Shown: in pieces, positions 1-64,000 of the stretch
Numbering within the stretch: the first letter of the stretch is position 1
Layout: every line of letters starts with the position of its first letter
Assembly: GCF_900465345.1 (NCBI RefSeq)
Contig: NZ_UEGO01000011.1
Coordinates: 62,001 to 126,000, forward strand
DNA length: 64,000 nt
Source of the DNA: Asaia bogorensis
Lineage (GTDB): Bacteria > Pseudomonadota > Alphaproteobacteria > Acetobacterales > Acetobacteraceae
Reading direction: 5' to 3'
Program-made: the position numbers and the translations under genes
Notes under the pieces: model-generated
What the model was told of the DNA's origin: nothing
The model's input: the letters and a program-made list of their open reading frames with translations, nothing else
Databases searched by the model: none

Positions 1-210
1 TCGCTCGGTGTGGCTGCACAATTTCTCTTTGGTGGGCTGGAGCGCACGGCCCCGACACGCAAGCTTTCGCTCCTGAGCGGAGATGTCGTGGTATGGGGTG
101 GTCCGTCGCGTCTGTTCTATCACGGGATCGCCCCGCTGAAGCCGGGCCACCATGAATTGACAGGAGACCGGCGCTGGAATCTGACGTTTCGCCGGGTGCG
201 GGCGTGCTAG
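1..210 (+). CDS. alkB: AlkB-type alpha-ketoglutarate-dependent DNA repair dioxygenase, C-terminal fragment
   Basis: The reading frame is open from the first base of the window and ends at TAG 208-210, so only the last 69 or so residues are present. They match the end of AlkB: SLG followed by a phenylalanine-rich strand, then GDVVVWGG, SRLFYHGI and a terminal RWNLTFR stretch. In this family the RLFYHG histidine is the third Fe(II) ligand, and the arginines of the final R-x-N-x-T-x-R motif bind 2-oxoglutarate and the alkylated base. AlkB reverses N1-methyladenine and N3-methylcytosine damage by oxidative demethylation. The N-terminal part and the HxD iron ligands lie outside the window, so activity cannot be judged. 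Confidence 0.9.
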   Translation, partial: SLGVAAQFLFGGLERTAPTRKLSLLSGDVVVWGGPSRLFYHGIAPLKPGHHELTGDRRWNLTFRRVRAC

Positions 211-279
211 CCCCTAGCCGGATCGGCCATTCCGTTTCATAGTGAGAACCCTTTTTTTCGGCTCAAGGAAAATACTCTC

Positions 280-1674
280 ATGCACCCGAACCGCGAATCC
301 GCTGTGCACGCCGGCTGGACGCCGTCGAGCTGGCGGTCGCACCCCATTCGTCAGGCTCCGCATTATCTGGATGCAGCCGCGCTCGACTCTGTCGAAGCCC
401 GTCTGCGGCGATATCCGCCCCTGGTGTTTGCGGGCGAGACGCGGCGCCTGAAGAGCCAGCTTGCCAAGGCAGCGCGTGGCGAGGCCTTTGTGCTTCAGGG
501 CGGGGCATGTGCCGAGAGCTTCAACGAGTTCACCGCTGATATCGTGCGCGATACGTTCCGTGTGCTGCTGCAGATGGCCGTCGTGCTGACCTTCGGTGCC
601 AAGGTGCCGGTGATCAAGATCGGGCGTATGGCCGGGCAATATGCCAAGCCGCGTTCCTCCGATACCGAGACGCAGAACGGCGTGACCTTGCCCTGCTACC
701 GCGGCGACATCATCAACGGCCCGGAATTCACCGAGGCGGCGCGAATCCCCGATCCGGCGCGTATGGAAACGGGATATTTCCAGTCTGTTGGCGTGATGAA
801 CCTGCTGCGTGCCTTTGCATCGGGTGGCTATGCCAACCTGCATCAGGTGCATCGCTGGAATCTCGGCTTCGTCAAGCGCTCGCCACTGGCCGAACGCTAT
901 CAGGACCTTGCCCAGCGCATTGATGAGACCCTGTCCTTCATGGGGGCATGTGGCTTCAACCAGAGCGCGCCGCAGATCAACGAGACCGAGTTCTACACCT
1001 CGCATGAGGCGCTTTTGCTGCCTTATGAGCAGGCCCTGACGCGCATCGATAGCCTGAGCGAGAACTGGTACGATTGCTCGGCCCATTTTCTGTGGATTGG
1101 CGACCGGACACGCCAGCCCGATGGAGCGCATGTGGAGTTCCTGCGCGGCGTGGGCAATCCGATCGGCATCAAGGTCGGCCCCACCACCACGCTGGAAGAT
1201 CTCGAGAAGCTGCTCGATATCCTCAACCCGAAGGACGAGGCCGGTCGCATCACGCTCATTTCCCGCATGGGCGCCAGCAAGGTGGGTGATTTCCTGCCGC
1301 CGCTGCTCGACAAGGTGCGTGGCTCTGGCCGCACCGTGACATGGCTGTGCGACCCGATGCATGGCAATACCATCGCAACGGCAGACAAGATCAAGACCCG
1401 CTCCTTCGACTCGATTCTTGGCGAGGTGAAGGGCTTCTTCTCGGTATTCCAGCAGGCTGGGCTGCGCCCCGGCGGCATCCATATCGAGATGACCGGGCAG
1501 GACGTGACTGAGTGTGTGGGCGGTGCCCATCGTCTGACGGAAGCTGACCTTGCTGGGCGTTACGAGACGTTCTGTGATCCGCGCCTCAATGCCGAGCAGT
1601 CGCTTGAGATGGCGTTCCTGCTGGCCGAGGAACTGACAGGTCACTTCCGCGATCACGGGGCGTTGCGGGAATGA
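280..1674 (+). CDS. Class II 3-deoxy-7-phosphoheptulonate (DAHP) synthase
   Basis: This 464-residue protein condenses phosphoenolpyruvate and erythrose 4-phosphate to DAHP, the first step of the shikimate pathway. It is the class II (plant, Mycobacterium and alphaproteobacterial) type, recognised from [21 protein letters not shown], the [11 protein letters not shown] segment, the [10 protein letters not shown] region, [10 protein letters not shown] and [10 protein letters not shown]. The length is normal for the class and no motif is missing. The stop codon shares ATGA with the next gene (nicotinate phosphoribosyltransferase), so the two are probably co-translated. A 509-residue open frame on the opposite strand is a codon-bias shadow. 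No regulatory domain is visible, so feedback control cannot be inferred. Confidence 0.96.
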
Positions 1675-2876
1675 CGCCCCCCAAGGTCGATGAGGGGCGC
1701 GCTGCACTCGATGCAGCGCTAAGCCCGAAACTCGCTCTGACACCCGGCGAGATTGCCGGGCGGACAGACGCCTATTTCAACCGGACGCAGAAGATCGTCT
1801 CGCATTTTGGCGAGTGTCAGGTCACCTACGCGCTGTTCATACGCCGCCCTGTCATCGCAGCCCACGGGCTGATGGTCGCGTGGCTCGAGAATGTCGCGCG
1901 TGAGCAGGGTTTTTCGGTCGAGATCGAGACGATCTACCCTGAGGGAAGCTGGGTTGGCGCGGGCGAGCCGCTACTTTATCTGACCGGGCCCTTTACCCGC
2001 ATGGCCCCCCTCGAAACCCTTCTGCTGCAAAAGCTCGGCTCAGCCTGCGTCGCGGCCCATAATGCCTATCAGATGGCGCTGGCCCTGCCGGATGCAGCGT
2101 TCATGGCCATGGAGGCCCGTCACTGCGCCGGATTCGAGATGCAGGAGATGATGGGCTATGCCGCCTCGATCGGCTCACGCGCTGCCCGACGCGAGGGCGC
2201 TAAGGGCTTCGTCGGTTGCGCCAATGATGTTACGGCGGCTTTCTTCGGCCAGGATCATGGACTGGGCACCATGCCTCATGCCCTGATCGGTTATGCGGGC
2301 TCGACGCTGCGTGCCGCGGAAATGTATCGCGAGGTCTATCCTGACGACCCTCTCGTGGTGCTGGTCGATTATTTCGGGCAGGAAATCACCGATGCGCTCG
2401 CAGTGTGCCGTCGCTTCCCCGAGCTGGCGGCGCAGGGGCGAATCAGCGTGCGTCTCGATACGCATGGCGGGCGCTTCATTGAAGGGCTCGACCCCCAATC
2501 GTCCTACGCCGTGCTGGAGCGTCATACGCCCGGTACGATACGGCGCTACCGTTCCGATAACGAGCTGAAGGATCTGGTCGGCACGGGCGTGTCGGCCGCC
2601 GCCATCTGGTGGATGCGCGAGCAGCTCAATGCCGCTGGTTTCCCCGAGGTGCGGATCATCGTTTCGTCGGGATTTGGCCTGCAGAAATGCATGACCATGC
2701 GTGATTCCCATGCCCCGCTCGATGTGGTCGGAACAGGCTCGTTCATTCCGGTCAAATGGAACGAAACTTACGCCACGGCCGATATCGTGGCTTATGACGG
2801 TGAAAAGCGGGTGAAAGTCGGACGCGAGTTCCTCCTGCAGAGAATCCGGTCCAGAGAGAAGGAGAGCGAAGCATGA
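1671..2876 (+). CDS. pncB: Nicotinate phosphoribosyltransferase
   Basis: This 401-residue enzyme converts nicotinate and PRPP to nicotinate mononucleotide in the Preiss-Handler NAD salvage route. Supporting stretches are the N-terminal [11 protein letters not shown] segment, [32 protein letters not shown], a [10 protein letters not shown]-like phosphate site and the C-terminal VGTGSFIP loop that binds the PRPP phosphate. The protein resembles the shorter nicotinate phosphoribosyltransferase subgroup common in alphaproteobacteria rather than E. coli PncB. The start ATG overlaps the DAHP synthase stop (1671-1674), and its own stop overlaps the next start (2873-2876), so it sits inside a tightly packed operon. 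Nicotinamide phosphoribosyltransferase specificity cannot be fully excluded by eye. Confidence 0.9.
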
Positions 2877-3247
2877 GCAGCTCTGAAGCAGAACCCGATC
2901 GCGGCTGGTTCGTCCGTATTCTCGATAATTCGGGCGGTGCGGAAGAAGGCATCGTGGAGGAAGTGAAAGACTTTCAGGACCTCGCCCACGCCAATGCCTA
3001 CGCACGTGCCTATGTGCGCGACAGCGTCGAGCGCTGCCGCGTTGGCGGGGCCGCAGGGCGTGAAGTGCTCGAAGCCTGGTTCTCGTTCGGTGAGGACGCC
3101 ATTGTCGTCGAGGCCGGAGATGATGGCTGGAAGTCTGCATCGGAACTTGAGGATTTCGCTGCCAACCCTGCCACGCCCATGGAGCGTGACTGGCGCACCC
3201 TCGATCCCCGTCGTCTTGTGGAGGATGACGAGGAGGTCGAGCTCTGA
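2873..3247 (+). CDS. Small acidic protein of unknown function
   Basis: This 124-residue cytoplasmic-looking protein has no signal peptide or membrane segment. It is strongly acidic, with glutamate and aspartate runs near the C terminus (EDDEEVEL). The start ATG overlaps the pncB stop by ATGA, and the stop overlaps the next gene's ATG as TGATG, so expression is very likely coupled to both neighbours. I do not recognise a family. The regular alternation of charged helices and short strands (GWFVRILDN, VLEAWFSFGEDAIVVEAGDDGW) suggests a small folded alpha/beta domain. Its function is unknown; the operon only suggests a link to NAD or aromatic metabolism, or to the exported protein downstream. 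Confidence 0.8.
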   Translation: MSSSEAEPDRGWFVRILDNSGGAEEGIVEEVKDFQDLAHANAYARAYVRDSVERCRVGGAAGREVLEAWFSFGEDAIVVEAGDDGWKSASELEDFAANPATPMERDWRTLDPRRLVEDDEEVEL

Positions 3248-4023
3248 TGCCGATGAACCGACGTCAGATTCTGGCCGGCCTGTCAGCTGGCCCTGTGCTT
3301 GCGGCTCTTTCACGCGCCGCATTGGCACGGGGGACGAGTTCAGCGGTCGTCCCTCAGCCGCCATCGCCCCAGACCAGCCTGCCTGCGCTGAGCCGTCAGC
3401 TTCAGGCCGTACCGCGCCGGCGTCAGTTCACTACGCTGCCGCGCCTGCTGGATCATCCCGATCTGTGGGACGATGTCGCTTTCGAAGCCCTTCGGGCCTA
3501 TCGCAGCGAAGAGCGCATGATCGGGACCGGGACGTCGCTTTCAGGCAACTGGCCCATCGAGGCGCAGAACCTGCTGAACAGCGAGATTTTCTCCTTCGGT
3601 CACCCCGAGGCCCTGCTTGTCATGGCGTTGTGGAGTGAGGCGCAGCTGGCCCTTTACGGTGACGAGGCCTGGTCGCGTTATGGCCTGTCACGTCTGACGT
3701 CGTCGGGCCAGTCGGTACTGCCGCTCAGGCAGGTCACCACAGGGTATTCTCGCCATCATCAGGATGAGCAAGGCGTTTACGGGGCGGCTGGACGCAGTAT
3801 TCCGGCCTTGCAGGCCCGTGGCGTTGTGTTCCTTGCCTGCCATAATGCTGTGTGGGCCCATGCCGGGCGTCTGCTCGCTTTGGGTGCCGTGGCCGGTAAT
3901 CCGGGACAGGAACAGCTTGCGGCAACGCTGACGAACCATCTCGATCCGCGTGCCATCGTGACCCCTAGCGCACTTGGTGCACTCGCCGAATTGCAGCGGG
4001 CGGGGTTCTCCCGGGTTTTCTGA
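3247..4023 (+). CDS. Tat-exported DsrE-like protein
   Basis: This 258-residue protein starts with a twin-arginine signal (MNRRQILAGL followed by a hydrophobic stretch and an ALARG cleavage region), so it is probably exported folded to the periplasm. The mature part ends with a DsrE/DsrF-like pattern: a strand-plus-cysteine segment (GVVFLACHNAVWAH, near residues 190-205) and a terminal VTPSALGALAELQRAGFSRVF-type helix and strand, which in DsrE-like families closes the fold. DsrE-like domains usually act in the cytoplasm in sulfur transfer, so a Tat signal is notable. The gene overlaps the acidic protein upstream by TGATG. The family call is by resemblance of the C-terminal third only; the substrate is unknown. 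Confidence 0.7.
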   Translation: MPMNRRQILAGLSAGPVLAALSRAALARGTSSAVVPQPPSPQTSLPALSRQLQAVPRRRQFTTLPRLLDHPDLWDDVAFEALRAYRSEERMIGTGTSLSGNWPIEAQNLLNSEIFSFGHPEALLVMALWSEAQLALYGDEAWSRYGLSRLTSSGQSVLPLRQVTTGYSRHHQDEQGVYGAAGRSIPALQARGVVFLACHNAVWAHAGRLLALGAVAGNPGQEQLAATLTNHLDPRAIVTPSALGALAELQRAGFSRVF

Positions 4024-4114
4024 ACGCACCGCTTTTCGGACTCACGCATATTTCTGATGGCGATACCGTGCGCGGGCTATGGAAAATTGCCCGCGCCCTT
4101 GGCATAGAAGCAGC

Positions 4115-5449
4115 ATGAAACTGCGCTTCGCCCCCAGCCCGACCGGCTATCTCCATGTTGGCAATGCCCGTCTGGCCATTGCTAATGCCCTGTATGCCCG
4201 CAAGCATGGCGCACAATTCCTGCTGCGCATCGACGATACGGATCTGGAGCGCTCCAAGGCGGAATACGAGCAGGGGATCAAGACGGATCTCGAATGGCTC
4301 GGCCTCGACTGGGACGAGATGGCCCATCAGTCGGAGCGGCTCGACCGCTATGCCAAGGCGATCGAGGCCCTCAAGGCTTCGGGGCGACTCTATCCCTGTT
4401 TCGAGAGTGAGCAGGAACTGGCCGCCAAGCGCGAATTGCGGCTCAAGGCGCGCAAGCCTCCCATCTATGACCGTGCGATGCTGCGTATGACGCCTGAGCA
4501 GCGCGAGCGTGCCGAAGCCAATGGCAAGACGCCCTATTGGCGCTTTCGCCTCTCAGATGGTCACAAGAGCTGGCGCGATCTCGTGATGGGCGATCTGTCG
4601 GTCAAGCTGACGGCCATTTCCGACCCTGTTCTCGTGCGGGCCGATGGAACGGTGCTCTATACGCTGGCCTCGGTCGTGGACGACATGGAGCTGGACGTCA
4701 CCCATATCATCCGTGGTGAGGACCATATCACCAACACTGGCGTGCAACTCGATATTATCGAGGCGCTGGGTGGCAAGGGTGCGCGTTTCACCTTCGCGCA
4801 TCTGCCCCTGTTGCTGGATGAAGGTGGCGGCAAGCTGTCCAAGCGCTTCGATGCTTTGTCGCTGCGGGCGCTGCGTCATGACGGCATGGAGCCGCAATCG
4901 GTTGTGTCCTACCTGTCCAGAATCGGCAGTTCGGACGACCCGGTGCCCATGACGCTGGAAGAATCCATCGCGAGTTTCGATCTGTCGCACATCTCGCGTT
5001 CGGCAGCGCGTTTCGACATGCAGCATCTTCTGGGGCTCAATCGTCGCCTGCTGCATACCCTGTCCTTCGAGGATGTTCGCACCCGCCTGCCTGAAGGGGC
5101 GAGTGAGGCCTTCTGGAATGCCATACGTGGCAATGTCGATCTGACGGGCGAGATCGGTTTCTGGTGGGAAGTGGTGCAGGGAGATATCTCGCCTCCCTCC
5201 CTGCGTGATGAGGCCGGGTTCCTGGAGCAGGCGCAGCAGACCCTGCCTGACGCCCCGTGGGACGCTGACACCTGGAAGCAGTGGATCGCTGCGCTGAAAG
5301 ACGTGTCCGGCCGCAAGGGAAAGGCTCTCTTCCATCCGCTGCGTCTTGCCCTGACAGGTGAGGAGGCCGGGCCGGAGCTTCACGCTCTTCTGCCGCTGAT
5401 GGGGCGTGACCTGGTTCTGCGTCGTCTGCAGGAAGCGGCCATAGGGTAG
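4115..5449 (+). CDS. gltX: Glutamyl-tRNA synthetase
   Basis: This 444-residue class I synthetase charges tRNA(Glu). The N terminus KLRFAPSPTGYLHVGN contains the HIGH-equivalent signature, and GGGKLSKRF near residue 240 is the KMSKS-equivalent loop. The frame is open 36 bases further upstream to an ATG at 4079, but the family begins directly with (M)KLRFAPSPTG, so the ATG at 4115 is chosen. The length is near the short GltX form. Alphaproteobacteria often carry two gltX copies of which one can be specialised (GltX2); a second copy outside this window would decide whether this one is discriminating or dedicated to tRNA(Gln) mischarging. The KLSKR loop ends in F rather than the common H. Confidence 0.95.
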   Translation: MKLRFAPSPTGYLHVGNARLAIANALYARKHGAQFLLRIDDTDLERSKAEYEQGIKTDLEWLGLDWDEMAHQSERLDRYAKAIEALKASGRLYPCFESEQELAAKRELRLKARKPPIYDRAMLRMTPEQRERAEANGKTPYWRFRLSDGHKSWRDLVMGDLSVKLTAISDPVLVRADGTVLYTLASVVDDMELDVTHIIRGEDHITNTGVQLDIIEALGGKGARFTFAHLPLLLDEGGGKLSKRFDALSLRALRHDGMEPQSVVSYLSRIGSSDDPVPMTLEESIASFDLSHISRSAARFDMQHLLGLNRRLLHTLSFEDVRTRLPEGASEAFWNAIRGNVDLTGEIGFWWEVVQGDISPPSLRDEAGFLEQAQQTLPDAPWDADTWKQWIAALKDVSGRKGKALFHPLRLALTGEEAGPELHALLPLMGRDLVLRRLQEAAIG

Positions 5450-5479
5450 GGTGCGAAGGCTCACCCACGCGCAAGGGCG

Positions 5480-6442
5480 ATGAAGCGCGACAGGTCCCGC
5501 TGGCGGCAGTTTTTCAGGGTGCAGTCCGGGCTGCCCCTGCAGGGTGCTGACGATGGAACGGGGCGGGCAGGCGATCAGATCGGCACGGGGCGTCAGCGTG
5601 CGTCGGTCATACGGGTCGGTATTGGCAGCAACTTCTGGACGGATCTTTACCATCATGCCCTGACCACCTCGTGGCCCCGTTTCCTGGGGTGGTCCACGAT
5701 CGCTTATGTTGCGATCAATCTGGGTTTTGCGTTGCTCTACCGGCTGTGCAACGCCCATATCAATAACACTGCCGATCTCGACATGTTCTCGCTCTTCTTC
5801 TTCAGCGTGCAGACCTTTTCAACGGTTGGCTATGGGGTCATGGCTCCGACCGGGCATATGGCCAATGCGCTGGTTTCCGTTGAGGCGCTTCTGGGCATGA
5901 TGATCAACGCCCTATCTACCGGCGTGGTCTTTGCCCGCTTTTCGCGCCCAAGGGCACAAATTCTTTTCAGCCATATCGGGGTTATCAGCCAGCGTGCGAC
6001 CCCCGCCGCCCTGTGCATCAGGCTTGCCAATTCGCGCAAGAGCGCCGTGCTGGCGATGGAGGCAGAGCTTTCGCTCTCCCAGTTCGTGATTGGTGAGGGG
6101 GGATACCCTACCCGTATCTTCACACGGCTTGCCCTGTTGCAATCGCAGGTGCCTGAGCTGCGGTTCACCGAAACCCTCGTGCACCCGATCGACAGTGCGA
6201 GCCCGCTCGCCATTCTGAGTGTGGAGCAGCTTGACGCGACTTACGCGGAAATTCTGGTCACCGTACGTGGCACGGATGAAGCAACCGGGCAGGCTGTGTT
6301 GCTTCAGCACGGTTACGATCATGCGAAGATGATCAAGGGAATGCGTTTCGTGGATATGGTCGTGCGGGACCCGTTGGGCAATTACCGTGTGGATTACAGG
6401 CGGCTTCACGATATCGAGCAGGAAGCCGACACCGCCGCGTGA
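5480..6442 (+). CDS. KirBac-type inward-rectifier potassium channel
   Basis: This 320-residue protein has an amphipathic slide-helix region (FWTDLYHHALTTSWPRF), a first membrane helix (about 68-90), a pore helix with the selectivity filter TVGYG at 115-119, a second membrane helix (about 128-150), and a C-terminal immunoglobulin-like cytoplasmic domain of about 165 residues. This is the KirBac/Kir layout, a tetrameric K+ channel gated by the cytoplasmic domain. The first 45 residues are low-complexity and not family-like, so the true start may be downstream (GTG at 5519 is in frame); no clear ribosome binding site settles it. The gene follows gltX by 30 bases on the same strand. Physiological role in osmotic or pH control is inference. 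Confidence 0.9.
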   Translation: MKRDRSRWRQFFRVQSGLPLQGADDGTGRAGDQIGTGRQRASVIRVGIGSNFWTDLYHHALTTSWPRFLGWSTIAYVAINLGFALLYRLCNAHINNTADLDMFSLFFFSVQTFSTVGYGVMAPTGHMANALVSVEALLGMMINALSTGVVFARFSRPRAQILFSHIGVISQRATPAALCIRLANSRKSAVLAMEAELSLSQFVIGEGGYPTRIFTRLALLQSQVPELRFTETLVHPIDSASPLAILSVEQLDATYAEILVTVRGTDEATGQAVLLQHGYDHAKMIKGMRFVDMVVRDPLGNYRVDYRRLHDIEQEADTAA

Positions 6443-6959
6443 ACAGGCACTACGCCTTACCCGCACTCCGCCTGCTCTGTTTGATGGACAGGTGGGAGAC
6501 CGTTTTCAGGCTCGTCACCCTTCAATCGTTACTCCGCGGGTTTTCGATGCCTTTTGGCTCGGAAGAGGCCCTTGTGATTATGCGTCACCCGCCGGTCATG
6601 CCCTGACCGCCGGATGAGGTCATATCGCTTTGTGAAAGCGAGCGAGATCAACGGGATGTCGGTAAGTGCTTGTGAGCCCGTGCTGTCGAGTGGTCCGAAC
6701 GCGTAATCTGGTGTTGTATTATCTAAATATTTCCATAGTTTAGCATAATTTATGAATAAAATATTTCATAAATGTTTCTTATATAAGTCAATGCAATAAT
6801 TACTTCATTATCTATACTTGATTCGACACAAAACTATTTCTGTTTCGATCTAATTGAGATCAACCCGAAGTGCCTGATGGGCACACTCAAGGGAAACAGA
6901 GTCGATTGCAGAAAAGCCGGACGACCAGATGCGGCGCATCCGGCGCAGGAGAGAGTTTT
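6443..6959 (+). other. Intergenic region upstream of the TonB receptor
   Basis: This 517-base stretch has no convincing gene. The first 250 bases have chromosomal composition and a short open frame with no protein-like features. The segment from about 6705 to 6840 is far more AT-rich than anything else nearby and holds a perfect inverted repeat (6749-6772), so it is the likely promoter and operator region of the TonB-dependent receptor. The last 120 bases are a long 5' leader ending in an AGGAG ribosome binding site at 6947-6951. Confidence 0.6.
6749..6772. promoter_or_regulatory. Perfect 8-base inverted repeat, candidate operator
   Basis: Arms TTTATGAA and TTCATAAA are exact reverse complements separated by 8 AT bases (TAAAATAT). 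The element sits in the AT-rich block about 190 bases before the receptor start. The symmetry and spacing fit a dimeric regulator site overlapping a promoter. It does not match a Fur box well. No regulator gene is adjacent, so the binding protein is unknown. Confidence 0.5.
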
Positions 6960-9479
6960 GTGTTGAGAGGTCAGAGACTGTGCCTGGTGTTTACCTTCCT
7001 TTGCTGCACGGGGGCCGCTTACGCAATGCCTCTGTCTGATGATGCCCATCAGAACCTTCCTGCCACCGCCAAGATAGCGTCTGCGGGCAAACCGGGATCC
7101 GCACGGCACAAGATACGTGGCACACGAAAGCCGGTCCGGCAGGCGAGTGAGGCCGCAGCCAGCGAGGTTGCCGCAGCGCCGGCTACGGCTCGTGCGTCGT
7201 CCGCTCATCATGCGACCCATCATGTCACGCCGGAGAGCATCAGCGTAACAGGTCAGAGCCATGGCAAGAACTATCAGAAGGACCCGGCTTCCGTTTCGGT
7301 GCTCAGCGCCCGACAGCTTGCCAACCGTCACGTCGTCTCACTGGTCGATCTCGGTGACGGCTCCGTACCGTCCTTGCGTATCGCCCAGTTTTCGGGCCGC
7401 AATTCGGCCCTGGTGGTCAATATACGAGGCGTTGGCGTGCTGGGTGACAGCAATCAGCCCGCGCGTGACCAGGGTGTGGGTGTGTATATCGACGGTGTCT
7501 ATGTCGCCAGACCGCAGGCACTTGGCACGGCACTTTTCGATGTCGAGAGCATGGAGGTGCTCAAGGGCCCGCAGGGAACACTGTTCGGCCGGAATACCGA
7601 GGCTGGCGCCCTGAGCATCGTGACGCGTCGTCCCACAGGAAAATTCGGCATGCGTCTGGTTGGCGGGTTTGGCAATTACAACAGCAACAAGGGCGAGTTG
7701 CATCTCGATCTGCCAGCTTTCCATGATCTGGCGATCAAGATTGACGCTGTGACTGCGCATCGCGGACCGCTTGTCGATAATCCGATGCCGGACACCGGAG
7801 GGTTCAACCAGTACGACAAGCACGGCGTGCATGTGGAGGCAATGTATCACCCGGTCGATAACTTCACCGCTGACTATGCCTATGACAATTCCTATGACAG
7901 CACGACCACGTTGTGGATGCAGTTGCTCAAGGGAGGAACGAACAAGCTCGCGCAGCTTGCAACCTTGCAGACGACCCGCGCCAAAAGAGCGTTTGTCGGC
8001 GTTCCCGAAGAGCCCAGTATCGGCAAGAACAGCGGGCATCGCATGACGCTCGATTACAAGGCGATACCGCAATATCTCTCTTTCAGATCCATCACGGCGT
8101 ATCGCGAACTGAGCCAGAGCCAATTTGACAACGGGATGGCCTCCGGGAGCCTTTCCAACACGACAGGCAATTTCACCGGAATGAGCTTTGCGCGTAACTC
8201 GCTGGCAGGATTCTGGCAGAACCAGATCAGTCAGGAAATACAGGCTTTTGGCCATACGAAGCGTCTGAAATATCAGGGTGGCTTCATCTATTACCGCGAG
8301 CATGCCTCTGACAATGCTCAGGCCTTCTACACCAACCAGTTCACCAATGCTGCTGGTAGCGAATACAGGCTTCTGACTGGCCCGGCCTATGACGACTGGA
8401 GCCTCCAGCCCATTGATCGTGCCAGCCATGTCACGTCAAAAAGCTGGGGCGTGTATGGCAATGCTGTCTATACCCCACCCGTACTGCATGATGCGCTGCA
8501 TCTGACGGCGGGGCTGCGCTGGTCACATGATGGCAAGCAGGGCACGCTGACAACGGTGAACAACCAGGCGCCGATCAATACGGCAGGTGTCTCTGGCCCG
8601 ATTGATTTCGATGCGGGATGGTCACGTGTGGATCCGCTTCTGGAAATCAGCGGTGATCTTGCCCGCCATGTGTTGCTCTACGGCAAGTGGAGCACGGGTT
8701 ACAAACCGGGCGGAGCCAATTCACGAGCGCAGAATTATGAGGCTTTCGGGCCTGAATCGGTCTCGATGTTCGAGGTCGGCACCAAGACCGAGTTTCTCGA
8801 TCAGCGTGTACGTTTCAACGTTGCGGGATATTGGGGCGACTACAAGGATATCCAGGTCGATTTCAGCAAGCCCTATCAGATTGGCAATCAGCTGACGACG
8901 CGTACCACCACCTCGACGATCAATGCGCCTGGTCGCGGTGATCTGAGTGGCGTCGAAGCCGAGCTGAGCGTGTCGCCCATACGCTACCTGACGCTTGGCC
9001 TGTCCTATGCCTATAACTATGTTCACATCCCGCCCACGGCTAATCCCTATCCCAATTCGGTGGGCGTGGTCAGCACCATGCTCGTGCCAATCTACCAGAG
9101 CTATACCCCGGCTCATTCGGGCAGCTTCCAGGCAGATTATGTGCGGCCGTTCCAGGGTTTCACGCTGCTTGGCCATCTCGATGGCAATATCGACAGCGGT
9201 TATTATGCAGGCACGACCGACCCAGTCTATGCGGGGATCGGAAACCCCAAGAACGTTTATCAGCCCAAGGGGGATAGTGGGCTGATCGTCAACGGGCGTG
9301 TCGCTGTGTCCAATGTGCGGCTGGGTCATACCGGCGCAAAGGCCACCTTCTCGCTCTGGGCACGCAATCTGTTCGCCGAGCAGCATGTCTACTTCAAGAC
9401 CTTGGGTGTGACGACAGGCTTGCAGGGTTACTTCAATGAAGCGCGCCAGTTCGGCGGGCAGGTCGATCTGGCGTTCTGA
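6960..9479 (+). CDS. TonB-dependent outer membrane receptor
   Basis: An 839-residue receptor. The GTG at 6960 is chosen because AGGAG (6947-6951) lies 8 bases before it and it places a typical signal peptide first (QRLCLVFTFLCCTGAAYA); an upstream ATG at 6870 would add 30 non-signal residues. After a low-complexity linker, the plug domain runs from ESISVTGQ through VNIRGVG, YIDGVYVARPQ and VEVLKGPQGTLFGRN, and the rest is a beta-barrel ending in an aromatic residue (VDLAF). These are the plug signatures of the broad iron-complex and vitamin or carbohydrate receptor class; the ligand cannot be read. The gene is monocistronic, with an AT-rich promoter region and a palindromic site upstream. The plug is of the FecA-like/CirA-like type with no N-terminal signalling domain. 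Confidence 0.93.
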   Translation: MLRGQRLCLVFTFLCCTGAAYAMPLSDDAHQNLPATAKIASAGKPGSARHKIRGTRKPVRQASEAAASEVAAAPATARASSAHHATHHVTPESISVTGQSHGKNYQKDPASVSVLSARQLANRHVVSLVDLGDGSVPSLRIAQFSGRNSALVVNIRGVGVLGDSNQPARDQGVGVYIDGVYVARPQALGTALFDVESMEVLKGPQGTLFGRNTEAGALSIVTRRPTGKFGMRLVGGFGNYNSNKGELHLDLPAFHDLAIKIDAVTAHRGPLVDNPMPDTGGFNQYDKHGVHVEAMYHPVDNFTADYAYDNSYDSTTTLWMQLLKGGTNKLAQLATLQTTRAKRAFVGVPEEPSIGKNSGHRMTLDYKAIPQYLSFRSITAYRELSQSQFDNGMASGSLSNTTGNFTGMSFARNSLAGFWQNQISQEIQAFGHTKRLKYQGGFIYYREHASDNAQAFYTNQFTNAAGSEYRLLTGPAYDDWSLQPIDRASHVTSKSWGVYGNAVYTPPVLHDALHLTAGLRWSHDGKQGTLTTVNNQAPINTAGVSGPIDFDAGWSRVDPLLEISGDLARHVLLYGKWSTGYKPGGANSRAQNYEAFGPESVSMFEVGTKTEFLDQRVRFNVAGYWGDYKDIQVDFSKPYQIGNQLTTRTTTSTINAPGRGDLSGVEAELSVSPIRYLTLGLSYAYNYVHIPPTANPYPNSVGVVSTMLVPIYQSYTPAHSGSFQADYVRPFQGFTLLGHLDGNIDSGYYAGTTDPVYAGIGNPKNVYQPKGDSGLIVNGRVAVSNVRLGHTGAKATFSLWARNLFAEQHVYFKTLGVTTGLQGYFNEARQFGGQVDLAF

Positions 9480-9807
9480 GAGAAGGGGCCACCGGCGCCA
9501 CAGGTATTGAGGATTCGAGGCACAGGGCCGGGGATGCCACGCGAGCATATCTGCAAGGGCGTATCAGCCGTGCAGACATGCAAGATGCGGTGTCCGGGGG
9601 ATAGAGCGACCTTGGCCGATCTGATGGGGAAACGGGATCTCGCCCGCTCCTTCACCATCTGCCTGCGAAAGCGCGGAGGCAGGGAGGGGAAGGCAGGTCT
9701 GAGAGCAGAGGGACGCACGGAAAAGCTGGTCCGGAAAAACCGCCCCACAGGAAAAACCAACTCGAAGGAAAACCAACTCGGAGGAAAACCTGATCAGGGA
9801 AACAGGC
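9480..9807. other. Intergenic region between the TonB receptor and pssA
   Basis: This 328-base gap lies between two convergent genes. No protein-like frame is seen. Its right end holds a short imperfect tandem repeat (9730-9796), and a CCTGATCAGG palindrome lies at 9789-9798, close to the pssA stop and followed by TTTT when read on the minus strand. It probably contains the transcription ends of both flanking genes, although no classic strong terminator is visible. Confidence 0.5.
9730..9796. repeat. Imperfect tandem repeat of a 16-17 base unit
   Basis: About four consecutive units share a GGAAAA(A)CC core: one from 9730, one from 9747 and one from 9765 (the last two both ending CCAACTCG), then a diverged unit from 9781. 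On the minus strand, the sense strand for the upstream pssA, each unit carries a run of four or five T. It lies just downstream of the pssA stop on that strand. Confidence 0.55.
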
Positions 9808-10776
9808 CTAGGGCACGTCTTCCGACATGGCCTCGGCCTGTTCCTTCAGGCGATGGAAGCTGCGGCGACTGAACGGGAGCATCAGCAGATAGATGATGCC
9901 AGCCGCTGCGAGCGCAAGCCAGGGATCGGCCAGAAGGATTGCCGCATAGAGCAATGTGCCGAGCATGAGCGGCAACACGAAGGGTGACGGGATCTTGAAG
10001 TTCTTGAACGACCAGACCGGCAGTGTCGAAACCAGCAGGGCGGCTGTCAGGATCAGGAAACCGGCTGCCAGCAGGGGGGAGCGGGCAAGGGATTCAAGAA
10101 CTGGCCAGTGCATACGATCGGCTTCGAGCCCGAGAAAGATCGGGAACAGCACGACACCCGCGCCGGCAGGTGCGGGTACCCCCGTGAAGAAGCTGTAGGA
10201 ATATTCCGGCTTCTCCTCGTCATCGAGGCTGGCGTTGAAGCGGGCGAGACGCAGCGCCATGCACACGGTGAACAGAATGCAGGGCACAAACGCGTAGCGC
10301 CCGCCATTGGCCTGCAATGTCCAGAGATAGAGCAGGAAAGGCGGTGCCACACCAAAGCAGACGAAATCGGATAACGAGTCGAACTCGGCCCCGAAGCGTG
10401 ATGTGCCATGCAGCAGACGGGCGATACGTCCGTCGAGCCCATCGATACAGGCCGCAATCACGAGTGCTGCGGCAGCATAGGCGAATTGCTGCTCCAGCCC
10501 GTACCGCATTCCGCTCAGCCCGGCGCACAGACCCAGCATGGTCAGCAGGTTCGGGATGAGCCTGTTGAAAGACGGGCCACGCACACGCACACGGCGCGGC
10601 CGGATACGCCTCAGCCGACGCTTCCTGCGCCGGGGAGGCAGGCCAGCCTGTCCGTCTGCAGAGGTAGCCTCCTGCGCCGTATTGGCCGGGGCGTGACCTG
10701 TCGTTTCAGCAGGGCCGGGGAGCGTGTCTGACACGGGGCTTACAGGCTCAGAGATGGGCGATGACGGTTTCGCCAC
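9808..10776 (-). CDS. pssA: CDP-diacylglycerol-serine O-phosphatidyltransferase
   Basis: This 322-residue membrane enzyme makes phosphatidylserine from CDP-diacylglycerol and L-serine. The CDP-alcohol phosphotransferase signature DG-x2-AR-x8-G-x3-D-x3-D is intact (DGLDGRIAR then FGAEFDSLSD). Several membrane helices follow a basic, proline-rich N-terminal tail of about 65 residues (RRRKRRLRRIRPRR), longer than in most PssA. The GTG start at 10776 overlaps the end of psd by 29 bases; a second in-frame GTG 14 codons later is possible, and neither has a strong ribosome binding site. With psd just upstream it forms the phosphatidylethanolamine pathway operon. Confidence 0.93.
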   Translation of the reverse strand: MAKPSSPISEPVSPVSDTLPGPAETTGHAPANTAQEATSADGQAGLPPRRRKRRLRRIRPRRVRVRGPSFNRLIPNLLTMLGLCAGLSGMRYGLEQQFAYAAAALVIAACIDGLDGRIARLLHGTSRFGAEFDSLSDFVCFGVAPPFLLYLWTLQANGGRYAFVPCILFTVCMALRLARFNASLDDEEKPEYSYSFFTGVPAPAGAGVVLFPIFLGLEADRMHWPVLESLARSPLLAAGFLILTAALLVSTLPVWSFKNFKIPSPFVLPLMLGTLLYAAILLADPWLALAAAGIIYLLMLPFSRRSFHRLKEQAEAMSEDVP

Positions 10777-11425
10777 CGACCATGGTTTGTCCGGTGCTGA
10801 CGAGCGGAGTCACACCCGGCGGCAGATAAAGATCGGTACGCGAGCCAAAGCGGATCAGGCCGAAACGATCGCCCGGTTCCACAGCGCTGCCCTCGTCCAC
10901 ATAGCAGACGATACGACGCGCAATCAGCCCGGCGATCTGCACGATGGCCATCTGACGGCCGTCCTCGAGCGTCAGGCGAACCTCGTTGCGTTCATTGAGG
11001 TCAGAGGCCTTGTCGAGGCTGGCATTGAGGAACTGCCCGGCGTGATAGGCAATCTTAGTGACCGTGCCGGCTGCGGGCATACGATTGATATGCACGTTCA
11101 GCACAGAAAGGAAGGTGGCCACGCGCCACACAGGCTCACTGCCCATGCCCAGCGCTGCGGGTGGCGTGGCGAGTTCGACCGATACGACGCGACCATCAGC
11201 CGGGGCCAGGGCCAGATCGGTGCGCGCTGGCGGAAAACGCTTGGGGTCGCGGAAGAAGTAAAGGCAGAATCCGAACCCGCCCAGAGCCACATTGCCAATC
11301 AGGCGCGTTGCGCGCCAGGGCGTTGCGCGGCCGAGCAGGGTCAACCCTCCCGTCAGTGCGAGAAAGGGGAAGGCAGCGCGGTGAGGCGGCGCCAGAACGG
11401 ATTTGATCGATTGAATCAGGGACAT
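10748..11425 (-). CDS. psd: Phosphatidylserine decarboxylase proenzyme
   Basis: This 225-residue protein is the short, archaeal/alphaproteobacterial type of phosphatidylserine decarboxylase, which converts phosphatidylserine to phosphatidylethanolamine. The autocleavage site that creates the pyruvoyl group is the Gly-Ser of IRFGSRTDLYLP near the C terminus, where long forms have LGST. APADGRV and FLSVLNVHINRMP are further family signatures, and one or two N-terminal membrane segments anchor it. It overlaps pssA, its pathway partner, by 29 bases. The proenzyme should split into a large beta and a small alpha subunit at the Gly-Ser bond. Confidence 0.95.
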   Translation of the reverse strand: MSLIQSIKSVLAPPHRAAFPFLALTGGLTLLGRATPWRATRLIGNVALGGFGFCLYFFRDPKRFPPARTDLALAPADGRVVSVELATPPAALGMGSEPVWRVATFLSVLNVHINRMPAAGTVTKIAYHAGQFLNASLDKASDLNERNEVRLTLEDGRQMAIVQIAGLIARRIVCYVDEGSAVEPGDRFGLIRFGSRTDLYLPPGVTPLVSTGQTMVGGETVIAHL

Positions 11426-11479
11426 GGGCGCAGTCTTACGACACCTTGGTTTTGGGTCAAGCTTTGCCTGTTTCCAGCC

Positions 11480-12274
11480 CTAGCTACCCGGTTTTCCACT
11501 CAGGCTGTCACAGCTGCTGGCAGAGCTCGCCAATGTGGTGACGCGTCTGCCAAAAGCGAGCTTGGCGCGCTCAGCCTCAACGGGCATGCCGGAATAGAGA
11601 TCCTTGCATGCGTTCACCAGATGCACGCCCCCAAGCCTGCGCCCCAGTAATCCCGTCGCCCGATCGGCCATAAGAGCCGCCTGCTCACCGAGCTTCAGCA
11701 GCGCCAAGGGCGCGCTGAGCGCGGTTGCTGTGCTTTCGGCGCGAAACAGGGCGCGTTGCAGGGCGCGATCGAGCTGGCTGGCCGAAAACGGGCTGCCATG
11801 ACCGAAAGGCGACGTATCGTCCTTGGCGGCAAGACCTGTCCGGTTCGGGACAACAAGAATCAGCCGGCCATGATCGGCAAGGACCTTCCAGACCATGCGC
11901 AGCAGGGGATGGGGGTTGGCCAGTTCAAGTCCATGCACCATCACCACCAGATCGATACCCAGATCATCGAAGGGCAGGGCATCTGGCGCCACAAGGCAGG
12001 AAGGCACGGCAAAGCCGCCATGATTGTCCAGGGGCGCGCGCCGGGTGAGGGGCGTGTCGAGCTGGGCCGACGCTACCCAGCGTGCCCGCCCGAGCTCACG
12101 CCATTGGGACAGGAGGGGCTGCGCGTAGCCAAGACCCAGAACGCGTAACCCGGTCGGGTCGGGCAGCAGGCCTGCCAGTTGCGCCATGAGCAGAGCGTTG
12201 ACCTGATCGCCGCGCCGGCTGGCATAAAAACCGGCAGCATCGGGAGGGACGAACTGGGGTGGGCGCTTGGGCAT
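11480..12274 (-). CDS. Class I SAM-dependent methyltransferase-like protein
   Basis: This 264-residue protein has a weak methyltransferase fold: VLGLGYAQPLL stands where motif I (GxGxG) is expected, followed by LPFDDLGIDLVVMVHGLELANPHPLLRMVWKVLADHGRLILVVPNR, which matches motifs IV to VI of type 11 methyltransferases. The motif I glycines are reduced. It is transcribed divergently from gloB, with 125 bases between the starts; this methyltransferase and gloB pair is common in alphaproteobacteria. The substrate is unknown. The C-terminal 60 residues (RRLGGVHLVNACKDLYSG) are typical of this alphaproteobacterial subgroup rather than of general methyltransferases. Confidence 0.8.
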   Translation of the reverse strand: MPKRPPQFVPPDAAGFYASRRGDQVNALLMAQLAGLLPDPTGLRVLGLGYAQPLLSQWRELGRARWVASAQLDTPLTRRAPLDNHGGFAVPSCLVAPDALPFDDLGIDLVVMVHGLELANPHPLLRMVWKVLADHGRLILVVPNRTGLAAKDDTSPFGHGSPFSASQLDRALQRALFRAESTATALSAPLALLKLGEQAALMADRATGLLGRRLGGVHLVNACKDLYSGMPVEAERAKLAFGRRVTTLASSASSCDSLSGKPGS

Positions 12275-12399
12275 GGAGATACGCTAGACCGAACCTCCTT
12301 ATTGGGCCAGAGGGGCTGGTGATGCGTTCTCGACCGGCAAGGCGTAATATCTTCCTCAGCTGACGCCGGAACACACTGCAGGAACAGGAGAGCTGCACT

Positions 12400-13119
12400 A
12401 TGAGCCTACAGATCAAAGCCGTGCCTTTCGCACGCGATAATTATGCCTGGCTTCTGACCGACCCGCAGACAGGCGTTGTTGCCGTTGTTGACCCCGGCGA
12501 GTCCGACCCCGTCGCGGAAGTGATCGGTAATGGTCGTCTCGACCTTATCCTTCTCACCCATCATCACGCCGACCATATTGGCGGCGCGGAGGCCTTGCGC
12601 CAGAAATACGGTGCCCGTATCGCCGGCGCGGAGACGGATCAGGCCCGGTTGCCACCGCTTGACCTGCTGCTTCATGATGAGGACCGTATTGCCGTGGGTC
12701 ATGATCTGGGGGAGGTCATCGCGACCCCCGGTCATGCGCGCGGGCATATCTCCTTCTATTTCCGCTCTGTTCCCGCACTGTTCTGTGGTGACACGCTGTT
12801 CAGCCTCGGGTGCGGTCGTCTCCTGGAGGGCACGGCAGAAGAGATGTTCACGAGCCTTCGTCGCTTCGACCCTCTGCCGAATGACACGCTCGTGTATTGC
12901 GGTCATGAATATACGCAGAGCAATGCTGCCTTCGCGCTGAGTGTCGACCCGACAAACGAGGCGCTGCGGCAGCGTGCTGCTGAAGTCGAGGCGCTTCGTA
13001 CCGAAGGACGCCCCAGCCTGCCGGTGCGGCTTGGGCTTGAGCGCGAGACCAATCCTTTCCTGCGTGCCCCTGATAGCAGTGAACTGGGCAGTCTGCGCCA
13101 GGCGAAGGACTGCTTCTGA
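12400..13119 (+). CDS. gloB: Hydroxyacylglutathione hydrolase (glyoxalase II)
   Basis: This 239-residue metallo-beta-lactamase-fold enzyme hydrolyses S-D-lactoylglutathione to D-lactate and glutathione, the second step of methylglyoxal detoxification. The metal-binding signature THHHADH is at 53-59, further ligands are in TPGHARGHISF and FCGDTLFSLGCGR, and YCGHEYT is the glyoxalase II glutathione-site signature. The C-terminal helix ends LGLERETNPFLRA, the family's typical ending. An AGGAGA ribosome binding site precedes the ATG. The length is slightly short of the usual 250-260. Confidence 0.96.
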   Translation: MSLQIKAVPFARDNYAWLLTDPQTGVVAVVDPGESDPVAEVIGNGRLDLILLTHHHADHIGGAEALRQKYGARIAGAETDQARLPPLDLLLHDEDRIAVGHDLGEVIATPGHARGHISFYFRSVPALFCGDTLFSLGCGRLLEGTAEEMFTSLRRFDPLPNDTLVYCGHEYTQSNAAFALSVDPTNEALRQRAAEVEALRTEGRPSLPVRLGLERETNPFLRAPDSSELGSLRQAKDCF

Positions 13120-13191
13120 GAGAGATGGCTTCCTTATGGGGAGGTCGAGTCAGGCAACAGACCGCTGGTACGCTGGCGAAAGGCAGATCAG

Positions 13192-13794
13192 GTGACGACT
13201 TTCAATCTGAACGATTACGATTTTGACGCCATCATTTTCGATTGCGATGGGACGATCGCGGACACGCTCCCCGTCCACTTCCTGACGTTCAAAGAAGCGC
13301 TGGCGGAGCAGGGGCAGGTTCTCACGTCAGAGTGGTACTACGCCCGCACCGGGCTTTCGAGCAGCAAGCTGTTCGACGCTTATGAGAAAGCGTTTGATGT
13401 GACACTTGACCGGGCGGCTCTGCTTGCCCGTTGCCGTGTGCTCTACGAAGCCCATCTTGATGTGTTGCGTGAGCACAGTTTCACAGCCGAGATCGCCCGC
13501 AGCCATTTCGGCCACGTTCCGATGGCCGTGGCCTCGGCCGGGCTCAAATCGATTGTGACCGCGACACTGCGTACGCTCGATTTGCTGGAACTGTTCGATT
13601 GCGTGGTGACGGTGGAGGATGTGACCCATCCCAAACCGGCCCCTGATCTCTATCTGCTGGCCGCCAGCAAGCTCGGTGTTACCCCCTCACGCTGTCTCGT
13701 TTTCGAAGATACGGAGGAGGGGCTTGAGGCCGCCCATAATGCCGGGATGAGGGCCGTCGACGTGCGGCCTCATCTCACCATTGATGAAAGATGA
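13192..13794 (+). CDS. HAD-superfamily phosphatase, beta-phosphoglucomutase/YqaB-like
   Basis: This 200-residue HAD hydrolase has the nucleophile motif DCDGTIADT (Asp17 and Asp19), motif II in VASAGLKS, the lysine in HPKPAPDLYL, and the acidic motif FEDTEEGLEAAHNAGM. The helical cap inserted after motif I places it in the subgroup of sugar phosphatases such as YqaB (fructose-1-phosphate phosphatase) and beta-phosphoglucomutase. The start is GTG 13192, just after an AGGCAGATCAG segment. Its 3' end overlaps the convergent DUF2474 gene by 20 bases. The exact substrate is not readable. Confidence 0.88.
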   Translation: MTTFNLNDYDFDAIIFDCDGTIADTLPVHFLTFKEALAEQGQVLTSEWYYARTGLSSSKLFDAYEKAFDVTLDRAALLARCRVLYEAHLDVLREHSFTAEIARSHFGHVPMAVASAGLKSIVTATLRTLDLLELFDCVVTVEDVTHPKPAPDLYLLAASKLGVTPSRCLVFEDTEEGLEAAHNAGMRAVDVRPHLTIDER

Positions 13795-13909
13795 TAATCC
13801 TGAGCAGGGTTGCGACAATCGCCAGTGTCACGACCCCGCCTGCCCAGAGCCCGACAAACCAGCCGAGACGGGCAAGGAAGGAAGAAGAAGGGGCGGGAGA
13901 AGCAGGCAT
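13775..13909 (-). CDS. DUF2474-type small membrane subunit of the bd oxidase
   Basis: A 44-residue frame with one membrane helix (about 15-40): a proline/serine-rich head, then RLGWFVGLWAGGVVTLAIVA and a short LLRIIIFHQW tail. The pattern R-x-x-W-F-x-x-x-W-x-x-G-V resembles DUF2474 proteins, which are encoded after cydB of cyanide-insensitive bd oxidases. AGGAG lies 8 bases before the ATG at 13909; a second ATG at 13915 is only 2 bases from it, so 13909 is chosen. It lies 176 bases beyond the cydB stop on the same strand, with a large hairpin between. The 3' end overlaps the convergent HAD gene by 20 bases. A role in assembly or stability of the oxidase is inferred from family placement. Confidence 0.8.
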   Translation of the reverse strand: MPASPAPSSSFLARLGWFVGLWAGGVVTLAIVATLLRIIIFHQW

Positions 13910-14010
13910 TGTCATAACTCCTCTGGCGAAGTGGCAGGCCGACCAGAAATAGCCTGACCAGTGTTTTGCTCAGTCAGGCCCGGGCGATGAAGAGCCTGGG
14001 GTTCAGGGGC

Positions 14011-14058
14011 CCCTCATGAGATCCATCCCCGTTCAGAACCGGGGCGATCGCATGAGGG
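14011..14058. repeat. Nested inverted repeat between cydB and the DUF2474 gene
   Basis: Outer arms CCCTCATG (14011-14018) and CATGAGGG (14051-14058) are exact complements. Within the 32-base loop is a second hairpin with CCCCG/CGGGG arms (14027-14044). On the minus strand it begins 28 bases after the cydB stop. It lacks a T-run, so it looks more like an mRNA-processing, protecting or attenuating element than a simple terminator. Confidence 0.55.
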
Positions 14059-14085
14059 CTATACCGAGTCAGGCCAAGCCCGGGG

Positions 14086-15108
14086 TCAGTGGTAATGGTG
14101 ATCGGCGGTCACCGTGCCGCGGAACACCCAGTAGGAATAGATCGTGTAGGCCAGGATGATTGGCAGCAGGATCGATGCGCCGACCAGCAGGAAAAGCTGG
14201 CTTTCCGGCGGCGAGGAAGCCGACCAGATCGTGACCGTGGGCGGCACGATATAGGGCCAGACATTGATGCCTAGACCCGAGAAGCACAGAAAGAACCAGC
14301 CCAGCGCGCAGAGGAACGGCGTGAGGCGCGTTGCCTGCTTGCGCAGCGACAGGAAGAACAGTGCAGCGAGCACGATCACGGCGACGGGCACGGGCGCAAC
14401 CCAGACGATTTCAGGGAAATCGGTCCAGCGATGCATGTAGTTGGCGTGCAGATAGGGCGTCCAGACCGACACAATGGCAATCAGCACCAGCATGCCGAGG
14501 CCCAGCGGCGCGGAGAGGCGCTGCATGACAGCCTTCAGATCGGTTTCCGTGCGCCAGACCAGCCAGGTTGCACCAAGCAGGGTGTAGCCAACCGCCACGG
14601 CAAAGCCGCAGAAGAGCGGGAATGGAGCGACCCAGTCCCACGCACTGCCGACGAAGGTATTGTTCTCGACCTTCACGCCCATGATGAGCTCACCCAGGAT
14701 GATGCCCTGCATGACAGAGGCAACGAGTGAGCCGAAGCAGAAGGAACGATCCCAGAATCCCATGCCGAAAATGCCGCTTGCCTTCACACGGAATTCAAAC
14801 GCCACGCCACGCAGGATGAGCGCGAGCAGCATGAACAGGATCGGCAGGTAGAGCGCGGGGAGGATCGTGCCATAGGCGACGGGGAACACGCCATAAAGCG
14901 TGGCGCCTCCGAAGATCATCCAGGTTTCGTTACCGTCCCAGACCGGGGCGATGGTGTTGACCATGACATCGCGATGTTCCTTGCGATGCTCGCCGAGGAA
15001 CAGAATGCCAATGCCCAGATCGAACCCGTCGAGACAGACATAGATGAAGATGGCCAGAGCCGCGAGGGTTGCCCAGATGATGGGCAACCAATAGGCGAGG
15101 GTATTCAT
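14086..15108 (-). CDS. cydB: Cytochrome bd-type quinol oxidase subunit II (CioB-like)
   Basis: This 340-residue integral membrane protein pairs with subunit I to form a quinol:O2 oxidoreductase in the cytoplasmic membrane. Family features are the N-terminal FIYVCLDGFDLGIGIL helix, PVWDGNETWMI, the LRGVAFEFR segment and eight or so membrane helices ending SYWVFRG. It starts 9 bases after the cydA stop. The absence of a cydCD pair nearby and the DUF2474 partner downstream point to the cyanide-insensitive (CIO) type known from acetic acid bacteria and Pseudomonas. Confidence 0.95.
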   Translation of the reverse strand: MNTLAYWLPIIWATLAALAIFIYVCLDGFDLGIGILFLGEHRKEHRDVMVNTIAPVWDGNETWMIFGGATLYGVFPVAYGTILPALYLPILFMLLALILRGVAFEFRVKASGIFGMGFWDRSFCFGSLVASVMQGIILGELIMGVKVENNTFVGSAWDWVAPFPLFCGFAVAVGYTLLGATWLVWRTETDLKAVMQRLSAPLGLGMLVLIAIVSVWTPYLHANYMHRWTDFPEIVWVAPVPVAVIVLAALFFLSLRKQATRLTPFLCALGWFFLCFSGLGINVWPYIVPPTVTIWSASSPPESQLFLLVGASILLPIILAYTIYSYWVFRGTVTADHHYH

Positions 15109-15117
15109 GGTAAACGC

Positions 15118-16527
15118 TTACTCCGCCGGGTGGTGAGAGACTTGGGTGATACCAGCGGCACGATGCGGCTGATCGCGCGGGGGCTCAGGCTCGTTCGAGC
15201 TGGGTTCCTTGGCGAAATCGCGCAGCAGGATGCCGATACCGGCGGTAAAGACGATGAAATAGACGATGACGAAGGCGACCATGGACATTTCCATGTTCGG
15301 CAGTGTCACGGGTGAGACACTGTCGACGGTGCGCAGCAGTCCGTAGATCGTGAAGGGCTGGCGGCCCACTTCAGTCGTGACCCAGCCGCACAGCAGGGCG
15401 ATGAACCCCGCAGGCGTCATGAGCAAGGCGCCGCGCAGCAGGATCGGGTTGGTATAGAACCCGCCCTTCCAGCGTAGGAACAGCGAGAAGAAGCCAAGCA
15501 GGGCCATCAGGCTGCCAAGGGCCACCATCACACGGAAAGTGTAAAACACCACATACATCGGTGCGCGCTGGTCCTTCGGGAAATCCTTGAGACCCGGCAC
15601 CTTGCCGTCGAGGCTGTGCGTCAGGATCAGCGAGCCCACCAGCGGGATGCCGATCTTGTAGCGTGTCACCTCATGTTCCATGTCCGGCACGCCAAACAGC
15701 AATTCGGGCGCACGGCTCTCGCTCTCCCAGTCGCCTTCCATCGCCGCAATCTTGGCGGGCTGGTATTTCAGCGTGTTCAGGCCGTGGGCGTCACCCGCAA
15801 GGATCTGAAGCGGTGCCACGATGGCCGCCATCCACATGGCCATGGAGAACATGACCTTCACGGCATCGGTCGGCTGGCGCTTCTGGCGCTTGGCCTTGAG
15901 CAGATGCCACGCGCCGACGCCACCCACGATGAACGCAACGCAAAGGAACGCGGCGAGCGCCATATGGACGAGACGGAACGGGAAGGAGGGGTTGAAGACG
16001 ATGGCGAACCAGTCGGCCGGCAGGAAGCGGCCTGTTGCGGCATCGATCTTGTAGCCCTGCGGCGTCTGCATCCAGGAATTGGAAGCCAGGATCCAGCTCA
16101 TGGAGATCAATGTGCCGATCGAAACCATGCAGGTGGCGGCAAAATGCAGCCGCTTGCCCACGCGGTTGAGGCCGAACATCATGACGCCAAGGAACCCGGC
16201 CTCAAGGAAGAACGCCGTCATGACCTCATAGGCCAGCATCGGGCCAAGGATCGGTCCGGCCTTTTGCGAGAATTGCGACCAGTTGGTGCCGAATTCATAC
16301 GACATGACGAGGCCGGAAACGACACCCATGGCAAACACCACGGAAAAGACGCGAAGCCAGTATTTGAAGAGGTCGAGATAGACGGGTTTGTCTGTCTTGA
16401 GCCAGAGCCCCTCGAGCACAGCCAGAAACGCGGCCAGGCCGATGGAGAAGGCGGGAAAGACGATATGGAATCCGACGGTAAACGCGAATTGCAATCGTGC
16501 GAGGAAGAGAGCACTCATGTCAGGCAT
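15118..16527 (-). CDS. cydA: Cytochrome bd-type quinol oxidase subunit I (CioA-like)
   Basis: This 469-residue subunit carries the haems and the quinol site. The N-terminal LARLQFAFTVGFHIVFPAFSIG contains the His ligand region; GLVMSYEFGTNW and AYEVMTAFFLEAGFLGVMMFG hold the acidic residues of the proton and haem pocket, and GWVTTEVGRQPFTIYGLLRT is a universal CydA signature. The quinol loop after helix VI is short, as in CIO-type oxidases. It heads the cydA-cydB-DUF2474 group on the minus strand; the 85-base gap upstream should hold the promoter unless the DUF2125 gene reads through. In acetic acid bacteria such oxidases serve as an acid-tolerant, poorly coupled terminal oxidase (established for the family, not shown here). 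Confidence 0.96.
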   Translation of the reverse strand: MPDMSALFLARLQFAFTVGFHIVFPAFSIGLAAFLAVLEGLWLKTDKPVYLDLFKYWLRVFSVVFAMGVVSGLVMSYEFGTNWSQFSQKAGPILGPMLAYEVMTAFFLEAGFLGVMMFGLNRVGKRLHFAATCMVSIGTLISMSWILASNSWMQTPQGYKIDAATGRFLPADWFAIVFNPSFPFRLVHMALAAFLCVAFIVGGVGAWHLLKAKRQKRQPTDAVKVMFSMAMWMAAIVAPLQILAGDAHGLNTLKYQPAKIAAMEGDWESESRAPELLFGVPDMEHEVTRYKIGIPLVGSLILTHSLDGKVPGLKDFPKDQRAPMYVVFYTFRVMVALGSLMALLGFFSLFLRWKGGFYTNPILLRGALLMTPAGFIALLCGWVTTEVGRQPFTIYGLLRTVDSVSPVTLPNMEMSMVAFVIVYFIVFTAGIGILLRDFAKEPSSNEPEPPRDQPHRAAGITQVSHHPAE

Positions 16528-16612
16528 TGCAGGGATCCGCGGCCATCAAGGCCAGTCGTGAAGGGGAATGGTTAACTGCCACCGCCCATAAGGCGTCAGC
16601 TTCCCCTCTGGT

Positions 16613-17644
16613 TCATCGATAATGCCCTGTTATTATCGCGGAAATGTGATTTTGCAATAAAATGTCATCGGGACCGAGCGGAATGGGAAGGTCCAGATGG
16701 TCCGGTATCCTTGCGGTTTGTTCATCAAGCCCCGCCAGAAGGCGCGCGTAGTCCGGGTTATTCCGCAGGGCTTGCGGTGTATGAGTAACCCAGTAACGGG
16801 CGAAGCCCTGCAAGCCGGTGAGATGGGCCCATACCGTGCCTTGTCCGGCATCTGAAAGGGTTCCGCGGGCAACAACAGAGAGGGGGCCGAGCGTGAAAGA
16901 TGCCTCCTGAATTAAAAAGCGTTCATAACCCACATATTGGGTCAAACCGGCAGGACGGTCGCTCAGATCGTGTCCATCACTCGTCCGGTGCAGTGCGGCG
17001 AGAACGAGGTGGAAATACCTCGCTTCAGGCAGTGCAGCGAGGAGGTCCGGCAGGCTGGGCGTCAGGCTGCCGCTGCCCCGCGTGGCGCTCAGCTTAGGTC
17101 CTACCCTGTCTGCGCGCAGGTCCAGGCTCCATGCCAGAGAGGGGTCGGCGCTCCGCCCGCCGGGCAGGAACCGCGCGGTGATATCGCGTAGCGTGAGCGT
17201 GTCGATTCCCGATATCGGTAGCCCCGATGCCGTCACACCTGCCGTGCGATAGATGATCACCTGCCGCGACGGGTCGAACCAGCCCGATCCACCACCAGCA
17301 CTGAGCACGACATCGCCACCGGGGCGCAGGATCTGTGCACCCTCATTCGTGAATGACGCCGCGAACGGATGCCTCCAGCCGGGTGTGATCGTAAGGGATC
17401 GCCCGGTCCAGCCCTCTCCGGAAGCACGGCCTATCAGGGGGGCAGTCAGCACGATGCGTGACCCCCACGGGCGCCATTGGCGTGCTTTCTCCTGCCACTC
17501 AAATTGCCAACCCTCTGCCCGCGCCGTCGCGGACAGCTTCACGATCTGTCGGTCGATCTGACTGATTCGATAGGCGTCCAGAACCTGTATCGAGAGTAAC
17601 AGGGACGTAACACCGATTATGGTGAAGAAGAGCCCTCTCCTCAT
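16613..17644 (-). CDS. DUF2125-like membrane-anchored periplasmic protein
   Basis: This 343-residue protein has an uncleaved N-terminal anchor (about residues 5-23) followed by a beta-rich, AsmA-like soluble region. The placing of G-W and R-P turns (GWQFEW, TPGWRHPF) and its position after plsC match the DUF2125 proteins of alphaproteobacteria, but I see no diagnostic catalytic motif. It is separated from plsC by 329 bases and from cydA by 85 bases. The likely location is the periplasmic face of the inner membrane. Function is unknown; the family assignment is by resemblance and gene order. Confidence 0.65.
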   Translation of the reverse strand: MRRGLFFTIIGVTSLLLSIQVLDAYRISQIDRQIVKLSATARAEGWQFEWQEKARQWRPWGSRIVLTAPLIGRASGEGWTGRSLTITPGWRHPFAASFTNEGAQILRPGGDVVLSAGGGSGWFDPSRQVIIYRTAGVTASGLPISGIDTLTLRDITARFLPGGRSADPSLAWSLDLRADRVGPKLSATRGSGSLTPSLPDLLAALPEARYFHLVLAALHRTSDGHDLSDRPAGLTQYVGYERFLIQEASFTLGPLSVVARGTLSDAGQGTVWAHLTGLQGFARYWVTHTPQALRNNPDYARLLAGLDEQTARIPDHLDLPIPLGPDDILLQNHISAIITGHYR

Positions 17645-17973
17645 CTCGGATTGGTCCGATGAATACTGCGCAATTGGAAGGCTCTGTAGTCAGGTTTCAC
17701 AGTTGTCGCGAGAAACTGCACATTTTATCCCCAGAGCTGAGAACGGATGGAATGAGGAAAAAAAAAGAGTCTGTTCCGCGGGGCTATGAAAGCGGAAGGG
17801 GCTGTGTTAGATGCCCCCTCCGCACCGTTCTTTGCGCCACAAGGCACGAAAAACCTAGCTTTTGCGGCAATTGTCTCTTGACTCGATTTCTTGCCCGCCC
17901 CGGCTGGATCCTTTCATGATCGTACCGGTTCAATGTGGGTTATGCACGGTGTTCCGCACAGGATTCCCCCTGA
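17645..17973. other. Intergenic region between plsC and the DUF2125-like gene
   Basis: This 329-base gap lies between two minus-strand genes. Short open frames on the plus strand lack protein character. It contains an A-rich run near 17758-17766 and several weak inverted repeats, for instance GTTTC/GAAAC around 17694-17715. It probably holds the promoter of the DUF2125-like gene; nothing more specific can be supported. Confidence 0.45.
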
Positions 17974-18717
17974 TCAGCGTCCTAGGTCCACAGAGTTATC
18001 CACAGGGTGTGGCATATCGTGTGCCGCACAAAGCTTGTCCCAGGACCGATAGATCGAGTCGATAAGAGAGTGCCTCCCGGCATTCGCAGGCAGGGCCTCT
18101 CCTATGGCAATGATGATTTCGCCCGGAGTCATCAACCAGCCACGGCGCGGCCAGTGGAGGCCGGAATTGGTAGCGACGGGAATGACAGGCACAGCCGCCT
18201 GCTTGGCCAGTGCGACTACGCCGGGCTGGAGGGGAACGCGTTCGCCAGGGACGGTTCTTGTCCCTTCAGGGAAGATGATGATCTGTCGGCCTTCGTCAAA
18301 ATGCTCCTGCGTCGCCTTCATCAGGGCGCGCAGTGCCTTCGCGCCCGCTGCGCGCTCGACGGGCACCATGCCGGACAGGATCAGCATGGGACCGATGAAC
18401 GGTATGCGGGTGAGCTCCTGCTTAATGACATAGGCCGGCTGTTGAGCAATGGTCATCCAGATGAAGCCATCGAAGAAAGACTGATGCTGCGAGGCGACAA
18501 GGCACGCCCCGGAAGGCAGGTTCTCGCGGCCGGTGACGGTGATGCGTATGCGACAGATCAGGCTCAGACCGCGCAAGGTGAGCGACGACCAGAGCTGGGC
18601 ATAGCGCAGGGCCAGCTTGTGGCGTCGCAGGGCGCGTATGGGCATGGCGATCACACCCATGATCAGGGTGAGGATGATGAAATAGCTCATGAAAAGCCAG
18701 GCGCGTATCCGGATCAT
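17974..18717 (-). CDS. plsC: 1-acyl-sn-glycerol-3-phosphate acyltransferase
   Basis: This 247-residue membrane-bound enzyme acylates lysophosphatidic acid to phosphatidic acid. The catalytic H-x4-D motif is HQSFFD (His78, Asp83), FIGPML and GMVPVER are the acceptor-binding region, and FPEGTR is the conserved phosphate-binding box. An N-terminal membrane helix spans about 7-27. It sits in the ftsE-ftsX-DUF218-plsC order seen in many alphaproteobacteria, 113 bases after the DUF218 gene. The last ten codons contain TTATCCACA on the plus strand, a DnaA-box sequence, here simply coding. Confidence 0.94.
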   Translation of the reverse strand: MIRIRAWLFMSYFIILTLIMGVIAMPIRALRRHKLALRYAQLWSSLTLRGLSLICRIRITVTGRENLPSGACLVASQHQSFFDGFIWMTIAQQPAYVIKQELTRIPFIGPMLILSGMVPVERAAGAKALRALMKATQEHFDEGRQIIIFPEGTRTVPGERVPLQPGVVALAKQAAVPVIPVATNSGLHWPRRGWLMTPGEIIIAIGEALPANAGRHSLIDSIYRSWDKLCAAHDMPHPVDNSVDLGR

Positions 18718-18830
18718 GCACTCCCCCAGTAGCGTCTCGATAACCCGATGTTCACTAGAGCATCACGTGGCAGGAGGGAAACGGCACCGCGCGGGATTCG
18801 GGGCCGGAATCGGTTTTCACCCGGATGGGT

Positions 18831-19421
18831 TCATGACTGGGGAGTGAGATTGACTCCCCGCGAGAGGCCCAGATGGGAGCCAATCCATTTGATGTATTCG
18901 TGCAGCAGTAGGCTGAATGTTGCGCGATTGGGGCTGCGTCTCAGCGCCGGTGAGCGGACAGGGTAGGGGTGGAGCACGACCTCCGGTGCGGCGCGATGGA
19001 TTTCAACCATAGCTCGCCGGATATGGTAGCCCGCCGTAACGACCAGCAGCGAACGGATATGGTTCTGCGTGGCCCACTGGGCCGTTTCCGACCCGTTGCC
19101 GATGGTAGACACCGCACGCCTGCCCAGTGTGATGCGCGACGCCAGTTCGGGTGTCAGGGATATCGGTGCATGTTCGCTGAGCTGGCTGAGTGTGGCATGG
19201 GGCCCAACCCCGGAGATTAGCAATTTGTGCCCAACCCCCTTGTCCAGCAGCTGAAGCGAGGTTTCGATACGGTCACGCCCCCCGGTCAGGGCAACGATGC
19301 CGTCGCAATGTACCGGATTGGACACCGGGTGGAGCGCATCGACGCAAAACCAGGCGAACCCTGCGCACCAGACGAGGGCCAGAACGAACACCAGAAACGG
19401 AACGGCCAGCCAGAATCTCAT
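18831..19421 (-). CDS. DUF218/YdcF-SanA-like membrane protein
   Basis: A 196-residue protein with one N-terminal membrane helix (FWLAVPFLVFVLALVWCAGF) followed by a DUF218 domain: DGIVALTGGRDRIE, LLISGVG, then GRRAVSTIGNGSETAQWA and LLVVTAGYHIRRAM. The ATG at 19421 is chosen because it overlaps the ftsX stop as ATGA; longer frames starting inside ftsX are unlikely. DUF218 proteins (ElyC, SanA, YdcF) are linked to envelope integrity and undecaprenyl-carrier metabolism, but the reaction is not settled. The arrangement after ftsEX suggests a cell-envelope role. Confidence 0.88.
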   Translation of the reverse strand: MRFWLAVPFLVFVLALVWCAGFAWFCVDALHPVSNPVHCDGIVALTGGRDRIETSLQLLDKGVGHKLLISGVGPHATLSQLSEHAPISLTPELASRITLGRRAVSTIGNGSETAQWATQNHIRSLLVVTAGYHIRRAMVEIHRAAPEVVLHPYPVRSPALRRSPNRATFSLLLHEYIKWIGSHLGLSRGVNLTPQS

Positions 19422-20326
19422 GGCAGCCGGCGCAACCATAGACGCACCGTCCCCTGAGCCACAACGAAGCTGAGGACAGCAACGAGCACCGGCACACAGG
19501 CGAGGGACTGTAGCAGGGCTGAAGGTATGGCGGCCCACAAGGCAAGCCATTGTTCATAGCTCTGGGGCCACGTTGTTGCAGCGGCGCCTGCCTGATCCAT
19601 GAAGGGCAGCAGCAGATGATAGAGTATGGCCAGTATCAGCCCGCCGAGCGCCGTGCCTATTACCCCTCCGCTCAGCCCGAGCAGGGCACTGCGCCAGGCG
19701 ATGCGTCGTGCGATCAGCCCGTCACGGGCGCCGAGGCCGTGAAGAATTTCAATAGTGCGCCGTCGTGCAATCAGCGTCATGCGCACGGAAAGTGTGGTCA
19801 CGCCAGCAGTGGCAAAACCGGCCAGCAACACGGCAAGCCACGCACAGGCCTGCAAAGTCTGGCCAAGAAGCATCAGGCGTTCGCCCCAGCGGGCATTTTC
19901 CTCGATGATGGCTGAGGGCGCGATCGTATCCAGTATGACGGGCAGATCGGTGACGGGGCCATCGCTGCGCCGCGTAATAGAGAGCACGACGGGCAGGTCT
20001 GACAGGCTGGCCTGCATCGTGCCAAGCCAGGGGCGAAGGATATCGCGCAGCCTCGCTTCGGGCAGAATTTCGACACTGGCGATGCCGGGATCGCTCTTCA
20101 GTACGGTAATCAGCTTGCGCGCTGTGTCTGCGGCATCGCCCGTAAAATCCGGAATTTCAATCGTGACCTGTCGGGTGGCGCCGTGGTCCCATTCGCGAGA
20201 AAGAACGCGTGCCGCATTCCAGCCGCCGAGTGCAAGGGCTGCGATTGCCGCCACAGCAGCGATCAGGGGTATCAGCCCCTGGTCGCGCCGGCCCAGATGC
20301 AGCCCATCAGGGAGCTTGCGGCTCAT
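19418..20326 (-). CDS. ftsX: Cell division protein FtsX
   Basis: This 302-residue permease-like protein forms a complex with FtsE that activates periplasmic peptidoglycan hydrolases during division. It shows an N-terminal cytoplasmic segment, membrane helix 1 (about 18-40), a large periplasmic domain, and three C-terminal helices with the FtsX core RRRTIEILHGLGARDGLIARRI. The start overlaps the ftsE stop (ATGA) and its stop overlaps the DUF218 start. Alphaproteobacterial FtsX proteins diverge strongly from E. coli, which fits the modest similarity seen here. Confidence 0.9.
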   Translation of the reverse strand: MSRKLPDGLHLGRRDQGLIPLIAAVAAIAALALGGWNAARVLSREWDHGATRQVTIEIPDFTGDAADTARKLITVLKSDPGIASVEILPEARLRDILRPWLGTMQASLSDLPVVLSITRRSDGPVTDLPVILDTIAPSAIIEENARWGERLMLLGQTLQACAWLAVLLAGFATAGVTTLSVRMTLIARRRTIEILHGLGARDGLIARRIAWRSALLGLSGGVIGTALGGLILAILYHLLLPFMDQAGAAATTWPQSYEQWLALWAAIPSALLQSLACVPVLVAVLSFVVAQGTVRLWLRRLP

Positions 20327-21156
20327 CGATCCCGTTCCCGCAGGGGGCGCGTGGCGGAGAGGAAGGGAGAGGTGGCATGGTCATCGGAATGACGAATGTC
20401 GTCGCCGCCATGAGTGGAGGTGTCAGAGCCTGAGGCATGAGTCTCAGGGTGATGCATCACCGGGGGTGGGACTGGTTTTTCGAGGCGGCCGTTACGCAGG
20501 CTGATACAGGGCAGCGGCATGGTCCGCAGCAGCGACTCGTTATGCGTGGCGACGATGACCGTCGTGCCTGTGCGGCTCAGAGCCCTCAATGCCTCGATGA
20601 GTTGCCAGCTTTGCGACTCAGCAAGGGCATTGGTCGGTTCGTCCGCCAGTAGCAGGGCCGGGCGGGTTACAAGAGCACGGGCGATGGCAACGCGCTGTCG
20701 CTCTCCCCCTGAAAGCTCATCAGGCAGGCTGCCCGATTTGGCCTCCAGATCGAGCCAGTCGAGGATAGATCCGATCTCACCCCTTATCGCGCTGTCGGAT
20801 TGGCCGGACAGACGTAAAGGAAGGGCGATGTTGTCATAAACGTTCAGTTCGCCAAGCAGGCGCAGATCCTGAGGGATGAAGCCGATGCGCTGCCTGATCT
20901 GCGCCAGTTGGCGGCGGCTGGCCCGGTCGGTTGCGACCCCGAGAATTTCGACCTTACCGCTCTCTGGCAGAGTCTCGGCATGGGCGAGGCGAAGCAGGCT
21001 GGACTTGCCCGCGCCGGAGGGGCCGGTCAGCCAGTAGAAGCTGCCTTGCTGGATGGTAAAATCGAGTCCCTCAAGGACCGGGCGCGCCATCTGGCGTTGC
21101 CCGGCCAGACGGCGACGGAGGGCATGGCGATAGCTGACGTTGTAGAACCGGATCAT
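20323..21156 (-). CDS. ftsE: Cell division ATP-binding protein FtsE
   Basis: A 277-residue ABC ATPase. The ATG at 21156 is used because MIRFYNVSYRH is the family's N terminus; the 23-residue upstream extension is not. Walker A GPSGAGKS at 45-52, signature LSGGE at 148-152, Walker B ALLLADEP at about 167-174 and the switch His205 are intact. It drives FtsX. Unusually, about 45 residues follow the normal end of the domain, rich in histidine and aspartate (six His between about 233 and 258). The gene overlaps ftsX by ATGA and follows a small membrane protein gene by 19 bases. Confidence 0.93.
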   Translation of the reverse strand: MIRFYNVSYRHALRRRLAGQRQMARPVLEGLDFTIQQGSFYWLTGPSGAGKSSLLRLAHAETLPESGKVEILGVATDRASRRQLAQIRQRIGFIPQDLRLLGELNVYDNIALPLRLSGQSDSAIRGEIGSILDWLDLEAKSGSLPDELSGGERQRVAIARALVTRPALLLADEPTNALAESQSWQLIEALRALSRTGTTVIVATHNESLLRTMPLPCISLRNGRLEKPVPPPVMHHPETHASGSDTSTHGGDDIRHSDDHATSPFLSATRPLRERDR

Positions 21157-21175
21157 GAAAGCCCCGGTCGCGTCA

Positions 21176-21616
21176 TTACATGTTGCGCGCGGCGACAGCG
21201 GAGACTGTCGCACCAAGGGCGGCAATGGCCATCAGCATGAAACCATCAAAAACAAGGCCGCTCGCTGTCATGACATGGCTGCCGATAGCGAGGTGATCAG
21301 GAATGCTTCCGACCACATGGTTCATGACGTCCTGCGCCTGAGGATCGGTCGAGGCCGTTCCGGTGGTGATGGCAGAAAGGGCCTTGGGCAGGGCCATCCA
21401 GCCAATGCCAAGTACGAGGCAAAGCGGTGCCAGAACCTCGGCCACCTGCTGCGCGAAATAGAAGGCGAAGTAGCAGACAGCCCAGAAAGCCGTGCGCAGG
21501 ACGGCAAGCCCGCTGCTGCTGCGTCCGCCTGTGCCAAGCCCGTTTGTGCCACGGGGCTCGCGGTCGTCGCTCGGCTGGCCTAGGCGTGACAGGGGCGGGC
21601 GGGGCGAAACTTCCAT
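21176..21616 (-). CDS. Hypothetical two-helix membrane protein upstream of ftsE
   Basis: A 146-residue protein with a proline/serine-rich cytoplasmic head (about 45 residues), a hydrophobic segment (about 50-80: FWAVCYFAFYFAQQVAEVL then LCLVLGIGWMALP) and a C-terminal helix (MLMAIAALGATVSAV). I do not recognise the family. The ATG at 21616 is preferred over the GTG at 21646 because GGAAG lies 6 bases before it. It is the first gene of the ftsEX operon, 19 bases ahead of ftsE, so a role connected to division or envelope is an inference from position only. Confidence 0.7.
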   Translation of the reverse strand: MEVSPRPPLSRLGQPSDDREPRGTNGLGTGGRSSSGLAVLRTAFWAVCYFAFYFAQQVAEVLAPLCLVLGIGWMALPKALSAITTGTASTDPQAQDVMNHVVGSIPDHLAIGSHVMTASGLVFDGFMLMAIAALGATVSAVAARNM

Positions 21617-21926
21617 GGGGCGCTTCCAGCTTGTCGTGATGGGCACGAATGAAGTGGCGTCCAGTCAGGGCTGGCCACGTTGACTGATCCTGAGGTAGCT
21701 GCCAGCGCGGCGAAATGCAATGATCAGCCTGAGATGCGGCCTCGCATCCATATGAACATCACGACCTGCACATGCCGCGTTGTGAGGGACCCCATAGCAG
21801 GCCAGATGGCATGAGCCTTCGACATGTCGCCATTTCTGCAGCCACCAGACGATAGAGGAACTCTTTTCGTCCTGAGGGCGCTGGCGAACTTGATCACTCC
21901 GGCAAACTCATGAGACCAGTGCATTC
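21617..21926. other. Divergent promoter region, ftsE operon and kinase pair
   Basis: This 310-base gap separates the minus-strand ftsE operon from the plus-strand kinase pair, so it should hold two divergent promoters. No coding potential or repeat stands out. A GGAAC at 21861 recalls the -35 of the alphaproteobacterial general stress sigma factor, but no matching -10 is found at the right distance. The kinase start at 21927 has only a weak GAGA-type ribosome binding site. Confidence 0.45.
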
Positions 21927-23798
21927 ATGACCCTGCAAGATGTGCCCCGTCCCGCAATCCTTCTCGTTGAGGAGTCGGATATACAGGCGCAAGCCCTTAC
22001 GCTTCTGCTTGAAGAGGCAGGGTTTGTCGTCCGGCGCGTGGCCAGCGGTGAAGAAGCCCTGACCTGCCTCGATGACGGCCTGCCGGATCTGGTGGTGGCT
22101 GACTACCACCTGCCTGGCATGAATGGCGGCCAGATGGCCCGTCAGTTCCGCATGAACGCCCAGACGCGCTCGATCCCCATCCTGATGCTGACCGAGGATG
22201 TCGGGCCCGGACTGGAGCGTGAAGGGCTCGAAAGCGGCGCGGATGCCTATATCTCCAAATCAGCCCATCCTGACCTGCTGGTGCTGCGCATCCGTGCGCT
22301 GCTGCGTGAGGGCTCGGATTTTCTTCAGGCCGAAGAGGCTGGACGTTTTCGCCGGGCGCGTATCGTTATCGTCACGAGCCCCCATACCGAGGATTTCGAG
22401 GACGAGCCGGGTGATAACGCCAATTGGGAGCGCGATTCCTCCGGTGCGTCTCTGGGGGAGCTGCTCTGGCGCGATGGCCATACAGTCACCACGGTTACCG
22501 CCTCGGGCGAGCTGATTCACGGGGGCTGGCTTGGGGGCGAGGAGGGGCCGGATTGTCTGGTGCTCGACCTCACATCGCGCCTGCTCGATGGCGTGAATTT
22601 CTGCCGCCGTCTCGATGCGCGCCGTCAGGATGTGCTCGAGGCCGGAGGGACATCCTTCCGGATTCTCGGCATTGTCGATGCTGACCGGTTCAGGCGTCAC
22701 TCTGCGGCAGATCTGTTCGATGCAGGGCTGGATGACCTGGTACCCAGCGACATTGCCCCCGATGTTCTAGCGTTGCGCATCCGGGTGCTTGTGCGTCGCA
22801 AGCTGGCTCAGGACGAGATCAGGCAGCAGGAAATCAAGCGTCAGGTGCGCGAAGTGGCGCTTCAGACCGCGCAGAGCGAGGCCCGCGCCATTGCTGCCAA
22901 GGCCGCGATGGCCGAGGCGCTGGCCCACGCCAATTCTGAACTTGCCGATGCCAATGCGCGACTGATCGAGACACAGGCGAAGCTGGTGCAGACAGCCAAG
23001 ATGGCCTCGCTCGGCGAGCTCGTGGCTGGCATTGCCCACGAGATCAACAACCCGCTCGCTTTCACTCTGGCGCATGAGGAAACCATCGCGCGCGCCCTGC
23101 AGCGGCTCACGGAGTCCGAGGGGCCTCTTCTGCCAGCACAGCTTGCGCTGCTCGAGAAATGTTCGAGCCGTATTGGTGCGATGCGGCTGGGGCTGCAGCG
23201 CATCCAGAATCTGGTGCTGAGCCTGAGGCGTTTCTCACGCCTCGATGAAAGCGCTTTTCAGGATACTGACGTGGTCGAGGCAATCGACACCGCGCTCGCC
23301 CTTCTAGCGCATAAATTCGGCCGCGAGATTACAGTGGAGCGCCATCTGTCGGCCCCACGCATGCTGGTCTGCCAGCCGGCTCTCCTGCATCAGGTGGTCA
23401 TGAATATCGTCAGCAACGCGGCCGATGCCATACGCTCGCGTGCCGAGGCAGAAGGGCTTGAGGCCGGGGCGCCGAGCGGCAAGATCGTGATCCGGACCGT
23501 TCTGAAGCAGGAGGGGGCGGATGCAAATTATGTGATCAGCGTGGCAGATGACGGACCAGGTGTGCCCGCCGCCCTGCGCGCTCGTGTGTTCGAGCCGTTT
23601 TTCACGACCAAGCCTGTCGGTATGGGAACAGGGCTGGGGCTGGCGATTGCCTATGGCGTGATCGAGGCGCATGGCGGCACGATTGATATAGAGGACGCGA
23701 ATCTCGAGGGTGGACGCGATGTGGGGGCCTGTTTCACGCTCTCCGTTCCGGTGCGCCTTACCCCTACGGGACCGGTGACGATAGGACGCAGCGCATGA
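21927..23798 (+). CDS. Hybrid sensor histidine kinase with two N-terminal receiver domains
   Basis: A 623-residue cytoplasmic protein. Receiver 1 spans about 9-127, with Asp59 (VVADYHLPGMNG) as the probable phosphorylation site, Thr89 and Lys111 in place. A second receiver-like region follows at about 143-290, with Asp214 in LVLDLTSRLLDG but a diverged acidic pocket, recalling the REC-REC of PleD. A coiled coil (about 290-355) leads to the H-box GELVAGIAHEINNPLAF (His371) and a HATPase domain (NIVSNAADAI, DDGPGVP, GMGTGLGLAI). There is no membrane segment, so its input is probably phosphotransfer or a cytoplasmic cue. The stop overlaps the next kinase start by ATGA, so both are made together. 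Confidence 0.9.
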   Translation: MTLQDVPRPAILLVEESDIQAQALTLLLEEAGFVVRRVASGEEALTCLDDGLPDLVVADYHLPGMNGGQMARQFRMNAQTRSIPILMLTEDVGPGLEREGLESGADAYISKSAHPDLLVLRIRALLREGSDFLQAEEAGRFRRARIVIVTSPHTEDFEDEPGDNANWERDSSGASLGELLWRDGHTVTTVTASGELIHGGWLGGEEGPDCLVLDLTSRLLDGVNFCRRLDARRQDVLEAGGTSFRILGIVDADRFRRHSAADLFDAGLDDLVPSDIAPDVLALRIRVLVRRKLAQDEIRQQEIKRQVREVALQTAQSEARAIAAKAAMAEALAHANSELADANARLIETQAKLVQTAKMASLGELVAGIAHEINNPLAFTLAHEETIARALQRLTESEGPLLPAQLALLEKCSSRIGAMRLGLQRIQNLVLSLRRFSRLDESAFQDTDVVEAIDTALALLAHKFGREITVERHLSAPRMLVCQPALLHQVVMNIVSNAADAIRSRAEAEGLEAGAPSGKIVIRTVLKQEGADANYVISVADDGPGVPAALRARVFEPFFTTKPVGMGTGLGLAIAYGVIEAHGGTIDIEDANLEGGRDVGACFTLSVPVRLTPTGPVTIGRSA

Positions 23799-25720
23799 AA
23801 CGGACCGAAATGAGCGTACCATTCGGGAGGAGCCGTATCCTCCTGGTGGATGATGAAGCCGAAATTCTGGTCGCGCTGACCGATCTGCTGGAAGATGAAT
23901 TCGATATTCTCTCCAGTACAGACCCGCTCGAGGCGCTCGAATTCCTGCGCAAGTCACCGGATATCGCGGTGATTGTCTCCGATCAGCGCATGCCCAACAT
24001 GACGGGCGATGTGATGTTGAGCAAGGCGCGGGACTATTCCGATGCGCGCGGGATTCTCCTGACCGGCTATGCTGATCTGGCCGCCGTGGTTGCCGCCCTC
24101 AATCAGGGCAGGATCCAGTTCTATGCCCACAAGCCGTGGGAATCCGACTCACTGCGCGCGATGGTGCGTGAGGTTGCAGCCCATCACCGTCTCGAGCGGG
24201 CATTGATGATGGAGCGCGTGCTTTTGCATGGCGCACTGGAATCGGTGCCGATGGATGTCGTGTTTTCCGAGGCCGATGGCACGGTACTGCGCCACAATAT
24301 CGAGGTCGAAGTCACGCCAGATAGCAGGGGCGATATCGCTGAGGACTCCCTGTTCAACGATGCCCTTCGGCCCGATATCGCCGCCATGCGTGAGGAAACC
24401 CGCAGCGAGGGCGAGGTCTCGCGGCTGGTTTCGGAGCATACGGCTGACGGGGTGAGATGGCACGAGATCACGCGCCAGACCCTGCCCTGGCCGCGCAATG
24501 CGCTGGGTGTCCCTTTCCCGAGCGCGCAGCGCTGGCAGATGATGCTCGACCGCGACGTGACTGAGCGCCTCGCCATGGAGGAGCGCCTGCGTCAGGATGA
24601 CAAGATGCATGCTCTTGGTACACTCGCCGGGGGGATTGCGCATGACTTCAACAACCTGCTGACCGCCATGCTGGGCTCGCTCGAATTGCTGCAGGACATG
24701 ACGCCTGCAGTAAACCCGACCGTGACCAAGCTCTTCGACAATGCCCTTGAATCGGCCCGCCGCGGTACGGTCCTGACCCGTCGTCTGCTCGAATTCGGCC
24801 GGCCGAAACCCATGGCGCTGCGTCCTGTCAATCTGGTCGAGATGATCTGGAGCATGCACGACCTGATCGTGCAGAGCCTGAGCCGGTCGAGCGATCTGCG
24901 CGGCGAAACGGGGCGCTGTACGATCGATCTCTCTGCCGTGCCACGTGATCTGGTCATGCCCTCCGTGATGAGTGACTCAGGCCAACTTGAAATGGCCCTG
25001 CTCAACCTTTGTATCAATGCCCGCGATGCCATGCCGGATGGCGGTGTCATCAGCATTGCGCTCAGCCATGAGGCTCATGCCCCTGAAGGCGAGCGTGTGG
25101 TGCTCTCGGTCGATGATCAGGGCTGCGGCATGCCGCCGGAAATCGCGCGCCGCATCTTCGAGCCTTTTTTCACGACGAAGGGCCTTGGGAGCGGCACGGG
25201 TCTGGGGCTTTCGACCATCTACGGGTTCCTGCAGCGCAGCGGCGGAGATATCCGTGTCGAGAGCACGCCGGGCGAAGGCACGCGCATGATCATGCTTCTG
25301 CCTGTCAGCCACAAGGCGATGGCAGGGACACAGCAGGAGGCGGTCGAGGCTGTTTCGGGGCCGCGCAAGCTGCGTGTGCTGCTGGCTGATGACGAACCCG
25401 GTGTGCGGCTCGTTACGGCGCAGTTTCTCTCGCAGGACGGTCATGAGGTGATCAGCGTTGCGGATGGCAAGGATGTGATTGCCTGCCTGGCTACGGGTGA
25501 ACATTTCGATCTGGTTGTGCTCGATCTGCTGATGCCGGGCATGGGCGGCCGCGAATGCGGCGCCATCCTGGCGGAGAAATATCCCGCTCTGCCGGTGCTT
25601 TACGTCAGTGGTTATGCCGACCCCGAAAACCTGCCTGCCGATGCTTTCGTGCTGGGCAAGCCCTTTACCCCGGTGGAGTTGCGTCAGGCAATCGCCACTA
25701 CGCTGCGTAACTGGGCATAG
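23795..25720 (+). CDS. Hybrid histidine kinase, REC-PAS-HisKA-HATPase-REC
   Basis: A 641-residue soluble kinase. The N-terminal receiver (about 12-128; Asp63, Lys113) has the SDQRMPNMTG and GYAD...FYAHKPW pattern of RpfG-like receivers. A PAS-like region follows (about 145-258), then the H-box LGTLAGGIAHDFNNLLTAML (His283), a HATPase domain (LCINARDAMP, DDQGCGMPPE, GSGTGLGLSTIYGF) and a C-terminal receiver (about 525-640; LVVLDLLMPGMGG). The C-terminal half is typical of blue-light/oxygen-type hybrid kinases. Translation is coupled to the upstream kinase by ATGA. Neither gene has a DNA-binding or enzymatic output, so the output lies elsewhere or is a phosphorelay partner. The next gene, hslV, starts 42 bases on. 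Confidence 0.9.
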   Translation: MKRTEMSVPFGRSRILLVDDEAEILVALTDLLEDEFDILSSTDPLEALEFLRKSPDIAVIVSDQRMPNMTGDVMLSKARDYSDARGILLTGYADLAAVVAALNQGRIQFYAHKPWESDSLRAMVREVAAHHRLERALMMERVLLHGALESVPMDVVFSEADGTVLRHNIEVEVTPDSRGDIAEDSLFNDALRPDIAAMREETRSEGEVSRLVSEHTADGVRWHEITRQTLPWPRNALGVPFPSAQRWQMMLDRDVTERLAMEERLRQDDKMHALGTLAGGIAHDFNNLLTAMLGSLELLQDMTPAVNPTVTKLFDNALESARRGTVLTRRLLEFGRPKPMALRPVNLVEMIWSMHDLIVQSLSRSSDLRGETGRCTIDLSAVPRDLVMPSVMSDSGQLEMALLNLCINARDAMPDGGVISIALSHEAHAPEGERVVLSVDDQGCGMPPEIARRIFEPFFTTKGLGSGTGLGLSTIYGFLQRSGGDIRVESTPGEGTRMIMLLPVSHKAMAGTQQEAVEAVSGPRKLRVLLADDEPGVRLVTAQFLSQDGHEVISVADGKDVIACLATGEHFDLVVLDLLMPGMGGRECGAILAEKYPALPVLYVSGYADPENLPADAFVLGKPFTPVELRQAIATTLRNWA

Positions 25721-25762
25721 CGCGGGCTTGTCTCTCTGCGCGCAGGGCTTATGTGAAGAGGC

Positions 25763-26344
25763 ATGCACACTCATTCCTCTTCCCCCCATGACCCTGTTGG
25801 CTGGCATGGCACCACCATCCTCTGCGTTCGTCGCGACGGACAGGTGGCCATGGCGGGTGACGGGCAGGTTACGCTTGGCCAGACGGTCATCAAGGGCAAT
25901 GCCCGCAAGGTACGGCGCATAGGGCCCAAGAATTCGATTCTCGCCGGGTTTGCCGGGGCGACAGCTGATGCCTTCACCCTGCTCGAGCGCCTTGAAGCCA
26001 AGCTGGAGCGCTATCCCGACCAGCTTGAACGGGCCTGTGTCGATCTGGCGAAAGACTGGCGCACGGATCGCTATCTGCGTCGGCTGGAGGCCATGATGGC
26101 GGTGGCCGATGCCCATCGCTCCTTCACACTGACCGGCAATGGCGACGTGCTTGAGCCTGAGGACGGAATCATCGCGATCGGCTCCGGCGGCAATTACGCG
26201 CTTTCGGCCGCGCGTGCGCTCATCGATATCGAGGGGCTGAGTGCCGAGGATGTGGCCCGCCGTGCGATGAAGATTGCGGGCGATATCTGCGTCTACACCA
26301 ATCATTCGGTCCGGGTGGAATTGCTGGGCGGAGAGTCGCTGTAA
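25763..26344 (+). CDS. hslV: ATP-dependent protease subunit HslV
   Basis: This 193-residue protein is the proteolytic subunit of the HslUV (ClpQY) complex. The catalytic N-terminal threonine is in GTTILCVRR; the expected mature end is Thr17, so a propeptide of 16 residues must be removed. [27 protein letters not shown] and [14 protein letters not shown] match the family throughout. The stop TAA overlaps the hslU ATG (26344), as usual for this pair. The longer propeptide is common in alphaproteobacteria, where E. coli has only Met. Confidence 0.97.
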
Positions 26345-27660
26345 TGGAAATTCCGAATTACTCGCCGCGTGAGATTGTCTCCGAGCTTGATCGCTTCATT
26401 ATCGGTCAGAACGAGGCCAAGCGGGCTGTGGCTATTGCCATGCGCAACCGCTGGCGCCGTGCGCAACTACCCGAAGGGTTGCGTGAAGAGGTCGTGCCAA
26501 AGAATATCCTCATGATCGGGCCAACCGGCTGCGGCAAGACCGAGATCGCCCGCCGTCTGGCGCGTCTGGCACAATCGCCTTTCCTGAAGGTCGAGGCCAC
26601 CAAGTTCACCGAGGTCGGCTATGTCGGGCGTGATGTGGAATCCATCGTGCGCGATCTGGTCGAGGTGTCACTCACCATGCTGCGTGAGGCCCGGCGCAAG
26701 GACGTGAATGCCAAGGCCGAGCTTGCCGCCGAATCCCGCCTTGTCGACGCGCTGGTCGGTGAAGGGGCCACGGCGGACACCAAGACCAAGTTCCGCCAGA
26801 TGCTTCGTAATGGCGAACTCGAGGACAAGGAAATCGAGATTCAGGTGGGGCGTGAGCCGGGCGCGGGTGAGATGCCCGACATGGCGGGTGGCACGGTCAT
26901 GAATGCCGCTGCCTTTGGCGATCTCATGAAAAACCTCATGAACCGCTCCCCCCAGAAGCGTCGCCTGACGATCGCTGCCGCGCGTCAGCTTCTGATCCGC
27001 GAGGAAGCCGACCGGCTGGTGGATAACGACGCACTGACCCAGGATGCAGTGCGTCATGCGCAGGATCACGGCATCGTCTTTCTCGATGAGATCGACAAGG
27101 TCTGCGCCCGCTCGGGTGAAGGCGGTGGACGGGGTGGCGATATCTCGCGTGAGGGCGTGCAGCGCGATCTTCTGCCGCTGATCGAGGGAACGACGGTCAC
27201 CACTAAATACGGGCCGGTGAAAACCGACCATATCCTGTTCATCGCATCCGGGGCCTTTCATCTGGCAAAGCCCTCGGACCTGCTGCCTGAGTTGCAGGGG
27301 CGTCTGCCTATTCGCGTTGAGCTGGCTGGTTTGACACGTGAGGACCTCAAGCGCATCCTGCTCGAGCCTGAGCACTCTTTGCTCAAGCAATATGTCTCTC
27401 TTCTTGGCACCGAAAATCTTACGCTCTCCTTTGAGGACGGCGCGGTGGATGCGCTCGCCGAAGTGGCGGCGGATATCAATGAACGTGTCGAGAATATCGG
27501 TGCCCGTCGTCTTGCGACGGTCATGGAGCGCCTGCTGGAAGATGTTTCCTTCAGGGCGTCTGACCGGAGCGGGGATACTGTGGTGATTACCGCGCAGGAT
27601 GTGCAGGAGCGCGTTGCGCCTCTGGCCCGCAAGGGCGATCTGAGCAGGTTCATCCTGTGA
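26344..27660 (+). CDS. hslU: ATP-dependent protease ATPase subunit HslU
   Basis: A 438-residue AAA+ unfoldase that feeds substrates to HslV. The N-terminal [16 protein letters not shown] is diagnostic; Walker A is GPTGCGKT, Walker [10 protein letters not shown], and the pore motif [10 protein letters not shown] is intact. The I domain is present (about 110-225). The C-terminal tail ends LSRFIL, the segment that docks into HslV. It overlaps hslV at the start and sufE at the end (GTGA). Confidence 0.98.
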
Positions 27661-28106
27661 GCGGCGCGGTAACGGATCTCCCTTTCGTCCAGCCCGTGGA
27701 TGGCACGGCGGCGGAGGCCATTGCGTCGATCGGCGATGAACTTGCCTTGTTCGATGACTGGATGGATCGCTACGAATACATCATCGAGATGGGGCGCAAC
27801 CTCCCGCCCTTTCCTGCTGAGTGGCAGAATGATGGGCATCGTGTGCCCGGCTGCCAGAGCCAGGTCTGGCTTGAGGCGCATGAGTCAGATGGCCGCCTGT
27901 TCTTCGCCGGTGCGTCCGATGCGGCCATCGTGAATGGGTTGGTGGCTCTGCTGCTGCGCGTCTATTCCGGGCGTGACCGGGCGGAGATCGAGGCGACGGA
28001 CCCGACATTCCTGCATGATCTGGGACTGGTGAAGGCGCTCTCGACCAACCGTGGCAATGGGGTTGAGGCAATGGCCCAGGCCATACGGGCCCGAGCCCGG
28101 GCCTGA
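27657..28106 (+). CDS. sufE: Cysteine desulfuration protein SufE
   Basis: A 149-residue protein that accepts sulfane sulfur from a SufS cysteine desulfurase for Fe-S cluster assembly. The active cysteine is in [12 protein letters not shown], flanked by the expected [17 protein letters not shown] helix and the C-terminal [22 protein letters not shown]. The GTG start overlaps the hslU stop, suggesting coupled translation. No other suf gene is present nearby, so its partners are encoded elsewhere. Confidence 0.95.
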
Positions 28107-28133
28107 TTTTGACAGGGTAGAACGGCAATCAAG

Positions 28134-28163
28134 AAAAAAGGCCCGGTCTCCCGGGCCTTTTTT
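28134..28163. terminator. Bidirectional intrinsic terminator after sufE
   Basis: A 7-base G+C stem (GGCCCGG/CCGGGCC, loop TCTC) is preceded by six A and followed by six T, so it can end both the sufE transcript and the convergent small secreted-protein gene. Confidence 0.9.
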
Positions 28164-28208
28164 ACATGGAACAACCCGAACTGCGAGAGGCGGAGACCGC
28201 CCCCTAAA

Positions 28209-28451
28209 TCAGTTCTTGCCAGGGGCCCCATCAGCGGGGGTCGCGGGTGCGGTCGTCTTGCTATCGTCCTTGGAGGCGGCATCAGCCTTGCACTTGGTGA
28301 ACTTGCCCTTGGCATCGCGGCATTTCTCGGCCTTCGGCTTTTCGCATTTCACGAACTTGCCCGAGGTCGCATCGCGGCAGGGCTTGGCGTAGGCAACAGG
28401 GGCTGCGGCTGTGCCGAGCAGCACGGTCAGAGCGAGAAATCCACGGAGCAT
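28209..28451 (-). CDS. Small secreted cysteine-repeat protein
   Basis: An 80-residue protein with a clear signal peptide (LALTVLLGTAAAPVAYA, cleavage near 22-23). The mature part of about 57 residues has two short repeats of the form CRDA(x)GKFxKC, at 25-36 and 44-54, with four cysteines, and a proline/alanine-rich tail. The pattern recalls PsiF-like and similar small periplasmic proteins, but I cannot name a family. It lies between the sufE terminator and the gcd terminator and so is probably transcribed alone. Confidence 0.75.
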   Translation of the reverse strand: MLRGFLALTVLLGTAAAPVAYAKPCRDATSGKFVKCEKPKAEKCRDAKGKFTKCKADAASKDDSKTTAPATPADGAPGKN

Positions 28452-28537
28452 GATGAAATCCTTGGCTGAGGTTTCAGCAACACTCTGACATTATTCGTCT
28501 CTGTGCAAGAGCCGTGCAGGCCCTTTGAAGCCAGGCA

Positions 28538-28565
28538 CAAAAAAACCCGCCAAAAGGCGGGTTTT
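28538..28565 (-). terminator. Intrinsic terminator of gcd
   Basis: A CCCGCC/GGCGGG stem with an AAAA loop at 28546-28561. Read on the minus strand it is followed by seven T, 24 bases after the gcd stop. Confidence 0.85.
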
Positions 28566-28588
28566 CCTGTTTCCGAAACCGGGAAGGA

Positions 28589-31006
28589 TCAGTTCGGCAG
28601 AGCGTAGGCGATGACGTAATCGCCCATCTTCGTGCCGAAAGAGCCGTGACCACCGGCATAGGTCACGATGTACTGCTTGCCATTGGCAGAGTAGCTCATC
28701 GGGGTGGACTGGCCACCGGCGGGCAGACGGTCCTGCCACAGGGTTTCACCCGTCGTGACGTTGTATGCGCGGATGTAGAAATCCAGCGTGGACGTCAGGA
28801 AGGCGACGTTGCCGGCCGTGGTGAGCGGGCCACCGAGGCTGGGCACGCCAACCTTGAGCGGCGGAAGCTGGATGGGCAGGGCGCTATTGTACAGGCTGTC
28901 ACGCAGCGTGCCATTGCGATGCTGCCAGACCACCTTGTTGGTGCGCAGATCGATACCAGCCATGTAGCCCCACGGCGGACGCTTGCACGGGATCGGCAGA
29001 CCGATGCGTGTGGTGATCGGGTTCAGGAACGGGCTCAGCATGATGGCATAGGGTGCGCCATAGTTGTGCTGCAGGCCGGTCTCGCCGCCCGAACCCTTGG
29101 CGTCCTTTTCGGGCCAGAGCGGGTTACCCGGACCACGGGGAACCAGACGCGACACGAAAGGCAGGGCGATCGGGTTGGAGATGGCGATCTGACGCTGCGG
29201 ATCGACAGCAAGACCACCCCACTCGAAGATACCCAGATTGCCCGGGAAGATCAGCGAGCCACGCTCGGACGGTGCCGTGAACGTGCCCTTGTAGTCGAGC
29301 TGATGGAATGCCACGCGGCAGATCAGCTGATCGAACACGGTGCCACCCCACATGTCCTTGCCCGTCAGCAGGGCCTTGGGGCGCAGCGTCAGATCAGAGA
29401 AGGGCTGTGTGGGAGCAACGTGATCGCTCTTAACCACTTCCTGCGGCACGGGAAGCTCGGGTGCAGGCACGATCAGCTTGCCGTCGCGACGGTCGAGAAC
29501 GAAGATGTTGCCCGTCTTGGCCGGCGCGTAGATGGCCGGAATAACGGTGCCGTCCTTCTGGGTGATATCCACAAGGCTCATCTGGGCCGGAAGATCCATG
29601 TCCCACAGATCGTGGTGCACGGTCTGGTAGCTCCAGGCCAGCTTGCCGGTATCGGCGTGCAGGGCGAGCACGGACGACGCATAGCGTTCGGCATCGGGGG
29701 TGCGGTTGCCGCCCCACTGGTCAGGGGTCTGAACGCCGGTCGGGATATAGACCAGGCCCAGATTGGCGTCATAGGACGCGGTGATCCACGAGTTGGGCGA
29801 GTTGGCGACGTATTTGTGGTCACCGCTTGGCATTTCGTTCGGGTCGGGGTTCGAGGGGTCGAACACCCAGACGAGCTTGCCTGTGAACAGGTCGAAAGCA
29901 CGCGTAACGCCCGAGGGCTCCTTGGTGGAGTTGTTGTCGGTCACGGCCCCGGAAACGATCACGACCTTGTCTGTTACGACAGGCGGTGAGGTCGGCTCGT
30001 AGCCGCCAACATGGTCATACGGCATGTAAGGCGTACGCAGGTCGATCTCGCCATTATTGCCGAAGCTCGGGCAGGCCTTGCCGGTCTGGGCATCGACAGC
30101 GAACATGCGACCATCATTGACGGGCAGGAACAGGCGCTCATGGCACTCATCAGGGGCCGGCGTGCCATCTGACGTGACGGCGCTGGCATCGGATTTGTGG
30201 TAGGTCACGCCACGGCAGGTCAGATGCTGGAAGCCTGGATTGACATAGAGATGGGGGTCGAACACCCACTTCGTCTTGCCGGTTGCGCCATCGACGGCCC
30301 ACAGCTTCTGGTGCAGCGAGCAGAAATACAGCGTGCCATTGACGGCAAGCGGTGTCGCTTCGTTGGTGGCTTCACCGGGGTCGTTCGGGCCCTTGAAGTC
30401 GCCCGTACGCATGGTCCAGGCAACCTTGAGCTTGCTGACATTGTCGGCATTGATCTGGGTGAGCGGGGAGAAGCGATCGCCATACTGGGTACGGCCATAG
30501 GCCTGCCAGTCGCCATCGGGCACCTGGGCGGCATCGCTGCCAGCGGCGGCGATCTTTTCGGTGGGCAGATTGCCCGCCTTGTCACCCGGATCCTGCACGA
30601 AGGCCACGACCACGACAATCAGCGCAAGGACGACGCTGCCGAGCAGGGGTAGGGTGGCGAGGCGGCTCGTGGTGATCTGGCGGCTGACGAACGGCAGGAG
30701 CAGCCAGATGCCGAGAATGGTGATGACGTCGCCGCGCGGCACGAGCGACCAGAAATCGATGCCGATTTCGCTGATCGCCCAGATGAGCGAGCCGAGAATG
30801 ATCAGGGTATAGAGCCAGAAGGCGGCCGCGCGGCCCCTCCAGACGAGATAGGCGGTCGCCAGAAGGGCAATACCGCAGACTGCGTAATAAGGGGTGTCGC
30901 CATAGCTCAGGAGCCAGACACCGCCGAGTGTCAGATAAATGCCACAAAGGGCAAATATCACGGCGGTGAGGGCTGCCCAGAACCGCGGCCGGGAAACCGT
31001 GTTCAT
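28589..31006 (-). CDS. gcd: Membrane-bound PQQ-dependent glucose dehydrogenase
   Basis: This 805-residue quinoprotein oxidises D-glucose to gluconolactone in the periplasm and passes electrons to ubiquinone. Five N-terminal membrane helices occupy about residues 8-135, followed by an eight-bladed PQQ propeller beginning DWQAYGRTQYGDRFSPLTQI and containing repeats such as LWAVDGATGKTKWVFDP. The C terminus ends KMGDYVIAYALPN, as in the family. The length is typical of the membrane-bound enzyme. Oxidative fermentation of glucose by this enzyme is a hallmark of acetic acid bacteria. A possible FNR-type site lies 72 bases upstream, and a terminator follows the stop. PQQ biosynthesis genes are not in the window. 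Confidence 0.97.
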   Translation of the reverse strand: MNTVSRPRFWAALTAVIFALCGIYLTLGGVWLLSYGDTPYYAVCGIALLATAYLVWRGRAAAFWLYTLIILGSLIWAISEIGIDFWSLVPRGDVITILGIWLLLPFVSRQITTSRLATLPLLGSVVLALIVVVVAFVQDPGDKAGNLPTEKIAAAGSDAAQVPDGDWQAYGRTQYGDRFSPLTQINADNVSKLKVAWTMRTGDFKGPNDPGEATNEATPLAVNGTLYFCSLHQKLWAVDGATGKTKWVFDPHLYVNPGFQHLTCRGVTYHKSDASAVTSDGTPAPDECHERLFLPVNDGRMFAVDAQTGKACPSFGNNGEIDLRTPYMPYDHVGGYEPTSPPVVTDKVVIVSGAVTDNNSTKEPSGVTRAFDLFTGKLVWVFDPSNPDPNEMPSGDHKYVANSPNSWITASYDANLGLVYIPTGVQTPDQWGGNRTPDAERYASSVLALHADTGKLAWSYQTVHHDLWDMDLPAQMSLVDITQKDGTVIPAIYAPAKTGNIFVLDRRDGKLIVPAPELPVPQEVVKSDHVAPTQPFSDLTLRPKALLTGKDMWGGTVFDQLICRVAFHQLDYKGTFTAPSERGSLIFPGNLGIFEWGGLAVDPQRQIAISNPIALPFVSRLVPRGPGNPLWPEKDAKGSGGETGLQHNYGAPYAIMLSPFLNPITTRIGLPIPCKRPPWGYMAGIDLRTNKVVWQHRNGTLRDSLYNSALPIQLPPLKVGVPSLGGPLTTAGNVAFLTSTLDFYIRAYNVTTGETLWQDRLPAGGQSTPMSYSANGKQYIVTYAGGHGSFGTKMGDYVIAYALPN

Positions 31007-31077
31007 GCGTCGTCCTATGTGTGGTTTCGTGTTCGGAAACGTTGCGAAAAGAGACCGCGTCGTAAAAGGCCCAAATG

Positions 31078-31091
31078 TTGATCTACGTCAA
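31078..31091. promoter_or_regulatory. Candidate FNR/FixK-type binding site
   Basis: TTGAT-CTAC-GTCAA departs from the FNR consensus TTGAT-N4-ATCAA at one position. It lies in the divergent gap between gcd (starting 72 bases away on the minus strand) and rpmI (about 200 bases away on the plus strand). FNR-family regulators are known in acetic acid bacteria. The target gene is more likely gcd because of the distance. Confidence 0.5.
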
Positions 31092-31206
31092 GAACGTCCC
31101 ATATTGTGGTTAAGGTTCTGTCTAACCCAAAGTAAATGTTTTAGCGCGTTAAAATGGGTTGTGCAGGGCAGAGATATCCTTTAGGTGCCCCCTTTCGAAC
31201 GCGCGT

Positions 31207-31262
31207 CCAGGCGATGGTAGGGCATGCCTGGCCGCTTGGTAACGCCCGCAAGCAATTGCGGG
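31207..31262 (+). promoter_or_regulatory. Structured 5' leader of rpmI-rplT
   Basis: Two hairpins lie directly before the rpmI ribosome binding site. The first has CCAGGC/GCCTGG arms (31207-31231); the second is a 7-base CCCGCAA/TTGCGGG stem closed by a GCAA tetraloop of the GNRA type (31245-31262). Ribosomal protein L20 autoregulates rpmI-rplT leaders in other bacteria, so this is a candidate regulatory leader, shown only by structure. Confidence 0.45.
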
Positions 31263-31293
31263 AGGTTGCCTGATATGTCGAGAGGAGAATGAA

Positions 31294-31497
31294 ATGCCCA
31301 AGATGAAGACCAAGTCGTCGGTCAAGAAGCGGTTCAAGATCACCGCGACCGGCAAGGTGATGTGCGGTCCCGGCAACAAGCGCCACGGCCTCATCAACCG
31401 TCCGCAGAAAATGAAGCGCACCAATCGCGGCCCGCAGACCATGACAGACATGGATGCGAAGACCGTGAAGCAGTGGGCCCCCTACGGACTGGCTTGA
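31294..31497 (+). CDS. rpmI: 50S ribosomal protein L35
   Basis: A 67-residue basic protein with the family start [22 protein letters not shown] and [12 protein letters not shown]. An AGGAG ribosome binding site precedes the ATG. It is followed 11 bases later by rplT, the usual partner. infC is not adjacent, unlike in gamma-proteobacteria. Confidence 0.98.
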
Positions 31498-31508
31498 GGA
31501 GCAGATAA

Positions 31509-31895
31509 ATGGCACGTGTTAAGCGCGGCGTAACGACGCACGCCCGTCACAAGAAGGTTCTGGATCTCGCCAAGGGTTACCGCGGCCGGTCTTCTACCAA
31601 TTATCGTATCGCTCTCGAGCGCGTCGAGAAGGCTCTTCGTTATGCCTATCGCGACCGTCGCAACAAGAAGCGCGATTTCCGCGCTCTGTGGATCCAGCGT
31701 ATTAACGCTGCTGTTCGCGAGCAGGGCCTGACCTACAGCAAGTTCATCAACGGACTGGCAAAGGCTGGCATCGAAATCGACCGTAAGGTTCTGGCCGCCA
31801 TCGCATTTGATGACGCCGCAACCTTCGCCGAGATCGTGAAGTTGGCGCAGATGGCTCTTGAGCAGTCCGCTCAGGAACAGACGGCGCAGGCCTGA
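31509..31895 (+). CDS. rplT: 50S ribosomal protein L20
   Basis: A 128-residue basic protein that binds 23S rRNA early in assembly. [48 protein letters not shown] and [18 protein letters not shown] are the family signatures. The C terminus has a short glutamine/alanine-rich extension ([11 protein letters not shown]). A strong terminator follows, 53 bases after the stop. Confidence 0.98.
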
Positions 31896-31947
31896 TCAAA
31901 GGCTCTAGCCTCCGGATTTCGGCTTCGGCAGATTTCCGGATTTGATA

Positions 31948-31990
31948 GAAAACGGGTCGTCCTGTATCAGGACGGCCCGTTTTCTTTTTT
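31948..31990 (+). terminator. Strong intrinsic terminator between rplT and pheS
   Basis: A stem of about 17 pairs with one T-G wobble and a TAT loop, GAAAACGGG...CCCGTTTTC outside and CGTCCTG...CAGGACG inside, followed by CTTTTTT-type bases to 31990. It ends the rpmI-rplT transcript. Only 31 bases separate it from the pheS start. Confidence 0.92.
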
Positions 31991-32021
31991 GACGATACCA
32001 GTTGACCGATGGGACAGGCGA

Positions 32022-33095
32022 ATGATGGGCGATGATCTCGAAGCGCTGAAAAGCGAAACTCTCGAATCCCTGGCGCAGGCGCAGGATCACGCCAGCTGGG
32101 ACGCCATTCGCGTTGGGGTGCTCGGCAAATCGGGGCGCCTTACTGTCCTGCTCAAGGAACTGGGCAAGATGACGCCCGAGATGCGCAAGGAGCGTGGTCA
32201 GGCACTGAACCGACTGCGCGATGCGCTCAATACGGCTGTTGAAGAGCGTGGTCAGGCCATTGCCGAGGCGGCGCTGGAGGCCCGGCTGAAATCCGAGCAG
32301 GTCGATGTGTCGATGCCTGCTGTCTCGACTCCGCTCGGGCTGCTCCATCCGATCAACCGAACGATCGAGGAGATGACCGCGATTTTCGGTGCCATGGGGT
32401 TCTCGGTAGCCGAGGGGCCGGACATCGAATCGCAATGGCACAATTTCTCGGCGCTCAATACGCCCGACCATCATCCTGCGCGGACCGAGCACGACACATT
32501 CTACCTGCCTGCATCCCATGAGGAGTCGCCGCCGCGTGTGCTGCGTACCCAGACATCGGGCGTGCAGATCCGCACCATGCTGACCGAGCCCCCGCCGATC
32601 CGCGTCATCGCGCCGGGGCGCACCTATCGCGCCGATCATGACGCCACCCACTCACCGATGTTTCATCAATGTGAAGGACTTGTCATCGACCAGGGCATCA
32701 CGCTCGGTCATCTCAAGGGCTGTCTGATCGAATTTTTGCGCATCTTCTTCGACAAGCCGAACCTCCCTGTCCGTTTCCGCGCCTCCTATTTTCCGTTCAC
32801 CGAGCCCTCGATGGAGGTTGATATCGGCTGGTCGCGCCAGACGGGTGAGATTGGCGGTGGGACCGACTGGCTCGAGGTTCTGGGCTCGGGCATGGTTCAT
32901 CCGCGCGTGTTGGCCAATTGCGGCCTCGATCCCGCCATCTGGCAGGGTTTTGCCTTCGGCATGGGCATCGAGCGTCTGACCATGCTCAAGAACGGTATTC
33001 CCGATCTGCGCTCCTTCTATGAGAGCGATTTGAGATGGCTGCGTCATTACGGCTTCTCTGCCCTGTCCTCCGTCAGCCTCGCAGAAGGAGTCTGA
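32022..33095 (+). CDS. pheS: Phenylalanyl-tRNA synthetase alpha subunit
   Basis: A 357-residue class II synthetase subunit holding the active site for tRNA(Phe) charging. The N-terminal coiled-coil (to about 90) is followed by the catalytic core with HPINRTIEEMTAIFGAMGF, FYLPASHEESPPRVLRTQTSGVQIRTM, the HQCEGLVID motif and FGMGIERLTMLKNGIPDLRSFY, all diagnostic for PheS. The ATG at 32022 is preferred to the TTG at 31989, which lies inside the terminator T-run; an adjacent ATG at 32025 is also possible. pheT follows 4 bases after the stop. Confidence 0.96.
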   Translation: MMGDDLEALKSETLESLAQAQDHASWDAIRVGVLGKSGRLTVLLKELGKMTPEMRKERGQALNRLRDALNTAVEERGQAIAEAALEARLKSEQVDVSMPAVSTPLGLLHPINRTIEEMTAIFGAMGFSVAEGPDIESQWHNFSALNTPDHHPARTEHDTFYLPASHEESPPRVLRTQTSGVQIRTMLTEPPPIRVIAPGRTYRADHDATHSPMFHQCEGLVIDQGITLGHLKGCLIEFLRIFFDKPNLPVRFRASYFPFTEPSMEVDIGWSRQTGEIGGGTDWLEVLGSGMVHPRVLANCGLDPAIWQGFAFGMGIERLTMLKNGIPDLRSFYESDLRWLRHYGFSALSSVSLAEGV

Positions 33096-33099
33096 GACC

Positions 33100-35562
33100 A
33101 TGAAATTCACTCTGTCCTGGCTGCGCGAGCATCTCGATTTCACGGTTTCGCTGGATGAGATCGTCAGCAAGCTCAATGCCATAGGCCTTGAGGTCGAGAG
33201 CGTCGAAAATCCCGCCGACTCGCTGCGTGGCTTCCGTGTCGCCAAGATTCTTGAGGCTCATCGTCATCCCGACGCTGACCGGTTGCAGGTCTGTGTGGTG
33301 GCCGCTGGTGGGGATTACGAGAAGGTGCAGGTCGTCTGCGGTGCGCCCAATGCCCGCGCCGGCCTCCATGTGATCTTTGCCCCGCCGGGAACCTATATCC
33401 CGGGCAGCGACATCACCATCAAGGCAGGCAAGATTCGCGGGCAGGAAAGCGGGGGTATGCTGTGTTCCCTCCGCGAGCTGGGTCTCGGGGCGGAAAGTGA
33501 CGGCATTGCCGAGCTGCCCGAGAATGTCGTGCTGGGTCAGCCCTATGCAGACTATGCGAAGCTCGATGACCCGGTGATTGATATCTCGATCACGCCCAAT
33601 CGTGGCGATGCCCTCAGCGTGCGTGGCATTGCCCGGGATCTGGCTGCTGCCGGATTGGGCCATCTCAAGCCGTGGCTGGTTGAAACAGTCGAGGGGCAGT
33701 TTGCCTCACCGATCAACTGGGACATCCAGTACGATACGGCATGCCCCTATATTGCCGGGCGTCTGGTACGTGGCGTGAAAAACCGCCCGAGCCCCGACTG
33801 GCTGCGTCAGCGCCTCGAATCGATCGGGCTCAAGCCGATCAGCGCGCTGGTCGACATCACCAATTATCTCACCTTCGATCTGGGGCGTCCGCTCCATGTG
33901 TTCGATGCGGGCAAGATCAGCGGCAACACCCTGTCTCTCACCCGTGCGGCACGTGAGACGTTCCGCGCACTGGACGGGCGCGATCTCGTTCTCGGCACGG
34001 ATGACCTTGTGATTGTCGATAGCGCTGGCGTGCAGTCTCTCGCTGGCCTGATCGGCGGTGAGGCGACGGGCGTTTCTGACGAAACGACGGATGTATTCAT
34101 TGAGGCCGCTCTGTTCGACGCGGTGCGTATCGCCCTGACGGGGCGCAGGCTCGGCATCCATACCGATGCCCGCCAGCGTTTCGAGCGTGGAATCGATCCG
34201 GCACTCGTTCTGCCCGGCCTGGAGGCTGCCACGCAGCTCATCCTGTCGCTTTGTGGCGGTGAGGCCAGTGAGATCACCAGCGCTGGTGCAGTTCCCGCCT
34301 GGCAGCGTGAGGCATGGCTGCGTTTCGATCGTCTCGAGACGCTGGGTGGCGTCGAAATCCCTTCGGGGGAAGCCACACGCATCCTTGAGCATCTTGGCTT
34401 TGCCGTGCGTGAGCAGGATGAGACACGCGCCTGTTTTGCGGTGCCATCATGGCGCAATGACGTGGCGACAGGTGTCACGCTCGATCAGGCACCCCATCTC
34501 GACCCTGCCCAGGCCCAGAACGCTGCGGCCTCGGTTCATGCCATCGAGGCAGAAAACGACCTGATCGAGGAAGTGCTGCGTATCTACGGGCTGGACTCGG
34601 TTCCCCCGTTGCCATTGCCGCTCAGGACAGCGATTGCCGCTCCCGCCCTGACGCCGGCACAGGCCCGTCTGGGCGATCTGCGTCGACTCTGCGCGTTGCG
34701 TGGGCTGGTGGAGACCGTTGGCTTCTCCTTCGTCTCGCATGAGGACGCCCTGCTGTTCGGTGGAGCGCCTGAGGGGCTGCGTCTGCTCAACCCGATCGCT
34801 TCCGACCTCAACCAGATGCGCCCCACGCCGCTGATCAATCTGGCCCGTGGGTGGCAGCGTAATGCGGCGCGTGGGCTGAGTGATGCGGCCCTGTTTGAAC
34901 TCGGCCCCTGCTTCCACGCAGATGGGCAGAAGCTCGTGCTGGCCGGGCTGCGTGGTGGTGAGACGCCAAGGCGCCCCGGCATGCGGGCACAACCCATGAC
35001 GTTGTGGGACGCCAAGGCGGATCTTATGGCGGCGCTCGAGGCACTCAAGCTTCCTGCCGAGGCGCTGAGCGTGACGGCCGATGCGCCCGGTCATTACCAT
35101 CCTGGCCGCTCGGGTGTTGTGCGTCAGGGTCCAAAGACGGTTCTGGGCTGCTTTGGCGAACTGCATCCCCGCGTAACACGCGCCATGGGCATCGACTCGA
35201 CGCTTGTGGTGTTCGAGATTTTCCTTGATGCCGTGCCGCTGCCCAAGGTCAAGCGTCGCCAGCCGCCTGCGCTCTCGGCGTTCCAGCCTGTCAGTCGCGA
35301 TTTTGCCTTCATCGTGGCACCAGGTGTGGAAGCTCAGGCCGTTCTCAAGGCCGCCCGTGGTGCCGAACGGGCGCTGATCAGCGATGTGAGCCTTTTCGAT
35401 GTGTATGAGGGCGGGTCGCTTGAGGCGGGCCATCGGTCATTGGGCATCGAGGTCACGCTTCAGCCCGTCAAGGCGAGCCTGACCGATGAGGAAATCGAGG
35501 CTGTTTCCGAAAAGATCATTGCAGCCGTTGCCAAGGCAACCGGCGCAACGCTGAGACGCTGA
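33100..35562 (+). CDS. pheT: Phenylalanyl-tRNA synthetase beta subunit
   Basis: An 820-residue partner of PheS. It has an N-terminal tRNA-binding OB domain (FRVAKILEAHRHPDADRLQVCVV), the B3/B4 editing domain, B5 domains with SITPNRGDALSVRGIARDL and ITNYLTFDLGRPLHVFD, and a C-terminal anticodon-binding domain (SAFQPVSRDFAFIV). The length is normal. An AAGGAG-like site precedes the ATG. lpxB follows after 6 bases, so the three genes form one transcription unit. Confidence 0.97.
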   Translation: MKFTLSWLREHLDFTVSLDEIVSKLNAIGLEVESVENPADSLRGFRVAKILEAHRHPDADRLQVCVVAAGGDYEKVQVVCGAPNARAGLHVIFAPPGTYIPGSDITIKAGKIRGQESGGMLCSLRELGLGAESDGIAELPENVVLGQPYADYAKLDDPVIDISITPNRGDALSVRGIARDLAAAGLGHLKPWLVETVEGQFASPINWDIQYDTACPYIAGRLVRGVKNRPSPDWLRQRLESIGLKPISALVDITNYLTFDLGRPLHVFDAGKISGNTLSLTRAARETFRALDGRDLVLGTDDLVIVDSAGVQSLAGLIGGEATGVSDETTDVFIEAALFDAVRIALTGRRLGIHTDARQRFERGIDPALVLPGLEAATQLILSLCGGEASEITSAGAVPAWQREAWLRFDRLETLGGVEIPSGEATRILEHLGFAVREQDETRACFAVPSWRNDVATGVTLDQAPHLDPAQAQNAAASVHAIEAENDLIEEVLRIYGLDSVPPLPLPLRTAIAAPALTPAQARLGDLRRLCALRGLVETVGFSFVSHEDALLFGGAPEGLRLLNPIASDLNQMRPTPLINLARGWQRNAARGLSDAALFELGPCFHADGQKLVLAGLRGGETPRRPGMRAQPMTLWDAKADLMAALEALKLPAEALSVTADAPGHYHPGRSGVVRQGPKTVLGCFGELHPRVTRAMGIDSTLVVFEIFLDAVPLPKVKRRQPPALSAFQPVSRDFAFIVAPGVEAQAVLKAARGAERALISDVSLFDVYEGGSLEAGHRSLGIEVTLQPVKASLTDEEIEAVSEKIIAAVAKATGATLRR

Positions 35563-35568
35563 GGCTCC

Positions 35569-36801
35569 ATGCCCCATTCTGCCATCACCCCTCGCGTCAT
35601 CTGGCTTCTGGCAGGTGAGGCCAGTGGTGATGTGCTGGGCGCCCACCTCATGCAAGCGCTTCACGCGCGCGACCCGCATCTGATTTTCGTTGGAATCGGC
35701 GGTCCGCGCATGGAGGCTCTGGGCCTTGCCAGCCTGTTCCCCATGCGGGATCTGGCGGTGATGGGGCTGGTGGAGGTGCTGCCGCGCATACGACAGCTTT
35801 CCCAGCGCCTGAACGAGGCGGTCAATGATGTGGTGCTGCGTCAGCCCGATCTGATTGTCACGATCGACTCTCCCGGGTTTGCACTGCGCTTTCTCAAGCG
35901 TCTGCGACATGTGACTGTACCGAAAATCCATTATGTCGGTCCGCAGGTCTGGGCATGGCATGAGAAGCGCGTCCATAGTTTTCCCGAACTCTGGGACCGG
36001 TTGCTTTGCCTCCTGCCGTTTGAGGTGGAGTGGTTCGGCGAGCGCGGCGTCGCTGTTGATTTCGTCGGTCATCCGGTGCTTCAGTCAGGGGCCGATCAGG
36101 GGGATGCGAAGCGCTTTCGGCTGCGTCATGGCATTGCCGACGAGGCACCTGTACTGATCCTGATGCCGGGCAGCCGTCGCTCCGAGGTGCCACGCCTTCT
36201 GCCGATTTACGGCAAGATGCTCGCCCTGCTGAAACAGCGTTTGCCGGGTATCGTGCCGGTCCTGCCGCTTTCGCCGCTTGTCGCCCAGACGGTACGCGCT
36301 GCCGTGGCACGCTGGCCGGTCAAGCCGATCATCGTGACCGAGCTGCATGACAAGCATGATGCTTTCGCCGCAGCAGGCGCAGCCCTGACCAAATCGGGCA
36401 CGTCGACGCTCGAGCTGGCTCTGGCGCATGTGCCGATGGCGGTGGCTTATCGCGTCAATCCGGTCACGGCGTTCATGGCGCGTCGTCTGATCAAGGTGAA
36501 ATATGTGGCGATGGTCAATCTGCTTGCAGGGCGGGAGGTTGTGCCCGAGCTTCTGCAGGAGCGCTGCACGCCAGAGGATCTGGCGGATGCGTCCTATGCC
36601 CTGTTGACCGACCCGGCGCTGGGGGCGGCGCAACGTGACGCCTTCGATGCGGTCATGGCGCAGCTGCGCCCTCCGGCATCGCCAAGCCATAACGGTACCC
36701 CGTCAGATGCGGCGGCAGAAGCGGTGCTGCGTATCCTGAACGAACGACGCCCGGTGACAGCGCTGGGGAGTGTCGCGACAACTGAGCCCGACGCGTCCTG
36801 A
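35569..36801 (+). CDS. lpxB: Lipid-A-disaccharide synthase
   Basis: A 410-residue inverting glycosyltransferase that joins UDP-2,3-diacylglucosamine and lipid X to make the lipid A disaccharide. GEASGDVLGAHLM at the N terminus, FVGIGGPRMEALG, IDSPGFALRFLK, HYVGPQVWAWHEKR and KSGTSTLELALAHVPMAVAYR are characteristic. It follows pheT by 6 bases. Acetic acid bacteria have unusual lipid A, but the core LpxB step is conserved. An 18-base palindrome overlaps its stop codon. Confidence 0.96.
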   Translation: MPHSAITPRVIWLLAGEASGDVLGAHLMQALHARDPHLIFVGIGGPRMEALGLASLFPMRDLAVMGLVEVLPRIRQLSQRLNEAVNDVVLRQPDLIVTIDSPGFALRFLKRLRHVTVPKIHYVGPQVWAWHEKRVHSFPELWDRLLCLLPFEVEWFGERGVAVDFVGHPVLQSGADQGDAKRFRLRHGIADEAPVLILMPGSRRSEVPRLLPIYGKMLALLKQRLPGIVPVLPLSPLVAQTVRAAVARWPVKPIIVTELHDKHDAFAAAGAALTKSGTSTLELALAHVPMAVAYRVNPVTAFMARRLIKVKYVAMVNLLAGREVVPELLQERCTPEDLADASYALLTDPALGAAQRDAFDAVMAQLRPPASPSHNGTPSDAAAEAVLRILNERRPVTALGSVATTEPDAS

Positions 36802-36813
36802 GACGTCTCAGGA
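36796..36813. repeat. Perfect 18-base palindrome over the lpxB stop codon
   Basis: TCCTGAGAC joined to GTCTCAGGA is an exact palindrome. As RNA it would give a 7-base stem with an ACGT loop. It has no T-run, so it is at best part of a transcript end or a processing site. Confidence 0.45.
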
Positions 36814-36965
36814 GGCACCTGCTGTGGGCCCAGCGGCCTCAGCGTGCCGAGGTGGGGGGTGTGATTCAGTGAGGGAAAGGCCCCGTTCGCGTCACGGATA
36901 AGCCCTCGGCAAGCGCCAGCCCTTTTCATCAGACGGGAAGAAAGAGGCAGGAAAAGAGGCAAGGC

Positions 36966-37388
36966 TCAGTGTGCGCTGCCATAGAGCTGTTCGGGGGTGA
37001 CTTCCGGCGCACTCGTATCCCGCAGCCCCTCAGGGACGACTTCATGATAAAAGCAGCTGCGACGGCCAGTGTGGCAAGCCACGCCTGTCTGGTCCACGAG
37101 CAACAGCACAGCATCGCGATCGCAATCCAGCCGGGCCGAAACAAGGGTCTGGCGCTGCCCAGAGCTCTCGCCCTTGCGCCAAAGCCTGTCGCGGCTGCGT
37201 GAATAGTAGCAGACCTGACCGGTTGCGAGCGTCTCGGCCAGCGCCTCGCGGTTCATCCAGGCCAGCATCAGAACATCATGCGGCGCCTCTGCCGCCTGGG
37301 CGAGGGCCGTGATCAGCCCATCCTCATTGAAATGCACCGTATCGAGCAGGGTGTCGATCGTCTGCTGATCGGGGGGGAGGTAGCTCAT
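36966..37388 (-). CDS. hisI: Phosphoribosyl-AMP cyclohydrolase
   Basis: A 140-residue enzyme of histidine biosynthesis that opens the adenine ring of phosphoribosyl-AMP. The metal-binding segment CDRDAVLLLVDQTGVACHTGRRSCFY and SRSRDRLWRKGESSGQ are diagnostic. It is the single-domain HisI form without a HisE fusion. The ATG overlaps the stop of the upstream YgfZ-like gene by ATGA. Confidence 0.95.
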   Translation of the reverse strand: MSYLPPDQQTIDTLLDTVHFNEDGLITALAQAAEAPHDVLMLAWMNREALAETLATGQVCYYSRSRDRLWRKGESSGQRQTLVSARLDCDRDAVLLLVDQTGVACHTGRRSCFYHEVVPEGLRDTSAPEVTPEQLYGSAH

Positions 37389-38182
37389 GATTCTTCGTCC
37401 TGAAACCAGTCGGGAATGATGGGTGTGAGGGTTACTCCCTCATGATGCACGGGCGTTGTCCAGACCTCGCGACGTAAAAAGGCAAGGCCATGCTGCCCGA
37501 GACTGCTGCGCATCTGACCGATCTCGCGCCCTTCAGCCATCAGAATGGTACCGCAGGGGGGGAGGGGACCATTACCCTGCACGGGCACCAGACGCTTTTT
37601 CACCAGCCCACGGTAATGGGTACGGGCGGTGAGTTCCTGCCCCATATAGCACCCCTTGGTGAAAGAGATGCCGTGCAGCCAATCGAAATTCGCCTCGATC
37701 AGCAAGGTCTTCTCGCTCTCGCAATCCTGCGCATCGGGCAGGCCCAGCGAGAGGCGGTGGACATGATAGGCGGTGAGATCGGCCTGATCGGCAGTGTCAG
37801 ATCCCTCAGTGACACGGCGCCATCCTGCATCAGGATGTCTCGGGTCACGACGTGCGCCCTCGTGGGGAGTGTCATCCCAGAGGGCTTCCACGGAAAGAGC
37901 GGTCCGCTCCAGCGCCACGTCAGCGCGCAGGCGGAACCGCATCAACCGGCTGATCAGAAAATCAGCGTGATCGGCAGGTACGTCGAGCAGAAGGCGCTCG
38001 CTCTCATACCATAAAAAGAAATCCGAAAGGTAGCGGCCCTGGGGTGTGAGATAGCCTGTCCAAATCAGAGTCTCGTCTGAGGCAGCATTGACGTCGTTCG
38101 ACACCAGTCCCTGAAGAAAGCTCACCCTGTCCCGGCCACTGAGGGAGAGAATAACGCGATCCGTGAGCCATGCTCTTGCCAT
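37385..38182 (-). CDS. ygfZ: YgfZ/GcvT-like folate-binding Fe-S protein
   Basis: A 265-residue protein of the YgfZ (Iba57) family, which uses tetrahydrofolate in the maturation or repair of Fe-S enzymes. The signature KGCYMGQE, with its essential cysteine, is present (about residue 185), and SLSGRDRVSFLQGLVSNDV is the N-terminal part. The ATG at 38182 is chosen because GGAG is 7 bases upstream; a longer frame to 38293 lacks support. It overlaps hisI by ATGA and faces the sensor gene at 38340 divergently. Confidence 0.92.
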   Translation of the reverse strand: MARAWLTDRVILSLSGRDRVSFLQGLVSNDVNAASDETLIWTGYLTPQGRYLSDFFLWYESERLLLDVPADHADFLISRLMRFRLRADVALERTALSVEALWDDTPHEGARRDPRHPDAGWRRVTEGSDTADQADLTAYHVHRLSLGLPDAQDCESEKTLLIEANFDWLHGISFTKGCYMGQELTARTHYRGLVKKRLVPVQGNGPLPPCGTILMAEGREIGQMRSSLGQHGLAFLRREVWTTPVHHEGVTLTPIIPDWFQDEES

Positions 38183-38339
38183 TTTCATTCTCCAATCCGG
38201 ACAGTATTGGATGGAGATGCGGGTTGCAGCCTGCTGAAACAAGAGAGAAAATGTGAAAGCGACGCATGCGTTATTCGTGCGTTGCCGTATCAACGCAAGT
38301 CATTCCCCTCAGGAGGGGATATCCTGGGAGGCGTGACTT

Positions 38340-40646
38340 TTGCCAGTTTCCGAGATCATTGACCCGGCCGATCCCGAAGCCGAAACGAGAAGACGCCGTC
38401 TGATCGAACTCGTAGGCCCGATCTTTGGCGTTGTTCTTGTCATTGTGGTCATTGTTGTTGTCACGCTTCATTCCTATCACAAGACGCGCGACGGGGTGAT
38501 TGCGCTTACCCGCGATCTGTTGCGCGAGGAACAGAAAAACCTGACGCAGCAGGTTTCAGACTATCTGGCCCCAGCTCCGGCGACTGCAACGGTGGCGCGT
38601 GACCTGCTGACCGATCCGGTGACGGATGAGCCACCCCAGGTCTTTCTGAATTATGGCGCGTCCATGCTGCGCAATGTCGAGCAGGTGGAGAGCTTCTATC
38701 TTGCCGATGATCGTGGCTCGTTCTGGTTTATCGATCGTGCGCCAAAGGATATCGCCGATGGCATGGAATGGGTGCATCTGCTGCGGGACAAGAATGTTTT
38801 CCGGCACTGGTATTATGACAAGAACAATGTGCTTGTCCGCACGAGTGACACGCCGGGCAAGAATTACGATCCGCGTCAGCGCCCCTGGTATAAGGGAGCC
38901 TTCGAGCATCCGGACCTGAACTGGTCAGACCCCTATCCCACCGTTGCCACCGAACAGCTCATCGTGACAGCCGCAAGTGTTCTACATACGTCCGATGGGC
39001 ATCAGGCCGTCTTTGCCATCAACATCTCCCTCAACCGCCTGACGGATTTTCTTGCGGCCATCAAGATTGGCAAAAGCGGGCAGGCGGTTGTGGTGGACAA
39101 GGAGGGGCGTCTGATTGCAGGCAGTCATCTGCTGGATGTGGCGCGAAAGGCGAACTGGCAGTTCGACAAGATGCAGCTCGACCCCGCTACGCAGCCGGTT
39201 TTCACACGCGCGCTCTCGCTGTTCCACATCTACGGGGCGGGTGTGCACCTCATCAAGGCGCATGACACGCAATACGTTGCCATCATGGCCTCGCTGCACA
39301 AGATCAGGCCAGGATGGGTGTTGCTGCTGAACGCGCCAGAGGACGATTTTGCGGCCTTCGCTGCCGCGGCAGGGCGGCAGGGCTTCCTTTTCTCGATGGT
39401 GATTGTCGTGCTGGCCGGGCTGCTGGCAGGGTTTCTGGTGCGTCAGAACCGCCGGACCGAAAGTCTGCGTCGCCAGATCCGGTATGAACGCGCCCAGGTC
39501 AAGGCCGAGAGCAACGCGCTCAATGCCATGGCCGGAACGCCCCATCTCCTCGACCCCGGACACGATGCACCGCTTCTGACACAACGCCTGGCCGAACTGG
39601 CCCGGGCAAGGCGTGTGAGCCTCTGGCGGTCGGTTGGCGAGGAGGAGCGTCTCCTGTGCGAAGACTCCTATGACCGGACGACCGACGCCCATAGTGCGGG
39701 CATGGAACTGGCCCATAGCGATCTCAAGAACTTCTTTGCCATGTTGATGTCGGGTGAGGTGATCGAGAGCGATCACGCCTCGGCACAGGAGGGGCTGCGT
39801 ACCTTCCAGCGCATGGTCATGAGCCAGATCGGCTCGAAATCTGTCTATATCCAGCCTATTCTCGCCAGAGGCACGGTTATCGGCATGGTGGTGCTGGAAG
39901 ACGCGGCCCGTCCCCATGCGGTCTCGCACATCATTGCGATTGTTGCCGAGATTGCGGCCGTCCGTTTTGCGAGCATGAGGGCCGATGAGGCATCAGCTGG
40001 AAAGCCGGAGCAGAAGCAGCGCGAGGATTATGGTGCCATCACCACGCGACTGAATGAAGGCTTCATTGCCGCACCCGGTGACAACAGCGCTGGCGGTCTC
40101 AAGGCCGGGCAATATGCGATGGTCCCGGTGGCGACAGTCCTGTTTCAGGACTCGAAGTCGGAAGCAACTGTTGATCTGATCCCGATCGTCCAGACGCTGG
40201 TGGAGCGGTTTCAGGACGTCATCCAGCATGCCGGGCTGTTTTCGGCTCAGGTTCTGGGCGGCAGGCTTGTGCTGATTGGCGGGTGTTCACAGGATCCCGA
40301 CCCCGATGCGGCACGGCGTGTTGCCGATGCGCTGCTGGCCCTGCGTGAACTGGCGCTTGTGACACTGTCCGACGCCGAACTGACCCCGAGCTTCCGTATT
40401 GGCCTCGATGTCGGGCAGGCCTTCGGGGCGACGCTGGGTCAGGATCCGGGCGTGTTCAATATCTGGGGCGAGGCGCCTCAGACATCGGAGCTGCTGGCCA
40501 TCAGTGCCCCTGACTCAGGGACAATCCAGGTGTCAGAGGCGGCCCATGCGTTGCTGCGTGATTACTATCTGTTCCGGCCGCGCGGCATGTTCTACCTACC
40601 GGGCCTTGGCATCACCAACACCTATGTTCTGGCAGCCAAGCGTTGA
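38340..40646 (+). CDS. dCache-GAF sensor with a cyclase-like C-terminal domain
   Basis: A 768-residue membrane protein. It has one helix (about 22-43), a large periplasmic double-Cache region (about 45-340, with RAPKDIADG and DPRQRPWYKGAF typical of dCache), a second helix (about 345-367), a GAF-like domain (about 400-545) and a C-terminal domain (about 590-765) resembling class III nucleotide cyclases, including FRIGLDVGQAFGATLG and FNIWGEAPQTSELL. The two metal-binding aspartates and the transition-state asparagine/arginine of active cyclases are not evident, so it is probably non-catalytic. The TTG start has GGAGG 8 bases upstream. It overlaps the MlaE-like gene by TTGA and so is built into the lipid transport operon. 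Confidence 0.85.
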   Translation: MPVSEIIDPADPEAETRRRRLIELVGPIFGVVLVIVVIVVVTLHSYHKTRDGVIALTRDLLREEQKNLTQQVSDYLAPAPATATVARDLLTDPVTDEPPQVFLNYGASMLRNVEQVESFYLADDRGSFWFIDRAPKDIADGMEWVHLLRDKNVFRHWYYDKNNVLVRTSDTPGKNYDPRQRPWYKGAFEHPDLNWSDPYPTVATEQLIVTAASVLHTSDGHQAVFAINISLNRLTDFLAAIKIGKSGQAVVVDKEGRLIAGSHLLDVARKANWQFDKMQLDPATQPVFTRALSLFHIYGAGVHLIKAHDTQYVAIMASLHKIRPGWVLLLNAPEDDFAAFAAAAGRQGFLFSMVIVVLAGLLAGFLVRQNRRTESLRRQIRYERAQVKAESNALNAMAGTPHLLDPGHDAPLLTQRLAELARARRVSLWRSVGEEERLLCEDSYDRTTDAHSAGMELAHSDLKNFFAMLMSGEVIESDHASAQEGLRTFQRMVMSQIGSKSVYIQPILARGTVIGMVVLEDAARPHAVSHIIAIVAEIAAVRFASMRADEASAGKPEQKQREDYGAITTRLNEGFIAAPGDNSAGGLKAGQYAMVPVATVLFQDSKSEATVDLIPIVQTLVERFQDVIQHAGLFSAQVLGGRLVLIGGCSQDPDPDAARRVADALLALRELALVTLSDAELTPSFRIGLDVGQAFGATLGQDPGVFNIWGEAPQTSELLAISAPDSGTIQVSEAAHALLRDYYLFRPRGMFYLPGLGITNTYVLAAKR

Positions 40647-41449
40647 GTGACGAAATTCCCCTCTACAGGCGCCTGCTGCGCCGCCTGGGTGCGCTGACAA
40701 GGCGACAGATGCGGTTCTCACTCATGCTCGTCGGGGCGAGCTGGGGCGTGATACGCGAAGCACTGCGCCCGACCTCGTGGCGCCGGACAGTGCTGCATGA
40801 GTTCAAGAACACGCTGCGACAGGCCGCGGGCGGTGGGCTGTTCAGCACGCTTTTCACGGCGGCGCTCACGGGGTTCGGCATTGTGGCGCAGGCAATCTAC
40901 TGGCTGGGTATTGCCGGTATGGCCGATAGCACTGACTCTCTGCTTGCTACCGTGCTCGTGCGTGAAATTGCCCCGGTTCTCGTGGGCATCATCCTGCTCG
41001 GCCGAAGTGCCATGCTGAGCCTGACGCAGCTTGGACAGCTGACGCTGGGTGGTGAATTGCGTGCGCTTCAGGCTCAGGGGATCGATCCCTTCATGACACT
41101 GGTCATGCCACGCGCGCTGGCGATGATGCTGAGTTCCTTCACGCTGGGCATGGTGTTCAGCATCATCTCACTGTCGGTCGGATACGGCGTCTGTCGTGTC
41201 CACTCCGTCATCACCATGCCGCTCTGGACGTTCCTCTACGATATCGTCGGGGCGATGAAGCCGATCGATTATCTCGGGATCCCCCTCAAGCTGACGATCA
41301 GCGGCTTTCTGCTGAGTCTCGCCACCCAGCTGACCGGTCTCGATGCCACGCGCTCGGATACGATCGCGACCCTTCTGCCGCGTGGTTTTGCACGCGGTAT
41401 TCTCGTGATCATGGTCGTTAATGTCGTGCTCGGGGTGACAGTCGCATGA
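40643..41449 (+). CDS. MlaE/YrbE-type ABC permease
   Basis: A 268-residue integral membrane protein of the MlaE family, the permease of ATP-driven phospholipid transport across the periplasm. The core REIAPVLVGIILLGRSAM followed by ELRALQAQGIDPFMTLVMPR matches the conserved MlaE segment, with changes where others have AAELGTMKVTEQIDALE. Five or six membrane helices are visible. The TTG start overlaps the sensor stop (TTGA) and the stop overlaps the next gene (ATGA). The substrate is likely a lipid, but this is by family only. Confidence 0.9.
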   Translation: MSDEIPLYRRLLRRLGALTRRQMRFSLMLVGASWGVIREALRPTSWRRTVLHEFKNTLRQAAGGGLFSTLFTAALTGFGIVAQAIYWLGIAGMADSTDSLLATVLVREIAPVLVGIILLGRSAMLSLTQLGQLTLGGELRALQAQGIDPFMTLVMPRALAMMLSSFTLGMVFSIISLSVGYGVCRVHSVITMPLWTFLYDIVGAMKPIDYLGIPLKLTISGFLLSLATQLTGLDATRSDTIATLLPRGFARGILVIMVVNVVLGVTVA

Positions 41450-42147
41450 CCGACGACCTTTCTGCCGTACTGGAATTGCGCGAAGCCCGCCCCGTCTTTG
41501 AAGAAAGCGGTCTCACTTCCATTCCCTATTCGCTGCGCCTGATGCCGGGCGACTGCATGCTGATTGCCTGTCGTGATTCCGAGCGCGCCACACGTTTTGC
41601 GGATCTTTGCGCCGGTATGGCGCCGCTCGTCTCGGGACAGGTGCTGTGCCAGGGGCTTGATTGGGAAGCGCTGGCCGAGCCCCGGGCCTGGGCGCTGCGG
41701 GGGCGTATCGGCCGTGTGATGCAGCAGGGAGCCTGGATCGACCTGTTTGGTACCGATCTCAATATTCTTCTGCAACAGCTGCATCATACGCGCACGCCTA
41801 CAGAGGCGCTGATTGATGAGGCAATCGCGCTTTCCAGACGTTTTGGCCTGCCAGGTCTGCCTACATTGACCCCGGGAAGGCTGAGCGTGGCTGATCGGGC
41901 CAAGGCGGCCTGTGTGAGAGCCTTTCTTGGAGAGCCAAAGCTGCTCTTGCTGGAAGATCCGGTGGAGCTGGAGACTGCTGATATGATGACTGCCTTCCTT
42001 GCCGAGCTGACAGCCGCGCGTGAGCGTGGCTGCGGTGTGATCTGGTTTTCCCGCGAGCCGGATCTGTGGCGCGGTTACAATGCCGAGGGAACGCAGCGAT
42101 ACAGGTTGCTGGATGAGGGTCTGTTACCAATGAAGCAGGTGGTCTGA
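41446..42147 (+). CDS. Degenerate MlaF-like ABC ATPase subunit
   Basis: A 233-residue protein with the length and order of an MlaF-type nucleotide-binding subunit but with its motifs decayed. Where Walker A (GxxxxGKS/T) belongs, residues 41-49 read ACRDSERAT, lacking the glycines and the lysine. The signature region is LTPGRLSVAD (about 141-150), the Walker B is LLLLEDP with Glu and Asp reversed (about 167-172), and the switch histidine position is FSREP (about 201-205). The Q-loop (VMQQGAW) and overall fold remain. It overlaps both neighbours. Either the system runs without ATP hydrolysis, or another ATPase is recruited; the reading frame is intact with no sign of frameshift. Confidence 0.85.
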   Translation: MTDDLSAVLELREARPVFEESGLTSIPYSLRLMPGDCMLIACRDSERATRFADLCAGMAPLVSGQVLCQGLDWEALAEPRAWALRGRIGRVMQQGAWIDLFGTDLNILLQQLHHTRTPTEALIDEAIALSRRFGLPGLPTLTPGRLSVADRAKAACVRAFLGEPKLLLLEDPVELETADMMTAFLAELTAARERGCGVIWFSREPDLWRGYNAEGTQRYRLLDEGLLPMKQVV

Positions 42148-43112
42148 TGTTTCGTGTCCGTTCAAACGCCAGCACTGACAGCCGCACCCGCCCTCTGTTG
42201 CGCATCCGCTATGCCGATGAATGGGTCGGTATGCTGGTCGTCGCGACTTTCGGCCTGTTCATATTTGCAATTATCGAGGCCGGTGTCCTGCGAGACTGGC
42301 TGACGCCCTCAGGCAAGCTGCATTTCAATCTGCCCGAGAGCGGTATCGCGGGCCTGGCCGTGGGAAATGACATCGAGCTTATGGGGATCCGTATCGGCTC
42401 GATCCGTGCGGTGAAGATCAACCCGCATGGCAATATGTACGCCATTGCCGATATCGACCCACAATTCGAGCCCTATATCCGCAAGGATAGCCGCGCCATC
42501 ATCCGTCATCGCTTTGTTGTGGCCGGGGCAAGCTATATCGAGCTTGAGCGCAGCAAAGGCCCGGCGATGGATTGGGAGTTTGCTGAGCTTGAAGCCACGG
42601 TCGAGCCCAACCCGGCCGATATGATCACCAAGACCATCAGTGATATCCGTGCCGGCATGATGCCGAGCTTGCGTAATGCGGACAAGATCATGGCTGACCT
42701 CGCTGCCGTGACGACATCTATCCGCAACGGTAAAGGCACAGTCGGTGGGCTGATGATGGATGACACGCTGCTGAAACACGCCGATGAAGTAATCAGGACA
42801 CTTCAGGACTCCATAGCGCAGCTCAAGCCGATCGAGGCCCAGATATCGGGCGTTCTGAAGCAGACGCAGGGCACGATGGATAACCTGCGTTCAAGCAGCA
42901 ATGACGTGAAGAAAGCCACGCCGCAGCTCAAGGACACGATGGCACATCTGGATGCAGCAAGTGCCCAGCTTCCGGCACTGCTGACACAGGCACAGGCCAC
43001 GACCATCAGCCTCAAGCGCCTGACCGACCAGTTGCGTGGTCTCTGGATCCTGGGTGGCAGCTCGGGCAAGGCCCCCGCGCGCAGGCTTCCCGCTGGAGAT
43101 ATCAAGCCATGA
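42147..43112 (+). CDS. MCE-domain (MlaD-like) substrate-binding protein
   Basis: A 321-residue protein with an N-terminal cytoplasmic tail (about 27 residues), a single membrane anchor (about 28-50) and one MCE domain (about 55-140: ESGIAGLAVGNDIELMGIRIGSIRAV, then HRFVVAGASYIELE). The remainder is a helical, probably coiled-coil stretch (about 155-300). MlaD-type proteins form hexameric lipid tunnels in the periplasm. The start overlaps the ATPase-like gene (TGATG) and the stop overlaps the lipoprotein gene (ATGA). Confidence 0.93.
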   Translation: MFRVRSNASTDSRTRPLLRIRYADEWVGMLVVATFGLFIFAIIEAGVLRDWLTPSGKLHFNLPESGIAGLAVGNDIELMGIRIGSIRAVKINPHGNMYAIADIDPQFEPYIRKDSRAIIRHRFVVAGASYIELERSKGPAMDWEFAELEATVEPNPADMITKTISDIRAGMMPSLRNADKIMADLAAVTTSIRNGKGTVGGLMMDDTLLKHADEVIRTLQDSIAQLKPIEAQISGVLKQTQGTMDNLRSSSNDVKKATPQLKDTMAHLDAASAQLPALLTQAQATTISLKRLTDQLRGLWILGGSSGKAPARRLPAGDIKP

Positions 43113-43906
43113 GAACGCCGCGTTTCCTGTTCCTTGGGACATTGATGGGGGTAACGGCCCTGACGGGGTGTGGCGGCGCTGGGAGCAGGGACGCTTCACG
43201 ACCCGATCAGGATTACCTGAATGCCATGGAGGTCGGGCGGGATTCATTCGACCTGACCCATGCGGACCAGGCCAAAACGCAGTTCGAGACTGCGTATGGC
43301 AGAGCCCTGCTTCGTGATGATGTGCTTGCTATACGCGATGCCGGGTACAATCTTGCCGTTGCCGAACTCGCCATGGGTGATGCGAAAGCAGCGCTGGATA
43401 CTGTACGCCGCGTACATGGCGATATGGCGCTCCGGGGCGATGCACCCAGCCCGGCGCTCGATCTTGTGGCGGTAGCCGCCTATTGTCGACTTGGGCAAAA
43501 TACCCAGGCGATCCAACTCGTGCGACAGATCAGCACGGATGATCCGGCTCTGGTTGAGAGACGTGCCTTTCTGCAGGGTATCGCTGCGGATGAGCTGGGT
43601 GATATGGCTCTCCTGTCTACCTCACTGAACGCTCTGCCAGTGTCACCCAGGCCTCCCAGGTTGGAGCGAGCGGACCGGGCTGAACTCACATCGCGACTGC
43701 TACTCCGTCAGGGGCAGTTCGCTCAGGCCGAGGCACAGGCGCTGGTGGCAGTCGATCTGCGTCGCGACATGCTGGATTATCGCGGGCTGGCCAGAGCACT
43801 CGATGGTGCCGCTCGTGCTGCCCAGGCTGCGGGGGAGACCAGCCGGGCTGCCACATATCGGGATCGCGCAATGCAAAGCCGCGCCCAGCTTGGCGACAAG
43901 GGCTGA
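43109..43906 (+). CDS. Lipoprotein with TPR-like helical repeats
   Basis: A 265-residue protein with a lipobox (VTALTGC, Cys about 21) for outer- or inner-membrane anchoring. The mature part is a run of helix pairs with TPR-like spacing (ALLRDDVLAIRDAGYNLAVAELAMGDAKAALDTV). No Mla lipoprotein (MlaA) or ABC-associated DUF330 (PqiC-like) signature is clear. It is the last gene of the five-gene overlapping operon (ATGA with the MCE gene), and is likely the periplasmic or outer-membrane partner of the transporter. Confidence 0.8.
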   Translation: MRTPRFLFLGTLMGVTALTGCGGAGSRDASRPDQDYLNAMEVGRDSFDLTHADQAKTQFETAYGRALLRDDVLAIRDAGYNLAVAELAMGDAKAALDTVRRVHGDMALRGDAPSPALDLVAVAAYCRLGQNTQAIQLVRQISTDDPALVERRAFLQGIAADELGDMALLSTSLNALPVSPRPPRLERADRAELTSRLLLRQGQFAQAEAQALVAVDLRRDMLDYRGLARALDGAARAAQAAGETSRAATYRDRAMQSRAQLGDKG

Positions 43907-43945
43907 GCTTTCATGATTTGCCCGCAGTGAGGGGCAGGCCCATGG

Positions 43946-44248
43946 TCAGGTGGTGGCGGGTTTGTTCGAAACCTGCTTGCCATGCATCTGGCGCAGGGAA
44001 ATGGCAGTCAGGATAAGGCAGGCGCAGATCCCTGCGACAGATGCCGTGCCAAACCAGACCATAACCCCGTAGACTGCACCCTTCCGGCAGCAAAGATAAA
44101 GTGCGAGCAGGGGAAGAAGGGTACGGCAAGGGTGAAGCGCATAGCCGGAAATATGCGGCAGCGTCAGGATGCGGCACATCTTGGGCTGAAGAAGTCCGTG
44201 CGCGAGGAATGCGATGATCCACAGGAAAAGACCAAAGACAGGCGTCAT
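43946..44248 (-). CDS. DUF3325-like small membrane protein
   Basis: A 100-residue protein with three predicted membrane helices: FGLFLWIIAFLAHGLL, LLPLLALYLC and FGTASVAGICACLILTAIS. The ATG overlaps the PepSY gene stop (ATGA), making it the last gene of the operon that flanks the siderophore receptor. DUF3325 proteins usually follow a PepSY-TM protein and a TonB receptor in this order, which is the basis of the name; sequence identity alone is weak. Confidence 0.65.
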   Translation of the reverse strand: MTPVFGLFLWIIAFLAHGLLQPKMCRILTLPHISGYALHPCRTLLPLLALYLCCRKGAVYGVMVWFGTASVAGICACLILTAISLRQMHGKQVSNKPATT

Positions 44249-45801
44249 GGAGAGATCAGTCTGCGATGAATGATAAAGGCGATGAGTCCGAGGCCCAGTA
44301 TGGTCAGATCGACGCCCTTATAGACGTCGAGGCTCGTCAGCAGGTTGTTCATATGGCGTGAGAGCAGATCAAGCGGCAGCAGGGCCGTCGAGAAGACAGC
44401 AAACAGGAAAAACTGCTCATTCCATGCCGAGCGTGCTCCACCCGTGAAGCTGCGTCCCGCCGCATGAAGCAAGGTGAGCAACCAGACTGCGAAGAACAGG
44501 CGAATCTCCAGGTGGCTTCGGTCAGGCAGATCGGCCCATATGAGACGATTGGCCCAGAGATAGGCAAGACAGGCTAAAGGCAGGCCCGTCGTTACCGCGA
44601 TGGCCAGGGTCTCAGCCAGACGAAACCCGAAGGTTTTTGCCTTCCTGGGACGGTGCTTCATGAGGAAAATCACCAGACCAGCCGACATCATGGCGCTGCC
44701 AACAAGTCCGCTGATGAAATAGAGCCAGCGCAAAGGCAGGGGCGCCCATCGGATGAAATGCAGCCCACGCAATACGCCGCCGAGGCGGTGCAGCGTATCT
44801 GGTGTTTTCACTGTTCTGAGCAGTGTGCCGTCCTGTTCTGAAAATTCCAGATGATCACGAGACAGGATAAAGGACGCTGAATCGGCTTTCGTCATCGATA
44901 CCTTGCCATGATCGAACAGGACAAGCCCGATCGAGCCGTCACCAAATGCCTCTTCAGCCTTGTGAAACATGGGCGCAAGCGCTGCACGGACCGGGCCTGG
45001 GCTGGCTGTTGTATCTGCGGGGCCTGAAGTCATGGCAGATCGGGTAGCGAAAGGGTGGGGGCTCGTCTGTGCGGCAATACGGTCTGTCGGGATCTTGGCA
45101 CCTGTGTGGCCATGAGTGGCAGTCCCGTCCGACGGGCGGCCGTGATGTCCCGTGCTGAACATTGGGAAGAGCCGGGGGGCATGGATCACAGCGCCCGTAT
45201 AGGCCATCATGACCATGAAGGGCAGAAACAGCAGTCCTGCAAGAATATGGGCGTCCATGAAGGCGCGGCCCTTGGAGGCAAAGGGCCTGAAAAGCAGGAG
45301 ATCGCTGAAGATCGATCTGAAATGGATGATAATTCCCGATCCAACCGCCACAAGCAGACCCACCGCTGCGATTTCAGTCAGCATGTTGCCCCAGAAGGGG
45401 CCGTAATAAAGCGAGTGATGAAGGTCAAAGAACAACTGACCGCCGCCAGTCTGGCGTGTGGCAATAGGGAAAGCGTCCGCAGGGCGAAACGCCGCGCCAA
45501 TAAAGACATGCCCATCGTAATGCAGGATACGGATGATCGGGTCACGCGGGGTAGGCAGGGTGATGAACGCATTCTGGCCTGCATCGCGTAATTCGCCTGC
45601 TATCGTGCCAACCTGATTGAGCGCATCATCAGTCATCGGTCCGGTCGTATAATGGGATAGCTCCGGTTGCATCCAGCGCGTCAGTTCGGTGTCGAACAAC
45701 GCCAGCGAACCGCCGGTGAAAATGACGACCAGGACCAGCCCGCCGATGAAGCCCACCCATTCGTGGAGCCAGCCCATCCTGTTGCGTAGCGTATCGCGCA
45801 T
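44245..45801 (-). CDS. PepSY-associated membrane-helix protein
   Basis: A 518-residue inner membrane protein with about five helices. The first (LHEWVGFIGGLVLVVIFTGGSLALFDTEL, about 12-42) is the PepSY-TM signature, and a large periplasmic region follows, with a helix near 195-215 (ILAGLLFLPFMVMMAYTGAVIHAP) and a C-terminal bundle. It is linked in many bacteria to reduction or release of iron from siderophores at the inner membrane, but the mechanism is not shown by sequence. It overlaps both neighbouring genes. Confidence 0.88.
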   Translation of the reverse strand: MRDTLRNRMGWLHEWVGFIGGLVLVVIFTGGSLALFDTELTRWMQPELSHYTTGPMTDDALNQVGTIAGELRDAGQNAFITLPTPRDPIIRILHYDGHVFIGAAFRPADAFPIATRQTGGGQLFFDLHHSLYYGPFWGNMLTEIAAVGLLVAVGSGIIIHFRSIFSDLLLFRPFASKGRAFMDAHILAGLLFLPFMVMMAYTGAVIHAPRLFPMFSTGHHGRPSDGTATHGHTGAKIPTDRIAAQTSPHPFATRSAMTSGPADTTASPGPVRAALAPMFHKAEEAFGDGSIGLVLFDHGKVSMTKADSASFILSRDHLEFSEQDGTLLRTVKTPDTLHRLGGVLRGLHFIRWAPLPLRWLYFISGLVGSAMMSAGLVIFLMKHRPRKAKTFGFRLAETLAIAVTTGLPLACLAYLWANRLIWADLPDRSHLEIRLFFAVWLLTLLHAAGRSFTGGARSAWNEQFFLFAVFSTALLPLDLLSRHMNNLLTSLDVYKGVDLTILGLGLIAFIIHRRLISP

Positions 45802-46106
45802 CAGGGCATTCCAGCCAAAGCGAGCAGAATGGGCAGGGACACGGAGAGGGCTGCGTGAGAGACGTGACGCCCAGTTGCAACCCTGCCTCCACGGCGGGGC
45901 AGGCTGAATACGATGAGCACGATGATGGGCATCAGTGCAAAGACGCAGAGAAACCCCACAACCAATAGCGGATCACTTCCGAAATGCCGGAACAGGGCCA
46001 GGACGCAAAGACTGGCAATGTAACTCACAGCCGAGCCGATCATGAGGCGCCGGACCCATGAACGAATGTGTTTCCGGCCCTGTTTGTAACTGAGACTCTT
46101 TCGCAT
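45801..46106 (-). CDS. DUF3649-like small membrane protein
   Basis: A 101-residue protein with a basic head, then three hydrophobic segments: GSAVSYIASLCVLALFRHF, VVGFLCVFALMPIIVLIVFSLP and LSVSLPILLALAG. The ATG at 46106 has AGGAAG 5-6 bases upstream; the longer frame to 46121 begins with TTG. The last base of its stop overlaps the first base of the PepSY start. It lies first in the operon, divergent from the siderophore receptor. Family assignment relies on topology and on the TonB receptor, DUF3649, PepSY, DUF3325 order. Confidence 0.65.
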   Translation of the reverse strand: MRKSLSYKQGRKHIRSWVRRLMIGSAVSYIASLCVLALFRHFGSDPLLVVGFLCVFALMPIIVLIVFSLPRRGGRVATGRHVSHAALSVSLPILLALAGMP

Positions 46107-46170
46107 GTGCTTCCTGTGCAACAGCGCCTAGCTTCGCGACGCGATTATCGCAGGTCAGGACAAAGTTTAG

Positions 46171-46192
46171 TTGCGAGCGTTTCTTATTCGCG
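46171..46192. promoter_or_regulatory. Possible Fur-type site between divergent iron genes
   Basis: The segment TTGCGAGCGTTTCTTATTCG plus CG contains symmetric GCGA/TCGC ends and TTCTTATTCGC, close to alphaproteobacterial Fur boxes. It lies about 65 bases upstream of the DUF3649 start and about 80 upstream of the receptor start, so it could control both. Confidence 0.4.
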
Positions 46193-46273
46193 TCTATTTG
46201 GCCGCGTCATTTACCCCTTGTCAATGAGATTAGCCTCTTGAGCCTGCTCACCTTGTCTGCCCTGAACCCCGGA

Positions 46274-48502
46274 ATGCCGCGTCCACGACGTCTGGCACTT
46301 TCTGCCCTGCTCATGCTGTCTGCAACCCTGCCATGCCAAGCTTTCGCGCAGGATCAGACACCCACGCAGGCACAATCGCAATCGGGGACGGTGAAAGACA
46401 GTCAGAAAAACGCGGGAGGGGTTAACAAGGCGGGTCGCCACGCCCTGACCAGCGATGAGCAGATCGAGGTCAAGGCGCAGCGTCAGAACCGTATGGAAGT
46501 AAAGTCAGGCGGTAATCTGGGTGCGCTGGGTAACAAGAAGGGGCTGGATGTGCCCTTCAACGTGCGCAGCTACACTTCGGCGCTGATCCTCAACCAGCAG
46601 TCCCAGACGCTGGGCGAGGTGCTAATGAATGACCCGACCGTGCGCACAACGCTCGGTTACGGCAATTTCTCCGAGCAGTTCGTGATCCGTGGCTTCCCTG
46701 TCTATGGCGATGACGTGGCGATTGACGGGCTTTACGGCATCACGCCGCGCCAGCTCGTCTCGCCCCAGCTTTACGAACAGGTGCAGGTGCTCAATGGTGC
46801 CTCGGCGTTCCTCAACGGTGCCGCACCGGGTGGCACGGCACAGGGCGGCAATATCAATCTCGAATTCAAGCATGCCGGCGATACCCCTCTGACGCGTGTC
46901 ACGGGCGACTACACCAGCTCCTCGATGGGCGGAGGCGCTGTCGATGTGGGTCGACGTTTTGGCCAGGACAAGCAGTTCGGGGTGCGGATCAACGTTGCAG
47001 GTCGTAGCGGTGTCGCGGCCATCGACCGGGAGAAGCGCCATCAGGTTGCGGTAGGTGGCGGTTTCGACTGGCATGACCGGGCAGAACGCACGCGTGTTAC
47101 CGTGGACATGGCCTATGAGAACCAGGGCGTGAATGGCGGGCGCGGTGGCGTGTTCTTGAGTGGTGCGACCTCAGTACCGAAAGTGCCGGGCGCAGGATCG
47201 AATTACGGTCAGCCCTGGACCTACACGGAGCTGAACTACATCTATGGCAAGCTGAAGGTGGAGCATGATTTCAGCAAATACCTGACGGCTTATGCGCAGT
47301 TCGGCGGTCTGGGAGGCAACGAGAAGGGCAATTACGGTAGCACCTATGTCACCAACAGCCAGACCGGGGCGGGTTATAACGGGGCCATGTATGTGCCCTA
47401 TGTGCAGACCAATGAAAGCACACAGGCCGGGCTGCGCTCGCATTTCAACACGGGTGGCATCAAGCATGAAATCAATGCCGGTGGGTCTGGCCTGTGGGAG
47501 GAAAATGCTTCCGCCTATGCTCTCGCTCTGACGAGGCAGGCCACGAACATCTATCATCCGACGCTTTATAATGCGTCGCAGCCCGAAACGTATATTGGCG
47601 GAAACATCGATAATCCGCAGAAGAACAATACCACGCGTCTGTGGAGCCTCTTCTTCTCAGATACCGTCTCGGCATTTCATGACCGGGTCGCGCTGACGGC
47701 AGGCTTTCGCTATCAATCGATCAAGACAGTCGCCTATAATTACGGCAAGAGCACGACTTCCTACGATCAGGGAGCATTCACGCCGGTTGTGGGGCTTGTG
47801 GTGCATCCTACACGCCAGACGTCGATCTATTTCAATCGCATTGAGGGATTGGCGCCCGGCCCTCAGGCCAGCGGACAGGTTGTCAATCTGGGGCAGATTT
47901 TCCCGCCTTACCAGACGGTCCAGTACGAGCTTGGGGCGAAATACGATATCGGCCGTTTCTCGACTGCTGTGTCGATTTTCCAGATCGATCAGCCCAACGC
48001 CTATACGTCTGCCATTGCAGGCACCAGCAACAGTATCTTCTCGGTCAACGGATTGCAGCGTAACCGGGGGATCGAATTTACCGTCAATGGTGAGATCGTG
48101 AAGGGTCTGCGCTTCAATGGCGGCACGTCAATCATAGATGCTAGCCAACGTCGCACATCAGGCGGCCTTTATGACGGCAATCGCTCCATCGGCGTGCCGG
48201 GCTACACGATCAACGGCAATCTCGAATATGATCTGCCGTTCATCCGCGGCGCGACGCTTACGGGGCGTGTGATCCAGACCGGCCATCAATATGCCGACAA
48301 TCTCAACAAGATGCGTGTGCCAAACTGGACGCGTTTCGATGTGGGTGCACGCTACAGCTTTGTTGTGGAGCACAAGGCCATCACGACCCGTCTGGGTGTC
48401 GATAACCTTGCCAATACGCGTTATTGGGAAAGCGCATTCGGTGGTTATCTGCTTCAGGGCCTGCCGCGCACGTTCAAGTTTTCTGTCACGGCTGATTTCT
48501 GA
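46274..48502 (+). CDS. TonB-dependent siderophore receptor
   Basis: A 742-residue outer membrane receptor. The ATG at 46274 gives an ordinary signal peptide (RRLALSALLMLSATLPCQAFA); a TTG 12 codons earlier (46238) is also possible. The plug includes DVPFNVRSYTSALI, EVLMNDPTVRTT, FVIRGFPVYGDDVAIDGLYG and VQVLNGASAFLNGAAPGGTAQGGNINL, typical of the ferrichrome/FhuA-FpvA siderophore subclass. The barrel ends VTADF. Divergent PepSY, DUF3649 and DUF3325 genes complete the uptake locus. Iron control through the site at 46171 is inferred. Confidence 0.92.
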   Translation: MPRPRRLALSALLMLSATLPCQAFAQDQTPTQAQSQSGTVKDSQKNAGGVNKAGRHALTSDEQIEVKAQRQNRMEVKSGGNLGALGNKKGLDVPFNVRSYTSALILNQQSQTLGEVLMNDPTVRTTLGYGNFSEQFVIRGFPVYGDDVAIDGLYGITPRQLVSPQLYEQVQVLNGASAFLNGAAPGGTAQGGNINLEFKHAGDTPLTRVTGDYTSSSMGGGAVDVGRRFGQDKQFGVRINVAGRSGVAAIDREKRHQVAVGGGFDWHDRAERTRVTVDMAYENQGVNGGRGGVFLSGATSVPKVPGAGSNYGQPWTYTELNYIYGKLKVEHDFSKYLTAYAQFGGLGGNEKGNYGSTYVTNSQTGAGYNGAMYVPYVQTNESTQAGLRSHFNTGGIKHEINAGGSGLWEENASAYALALTRQATNIYHPTLYNASQPETYIGGNIDNPQKNNTTRLWSLFFSDTVSAFHDRVALTAGFRYQSIKTVAYNYGKSTTSYDQGAFTPVVGLVVHPTRQTSIYFNRIEGLAPGPQASGQVVNLGQIFPPYQTVQYELGAKYDIGRFSTAVSIFQIDQPNAYTSAIAGTSNSIFSVNGLQRNRGIEFTVNGEIVKGLRFNGGTSIIDASQRRTSGGLYDGNRSIGVPGYTINGNLEYDLPFIRGATLTGRVIQTGHQYADNLNKMRVPNWTRFDVGARYSFVVEHKAITTRLGVDNLANTRYWESAFGGYLLQGLPRTFKFSVTADF

Positions 48503-48570
48503 GCAGGTCACGGGGCAAGCTGAGCCTCACCCCCCGGCCATCCGGGATGGCCGAATGACGATTGTTCCAG

Positions 48571-48595
48571 AGCCAGCCTTCGGGCTGGCTTTTTT
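48571..48595 (+). terminator. Intrinsic terminator of the siderophore receptor
   Basis: An AGCCAGCC/GGCTGGCT stem closed by the stable TTCG loop and followed by five further T, 69 bases after the receptor stop. Confidence 0.9.
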
Positions 48596-48824
48596 CGTGG
48601 AGCCTCGTTGTCAGTCAGATCGGCCGCGCTCTGAGCGGATATGCGCGACTCACCCAGACGGTACCTGCTCGGCGATTTGAAATATTCAGCAGACACAAGC
48701 CCCTGATCTGCCACTCACTGAGCAGCGCCGCAGGTCATCGCGCTCATATCGTTTATGACAGGCCAGCTCTCGCCGAAGTCCCGGATAAACATCAGGGATG
48801 AAAGGGGCCCACGCCCTTTTCCGG

Positions 48825-48848
48825 GGTGCGGGGCAGAGCCCCGGCACC
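48825..48848. repeat. G+C-rich palindromic element, possible dispersed repeat
   Basis: GGTGC-GGGGC, an AGA loop, then GCCCC-G-GCACC give a 10-base stem with one bulged G. Elements of this composition are frequent in intergenic regions of acetic acid bacteria and relatives, so it may be a genome-wide repeat; only one copy was noticed here. Confidence 0.4.
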
Positions 48849-48856
48849 GTCGCGCA

Positions 48857-48890
48857 AAGAAAAGGCCGATCCCCTTGCAGGAACCGGCCC
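48857..48890 (-). terminator. Probable bioB terminator
   Basis: An imperfect GGCCGG/CGGCC-type hairpin followed on the minus strand by TTTTCTTT, about 30 bases after the bioB stop. The stem has mismatches, so it is weaker than the others. Confidence 0.55.
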
Positions 48891-48917
48891 CTCTAAGCCG
48901 TACCGAACCAGACCGGT

Positions 48918-49964
48918 TCAGTGCCCTTCGGTCATCGGCTTCATGCCGAGGCTCGCCAGAAGCTTGCGGTCGCGATGCTCGGCGGGGTTGGGGGTAGTCA
49001 GCAGCTTGTCGCCGCAGAAGATCGAGTTGGCGCCGGCGAGGAATACCAGGGCATGCGCTTCGTCGCTCATCAGTTCGCGGCCTGCGGCAAGGCGTACATG
49101 GCTGGCAGGCATGGTGATGCGTGCAGCGGCAACGACGCGGGCGAAGGTGATGGGATCAACGGCCTCGGCTTCGGCGAGCGGTGTGCCTTCGACGCGTACG
49201 AGCAGATTGATCGGCACGCTTTCGGGGTGCTGGGGCAGGGAGGCGAGGGTCGCGATCAGGCCTGCGCGGTCGCTCTCATCCTCACCCATGCCGACGATTC
49301 CGCCGCAGCAGACATTGATACCGGCATCGCGCACGTTCGAGAGTGTGTCGAGGCGGTCCTGATAGGTGCGTGTGGTGATGATCTTGTCGTAATATTCAGG
49401 CGAGGTGTCGAGGTTGTGGTTGTAATAGTCGAGCCCGGCTTCTTTCAGGCGGCGCGACTGCTCGCCATCGAGCATGCCCAAGGTCACGCAGGTTTCGAGC
49501 CCGAGTGACTTTACGCCTTCGATCATGGCGCACACGGTGTCAAGGTCACGCTCCTTGGGGGAGCGCCAGGCTGCCCCCATGCAGAAGCGTCCGGCACCGG
49601 CGGCCTTGGCGGCCCGGGCTTCGGTCAGCACTTTCTCGACGGCCATGAGGCGCTCGGCCTTCACGCTCTTCTCGTGCAGGGCGCTCTGAGGACAATAGGC
49701 GCAATCCTCGGGGCAGCCACCTGTCTTGATGGAGAGGAGTGTCGAGATCTGCACACGGGTGGGATCGAAATAGGCACGATGGGCCATCTGGGCGCGGAAG
49801 ATCAGTTCGGGGAAGGGCAGGTCGATCAGTGCCGCAACTTCATCGCGAGTCCAGTCATGCCTGATCTCGGGTTTCCAGCCGGCCTGGATGTCGTGCCCTT
49901 GGGCGCGTATTTCACGAGGGAGGACCGGGTCGCGTGTCAGGGTATCGAGGGACATGCGGGGCAT
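48918..49964 (-). CDS. bioB: Biotin synthase
   Basis: A 348-residue radical SAM enzyme that inserts sulfur into dethiobiotin. The cluster motif C-x3-C-x2-C is in [40 protein letters not shown] and GIVGMGED are family signatures, and the C terminus holds the [16 protein letters not shown] cluster-binding loop. The longest frame begins at 50054, but the family starts near MPRM-; ATG 49964 and ATG 49955 are both possible, with GGAG close upstream. It is divergent from the diiron protein gene at 50083. No other bio gene is present in the window. Confidence 0.95.
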
Positions 49965-50082
49965 GGCTCCAAAACATTTGAAAAGGAAAAGCTCAGGCAG
50001 CGATGCCACAGCAAGGGGGCGCTTGTCACGCGCCTGCGCGAGAACTCTACCCAAAATGGCCGGGACATGTCATCTAAGCGTC

Positions 50083-50907
50083 ATGAAACATTGGCGCATC
50101 GATCAGATGGACTGGGATGCCTTTGATGCATCCCGCGTGGACCCGGATCTGATTCCGGTCATCAAGGCTGCGGCGGTGGTCGAGCGGAACGGGCTCGATT
50201 ACGCCGTGTACCTCGGTAATGTCTTTGTCGGTGATCCCGATTTCCGGCAGGCCGCCGATAACTGGGCGGTCGAGGAAGTCCAGCATGGGGATGCGCTGGG
50301 CAAATGGGCCATGCTGGCCGATCCGAGTTGGGATTATATGAAGGCGTTCGAACGTTATCGGGCGACCTATCATATCGAGCAGGATGTCGACGCTTCGATC
50401 CGCGGGTCGCGCACGGGCGAGCTCATCGCGCGCTGCATGGTCGAGACCGGCACCTCGTCATTCTATACGGCGATGGCGGATGCGACGGATGAGCCAGTGC
50501 TCAAGGCCATCTGCAAGCAGATTGCGGCTGACGAATACCGTCACTTCAAGCTGTTCTATGACCACATGCACCGTTATCTCAAGCGCGAGAAGCTCAGCGT
50601 GTGGCAGCGGACAAAGATCGCGCTGGGGCGGGTGACGGAAAGCGAGGATGATGAGCTCGCGACCGCCTATTACACCACCAACATGCCTGCCAACACGCCC
50701 TATGATCACAAGAAATGTATTGCGGCGTACATGGCGCGGGCGATGGGCTATTATCAGCCTAAGCACATCAATCGTGTGACCAGCATGATCTTCAAGACCA
50801 TTGGCTTTACGCCACACTCGAAGGTGCAGGTGCTGATTGCCAGGGCGATGTACCAGCTGATCCAGTTCAAGGCGAAGCGCTTCCGCAAGGCTATGGCAGC
50901 CTCGTAA
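50083..50907 (+). CDS. Ferritin-like diiron protein (acyl-ACP desaturase/rubrerythrin type)
   Basis: A 274-residue, mostly helical protein with two E-x2-H pairs: NWAVEEVQHGDAL (about 65-77) and AADEYRHFKLF (about 148-158), plus the intervening glutamates (VVERNG and MVETGTSSFY), the ligand set of a dinuclear iron centre. The EExxHG box resembles acyl-ACP desaturases, while the rest looks rubrerythrin-like without rubredoxin cysteines. The ATG at 50083 is the conserved start (MKHWRIDQMDWDAFD); upstream in-frame codons run into the bioB promoter region. Substrate and activity are unknown. Confidence 0.82.
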   Translation: MKHWRIDQMDWDAFDASRVDPDLIPVIKAAAVVERNGLDYAVYLGNVFVGDPDFRQAADNWAVEEVQHGDALGKWAMLADPSWDYMKAFERYRATYHIEQDVDASIRGSRTGELIARCMVETGTSSFYTAMADATDEPVLKAICKQIAADEYRHFKLFYDHMHRYLKREKLSVWQRTKIALGRVTESEDDELATAYYTTNMPANTPYDHKKCIAAYMARAMGYYQPKHINRVTSMIFKTIGFTPHSKVQVLIARAMYQLIQFKAKRFRKAMAAS

Positions 50908-51005
50908 CGAAAGCGTTTTCTCTCCTACCGAGAATTTAGCCCTCCCGGACGGGTTTCGTGGTCTAATCAGTGACGAACGGAACCGATCCAACTGGAGGGC
51001 TACCC

Positions 51006-51641
51006 TTGTCGCACACTTTTACACGTCTCAGCCTTCTGGGTGTCGCTCTGACGGCGCTCCTCCCCGTGGCCGCCGGCTCCTGCGTGACACCGGCAATGGC
51101 TGATCCCTATTCCCTGCCGATCGCGTCGTCAGGCCCGGTGACTCTGCCCCCGGTCGCTGATGATGGCACGATTGCCGCCCGTCAGCTCGCAGCGCAGGTG
51201 GGCCTGCCCCAGTTCACGGCGCCCAGCTGGCGGCCGGGACTTCTGCGGCACGTCGTGATGTTCCGCTACAAGCCGGGCACCACCAATGCCATGCGCGCTG
51301 AAATCACCTCGCGTTTCCTGAGGCTTGTGCAGGACTCACGCCGTCCCGACGGGTCTCACCCCGTGCGGTCGATCGAGATGGGTGTGCAAAACAGCGGCGA
51401 AGGCGTGGATGCAGGTCTGCAGCAGGCCTTCGTTGTCACCTTCGCCTCCGAAGGGGATCGCAATTATTATGTTGGCAAGCCTGTGGTCATGGATCCGGCG
51501 TGGTTTGATCCTGCGCATGAGGCGTTCAAGGAATTTGCGGGTCCGTCACTCGAAAAGGTGGTGGTTTTCGACTTCAATGTGCTGGCTTCGGCAAGTCTGG
51601 AACCGGCTTCGCGCAAGGCAAACACACGGACTCGCCGTTAA
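51006..51641 (+). CDS. Exported Dabb (stress-responsive alpha/beta barrel) protein
   Basis: A 211-residue protein with a signal peptide (LSLLGVALTALLPVAAGS) and a Dabb domain of about 105 residues (LLRHVVMFRYKPGTTNAMRAEIT ... FVVTFASEGDRNYY ... FEKVVVFDF-type end). The TTG at 51006 has GGAGGG six bases upstream, so it is chosen over the frame from 50970. Dabb domains form dimeric ferredoxin-like barrels in stress proteins and some cyclases; periplasmic forms of this kind have no settled function. It lies between the diiron protein and the metallopeptidase on the same strand. Confidence 0.85.
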   Translation: MSHTFTRLSLLGVALTALLPVAAGSCVTPAMADPYSLPIASSGPVTLPPVADDGTIAARQLAAQVGLPQFTAPSWRPGLLRHVVMFRYKPGTTNAMRAEITSRFLRLVQDSRRPDGSHPVRSIEMGVQNSGEGVDAGLQQAFVVTFASEGDRNYYVGKPVVMDPAWFDPAHEAFKEFAGPSLEKVVVFDFNVLASASLEPASRKANTRTRR

Positions 51642-51725
51642 ACAAAATCTGTCATAACGTTGCACGATGTGTCCCGCTCCAGAAAATGGGCGGGATGGTG
51701 TTGAACCTGCTGAAAGTGATGGCTT

Positions 51726-53825
51726 GTGACCGGAAAATTCAAACGTACCACCTCGCTCTGGCTCGGAGCTGTCAGTGTCATCGCCCTGACTCATCAGGTC
51801 CTCCCTGCGGCACATGCGGCCGGTGCCGCTCCTGCAAAGGCCGACGCGGCGGTAAAGCCCTATGATCCGAGCTGGGGCTTCAACATGTCCGGCATGGACA
51901 AGGCCGTTCGCCCTGGCGACAATTTCTTTCAGTATGCCAACGGCACCTATCTGAAGAATGTCGTGATACCGGCTGATCGCTCGTCCTTTGGTCCGTTTGT
52001 CATCCTGACCGAGACGGCGCATGAGCGCGTGCAATCGATCCTGACCGATGCAGGCAAGCACCCCGCTGCCGATCCGAAGACAACCGAGGAAAAGCTCGGG
52101 GCGTTTTACGCGACCTTCCTTGACACGGCCAAGGCCGACAAGCTGGGGGCGGAGCCGCTCAAGGCTGATCTCGCCACCATCCAGGCGGTGAAGGACCCGT
52201 CGAGCCTGGCCCGACTGTTTGGTCAGGCAGCTTCCAACTTCCAGTATTCACCGTTCGGTCTGATGATCAACGCTGACGACAACAATCCCGAGCAATATGC
52301 ACTGTCATTGCATCAGGGGCATCTTGGTCTGCCGGATCGGGATTATTACCTGAAGCCGGATTTTGCCGCGAAAAAGAAGGCCTATCAGGCCTATATTGCC
52401 AAAACGCTTGGCATGATTTCATGGCAGGATGCCGAGCAGACGGCCGCGAAGATCGTGGCTCTGGAAACCACACTCGCCCAGGCGCAGTGGTCTCGTACCG
52501 AAATGCGTGATCCGGTCAAGGTGTACAACCCTATGACCGTCGATGAGCTGGCAAAGAAAGCGCCGGGTGTTGACTGGGCAGCCTTCCTGACGGCTGCCGG
52601 TATTCCGGCGGACAAGCTTGGTGCACGTCGTATCATCGTAGGTCAGCCAACTGCGCTGGCCGGTATGGCCAAGATCCTGGCCGGTTCAGACTACGACACC
52701 TTGCGTGCCTGGCTAGCCTTCCATCTGGCCGTCACTGCATCACCCTATCTGAGCCACGACTTCGTCCAGGCTTCTTTCGATTTCTATGATCATGAACTCG
52801 AAGGATCGCCGCAGCTTCCGGTGCGCTGGAAGCAGGCCGTCGAGCACACGGAAGACGCCATGGGCTGGGCAATCGGCAAGATCTATGTCGACCGGTATTT
52901 TCCGCCGGCTGCCAAGGCACGTATCACCGAACTTACCCATGACGTGAAAGACGCCTTTGCAAACCGTCTGGCCCATAATGCCTGGATGGCCCCCGCGACG
53001 CGCGAAGCGGCAGGGCGCAAGCTGCAGAATTTCGAGATCCAGGTCGGCTATCCGAACACGTGGCGCAACTATGACGGTCTGACGGTCAAGCCGGGCGACC
53101 TCTATGGCAATGGCGCACGTGCGGTCGCCTTCGAGTGGCAATACAACCTTGGCCATCTCGACAAGAAGGTAGACCGCAACGAGTGGTTCATGACGCCGCA
53201 GACGGTGAATGCCTATAACGATCCGAACCAGGTCGAGATCGTCTTTCCGGCAGCCATCCTGCAGCCGCCCTTCTTTGATCCCAAGGGGGATGCCGCGGTC
53301 AATTACGGCGCTATCGGCGGGGTAATCGGTCACGAAATGACCCATTCCTTCGACGATGAAGGGCGTCAGTACGACGAGCATGGCCGTTTGCACCAGTGGT
53401 GGACCCCTGATGACGTCAAGCGCTTCCAGGCGCTGGCCGATCGTTTTGGCAAGCAGTATGACGCGTTTGAAGTCCTTCCGGGCGTACATCTGAACGGCAA
53501 GCTGACGATGGGTGAAAACATTGCCGATCTCGGCGGTCTCACCCTGGCGCTCGACGCCTATCATGCTTCGCTGCATGGCAAGCCCGCACCGGTAGTGCAT
53601 GGCCTGACCGGTGATCAGCGCGTGTTCCTGGGCTGGGCGCAGGTATGGCGCCAGAAATTGCGCCCCGACTCAATTCGCAACCGCGCCGTGATCGATCCGC
53701 ATTCGGCTCCGGAGGCACGGGTAAACATACCCATGCACAACATTGATGCCTGGTATGATGCCTTTGGCGTGAAGCAGGGAGATAAGCTCTATCTCGCGCC
53801 ACAGGATCGCGTTAAAATATGGTGA
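51726..53825 (+). CDS. pepO: M13-family zinc metallopeptidase (neprilysin/PepO-like)
   Basis: A 699-residue exported peptidase with an N-terminal signal (SLWLGAVSVIALTHQVLPAAHA). Zinc ligands are in GHEMTHSFDDEG (HExxH, about 535) and the third ligand in ENIADLGGL (about 596); NAYNDPNQVEIVFPAAILQPPFF is the family substrate motif and the C terminus ends PQDRVKIW. It degrades short peptides in the periplasm or outside the cell. The GTG start has a weak ribosome binding site. It lies between a Dabb-domain gene and the sensor kinase gene; no direct link is visible. Confidence 0.95.
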   Translation: MTGKFKRTTSLWLGAVSVIALTHQVLPAAHAAGAAPAKADAAVKPYDPSWGFNMSGMDKAVRPGDNFFQYANGTYLKNVVIPADRSSFGPFVILTETAHERVQSILTDAGKHPAADPKTTEEKLGAFYATFLDTAKADKLGAEPLKADLATIQAVKDPSSLARLFGQAASNFQYSPFGLMINADDNNPEQYALSLHQGHLGLPDRDYYLKPDFAAKKKAYQAYIAKTLGMISWQDAEQTAAKIVALETTLAQAQWSRTEMRDPVKVYNPMTVDELAKKAPGVDWAAFLTAAGIPADKLGARRIIVGQPTALAGMAKILAGSDYDTLRAWLAFHLAVTASPYLSHDFVQASFDFYDHELEGSPQLPVRWKQAVEHTEDAMGWAIGKIYVDRYFPPAAKARITELTHDVKDAFANRLAHNAWMAPATREAAGRKLQNFEIQVGYPNTWRNYDGLTVKPGDLYGNGARAVAFEWQYNLGHLDKKVDRNEWFMTPQTVNAYNDPNQVEIVFPAAILQPPFFDPKGDAAVNYGAIGGVIGHEMTHSFDDEGRQYDEHGRLHQWWTPDDVKRFQALADRFGKQYDAFEVLPGVHLNGKLTMGENIADLGGLTLALDAYHASLHGKPAPVVHGLTGDQRVFLGWAQVWRQKLRPDSIRNRAVIDPHSAPEARVNIPMHNIDAWYDAFGVKQGDKLYLAPQDRVKIW

Positions 53826-53920
53826 ATTCTATTTGAATGCTCGTGGAGGGGGGTGCTTTACTGCCCCTTCACAGGGCCGAACCATCGGCCTGATCAGACC
53901 AGGAAGGTAAAGAAGACCCT

Positions 53921-54007
53921 ATGTGTGTTATGGGAGCGGTGAGGGAACAGTCTCCGATAGAAGAGACGACCAACCCGTTCACAATCAAGAAGTCTGGCGT
54001 CTCATGA
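53921..54007 (+). CDS. Possible 28-residue leader reading frame of the sensor kinase
   Basis: An ATG at 53921 with GAAGA four bases upstream opens a 28-residue frame (MCVMGAVREQ...KKSGVS) in a different frame from the kinase. Its stop shares ATGA (54004-54007) with an in-frame ATG of the kinase. Such an arrangement would fit translational coupling of a leader peptide to an internal kinase start. Similarity to any known peptide is not seen. Confidence 0.3.
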   Translation: MCVMGAVREQSPIEETTNPFTIKKSGVS

Positions 54008-55923
54008 GGCGCCAGCAGGATCTGCACGATCTGCTTACCGCCGCGGCGGCAATGGTGCGTGCTCCCGCAGCCTATATCGCGCTGCAAGAGAATGGCAGGC
54101 ATGTTGTTGGTGCGACCTACGGGGCGTTGCCCCTGATGATGGATCCGCCACCGCCACCATCGCCGCCACGGCAAACCTTCATCCAGGAGGTGCTTTCGCC
54201 TCTGACGGAACTGGCCCGGGCGCCCTGGAACTACGCCTTCCGGTTTGCCCAGTCCTTTCTGCTGCCGGAAGGGCAGGGTGAGGGTTTCCTGTGTTTCCTG
54301 GCCCCTCATCTTCTGGACCTTGATGCAACCTCGTTCCGTGAGGGACAGGAGGCTATAATCCGACAGATCGTAAAGGTCCTTGGCCGGTGCCCGTCTGTAA
54401 AGGAGGGGTCTGCAGGTAGTTCTCTCCAGCAAGGCAGTCGCGGTGCTGCGCGAGGGGGCCTGCCTGAGGGGAGGCTACCCTCAATAGAGGACATGCCGGG
54501 GCTGGGGACATTCGAGATCCGCTTCGGCAGCAACATCATCACGCTCTCGGCCGAATTGATGCGCCTGACAGGTATCCCATCGGGAGAGAAATGCCTGCTG
54601 GAACTCTTCGCCCAGTGCATGCCTGTGCCAGATGCTGATCTCCTGCATTTTGCGGAAGGATCAAGCGACGACATTCTTCTGCCCGAAACGGATTATGCCA
54701 TCAGAAGTCTGACTGACCACACGCAGAGCTGGGTCAGACGGCGTGCCGAAGTCGAGCTCGATGACCGGGGGAAAGCCTGGCGTCTGATCGGGACGATCGA
54801 GGATATCACACGGGACAGGGTTGCAACGAACCGTCTCGCTGCGATGGTGATACTTGGCGACGCCCTGCGCAAGGTCGATACACCCGATGAGGCCTATCTT
54901 GCCGCTGCCAGTGCCCTGGGTGAAGCCCTGGGCGCCGATCGTGCCGGATGCGCGCTGGTAGATCCCGGCGAGGAAGGTGTTTTTCACATCCTGCAGGACT
55001 GGCATGGTGCTGACATACCCAGTGCGAGCGGTCGGTATCATCGTGATGCCTTTCCCGCTGCGCTTGGTGTGCTCGATCAGGGGCTGCTTCTGGCAGTTCG
55101 CGATGCACGCGAGAATGTCTGGATACCCTGTACGATGCCTCATTGTGGTGAGGGGGATGAGGGAGATCAGGTCAGGGCTCAGCTCCTTATGCCCATCATG
55201 GCGCAAGGCAGGATGACCCATTGTCTTTTTGTGCAGAGCTGTGCGCCACGTGACTGGTCCGACCAGGAGCTTGCCTTTATGCGGGCCGTATCTGACCGTG
55301 CCCAGGCCGCTGCGGCCTCGCTCGATGCCCGCGCTCATCAGCAGACTCTTCATCAGGAGCTTGCCCACCGTCTCAAGAACACTCTTGCCCTCGTTCAGGC
55401 CTTGGCCAATCAGAGTCTGCGCGGGGTCGAAAACCGTATTGCCGTCAAGGCTTTTGAGAAGAGACTGGTAGCGCTCGGATCTGCGCATGACCTGCTCATG
55501 CGTCAGTCCTGGCAGCGCGGGGATCTGGCAACGCTGGCGCATGATGTGCTTTCGCGCATTGCACCGATCGAGCGTTATGATCTGGTCGGAGAGTCGGTTT
55601 CACTCGGGCCCAATACAGCGACGACACTTGGGCTCATGCTGCATGAGCTCGGTACGAATGCTGCCAAATATGGTGCTCTGAGTGTCGAGCAAGGCAAGGT
55701 CAGTCTGAGCTGGAGCATAAGCCGCGCAACGGGACGCGAAATGCTGCATCTGCACTGGCGTGAGGAAAATGGTCCTCTCGTGGTGCCGCCTGCGACAAGT
55801 GGCTTTGGGTCACGTCTGCTCCAGGCGGGCTTCGGCCATCAGGGTGAGGCAGTGTTGCGTTATCTCCCGACAGGATGCGACGCCCAATTTGCCGTTCCGC
55901 TGCGTCAGGCGCAGGAGAACTGA
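53923..55923 (+). CDS. HWE-type sensor histidine kinase with GAF and PAS domains
   Basis: A soluble kinase of up to 666 residues. It has an N-terminal GAF-like region (about 28-165), a PAS-like region (about 195-300), a second GAF region (about 310-460) and an HWE kinase core: the phospho-accepting histidine in LAHRLKNTLALVQALANQSL, LMLHELGTNAAKYGALS and a W-x-E-like LHWREENGP. HWE kinases are frequent in alphaproteobacteria and often feed the general stress response. The GTG at 53923 gives the longest product; ATG at 54004 (28 codons in) is a credible alternative because of the coupled leader frame. There is no membrane segment. Its signal and partner are unknown. Confidence 0.88.
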   Translation: MCYGSGEGTVSDRRDDQPVHNQEVWRLMRRQQDLHDLLTAAAAMVRAPAAYIALQENGRHVVGATYGALPLMMDPPPPPSPPRQTFIQEVLSPLTELARAPWNYAFRFAQSFLLPEGQGEGFLCFLAPHLLDLDATSFREGQEAIIRQIVKVLGRCPSVKEGSAGSSLQQGSRGAARGGLPEGRLPSIEDMPGLGTFEIRFGSNIITLSAELMRLTGIPSGEKCLLELFAQCMPVPDADLLHFAEGSSDDILLPETDYAIRSLTDHTQSWVRRRAEVELDDRGKAWRLIGTIEDITRDRVATNRLAAMVILGDALRKVDTPDEAYLAAASALGEALGADRAGCALVDPGEEGVFHILQDWHGADIPSASGRYHRDAFPAALGVLDQGLLLAVRDARENVWIPCTMPHCGEGDEGDQVRAQLLMPIMAQGRMTHCLFVQSCAPRDWSDQELAFMRAVSDRAQAAAASLDARAHQQTLHQELAHRLKNTLALVQALANQSLRGVENRIAVKAFEKRLVALGSAHDLLMRQSWQRGDLATLAHDVLSRIAPIERYDLVGESVSLGPNTATTLGLMLHELGTNAAKYGALSVEQGKVSLSWSISRATGREMLHLHWREENGPLVVPPATSGFGSRLLQAGFGHQGEAVLRYLPTGCDAQFAVPLRQAQEN

Positions 55924-56126
55924 ACTGCCGGTCGGTAAATCCCGCTTCCAAGCGGGGTTTACCCGAGGTTGGATGGGCCATACGCATAAAGACCAAACGC
56001 TTCGATGCACGCTTGCTGTCGGCAAAGCAATGCTTGCCTCTTGCCATCCGTGGTATGAAGTGATCGAACACCTTCCATCTGCCTCAACCTCTTGTCGGTC
56101 GCACGCTGTGGCCAGAAGGATTTGTC

Positions 56127-56846
56127 ATGACCACGATCTCCCTAGGCTACCTGGGCACTGCGCTGCATGCTGGTTGCGCCAGCGCGGTGGCACGTGTGCT
56201 CGATGCGCATGAGGTCGAGGTCGATTTTGTCGATGCTGACGCGAGCGAGCTTCCATCCATGCTCGAAGCGGGCGCGATTGATCTTCTTGTCTCGGCATGG
56301 CTGCCGCGTGATGCTGCGCTGGTGCAGCATGGTATGCGCGTTCTCGGTACGCTGTATCGTCCTTATTACTGCTGGGCCAGTTTTGATGATCTGCCCGAGG
56401 TCGCCAGTCTTGATGCCCGGGATGTCGATCTGGTGATTGCCGCGCGTTCGGATGCGGGGCAGATGAACGCGCTTCTGGCCCAAACCCCGGGTCTTGACGG
56501 TGTAGCGACAGAACTCTGTGACGACGAGGAACTGCACGCCGTTGTGTGCGGTCTCCGTGAGGAAGGGCGCAAGGCGCTCGTCTTTCTTGCGCAGCCTCAT
56601 GCGCTGTTCAATCACGAGGCTTTTGGGCCGGTGCAGGATCCGCGGCTAGGTGTTGAAATGGAAGCGTGCATGCTGGTGCGCGAAGCCGTGGCAGCCTGCG
56701 CGGATCAGGATATGCTTGATGAATTGTCAGAGATGACGCTGGGTAACAAGGTCATGAGCGCGCTCGACCATGCGATCCAGATTGACGGTATGGATCCGGA
56801 GGAGGCAGCTGAAGCCTGGCAGCGCGGGCGTCTTGTGTCGCGCTGA
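56127..56846 (+). CDS. ProX/OpuAC-like ligand-binding domain protein without signal peptide
   Basis: A 239-residue protein resembling the glycine betaine/proline substrate-binding family (OpuAC): ISLGYLGTALHAGCASAVARVL, DFVDADASELPSMLEAGAIDLLVSAWLPRD and LYRPYYCWASFDDLPEVASL correspond to the first lobe and hinge. Yet the start lies directly at the domain (ATG at 56127, with AGAAGGA nearby) and there is no signal peptide or membrane segment, so the protein looks cytoplasmic. No transporter genes are adjacent. It may act as a compatible-solute sensor or binding protein rather than a transporter component; this is inference. Confidence 0.75.
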   Translation: MTTISLGYLGTALHAGCASAVARVLDAHEVEVDFVDADASELPSMLEAGAIDLLVSAWLPRDAALVQHGMRVLGTLYRPYYCWASFDDLPEVASLDARDVDLVIAARSDAGQMNALLAQTPGLDGVATELCDDEELHAVVCGLREEGRKALVFLAQPHALFNHEAFGPVQDPRLGVEMEACMLVREAVAACADQDMLDELSEMTLGNKVMSALDHAIQIDGMDPEEAAEAWQRGRLVSR

Positions 56847-57039
56847 AGTCCTGCCGCAAGGGGGACTTATAAACTGACCGGTGTTACGGAGTGAAAATGA
56901 CTCCGCAGACATCTCTCTGCCTGTCACTATCGGATAAGATAAGGTAATTTCGTTTGTTATTTGGAAATCAGCAGTAAACTTTTACATATTACTCATCTAT
57001 ATTATAGGGTCTTTCCTGATTTAACAGGTAAGGCAACAC

Positions 57040-57924
57040 ATGTCTTCTTATCCGGATACCTCTGATCTGCATGAGCGTTTCAGGTCATGCAGTGATGAGG
57101 ACTGGCTCAGGATACTGGTCGCGTCACTTCATATGCCGGAAATAGACCATGTGCGCATGCCCATATTTCCGGCTGAGGAGATGCAGCGCGAGATACATGG
57201 TCATTCGGGCGAAGTTTCCCTGCATGAAGCCTACATGTTCTTCCGCGAAACCAAGGCATTTGGTCATTTCACGGATCGTCCGGTCTCGGCTGCGACAAAA
57301 GTGCTGGATTTCGGATGTGGATGGGGTCGTATCCTGCGTCTGTTCATGAAGGACGTACGCCCTGAAAACCTTTATGGCATTGACTCAACAACACGATTTC
57401 TCATGGAAGCGCGGCGCTGTAATCCGGCGCTCAGCTTCCTGAGCTGCGGTATGGCGCCGCCAATACCCGTCAGGGATGGGTATTTCGATCTGATCGTCTC
57501 GTTCTCTGTTTTCTCGCATCTGGACGAGTATCTGGCAGGGCAGTGGATGGCAGAGTTTCACCGCCTCCTTGCGCCGGGTGGGCTCGCGGTCATCACTACG
57601 CAGAGCCGTCGGTTTATCGACTTCTGCGCGGAACAGCGTCTCAAGCGAGCCTCTGGCATCAGGTTGGAGCATGGCTGGCACGAGGCTTGCGCCGACAGCT
57701 TCACGGATGAGGCACGGGCTCATGCGCGTTACGACGCTGGCCGGTTTCTTCATGCATCGCCAGTCAGGCGTCCTCATCCGGCCGCCCATTATGGTGAGGC
57801 GATCATCCCGCGCGCCTACATCATCCAGAAATGGGGGCATCTGTTCCGTATCATCGAGTTCCTTGACGATCCGGCGCGGGTACCGCAGGTGTTCATCGTC
57901 CTGCAAAAGAACAGAGCGCCATGA
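57040..57924 (+). CDS. SAM-dependent methyltransferase
   Basis: A 294-residue class I methyltransferase. Motif I is KVLDFGCGWGRILRLF (about 87-102), motif II ENLYGIDS, and DGYFDLIVSFSVFSHLDEYLAGQWMAEFHRLLAPGGLAVIT covers motifs IV to VI. The domain starts after an 85-residue N-terminal helical region and carries a long C-terminal extension. An AT-rich promoter-like stretch precedes it (56935-57005). Its stop overlaps the next gene (ATGA). The substrate is not evident; acceptor could be a lipid, sugar or small molecule. Confidence 0.88.
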   Translation: MSSYPDTSDLHERFRSCSDEDWLRILVASLHMPEIDHVRMPIFPAEEMQREIHGHSGEVSLHEAYMFFRETKAFGHFTDRPVSAATKVLDFGCGWGRILRLFMKDVRPENLYGIDSTTRFLMEARRCNPALSFLSCGMAPPIPVRDGYFDLIVSFSVFSHLDEYLAGQWMAEFHRLLAPGGLAVITTQSRRFIDFCAEQRLKRASGIRLEHGWHEACADSFTDEARAHARYDAGRFLHASPVRRPHPAAHYGEAIIPRAYIIQKWGHLFRIIEFLDDPARVPQVFIVLQKNRAP

Positions 57925-58859
57925 ACGTCAAATCCCTGTCGTCTGTGCCACACGTCATTCTGTGTCGCGCCATTGCCAGCAGTTCGGGTCGGGTGGCTTT
58001 TTGGCCCGTCATCGCAGCGGCCTTGTATCTCCTGACGCCAAATGCCTGTCTCGGGCAGGGGGCTACTGATGGTGGCGCTCTGCCAGCATCGGACATGACA
58101 TCCTTGACGCCGGGAACAGGCTCTCCTGCAGCCATGAACCGACCGCCGGGCCAAGGGCGTGAGGCGACTGGGCAGTCTGTCGAGACGATCAGGGTCACGG
58201 CGCAAGGCATGGTGCCCCTGTCAAAACGATACCGGCGACTGGAGCGCATTTTTCGTCGGTTCAACTCCTTCCCTGAGGCGGATCGTGCAGGGTTGACGCT
58301 GCATCTGCAGGCTGTGCTCCAGCCCGGAGACCGAGCCGCACGGACAACGGGTATGATGATGAAGCTGGGAGAGCGGGTCATTCACCTGTTCCCCGGTCCG
58401 CCGCTTGGCACGGATGACGAAATCGTCGTGCCTCATGAGGCAGCACTCTGGGAGGCCGATCCAGCAATCTACGCACGGCTCAAGCCCGGTGAGCGTCTGA
58501 ATGTCGGCTTCTTCTTCACGGTGGCGCCTGCGGACAGGCAGCATTTTACCCGGCAGCAGGCGTTGAAATGGCTGGCGCAGCTTGATGGCTGTGTTGAGGA
58601 TGAAGGGGGATTTCTCATGGCCTTGTTGCTGCCCGATACGCACAGGCTGGGTGTCGATGTCGCGCCCGGTAGCCGTTTCATCGTGCGGGAGGGCGGTGTG
58701 GAGCGGCTGCTGGTCGATAATCAGGGCAGTACGCCCTATCCCTATATCTTTCGCCCTCAGGACTTCAGGAAGGATGCCGCGTTCAGCGCAACCAGACCGC
58801 TCAGTCGGGTCGTGATGACCCTTCCTTTCGCCCTGCGTGGCGACCTCACAGCAAAGTAA
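57921..58859 (+). CDS. Secreted protein of unknown function
   Basis: A 312-residue protein with a long N-terminal region containing a hydrophobic signal (about 25-45, WPVIAAALYLLTPNACLG) and a mature beta-rich part of about 230 residues with no motif I know. A lipoprotein-type cysteine (NACLG) is present but the context is poor. The ATG overlaps the methyltransferase stop (ATGA), so the two are coupled and may act in the same envelope-related process. The segment RLERIFRRFNSFPEADR is basic and repeated arginines suggest a linker. Confidence 0.75.
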   Translation: MNVKSLSSVPHVILCRAIASSSGRVAFWPVIAAALYLLTPNACLGQGATDGGALPASDMTSLTPGTGSPAAMNRPPGQGREATGQSVETIRVTAQGMVPLSKRYRRLERIFRRFNSFPEADRAGLTLHLQAVLQPGDRAARTTGMMMKLGERVIHLFPGPPLGTDDEIVVPHEAALWEADPAIYARLKPGERLNVGFFFTVAPADRQHFTRQQALKWLAQLDGCVEDEGGFLMALLLPDTHRLGVDVAPGSRFIVREGGVERLLVDNQGSTPYPYIFRPQDFRKDAAFSATRPLSRVVMTLPFALRGDLTAK

Positions 58860-58975
58860 CGATTTGACAGGAAGCCGTTGCCTCCGCCATCACGCGGGTC
58901 AGAATAGTCCCTGGTCCTTGTGCCGGGGCAGGAGGGCCGCGGCACAGGTGCCAAGGCGTGAATGAAGGTACGGTC

Positions 58976-59947
58976 ATGTCAGTTCATGCGTTCGTGTTTC
59001 CCGGTCAGGGCAGCCAGTCCATCGGGATGGGACAGGGCCTCTACGAGGCTTTTCCGGCGGCGAGAGAGGTTTTTCAGGAGGTTGACGATGCGCTTGGTGA
59101 GCATCTGTCCAAACTGATCTTTACCGGCGAAGCTGCCGACCTGACCCGCACCGAGAATACGCAGCCGGCATTGATGGCCGTCTCCATGGCTACGGTGCGT
59201 GTGCTCGAAAGCGAGGGCGGCTTCAGGCTCGCAGACAAGGCGACCGTCGTGGCCGGTCATTCGCTGGGTGAGTATTCCGCCCTTGCCGCCGCAGGTGCGC
59301 TGGGTATTGCCCAGACTGCAAAACTGTTGCGCCTGCGTGGACTGGCTATGCAGGAAGCCGTGCCAGCAGGCGAGGGTGGCATGGCTGCCTTGCTCGGTGT
59401 CGAGGCTGAACTGGCGCAGGAAATTTGCGCCGAGGCTGCCCGTCTGATGGTCGAGGGTGAGGCCGATCGCCATGAGACAATCGAACTGGCCAATGACAAT
59501 GGCGGTGGCCAGATTGTCGTGTCTGGCCGGCTGTCGGCGGTCGAGCGCGCCATTACGGTGGCCAAGGCCAAGGGGGTGAAGCGCGCCGTGATGCTGCCCG
59601 TTTCCGCGCCGTTCCATTCATCCCTCATGGGGCCGGCGGCCGAACGTATGGCCGAGGCTCTGGAACGTGCCGAGATTGCGATCCCGGCCATTCCCGTCAT
59701 CACCAACGTTACGGCGGCAAAGAATACCGATGCGTCGCGCGTTGCTTCCCTGCTGGTGCAGCAGGTGACGGGCTCTGTGCGGTGGCGTGAAAGCGTGCTG
59801 GCCATGGCGGCTATGGGCGTCACTTCGCAGGTCGAGTTGGGCGCGGGCAAGGTGCTGACCGGTCTGGTGCGGCGCATTGCGCCTGACATGACGGCCCGTA
59901 ATGCCGGAACCCCTGAAGAAATCGAGGCGCTGCTGCGTGACCTCTGA
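58976..59947 (+). CDS. fabD: Malonyl-CoA-ACP transacylase
   Basis: A 323-residue enzyme that loads malonate from CoA onto ACP. FVFPGQGSQSIGMG and the nucleophile elbow GHSLGEYSA (Ser in about 93) are diagnostic, and the oxyanion arginine/histidine pair lies in APFHSSLMGPA. The ATG at 58976 is preferred to a GTG at 58958 because GAAGG lies seven bases upstream and the family begins just there. It starts the fabD-fabG-acpP-fabF cluster. Confidence 0.96.
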   Translation: MSVHAFVFPGQGSQSIGMGQGLYEAFPAAREVFQEVDDALGEHLSKLIFTGEAADLTRTENTQPALMAVSMATVRVLESEGGFRLADKATVVAGHSLGEYSALAAAGALGIAQTAKLLRLRGLAMQEAVPAGEGGMAALLGVEAELAQEICAEAARLMVEGEADRHETIELANDNGGGQIVVSGRLSAVERAITVAKAKGVKRAVMLPVSAPFHSSLMGPAAERMAEALERAEIAIPAIPVITNVTAAKNTDASRVASLLVQQVTGSVRWRESVLAMAAMGVTSQVELGAGKVLTGLVRRIAPDMTARNAGTPEEIEALLRDL

Positions 59948-59966
59948 AAGCGTGGAGAAGAAAACG

Positions 59967-60707
59967 ATGTTCAGTCTTGAAGGCAAAACGGCCCTCATTA
60001 CCGGTGCTTCTGGCGGCCTTGGCGCGGCCATCGCCCGCGCGCTTCACGCGCAGGGTGCCGAAGTCGTGCTGTCCGGCACGCGTGAGGCGGCACTGGCCGA
60101 GGTCGCAGCCAGCCTCGGGGAGCGGGTGCATGTCTGTGCGGCCAATCTCTCCATCGGTGCCGAGGCCGATGCCCTGGTGGGCAAGGCGGAAGAGCTGCTC
60201 GGCAAGCCGCTCGATATTCTGGTGAACAATGCCGGTCTGACGCGCGATGGCCTGATCATCCGCATGAAGGACGAGGACTGGTCTCAGGTGCTGACGGTCG
60301 ATCTCGAATCTCCGTTCCGTCTGTGTCGTGCTGCGCTGAAGGGGATGCTCCGCCGGCGCGCAGGTCGCATCATCAACATCGCCTCCATCGTCGGTGTGAC
60401 CGGTAATGGCGGTCAGGCCAATTACTCGGCTGCCAAGGCAGGCATGATCGGCATGACCAAGTCCCTCGCGCAGGAGGCCGGCTCACGCGGGGTCACGGTC
60501 AATGTCATCGCACCGGGCTTTGTCGAGACGGCCATGACGGCGGTTCTGCCTGAAGCACAGCGCGACAAGCTGCTCGGCTCCATTCCGCTCGGTCGTATGG
60601 GCAAGCCGGAAGACATTGCGGCTGCTGTCGTGTATCTGGCTTCGGAAGAGGCCGGCTGGGTGACCGGCATGACCATGAATGTTAACGGTGGCATGGCGAT
60701 GCCATAA
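59967..60707 (+). CDS. fabG: 3-oxoacyl-ACP reductase
   Basis: A 246-residue short-chain dehydrogenase that reduces beta-ketoacyl-ACP with NADPH. The Rossmann motif TGASGGLG, NNAG, catalytic Ser-Tyr-Lys in INIASIVG and YSAAKAG, and VAPGFVETAM-type region are all present. The ATG at 59967 has GGAG about nine bases upstream; the longer frame reads through fabD. It follows fabD by 19 bases. Confidence 0.97.
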   Translation: MFSLEGKTALITGASGGLGAAIARALHAQGAEVVLSGTREAALAEVAASLGERVHVCAANLSIGAEADALVGKAEELLGKPLDILVNNAGLTRDGLIIRMKDEDWSQVLTVDLESPFRLCRAALKGMLRRRAGRIINIASIVGVTGNGGQANYSAAKAGMIGMTKSLAQEAGSRGVTVNVIAPGFVETAMTAVLPEAQRDKLLGSIPLGRMGKPEDIAAAVVYLASEEAGWVTGMTMNVNGGMAMP

Positions 60708-60721
60708 GGGCATCGGCCCTG

Positions 60722-60747
60722 CTCGCACGCAAAGCTTGGCGTGCGAG
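60722..60747. repeat. Hairpin between fabG and acpP
   Basis: A perfect 9-base stem, CTCGCACGC/GCGTGCGAG, with an 8-base AAAGCTTG loop, starts 15 bases after fabG. There is no T-run, so it may slow or process the transcript and allow separate acpP expression from the roughly 200 bases that follow. Confidence 0.5.
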
Positions 60748-60948
60748 GGTAAACCATGCTAAGCGCCCGCTGCTTCGTCCGAAGCGTGGGCGTCTCGGCC
60801 CGCCGGGGCCCGATCTTCGGTCCGCGATCCGGAGTACTGGCAGATTATGCCGTCTCTGGAGTAAAGACGGGGACCGACTGGGCAACCAGACGGATGGTAA
60901 ACAGTTTCGAACCGCCCGAATTGCCGGGCACACAGGAAGCCAGAACAG

Positions 60949-61188
60949 ATGAGCGAAATCGCCGATAAGGTTAAGAAAATCGTTGTTGAGCATCTCGGCG
61001 TTGAAGAGAGCAAGGTAACCCCTGACGCTTCCTTCATCGACGACCTCGGCGCTGACAGCCTCGACACGGTTGAGCTGGTCATGGCGTTTGAAGAAGCCTT
61101 CAGCGTTGAGATTCCGGAAGATGCAGCCGAGAAGATTGCGACCGTCAAGGACGCCATCGACTACATCGAAAAGCAGAAGGCCGCCTGA
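60949..61188 (+). CDS. acpP: Acyl carrier protein
   Basis: A 79-residue acidic helical protein that carries growing acyl chains on a phosphopantetheine arm at the serine of [13 protein letters not shown]. The length is typical. It is preceded by a 241-base gap with a hairpin (60722-60747), so it is probably transcribed in part from its own promoter, which would suit its high abundance. fabF follows after 147 bases. Confidence 0.98.
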
Positions 61189-61335
61189 TCTGGCTGCATC
61201 GGGCTGCAATGCCCGATGCAATGATCTTCTCCGGCTCCCGATCTGTGCGGAGCCGGGACATACGACGAGATTGACAGCCGCTCCCCCTTGGCAGCCGCCG
61301 GGAGCTGGCGTTTATGACTGGAGCTTCGTCCGCCC

Positions 61336-62619
61336 ATGATGGCAAACCTGTCGGCAATGAAAGAAAGACGCGTTGTCGTCACCGGTATGGGGCTCGTTAC
61401 GCCCCTGGCAGTGGGCGTGGAACAGACCTGGCAGCGTCTTATCGCCGGACAGACCGGTATTGGCCGTATCACCTGCTTCGACCCGAGCGATCTTCCTGCC
61501 CATGTGGCTGGCGAAGTGCCCGAGGGCCCGACGGCAGAAGGCGGTCTGACGCTCTCGGACTGGGTCCCGACGAAGGACCAGAAAAAGATGGATCGCTTCA
61601 TCCATCTTGGTATGGCGGCTGCCATTCAGGCCGTTGAGGACTCAGGCTGGAAGCCGGAAACCGAGGAAGATCGCTGCGCCACGGGCGTGATGATCGGCTC
61701 GGGTATCGGTGGTCTGCAGACCATCTATGACGCCTCCCTGACCGTTGCGAGCGGCAAGGCCCGTCGCCTGTCGCCGTTCTTCATCCCTTCGGCGCTGATC
61801 AATCTGATTTCGGGCCATGTCTCGATTCGTTATGGCTTCAAGGGCCCGAACCATTCGGCCGTCACCGCCTGTGCGACCGGTGTGCATGCAATTGGCGATG
61901 CCACGCGCCTCATCATGCTGGGTGATGCCGATGTGATGATTGCCGGTGGTGCCGAGGCCGCTGTCTGCCCGCTCGGTATTGCCGGGTTCTCCTCTGCCCG
62001 CGCGCTGTCCACCGGGTTCAACGATACGCCCGAAAAGGCATCGCGCCCCTGGGATCGTGACCGCGACGGTTTTGTCATGGGCGAGGGCTCGGGCATTGTC
62101 GTGCTTGAGGAATACGAGCACGCCAAGGCACGCGGCGCGAAGATCTATGGTGAGATCATCGGCTACGGCCTGTCCGGCGATGCCCATCACATCACGGCAC
62201 CAGCGGAAGGGCATGAAGGCGCATTCCGTGCCATGAAGGCTGCGCTGCGTTCCGCGGGGATCACCCCGGCTGATATCGACTACGTCAACGCCCACGGAAC
62301 ATCGACCATGGCCGATGACCTTGAGCTTGATGCGGTTGAGCGCATGTTCGGCGATGATGCAAAGCGTGTTGCGATGTCCTCCACCAAATCCGCCACCGGG
62401 CATCTGCTCGGCGCAGCCGGCTCGGTAGAGGCCATGTTCTCCATGCTGGCCATACGTGACAACGTGGCCCCCCCGACACTGAACCTCGACAATCCTGCGC
62501 GTGAGAGCGTTATCGACCGCGTGGCGCACGAGGCCCAGCAGCGCAAGATCAACATCGCCCTGTCCAACAGCTTCGGCTTCGGTGGGACCAATGCCAGCCT
62601 GATCGTCAAGGGCGTCTGA
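61336..62619 (+). CDS. fabF: 3-oxoacyl-ACP synthase II
   Basis: A 427-residue condensing enzyme for fatty acid elongation. The active-site cysteine is in VTACATGVHAIGDA, the two histidines in NAHGTSTMADD and KSATGHLLGAAG, and the C terminus ends NSFGFGGTNASLIVKG. The ATG at 61336 has no ideal ribosome binding site; an in-frame ATG at 61357 (MKERRVVVTGMG) begins where the family normally starts and is an alternative. It sits between acpP and mltG. Confidence 0.96.
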   Translation: MMANLSAMKERRVVVTGMGLVTPLAVGVEQTWQRLIAGQTGIGRITCFDPSDLPAHVAGEVPEGPTAEGGLTLSDWVPTKDQKKMDRFIHLGMAAAIQAVEDSGWKPETEEDRCATGVMIGSGIGGLQTIYDASLTVASGKARRLSPFFIPSALINLISGHVSIRYGFKGPNHSAVTACATGVHAIGDATRLIMLGDADVMIAGGAEAAVCPLGIAGFSSARALSTGFNDTPEKASRPWDRDRDGFVMGEGSGIVVLEEYEHAKARGAKIYGEIIGYGLSGDAHHITAPAEGHEGAFRAMKAALRSAGITPADIDYVNAHGTSTMADDLELDAVERMFGDDAKRVAMSSTKSATGHLLGAAGSVEAMFSMLAIRDNVAPPTLNLDNPARESVIDRVAHEAQQRKINIALSNSFGFGGTNASLIVKGV

Positions 62620-62783
62620 CTTCGTCGTTCTAACCCTTTGAGTGGTGTCCGACCCGTTCCATTGCTCCTTGTTGGTGCAATCTGACGGGAACCGGCATCG
62701 GGCTCTGGCTTGGAACGGTTCCACGCCAAGACTATCCAATACCGGATGCCGGTTAACCGGCATCTGTTTTCACGGGAGTGAAC

Positions 62784-63833
62784 ATGAAGCGTGTCATTCT
62801 CGCTCTCGTCCTGCTTCTTGTCCTTTCCGGGGCAGGGGGTGCGGCGCTGATCTGGCATCAGGTCACGCAGCCCGGCCCCTTGCAGGCCGCTACGGATCAT
62901 GTCGTGCCGCATGGCGCAACCGAGCATATCACCCACGATCTGGCGCAGGCCGGGATTATCTCGCCCGGAACACTGTCCGAACTGAGTTTCCGTCTTGCCG
63001 CCCGGGCAACGGCCTCTCACGGGGCGTTGCATGCCGCTGAACTGCATTTCCCGGCGCAGGCCTCAATGCTTGACGTGCTCTATGTGTTACGTCATGGGCA
63101 GCCAGTCCGGCATTTTCTGACTATCCCGGAGGGGCGGACAGCGCGGCAGATAGCGACAATCCTTCACCAGGCCCCGTTCCTGACGGGAGAGGTGCCGCCG
63201 CTGCGTGAAGGGGCAATCCTGCCTCAGACGGTCGCCTATGAACGCGATACATCACGCGCCCGTCTTGTCAGCCGTCTAGAAACGCTCATGAGTGAGACGC
63301 TTGCCCGTGTATGGGCAGGGCGTGATCCATCTATTGGTCTGTCATCCCCAGAGCAGCTTCTCATTCTGGCCTCGATTGTCGAGCGCGAGACGGGCATTGC
63401 GGCTGAGCGACCCAAAGTGGCTCGCGTGTTTCTCAACCGCCTGGCGCAGGGGATGAAACTGCAATCCGACCCTACAGCCATTTACGATCTGAGCGATGGG
63501 CTGGGTACGCTCGATCACGCCCTCACGCATGATGAGCTTCATCAAGCGAGGCCGCATAATACCTACGTCATTGATGGTCTGCCGCCTGGTCCAATCTGTT
63601 CACCGGGGCTTGCTGCGCTTGATGCGGTCGCTCATCCTGCGAGCGGGGATATGTTGTACTTCGTCGCAGACGGGACAGGCGGCCACGGCTTTTCTCATGA
63701 CCTGTACGAGCATAACCAGCGTGTTGAAACGCTCAAAACCCTGCGCGGAACCGTCAAAGGCGCGTCACCCAAGGCTGCGTCGGCGCGGCACGATGGTCGT
63801 GGTGCCGGAGAGCCGTCTCAACATCGGCATTGA
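62784..63833 (+). CDS. mltG: Endolytic peptidoglycan transglycosylase MltG
   Basis: A 349-residue inner-membrane enzyme that cuts nascent glycan strands. It has a short cytoplasmic start, one membrane helix (about 2-25), a LysM-like region and the YceG domain with the catalytic glutamate in ILASIVERETG and KLQSDPTAIYDL; PHNTYVIDGLPPGPICSPG is the conserved closing motif. The ATG at 62784 has GGGAG five bases upstream; the GTG at 62778 overlaps that site. The fabF-mltG order is widely conserved. The C-terminal 40 residues are low-complexity. Confidence 0.95.
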   Translation: MKRVILALVLLLVLSGAGGAALIWHQVTQPGPLQAATDHVVPHGATEHITHDLAQAGIISPGTLSELSFRLAARATASHGALHAAELHFPAQASMLDVLYVLRHGQPVRHFLTIPEGRTARQIATILHQAPFLTGEVPPLREGAILPQTVAYERDTSRARLVSRLETLMSETLARVWAGRDPSIGLSSPEQLLILASIVERETGIAAERPKVARVFLNRLAQGMKLQSDPTAIYDLSDGLGTLDHALTHDELHQARPHNTYVIDGLPPGPICSPGLAALDAVAHPASGDMLYFVADGTGGHGFSHDLYEHNQRVETLKTLRGTVKGASPKAASARHDGRGAGEPSQHRH

Positions 63834-64000
63834 GGTGAGGGGCAGGTGCAGGAAGGCACTGCCCGCAACACCCTCTCTTGCAGGGTGTCGGGTTTCCGTT
63901 AAGGGGTCAGCCCAGCAGTGGAAACCCTGGCAACCGAAATGCAGTGCTTATTTGGGTGCAGCGAGAGACTCGCTCTTGATCGCGCCATGTGACTGGCTGG
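63834..64000. other. Right-edge non-coding region
   Basis: The last 167 bases follow mltG. A hairpin with ACACCCT/AGGGTGT arms (63868-63888) could end the mltG transcript, although no T-run follows. A minus-strand frame open from the window edge to a TAA at 63948-63950 could be the end of a convergent gene, but 16 residues are too few to claim. Confidence 0.45.

Follow-up and report, generated by a model that had tools for sequence, protein, structure and literature searches.

A five-gene operon of Asaia bogorensis joins a dCache-GAF sensor to an MCE-type transporter with a pseudo-ATPase subunit

Results

Organization of the operon

The window analyzed here, a stretch of 64,000 nucleotides from Asaia bogorensis, contains a cassette of five genes encoding a sensor, an MlaE-family permease, a protein with the fold of an ABC nucleotide-binding domain (NBD), an MCE protein, and a lipoprotein (Table 1). 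The initial annotation had described five genes that overlap at each junction, which is borne out by the open reading frame (ORF) list, where all five lie on the plus strand, and by the letters at the four junctions. The dCache, GAF, and cyclase domains that it assigned to the sensor all scored above the Pfam curated cut-offs, as did the MlaE permease and the MCE protein. Among the matches listed, NCBIfam gave nothing over its cut-offs for the cassette proteins, and Rfam gave no match anywhere in the 64-kb window. Genes for MlaB (STAS), MlaC, or MlaA were not found within 38340-43906 using the ORF list and Pfam. Promoter-like sites (3 versus a shuffle mean of 2.1) and terminator-like sites (3 versus 3.7) occurred at about the shuffle level, and the ends of the operon were thus unconfirmed by that route.

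TABLE 1 Features of the cassette, in positions of the 64-kb window
Feature	Position	Strand	Details and evidence
Likely ribosome binding site GGGAGG	38326-38331	+	8 nt upstream of sensor TTG; by reading
Sensor gene	38340-40646	+	768 aa, TTG start; ORF list, Pfam
dCache_1 domain	38667-39131 (aa 110-264)	+	Pfam
GAF domain	39576-39956 (aa 413-539)	+	Pfam
Class III cyclase-homology domain	40152-40634 (aa 605-765)	+	Pfam, alignment
Sensor/permease overlap TTGA	40643-40646	+	4 bases; by reading
MlaE-family permease gene	40643-41449	+	268 aa; Pfam MlaE 110.3 bits
Permease segment GQLTLGGELRAL	41033-41068 (aa 131-142)	+	Canonical C17 MlaE of the same genome has GTMRVTDQIDAL
Permease/pseudo-ATPase overlap ATGA	41446-41449	+	By reading
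Pseudo-ATPase gene (ABC NBD fold, no ATPase motifs)	41446-42147	+	233 aa
Walker A region replaced by ACRDSERAT	41566-41592 (aa 41-49)	+	Alignment, 128 loci
Pseudo-ATPase/MCE overlap TGATG	42145-42149	+	By reading
MCE protein gene	42147-43112	+	321 aa; Pfam MlaD 44.8 bits
MCE (MlaD) domain	42348-42548 (aa 68-134)	+	Pfam
MCE/lipoprotein overlap ATGA	43109-43112	+	By reading
Lipoprotein gene	43109-43906	+	265 aa, lipobox LTGC with Cys21

The sensor consists of a hydrophobic helix, a dCache domain, a second hydrophobic helix (both helices by reading), a GAF domain, and a degenerate class III cyclase-homology domain, with Pfam scores of 64.4 bits for dCache_1, 25.8 bits for GAF (cut-off 22.4), and 39.6 bits for Guanylate_cyc. 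In the profile comparison, PctA scored highest among the solved dCache chains. The amino-acid-sensor motif (Y121, R126, W128, Y129, and D173 in PctA numbering, a set that comes partly from literature excerpts and partly from general background) is represented in Asaia by Y176, R181, W183, and Y184, with Asn228 in place of the Asp. Across 120 loci, the Y, R, W, and Y are found in 95, 89, 115, and 74, respectively, and the Asp site holds Asp in 29 and Asn in 82. The cyclase domain aligned to adenylate cyclases (chains 4p2m and 7yz9, which we take to be mycobacterial class III enzymes), and the earlier term "cyclase-like" is appropriate for the fold but not for the catalytic residues: Asp604 is kept in Asaia, while the second metal Asp is replaced by Gly641 and the Asn/Arg pair by Gln714 and Leu718, a loss on which we reject a working cyclase in the Asaia sensor. 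The first metal Asp is present in 88 of the 120 loci, the second in 11, the Asn in 5, and the Arg in 4. Loci L240 and L258 retain the metal Asp residues, and their cyclase domains might be able to bind a nucleotide.

The permease scored as MlaE and not as a PqiA/LetA-type membrane protein. The MCE protein has an N-terminal hydrophobic segment (by reading), a single MCE domain, and a long C-terminal region. The last gene had been called a lipoprotein, and its lipobox Cys21 is indeed invariant across 29 aligned sequences; the predicted structure, modeled like the others as a single chain, is a TPR-type superhelix of 12 helices (pLDDT 91.9) whose Foldseek matches were TPR proteins.

Conserved loss of the ATPase motifs in the ABC subunit

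The third protein of the cassette retains the NBD fold, but its ATPase motifs are gone. Walker A, the LSGGQ signature, the catalytic Glu, and the H-loop His are all missing, and Pfam ABC_tran reached only 19.9 bits, under the cut-off of 25. Neither the Walker A Lys (position 48) nor the pattern GxxxxGK[ST] occurs in any of the 128 loci, and Walker A is also missing in four aligned planctomycete proteins. The Walker B Asp is found in 1, the catalytic Glu in 14, and the H-loop His in 2 of the 128 loci (none of these in the Asaia protein), and the signature Gly sites are variable. Two other residues are newly conserved, D150 and E170, each in 125/128 loci spanning several phyla. Judged by sequence, the loss of the motifs means that the subunit is not a working ATPase; the designation "ABC subunit" therefore stands for the fold and fails for the activity. 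An ordinary Mla operon was rejected on account of the same loss, and "Mla-like" is a misleading description of a cassette in which these NBD residues are lost and MlaB, MlaC, and MlaA are absent.

The predicted structure is a complete ABC nucleotide-binding domain (pLDDT 92.2). Its best Foldseek E-value was obtained with E. coli MlaF (6xgz_E; E 8.4e-14, TM 0.76), to which it aligns only to residue ~234, so that the C-terminal extension of MlaF is missing. In VIA-align, the 50 matches listed had Z scores of 21.3-24.7 across alignments of 210-226 residues; among them LolD ranked first (24.7), and both LolD and FtsE stood above MlaF (22.8). The NCBIfam ranking, again among the matches listed, placed the DevA, FtsE, and LolD models above MlaF. 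Since these two rankings favor other families, it is the Foldseek E-value and the MlaE and MCE neighbors that support the label "MlaF-like," and the nearest NBD family may be LolD, FtsE, DevA, or MlaF.

A decaying pseudogene or an annotation artefact, which the missing motifs could have suggested, has practically no chance of being the explanation. It is refuted by a frame free of stops in 148 of 150 places (among the matches listed), by the conservation of D150 and E170 across phyla, and by dN/dS values of 0.048-0.084 in six comparisons, which indicate purifying selection even though five of these ratios, with a dS of ~1 or higher, are rough.

The permease has changed alongside its partner. 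Its residues 131-142, which we take to be the NBD-facing coupling helix, include Gly at position 137 in 122/127 loci and R, K, or H at position 140 in 109/127, where two canonical paralogues have Asp. The segment has been remodeled together with the pseudo-ATPase.

Distribution of the cassette and linkage of its genes

The cassette is common in acetic acid bacteria and scattered in distant phyla. The five-gene order was found in 116 of 128 distinct loci, including Desulfobacterales and one gammaproteobacterial MAG, and of 120 distinct loci, 107 have overlapping sensor and permease genes (by 4 bases in 98, by 1 base in 9). This exceeds a chance arrangement, but the counts are not independent because many loci come from close relatives. 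Gluconacetobacter diazotrophicus PA1 5 has its pseudo-ATPase at locus L218. The initial annotation had named a sensor not adjacent to MlaE homologues in related genomes as a finding that would refute it, and had proposed a search for the five-gene order; the adjacency holds in most loci, as does the order. The sensor ORF is shorter than 700 aa in 8 of the 116 five-gene loci: L247 and L250 begin at a sequence edge, L258 has a REC-cyclase, and L054, L068, L082, L193, and L228 have short or split ORFs. In gene trees, 66 of 78 well-supported sensor splits recur in the ABC tree, with lower agreement for the lipoprotein tree (55/78); the comparison was confined to linked genes of the cassette, and the agreement is partly species history. 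The distant phyla, L258 included, form one split in three of the five trees (permease, 0.94; ABC, 0.82; MCE, 0.99), a split not found in the sensor or lipoprotein tree.

The distribution was searched with a loose first pass followed by scoring of the best few candidates per genome (at most 7-11), so that absences are not proof; a scan of the relatives' contigs used one peptide pattern, with results listed for 80 of 98 relatives. No full sensor was found in any of 23 relatives lacking the pseudo-ATPase, whereas 3/3 controls had one. These results bear on the reading of mere co-transcription, in which the sensor would be a normal adenylate or guanylate cyclase with its signaling output elsewhere, under one promoter with the lipid transporter. 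Its Guanylate_cyc score, its alignment to adenylate cyclases, and the frequent first metal Asp (88/120) would fit such an enzyme, but the rarity of the second Asp, the Asn, and the Arg, the conserved overlap with the permease, and the lack of any full sensor found without the pseudo-ATPase make this reading very improbable.

The transporter is also found without the sensor, in six Roseomonas-type genomes, and in L249, L259, and the planctomycete stretches the operon contains no sensor. That sensor and transporter form a functional unit is well supported; the six sensor-less genomes indicate that the sensor is an accessory and not an obligate part. The earlier proposal of a single signaling transport machine thus survives as a functional unit, on the strength of gene order, overlap, and largely agreeing trees, but not with the sensor as an obligatory component. 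Its corollary, that sensor and transporter are made in fixed proportion, finds no sufficient basis in overlaps alone.

At L258, a Desulfuromonadales MAG, the sensor is replaced by a CHASE kinase, an Hpt protein, and a REC-cyclase that overlaps MlaE, and at the planctomycete locus L279 a separate cyclase-homology protein adjoins the cassette. The input module therefore varies, while a cyclase-homology domain stays beside the transporter at both loci. Placing a kinase relay before the REC-cyclase suggests that information flows toward the transporter. This is relevant to the opposite possibility, in which the dead transporter would act as a receptor for lipid load or envelope stress and report through the sensor protein to a partner, as BceAB reports to BceS. 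Sensing is a role that a transporter without ATP hydrolysis could take on, the first protein is built like a receptor, and the cyclase-homology domains of L240 and L258 retain metal residues. We nevertheless consider this reversed direction improbable, given that the sensor itself carries a ligand domain, that its output domain lacks catalytic residues in Asaia, that the cassette holds neither a kinase nor a regulator, and that the L258 relay lies upstream.

ATP could also be supplied in trans. Heterodimeric ABC transporters are a precedent for asymmetric NBD pairs, and in mycobacteria one ATPase (MceG) is shared by several Mce systems. An active MlaF encoded elsewhere would then pair with the pseudo-ATPase, leaving the cassette NBD as the regulatory half of an asymmetric dimer. 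Two MlaF genes with Walker A are present elsewhere in this genome (C17 and C32), each beside its own MlaE, and a canonical-scoring MlaE (the count being of MlaE, not MlaF) was found in 62 of 63 cassette genomes, which leaves room for such a supply. Pairs of a degenerate and an active site are common in ABC exporters, according to the part of the source consulted (PMC7756269). However, the signature needed to complete the partner's ATP site is also lost, and the NBD-facing permease segment differs from the form paired with active MlaF. Among 128 loci, just 2 have an ORF carrying Walker A and xSGG less than 3 kb from the cassette. One of these is a long frame running antisense to the cassette, which we consider spurious; this leaves a single real one, on the opposite strand at L246. 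On this evidence, we regard supply in trans as unlikely.

Discussion

In this operon, an MCE-type inner-membrane transporter is inherited together with a dCache-GAF sensor whose last domain is a degenerate cyclase homologue. With the ATPase parts lost, something besides an ATPase of its own, perhaps the sensor, must work the transporter. In the part of the source consulted, E. coli MlaF variants K47A and E170Q did not complement, and Mla needs ATP turnover by MlaF (PMC7367683); loss of the equivalent residues must therefore alter the mechanism.

The explanation that we favor, tentatively and with a confidence a little below even, is an MCE lipid transporter whose NBD has turned into an adaptor and which is gated by a receptor; its anatomy is directly visible, and its gating is what we infer. 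The transporter would move lipids, like its relatives, with the MCE protein forming a channel or needle toward the outer membrane and the TPR lipoprotein placed at the far end. The pseudo-ATPase would act as a structural adaptor bound to the permease, and the dimeric cyclase-like domain of the sensor might dock onto it, taking the position of MlaB, a STAS protein. Binding of a small periplasmic ligand to dCache could then shift the pseudo-ATPase pair and open or close the permease, lipids flowing down their gradient or by another force, with receptor gating instead of ATP drive.

For this receptor-gated transporter we count the loss of Walker A everywhere aligned and of the other motifs nearly everywhere, together with the complete predicted fold and purifying selection. 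The remodeled permease segment, the conserved order and overlap, and the largely agreeing trees also favor it. The changing input module, the full sensor seen in 0/23 relatives without the pseudo-ATPase, the near-absence of a Walker A/xSGG ORF near the cassette, and the existence of MCE systems (PqiA, LetA) with a membrane protein devoid of an ATPase domain are counted on the same side. Against it we count the rankings that place LolD, FtsE, or DevA above MlaF, the metal Asp residues kept in L240 and L258, and the other MlaF and MlaE genes through which ATP could be supplied in trans; the sensor-less loci further imply that gating by the sensor is not universal. A signal-gated ABC system, in which the NBDs are a docking adaptor and either a dCache-GAF-pseudocyclase or a phosphorelay with REC-cyclase as its last member gates an inter-membrane lipid conduit, is in our estimate somewhat unlikely. 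If gating is true, the cassette would be a receptor-gated lipid channel derived from an ABC transporter.

The powering of MCE systems and the direction of lipid movement are debated. A natural and ancient ATPase loss in a conserved MlaE-MCE transporter is a test case for ATP-free lipid movement, and the cassette is likewise one for how extracellular signals may govern lipid traffic in bacteria. In a large bacterial family, similarity-based naming ("ABC transporter ATP-binding protein," "adenylate cyclase") would give a wrong idea of two of the five proteins. A literature search on such a cassette gave nothing among the matches listed, which is weak evidence of absence as mostly open papers were covered.

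Several known systems share parts of this architecture. As in Mla (MlaFEDB), an MlaE-family permease and an MCE protein are encoded together with a subunit of ABC NBD fold, for which Foldseek gave MlaF the best E-value, but the cassette NBD has no ATPase motifs, the sensor comes first and the TPR lipoprotein last, and MlaB, MlaC, and MlaA are missing. The sensor shares its domain folds, by sequence, with dCache_1 receptors such as PctA and with class III adenylate cyclases. It differs from the former in the Asp-to-Asn change of the motif (82/120), from the latter in that most catalytic residues are lost, and from both in being genetically tied to a lipid-type transporter. Degenerate-site ABC transporters such as Pdr5 have likewise lost the Walker A Lys, catalytic Glu, H-loop His, and signature in one site, as described in the excerpt consulted (PMC7756269); there a second active site remains, whereas the sole NBD of this operon is degenerate. 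PqiABC and LetAB, as far as the accessible part of the source describes them (PMC12436622), are also MCE lipid conduits with a membrane protein lacking an ATPase domain, but this inner-membrane protein is PqiA or LetA, where the cassette has an MlaE permease and a subunit of NBD fold. The chimeric Mla-Pqi system Mpc of Brucella, in the same portion of that source (PMC12436622), shares an MlaE-type permease, an NBD subunit, and a proposed envelope-crossing bridge, and differs in its well-conserved ATPase MpcF and in the STAS domain on its permease. By reading, an Mpc-like locus is present at C32 of the same Asaia genome.

A degenerate NBD in a conserved fold

The five ORFs and four overlaps described in the initial annotation were borne out by ORF calls and sequence. 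Pfam also recovered the proposed domains of the first (dCache_1, GAF and Guanylate_cyc), second (MlaE) and fourth (MlaD) proteins, but the "ABC subunit" gave a sub-threshold ABC_tran match (19.9 bits versus a cut-off of 25). Among 36 aligned members of this third protein, 29 matched ABC_tran at E-values up to 1, the best being 1.5e-7. The sensor starts at a TTG codon preceded eight bases upstream by GGGAGG. The lipobox Cys of the fifth protein, the lipoprotein, is identical in all 29 aligned sequences, and its model consists of twelve helices (pLDDT 91.9) whose matches among solved structures are TPR proteins.

Features of the cassette, its surroundings and two further loci
Feature	Location	Strand	Size or content
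Cassette	window 38340-43906	+	five overlapping genes
Sensor	window 38340-40646	+	768 aa
MlaE permease	window 40643-41449	+	268 aa
Third protein (pseudo-ATPase)	window 41446-42147	+	233 aa
Upstream genes	window 33100-38293		pheT, lpxB, hisI, ygfZ-like (names by reading)
PepSY-type membrane protein, TonB-dependent receptor	window 44245-48502	-, +	adjoining the cassette
Further MlaE locus, same genome (G000)	C32:905-4448		longer MlaE, MlaF with Walker A, MCE protein, further small protein
Cyclase-homology protein of a planctomycete locus	L279:4671-5723		350 aa

Alignment of 128 distinct third proteins revealed the absence of the Walker A loop, with neither its Lys nor the GxxxxGK[ST] pattern present in any member. 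The Walker B Asp site holds Glu in 125 and Asp in one, the catalytic Glu is kept in 14, the H-loop His in two, and the Q-loop Gln in 27, including the window's protein. The two canonical MlaF copies of the same genome carry the Walker A Lys, Walker B Asp, catalytic Glu and H-loop His at equivalent columns. Newly fixed residues were found in the pseudo-ATPase, namely, D150 and E170 (125/128 each), and dN/dS of its gene ranged from 0.048 to 0.084 between the window and six Asaia-group loci. Its model forms a full NBD (pLDDT 92.2), for which Foldseek gave the best E-value to E. coli MlaF (6xgz_E, 8.4e-14); among the VIA-align matches listed (Z 21.3 to 24.7), LolD (24.7) and FtsE (24.1) ranked before MlaF (22.8). 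In E. coli, MlaF K47A and E170Q fail to complement (excerpts of PMC7367683), and the K47R complex has no ATPase activity (excerpts of PMC5016091). Judging from its residues, the NBD of the cassette should not hydrolyze ATP in the known way.

The stretch of MlaF (6xgz_A) aligned with the pseudo-ATPase model stops at residue 234, and the pseudo-ATPase therefore lacks the C-terminal extension, placed at residues 247-269 in the consulted part of PMC7367683. No MlaB gene was found among the cassette ORFs by ORF calls and Pfam. The permease is altered at a segment that, from MlaFEDB structures, we take to be the coupling helix: the two canonical MlaE copies read T-D-Q-I-D-A-L or N-E-E-I-D-A-L, and cassette permeases carry Gly at 137 (122/127) and Arg, Lys or His at 140 (109/127).

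Distribution and gene order

Searched with the third protein, 179 of 395 genomes sampled from the order, all of one family, matched at 1.1e-32 or better, the remainder giving background matches alone (about 3e-13 or worse). Outside the family, a profile search found strong matches in two of 380 alphaproteobacterial genomes (248 and 262 bits; next, 87 bits). Matches were limited to the starting genome in the gammaproteobacterial class (1/274) and in the phylum-level samples for the Desulfuromonadales and Desulfobacterales MAGs (1/247 and 1/297, samples with genomes in common); the planctomycete phylum gave four of 246, starting genome included. A contig scan with one peptide pattern added members in MAGs labelled Deltaproteobacteria, Sedimentisphaerales and Limisphaerales. 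From these counts and the scan, the pseudo-ATPase is a common protein of acetic acid bacteria that turns up rarely, and in scattered lineages, beyond them.

We used 159 loci, the 128 with distinct third proteins being counted for gene order. The order sensor-permease-NBD-MCE-lipoprotein, whose conservation in relatives the initial annotation had proposed to check, was present in 116, a figure that includes L258, where a shorter REC-cyclase stands as the "sensor", and seven loci in which the sensor ORF is short, split or cut. The twelve exceptions comprise three loci cut by contig ends (L080, L222 and L251), seven without a sensor (five Roseomonas-type loci, L249 and L259), and the Rhodopila-type L139 and L255, which have sensor, permease and pseudo-ATPase and showed no MCE protein or lipoprotein in about 8 and 6 kb downstream. 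Sensor and permease overlap by four bases in 98 of 120 loci and by one base in nine. Since many loci come from close relatives, these locus counts are not independent.

Two genomes hold two cassette copies each, G781 (L251 and L256) with a sensor in both and G780 (L249 and L281) with none within the operon in either. Broken or interrupted cassette genes occur in some acetic acid bacteria (L127 of G021, L054, L068, L082, G071 and G080) as a split sensor or permease or a TGA within the ABC match, reflecting either decay or draft assembly errors.

The sensor and its linkage to the transporter

The cytoplasmic end of the sensor aligns with adenylate cyclase chains; in the window's protein, Gly641 replaces the second metal Asp, and Gln714 and Leu718 occupy the Asn and Arg sites. 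Over 120 loci, the first metal Asp is retained in 88, the second site holds Asp in 11 and Glu in eight, and the Asn and Arg sites keep their residues in five and four; both metal Asp residues are present in L240 and L258. For the periplasmic side, PctA was the top-scoring solved dCache chain in a profile search. The Tyr, Arg, Trp and Tyr of the dCache amino acid motif are mostly retained over 120 loci, and the site of the motif Asp holds Asn in 82 and Asp in 29; each of the seven distant sensors examined has Asp. Excerpts of PMC11245519 and PMC10104139 describe strict or good conservation of this Asp among sensors of amino acids and amines, so the Asaia sensor probably binds a different ligand.

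A full-sensor profile detected the sensor in all three control genomes that have it in the operon, in none of six Roseomonas-type genomes having the transporter alone, and in none of 23 genomes without the pseudo-ATPase, three of which gave weak partial single-domain matches. In three further genomes, it matched the REC-cyclase of G783, a cyclase domain of G784 on a contig other than that of the cassette, and nothing in G780. L258, from a Desulfuromonadales MAG, has three proteins at the sensor position: a CHASE-PAS histidine kinase bearing two receiver domains, an Hpt protein, and a REC-cyclase encoded by a gene that overlaps MlaE. Together with the usual sensor, this relay indicates that one transporter is linked to two types of input through a single type of domain. 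The gene preceding MlaE in L249 had no Pfam match. In the planctomycete L279, the gene of a separate cyclase-homology protein is arranged tail to tail with that of the lipoprotein; by reading, this protein has Glu at both metal Asp sites, retains the Asn and has lost the Arg. No cyclase-homology match was found in three other stretches examined alongside. Of 78 well-supported splits in the sensor tree, 66 are also present in the ABC tree, an agreement that vertical descent alone yields; the distant phyla group together as a single split in three trees (permease, ABC and MCE) but not in those of the sensor and the lipoprotein.

Possible drive and gating of the transporter

We favor a lipid conduit that would be gated by the receptor, the pseudo-ATPase serving as a putative adaptor that connects the permease to the sensor's cyclase-like dimer. 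In the main rival reading, an active MlaF would supply ATP in trans; a search for MlaE genes gave a canonical-scoring MlaE in 62 of 63 pseudo-ATPase genomes, the exception being G021, whose cassette is broken. However, no ready candidate lies beside the cassette: an ORF with Walker A and xSGG occurred within 3 kb in only two of 128 loci; one of these ORFs runs antisense and was judged spurious, and the second lies on the opposite strand. The direction could also be reversed, the transporter possibly being the sensing part. Two kinds of system are known already: MCE conduits without an ATPase domain, PqiA and LetA (excerpts of PMC12436622), and ABC transporters in which one site is degenerate (excerpts of PMC7756269). 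What is new here is an MlaE transporter that is tied to a sensor and has a wholly degenerate NBD of its own; among the matches listed in a literature search on the subject, nothing concerned an ATPase-dead MlaF or the five-gene cassette.

Other MCE systems and neighboring genes

The window's genome (3.38 Mb, 43 contigs), whose nearest named relatives are Asaia species, encodes a canonical MlaE with an adjoining Walker A-bearing MlaF on contig C17. By reading, the locus on contig C32 is like the Brucella Mpc system, and a protein with three MCE matches on contig C39 is PqiB-like. The PepSY-type and TonB-dependent receptor pair beside the cassette reads as iron uptake and keeps its position in Asaia and several near relatives. 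On the other side, hisI and ygfZ remain divergent from the sensor across many loci.
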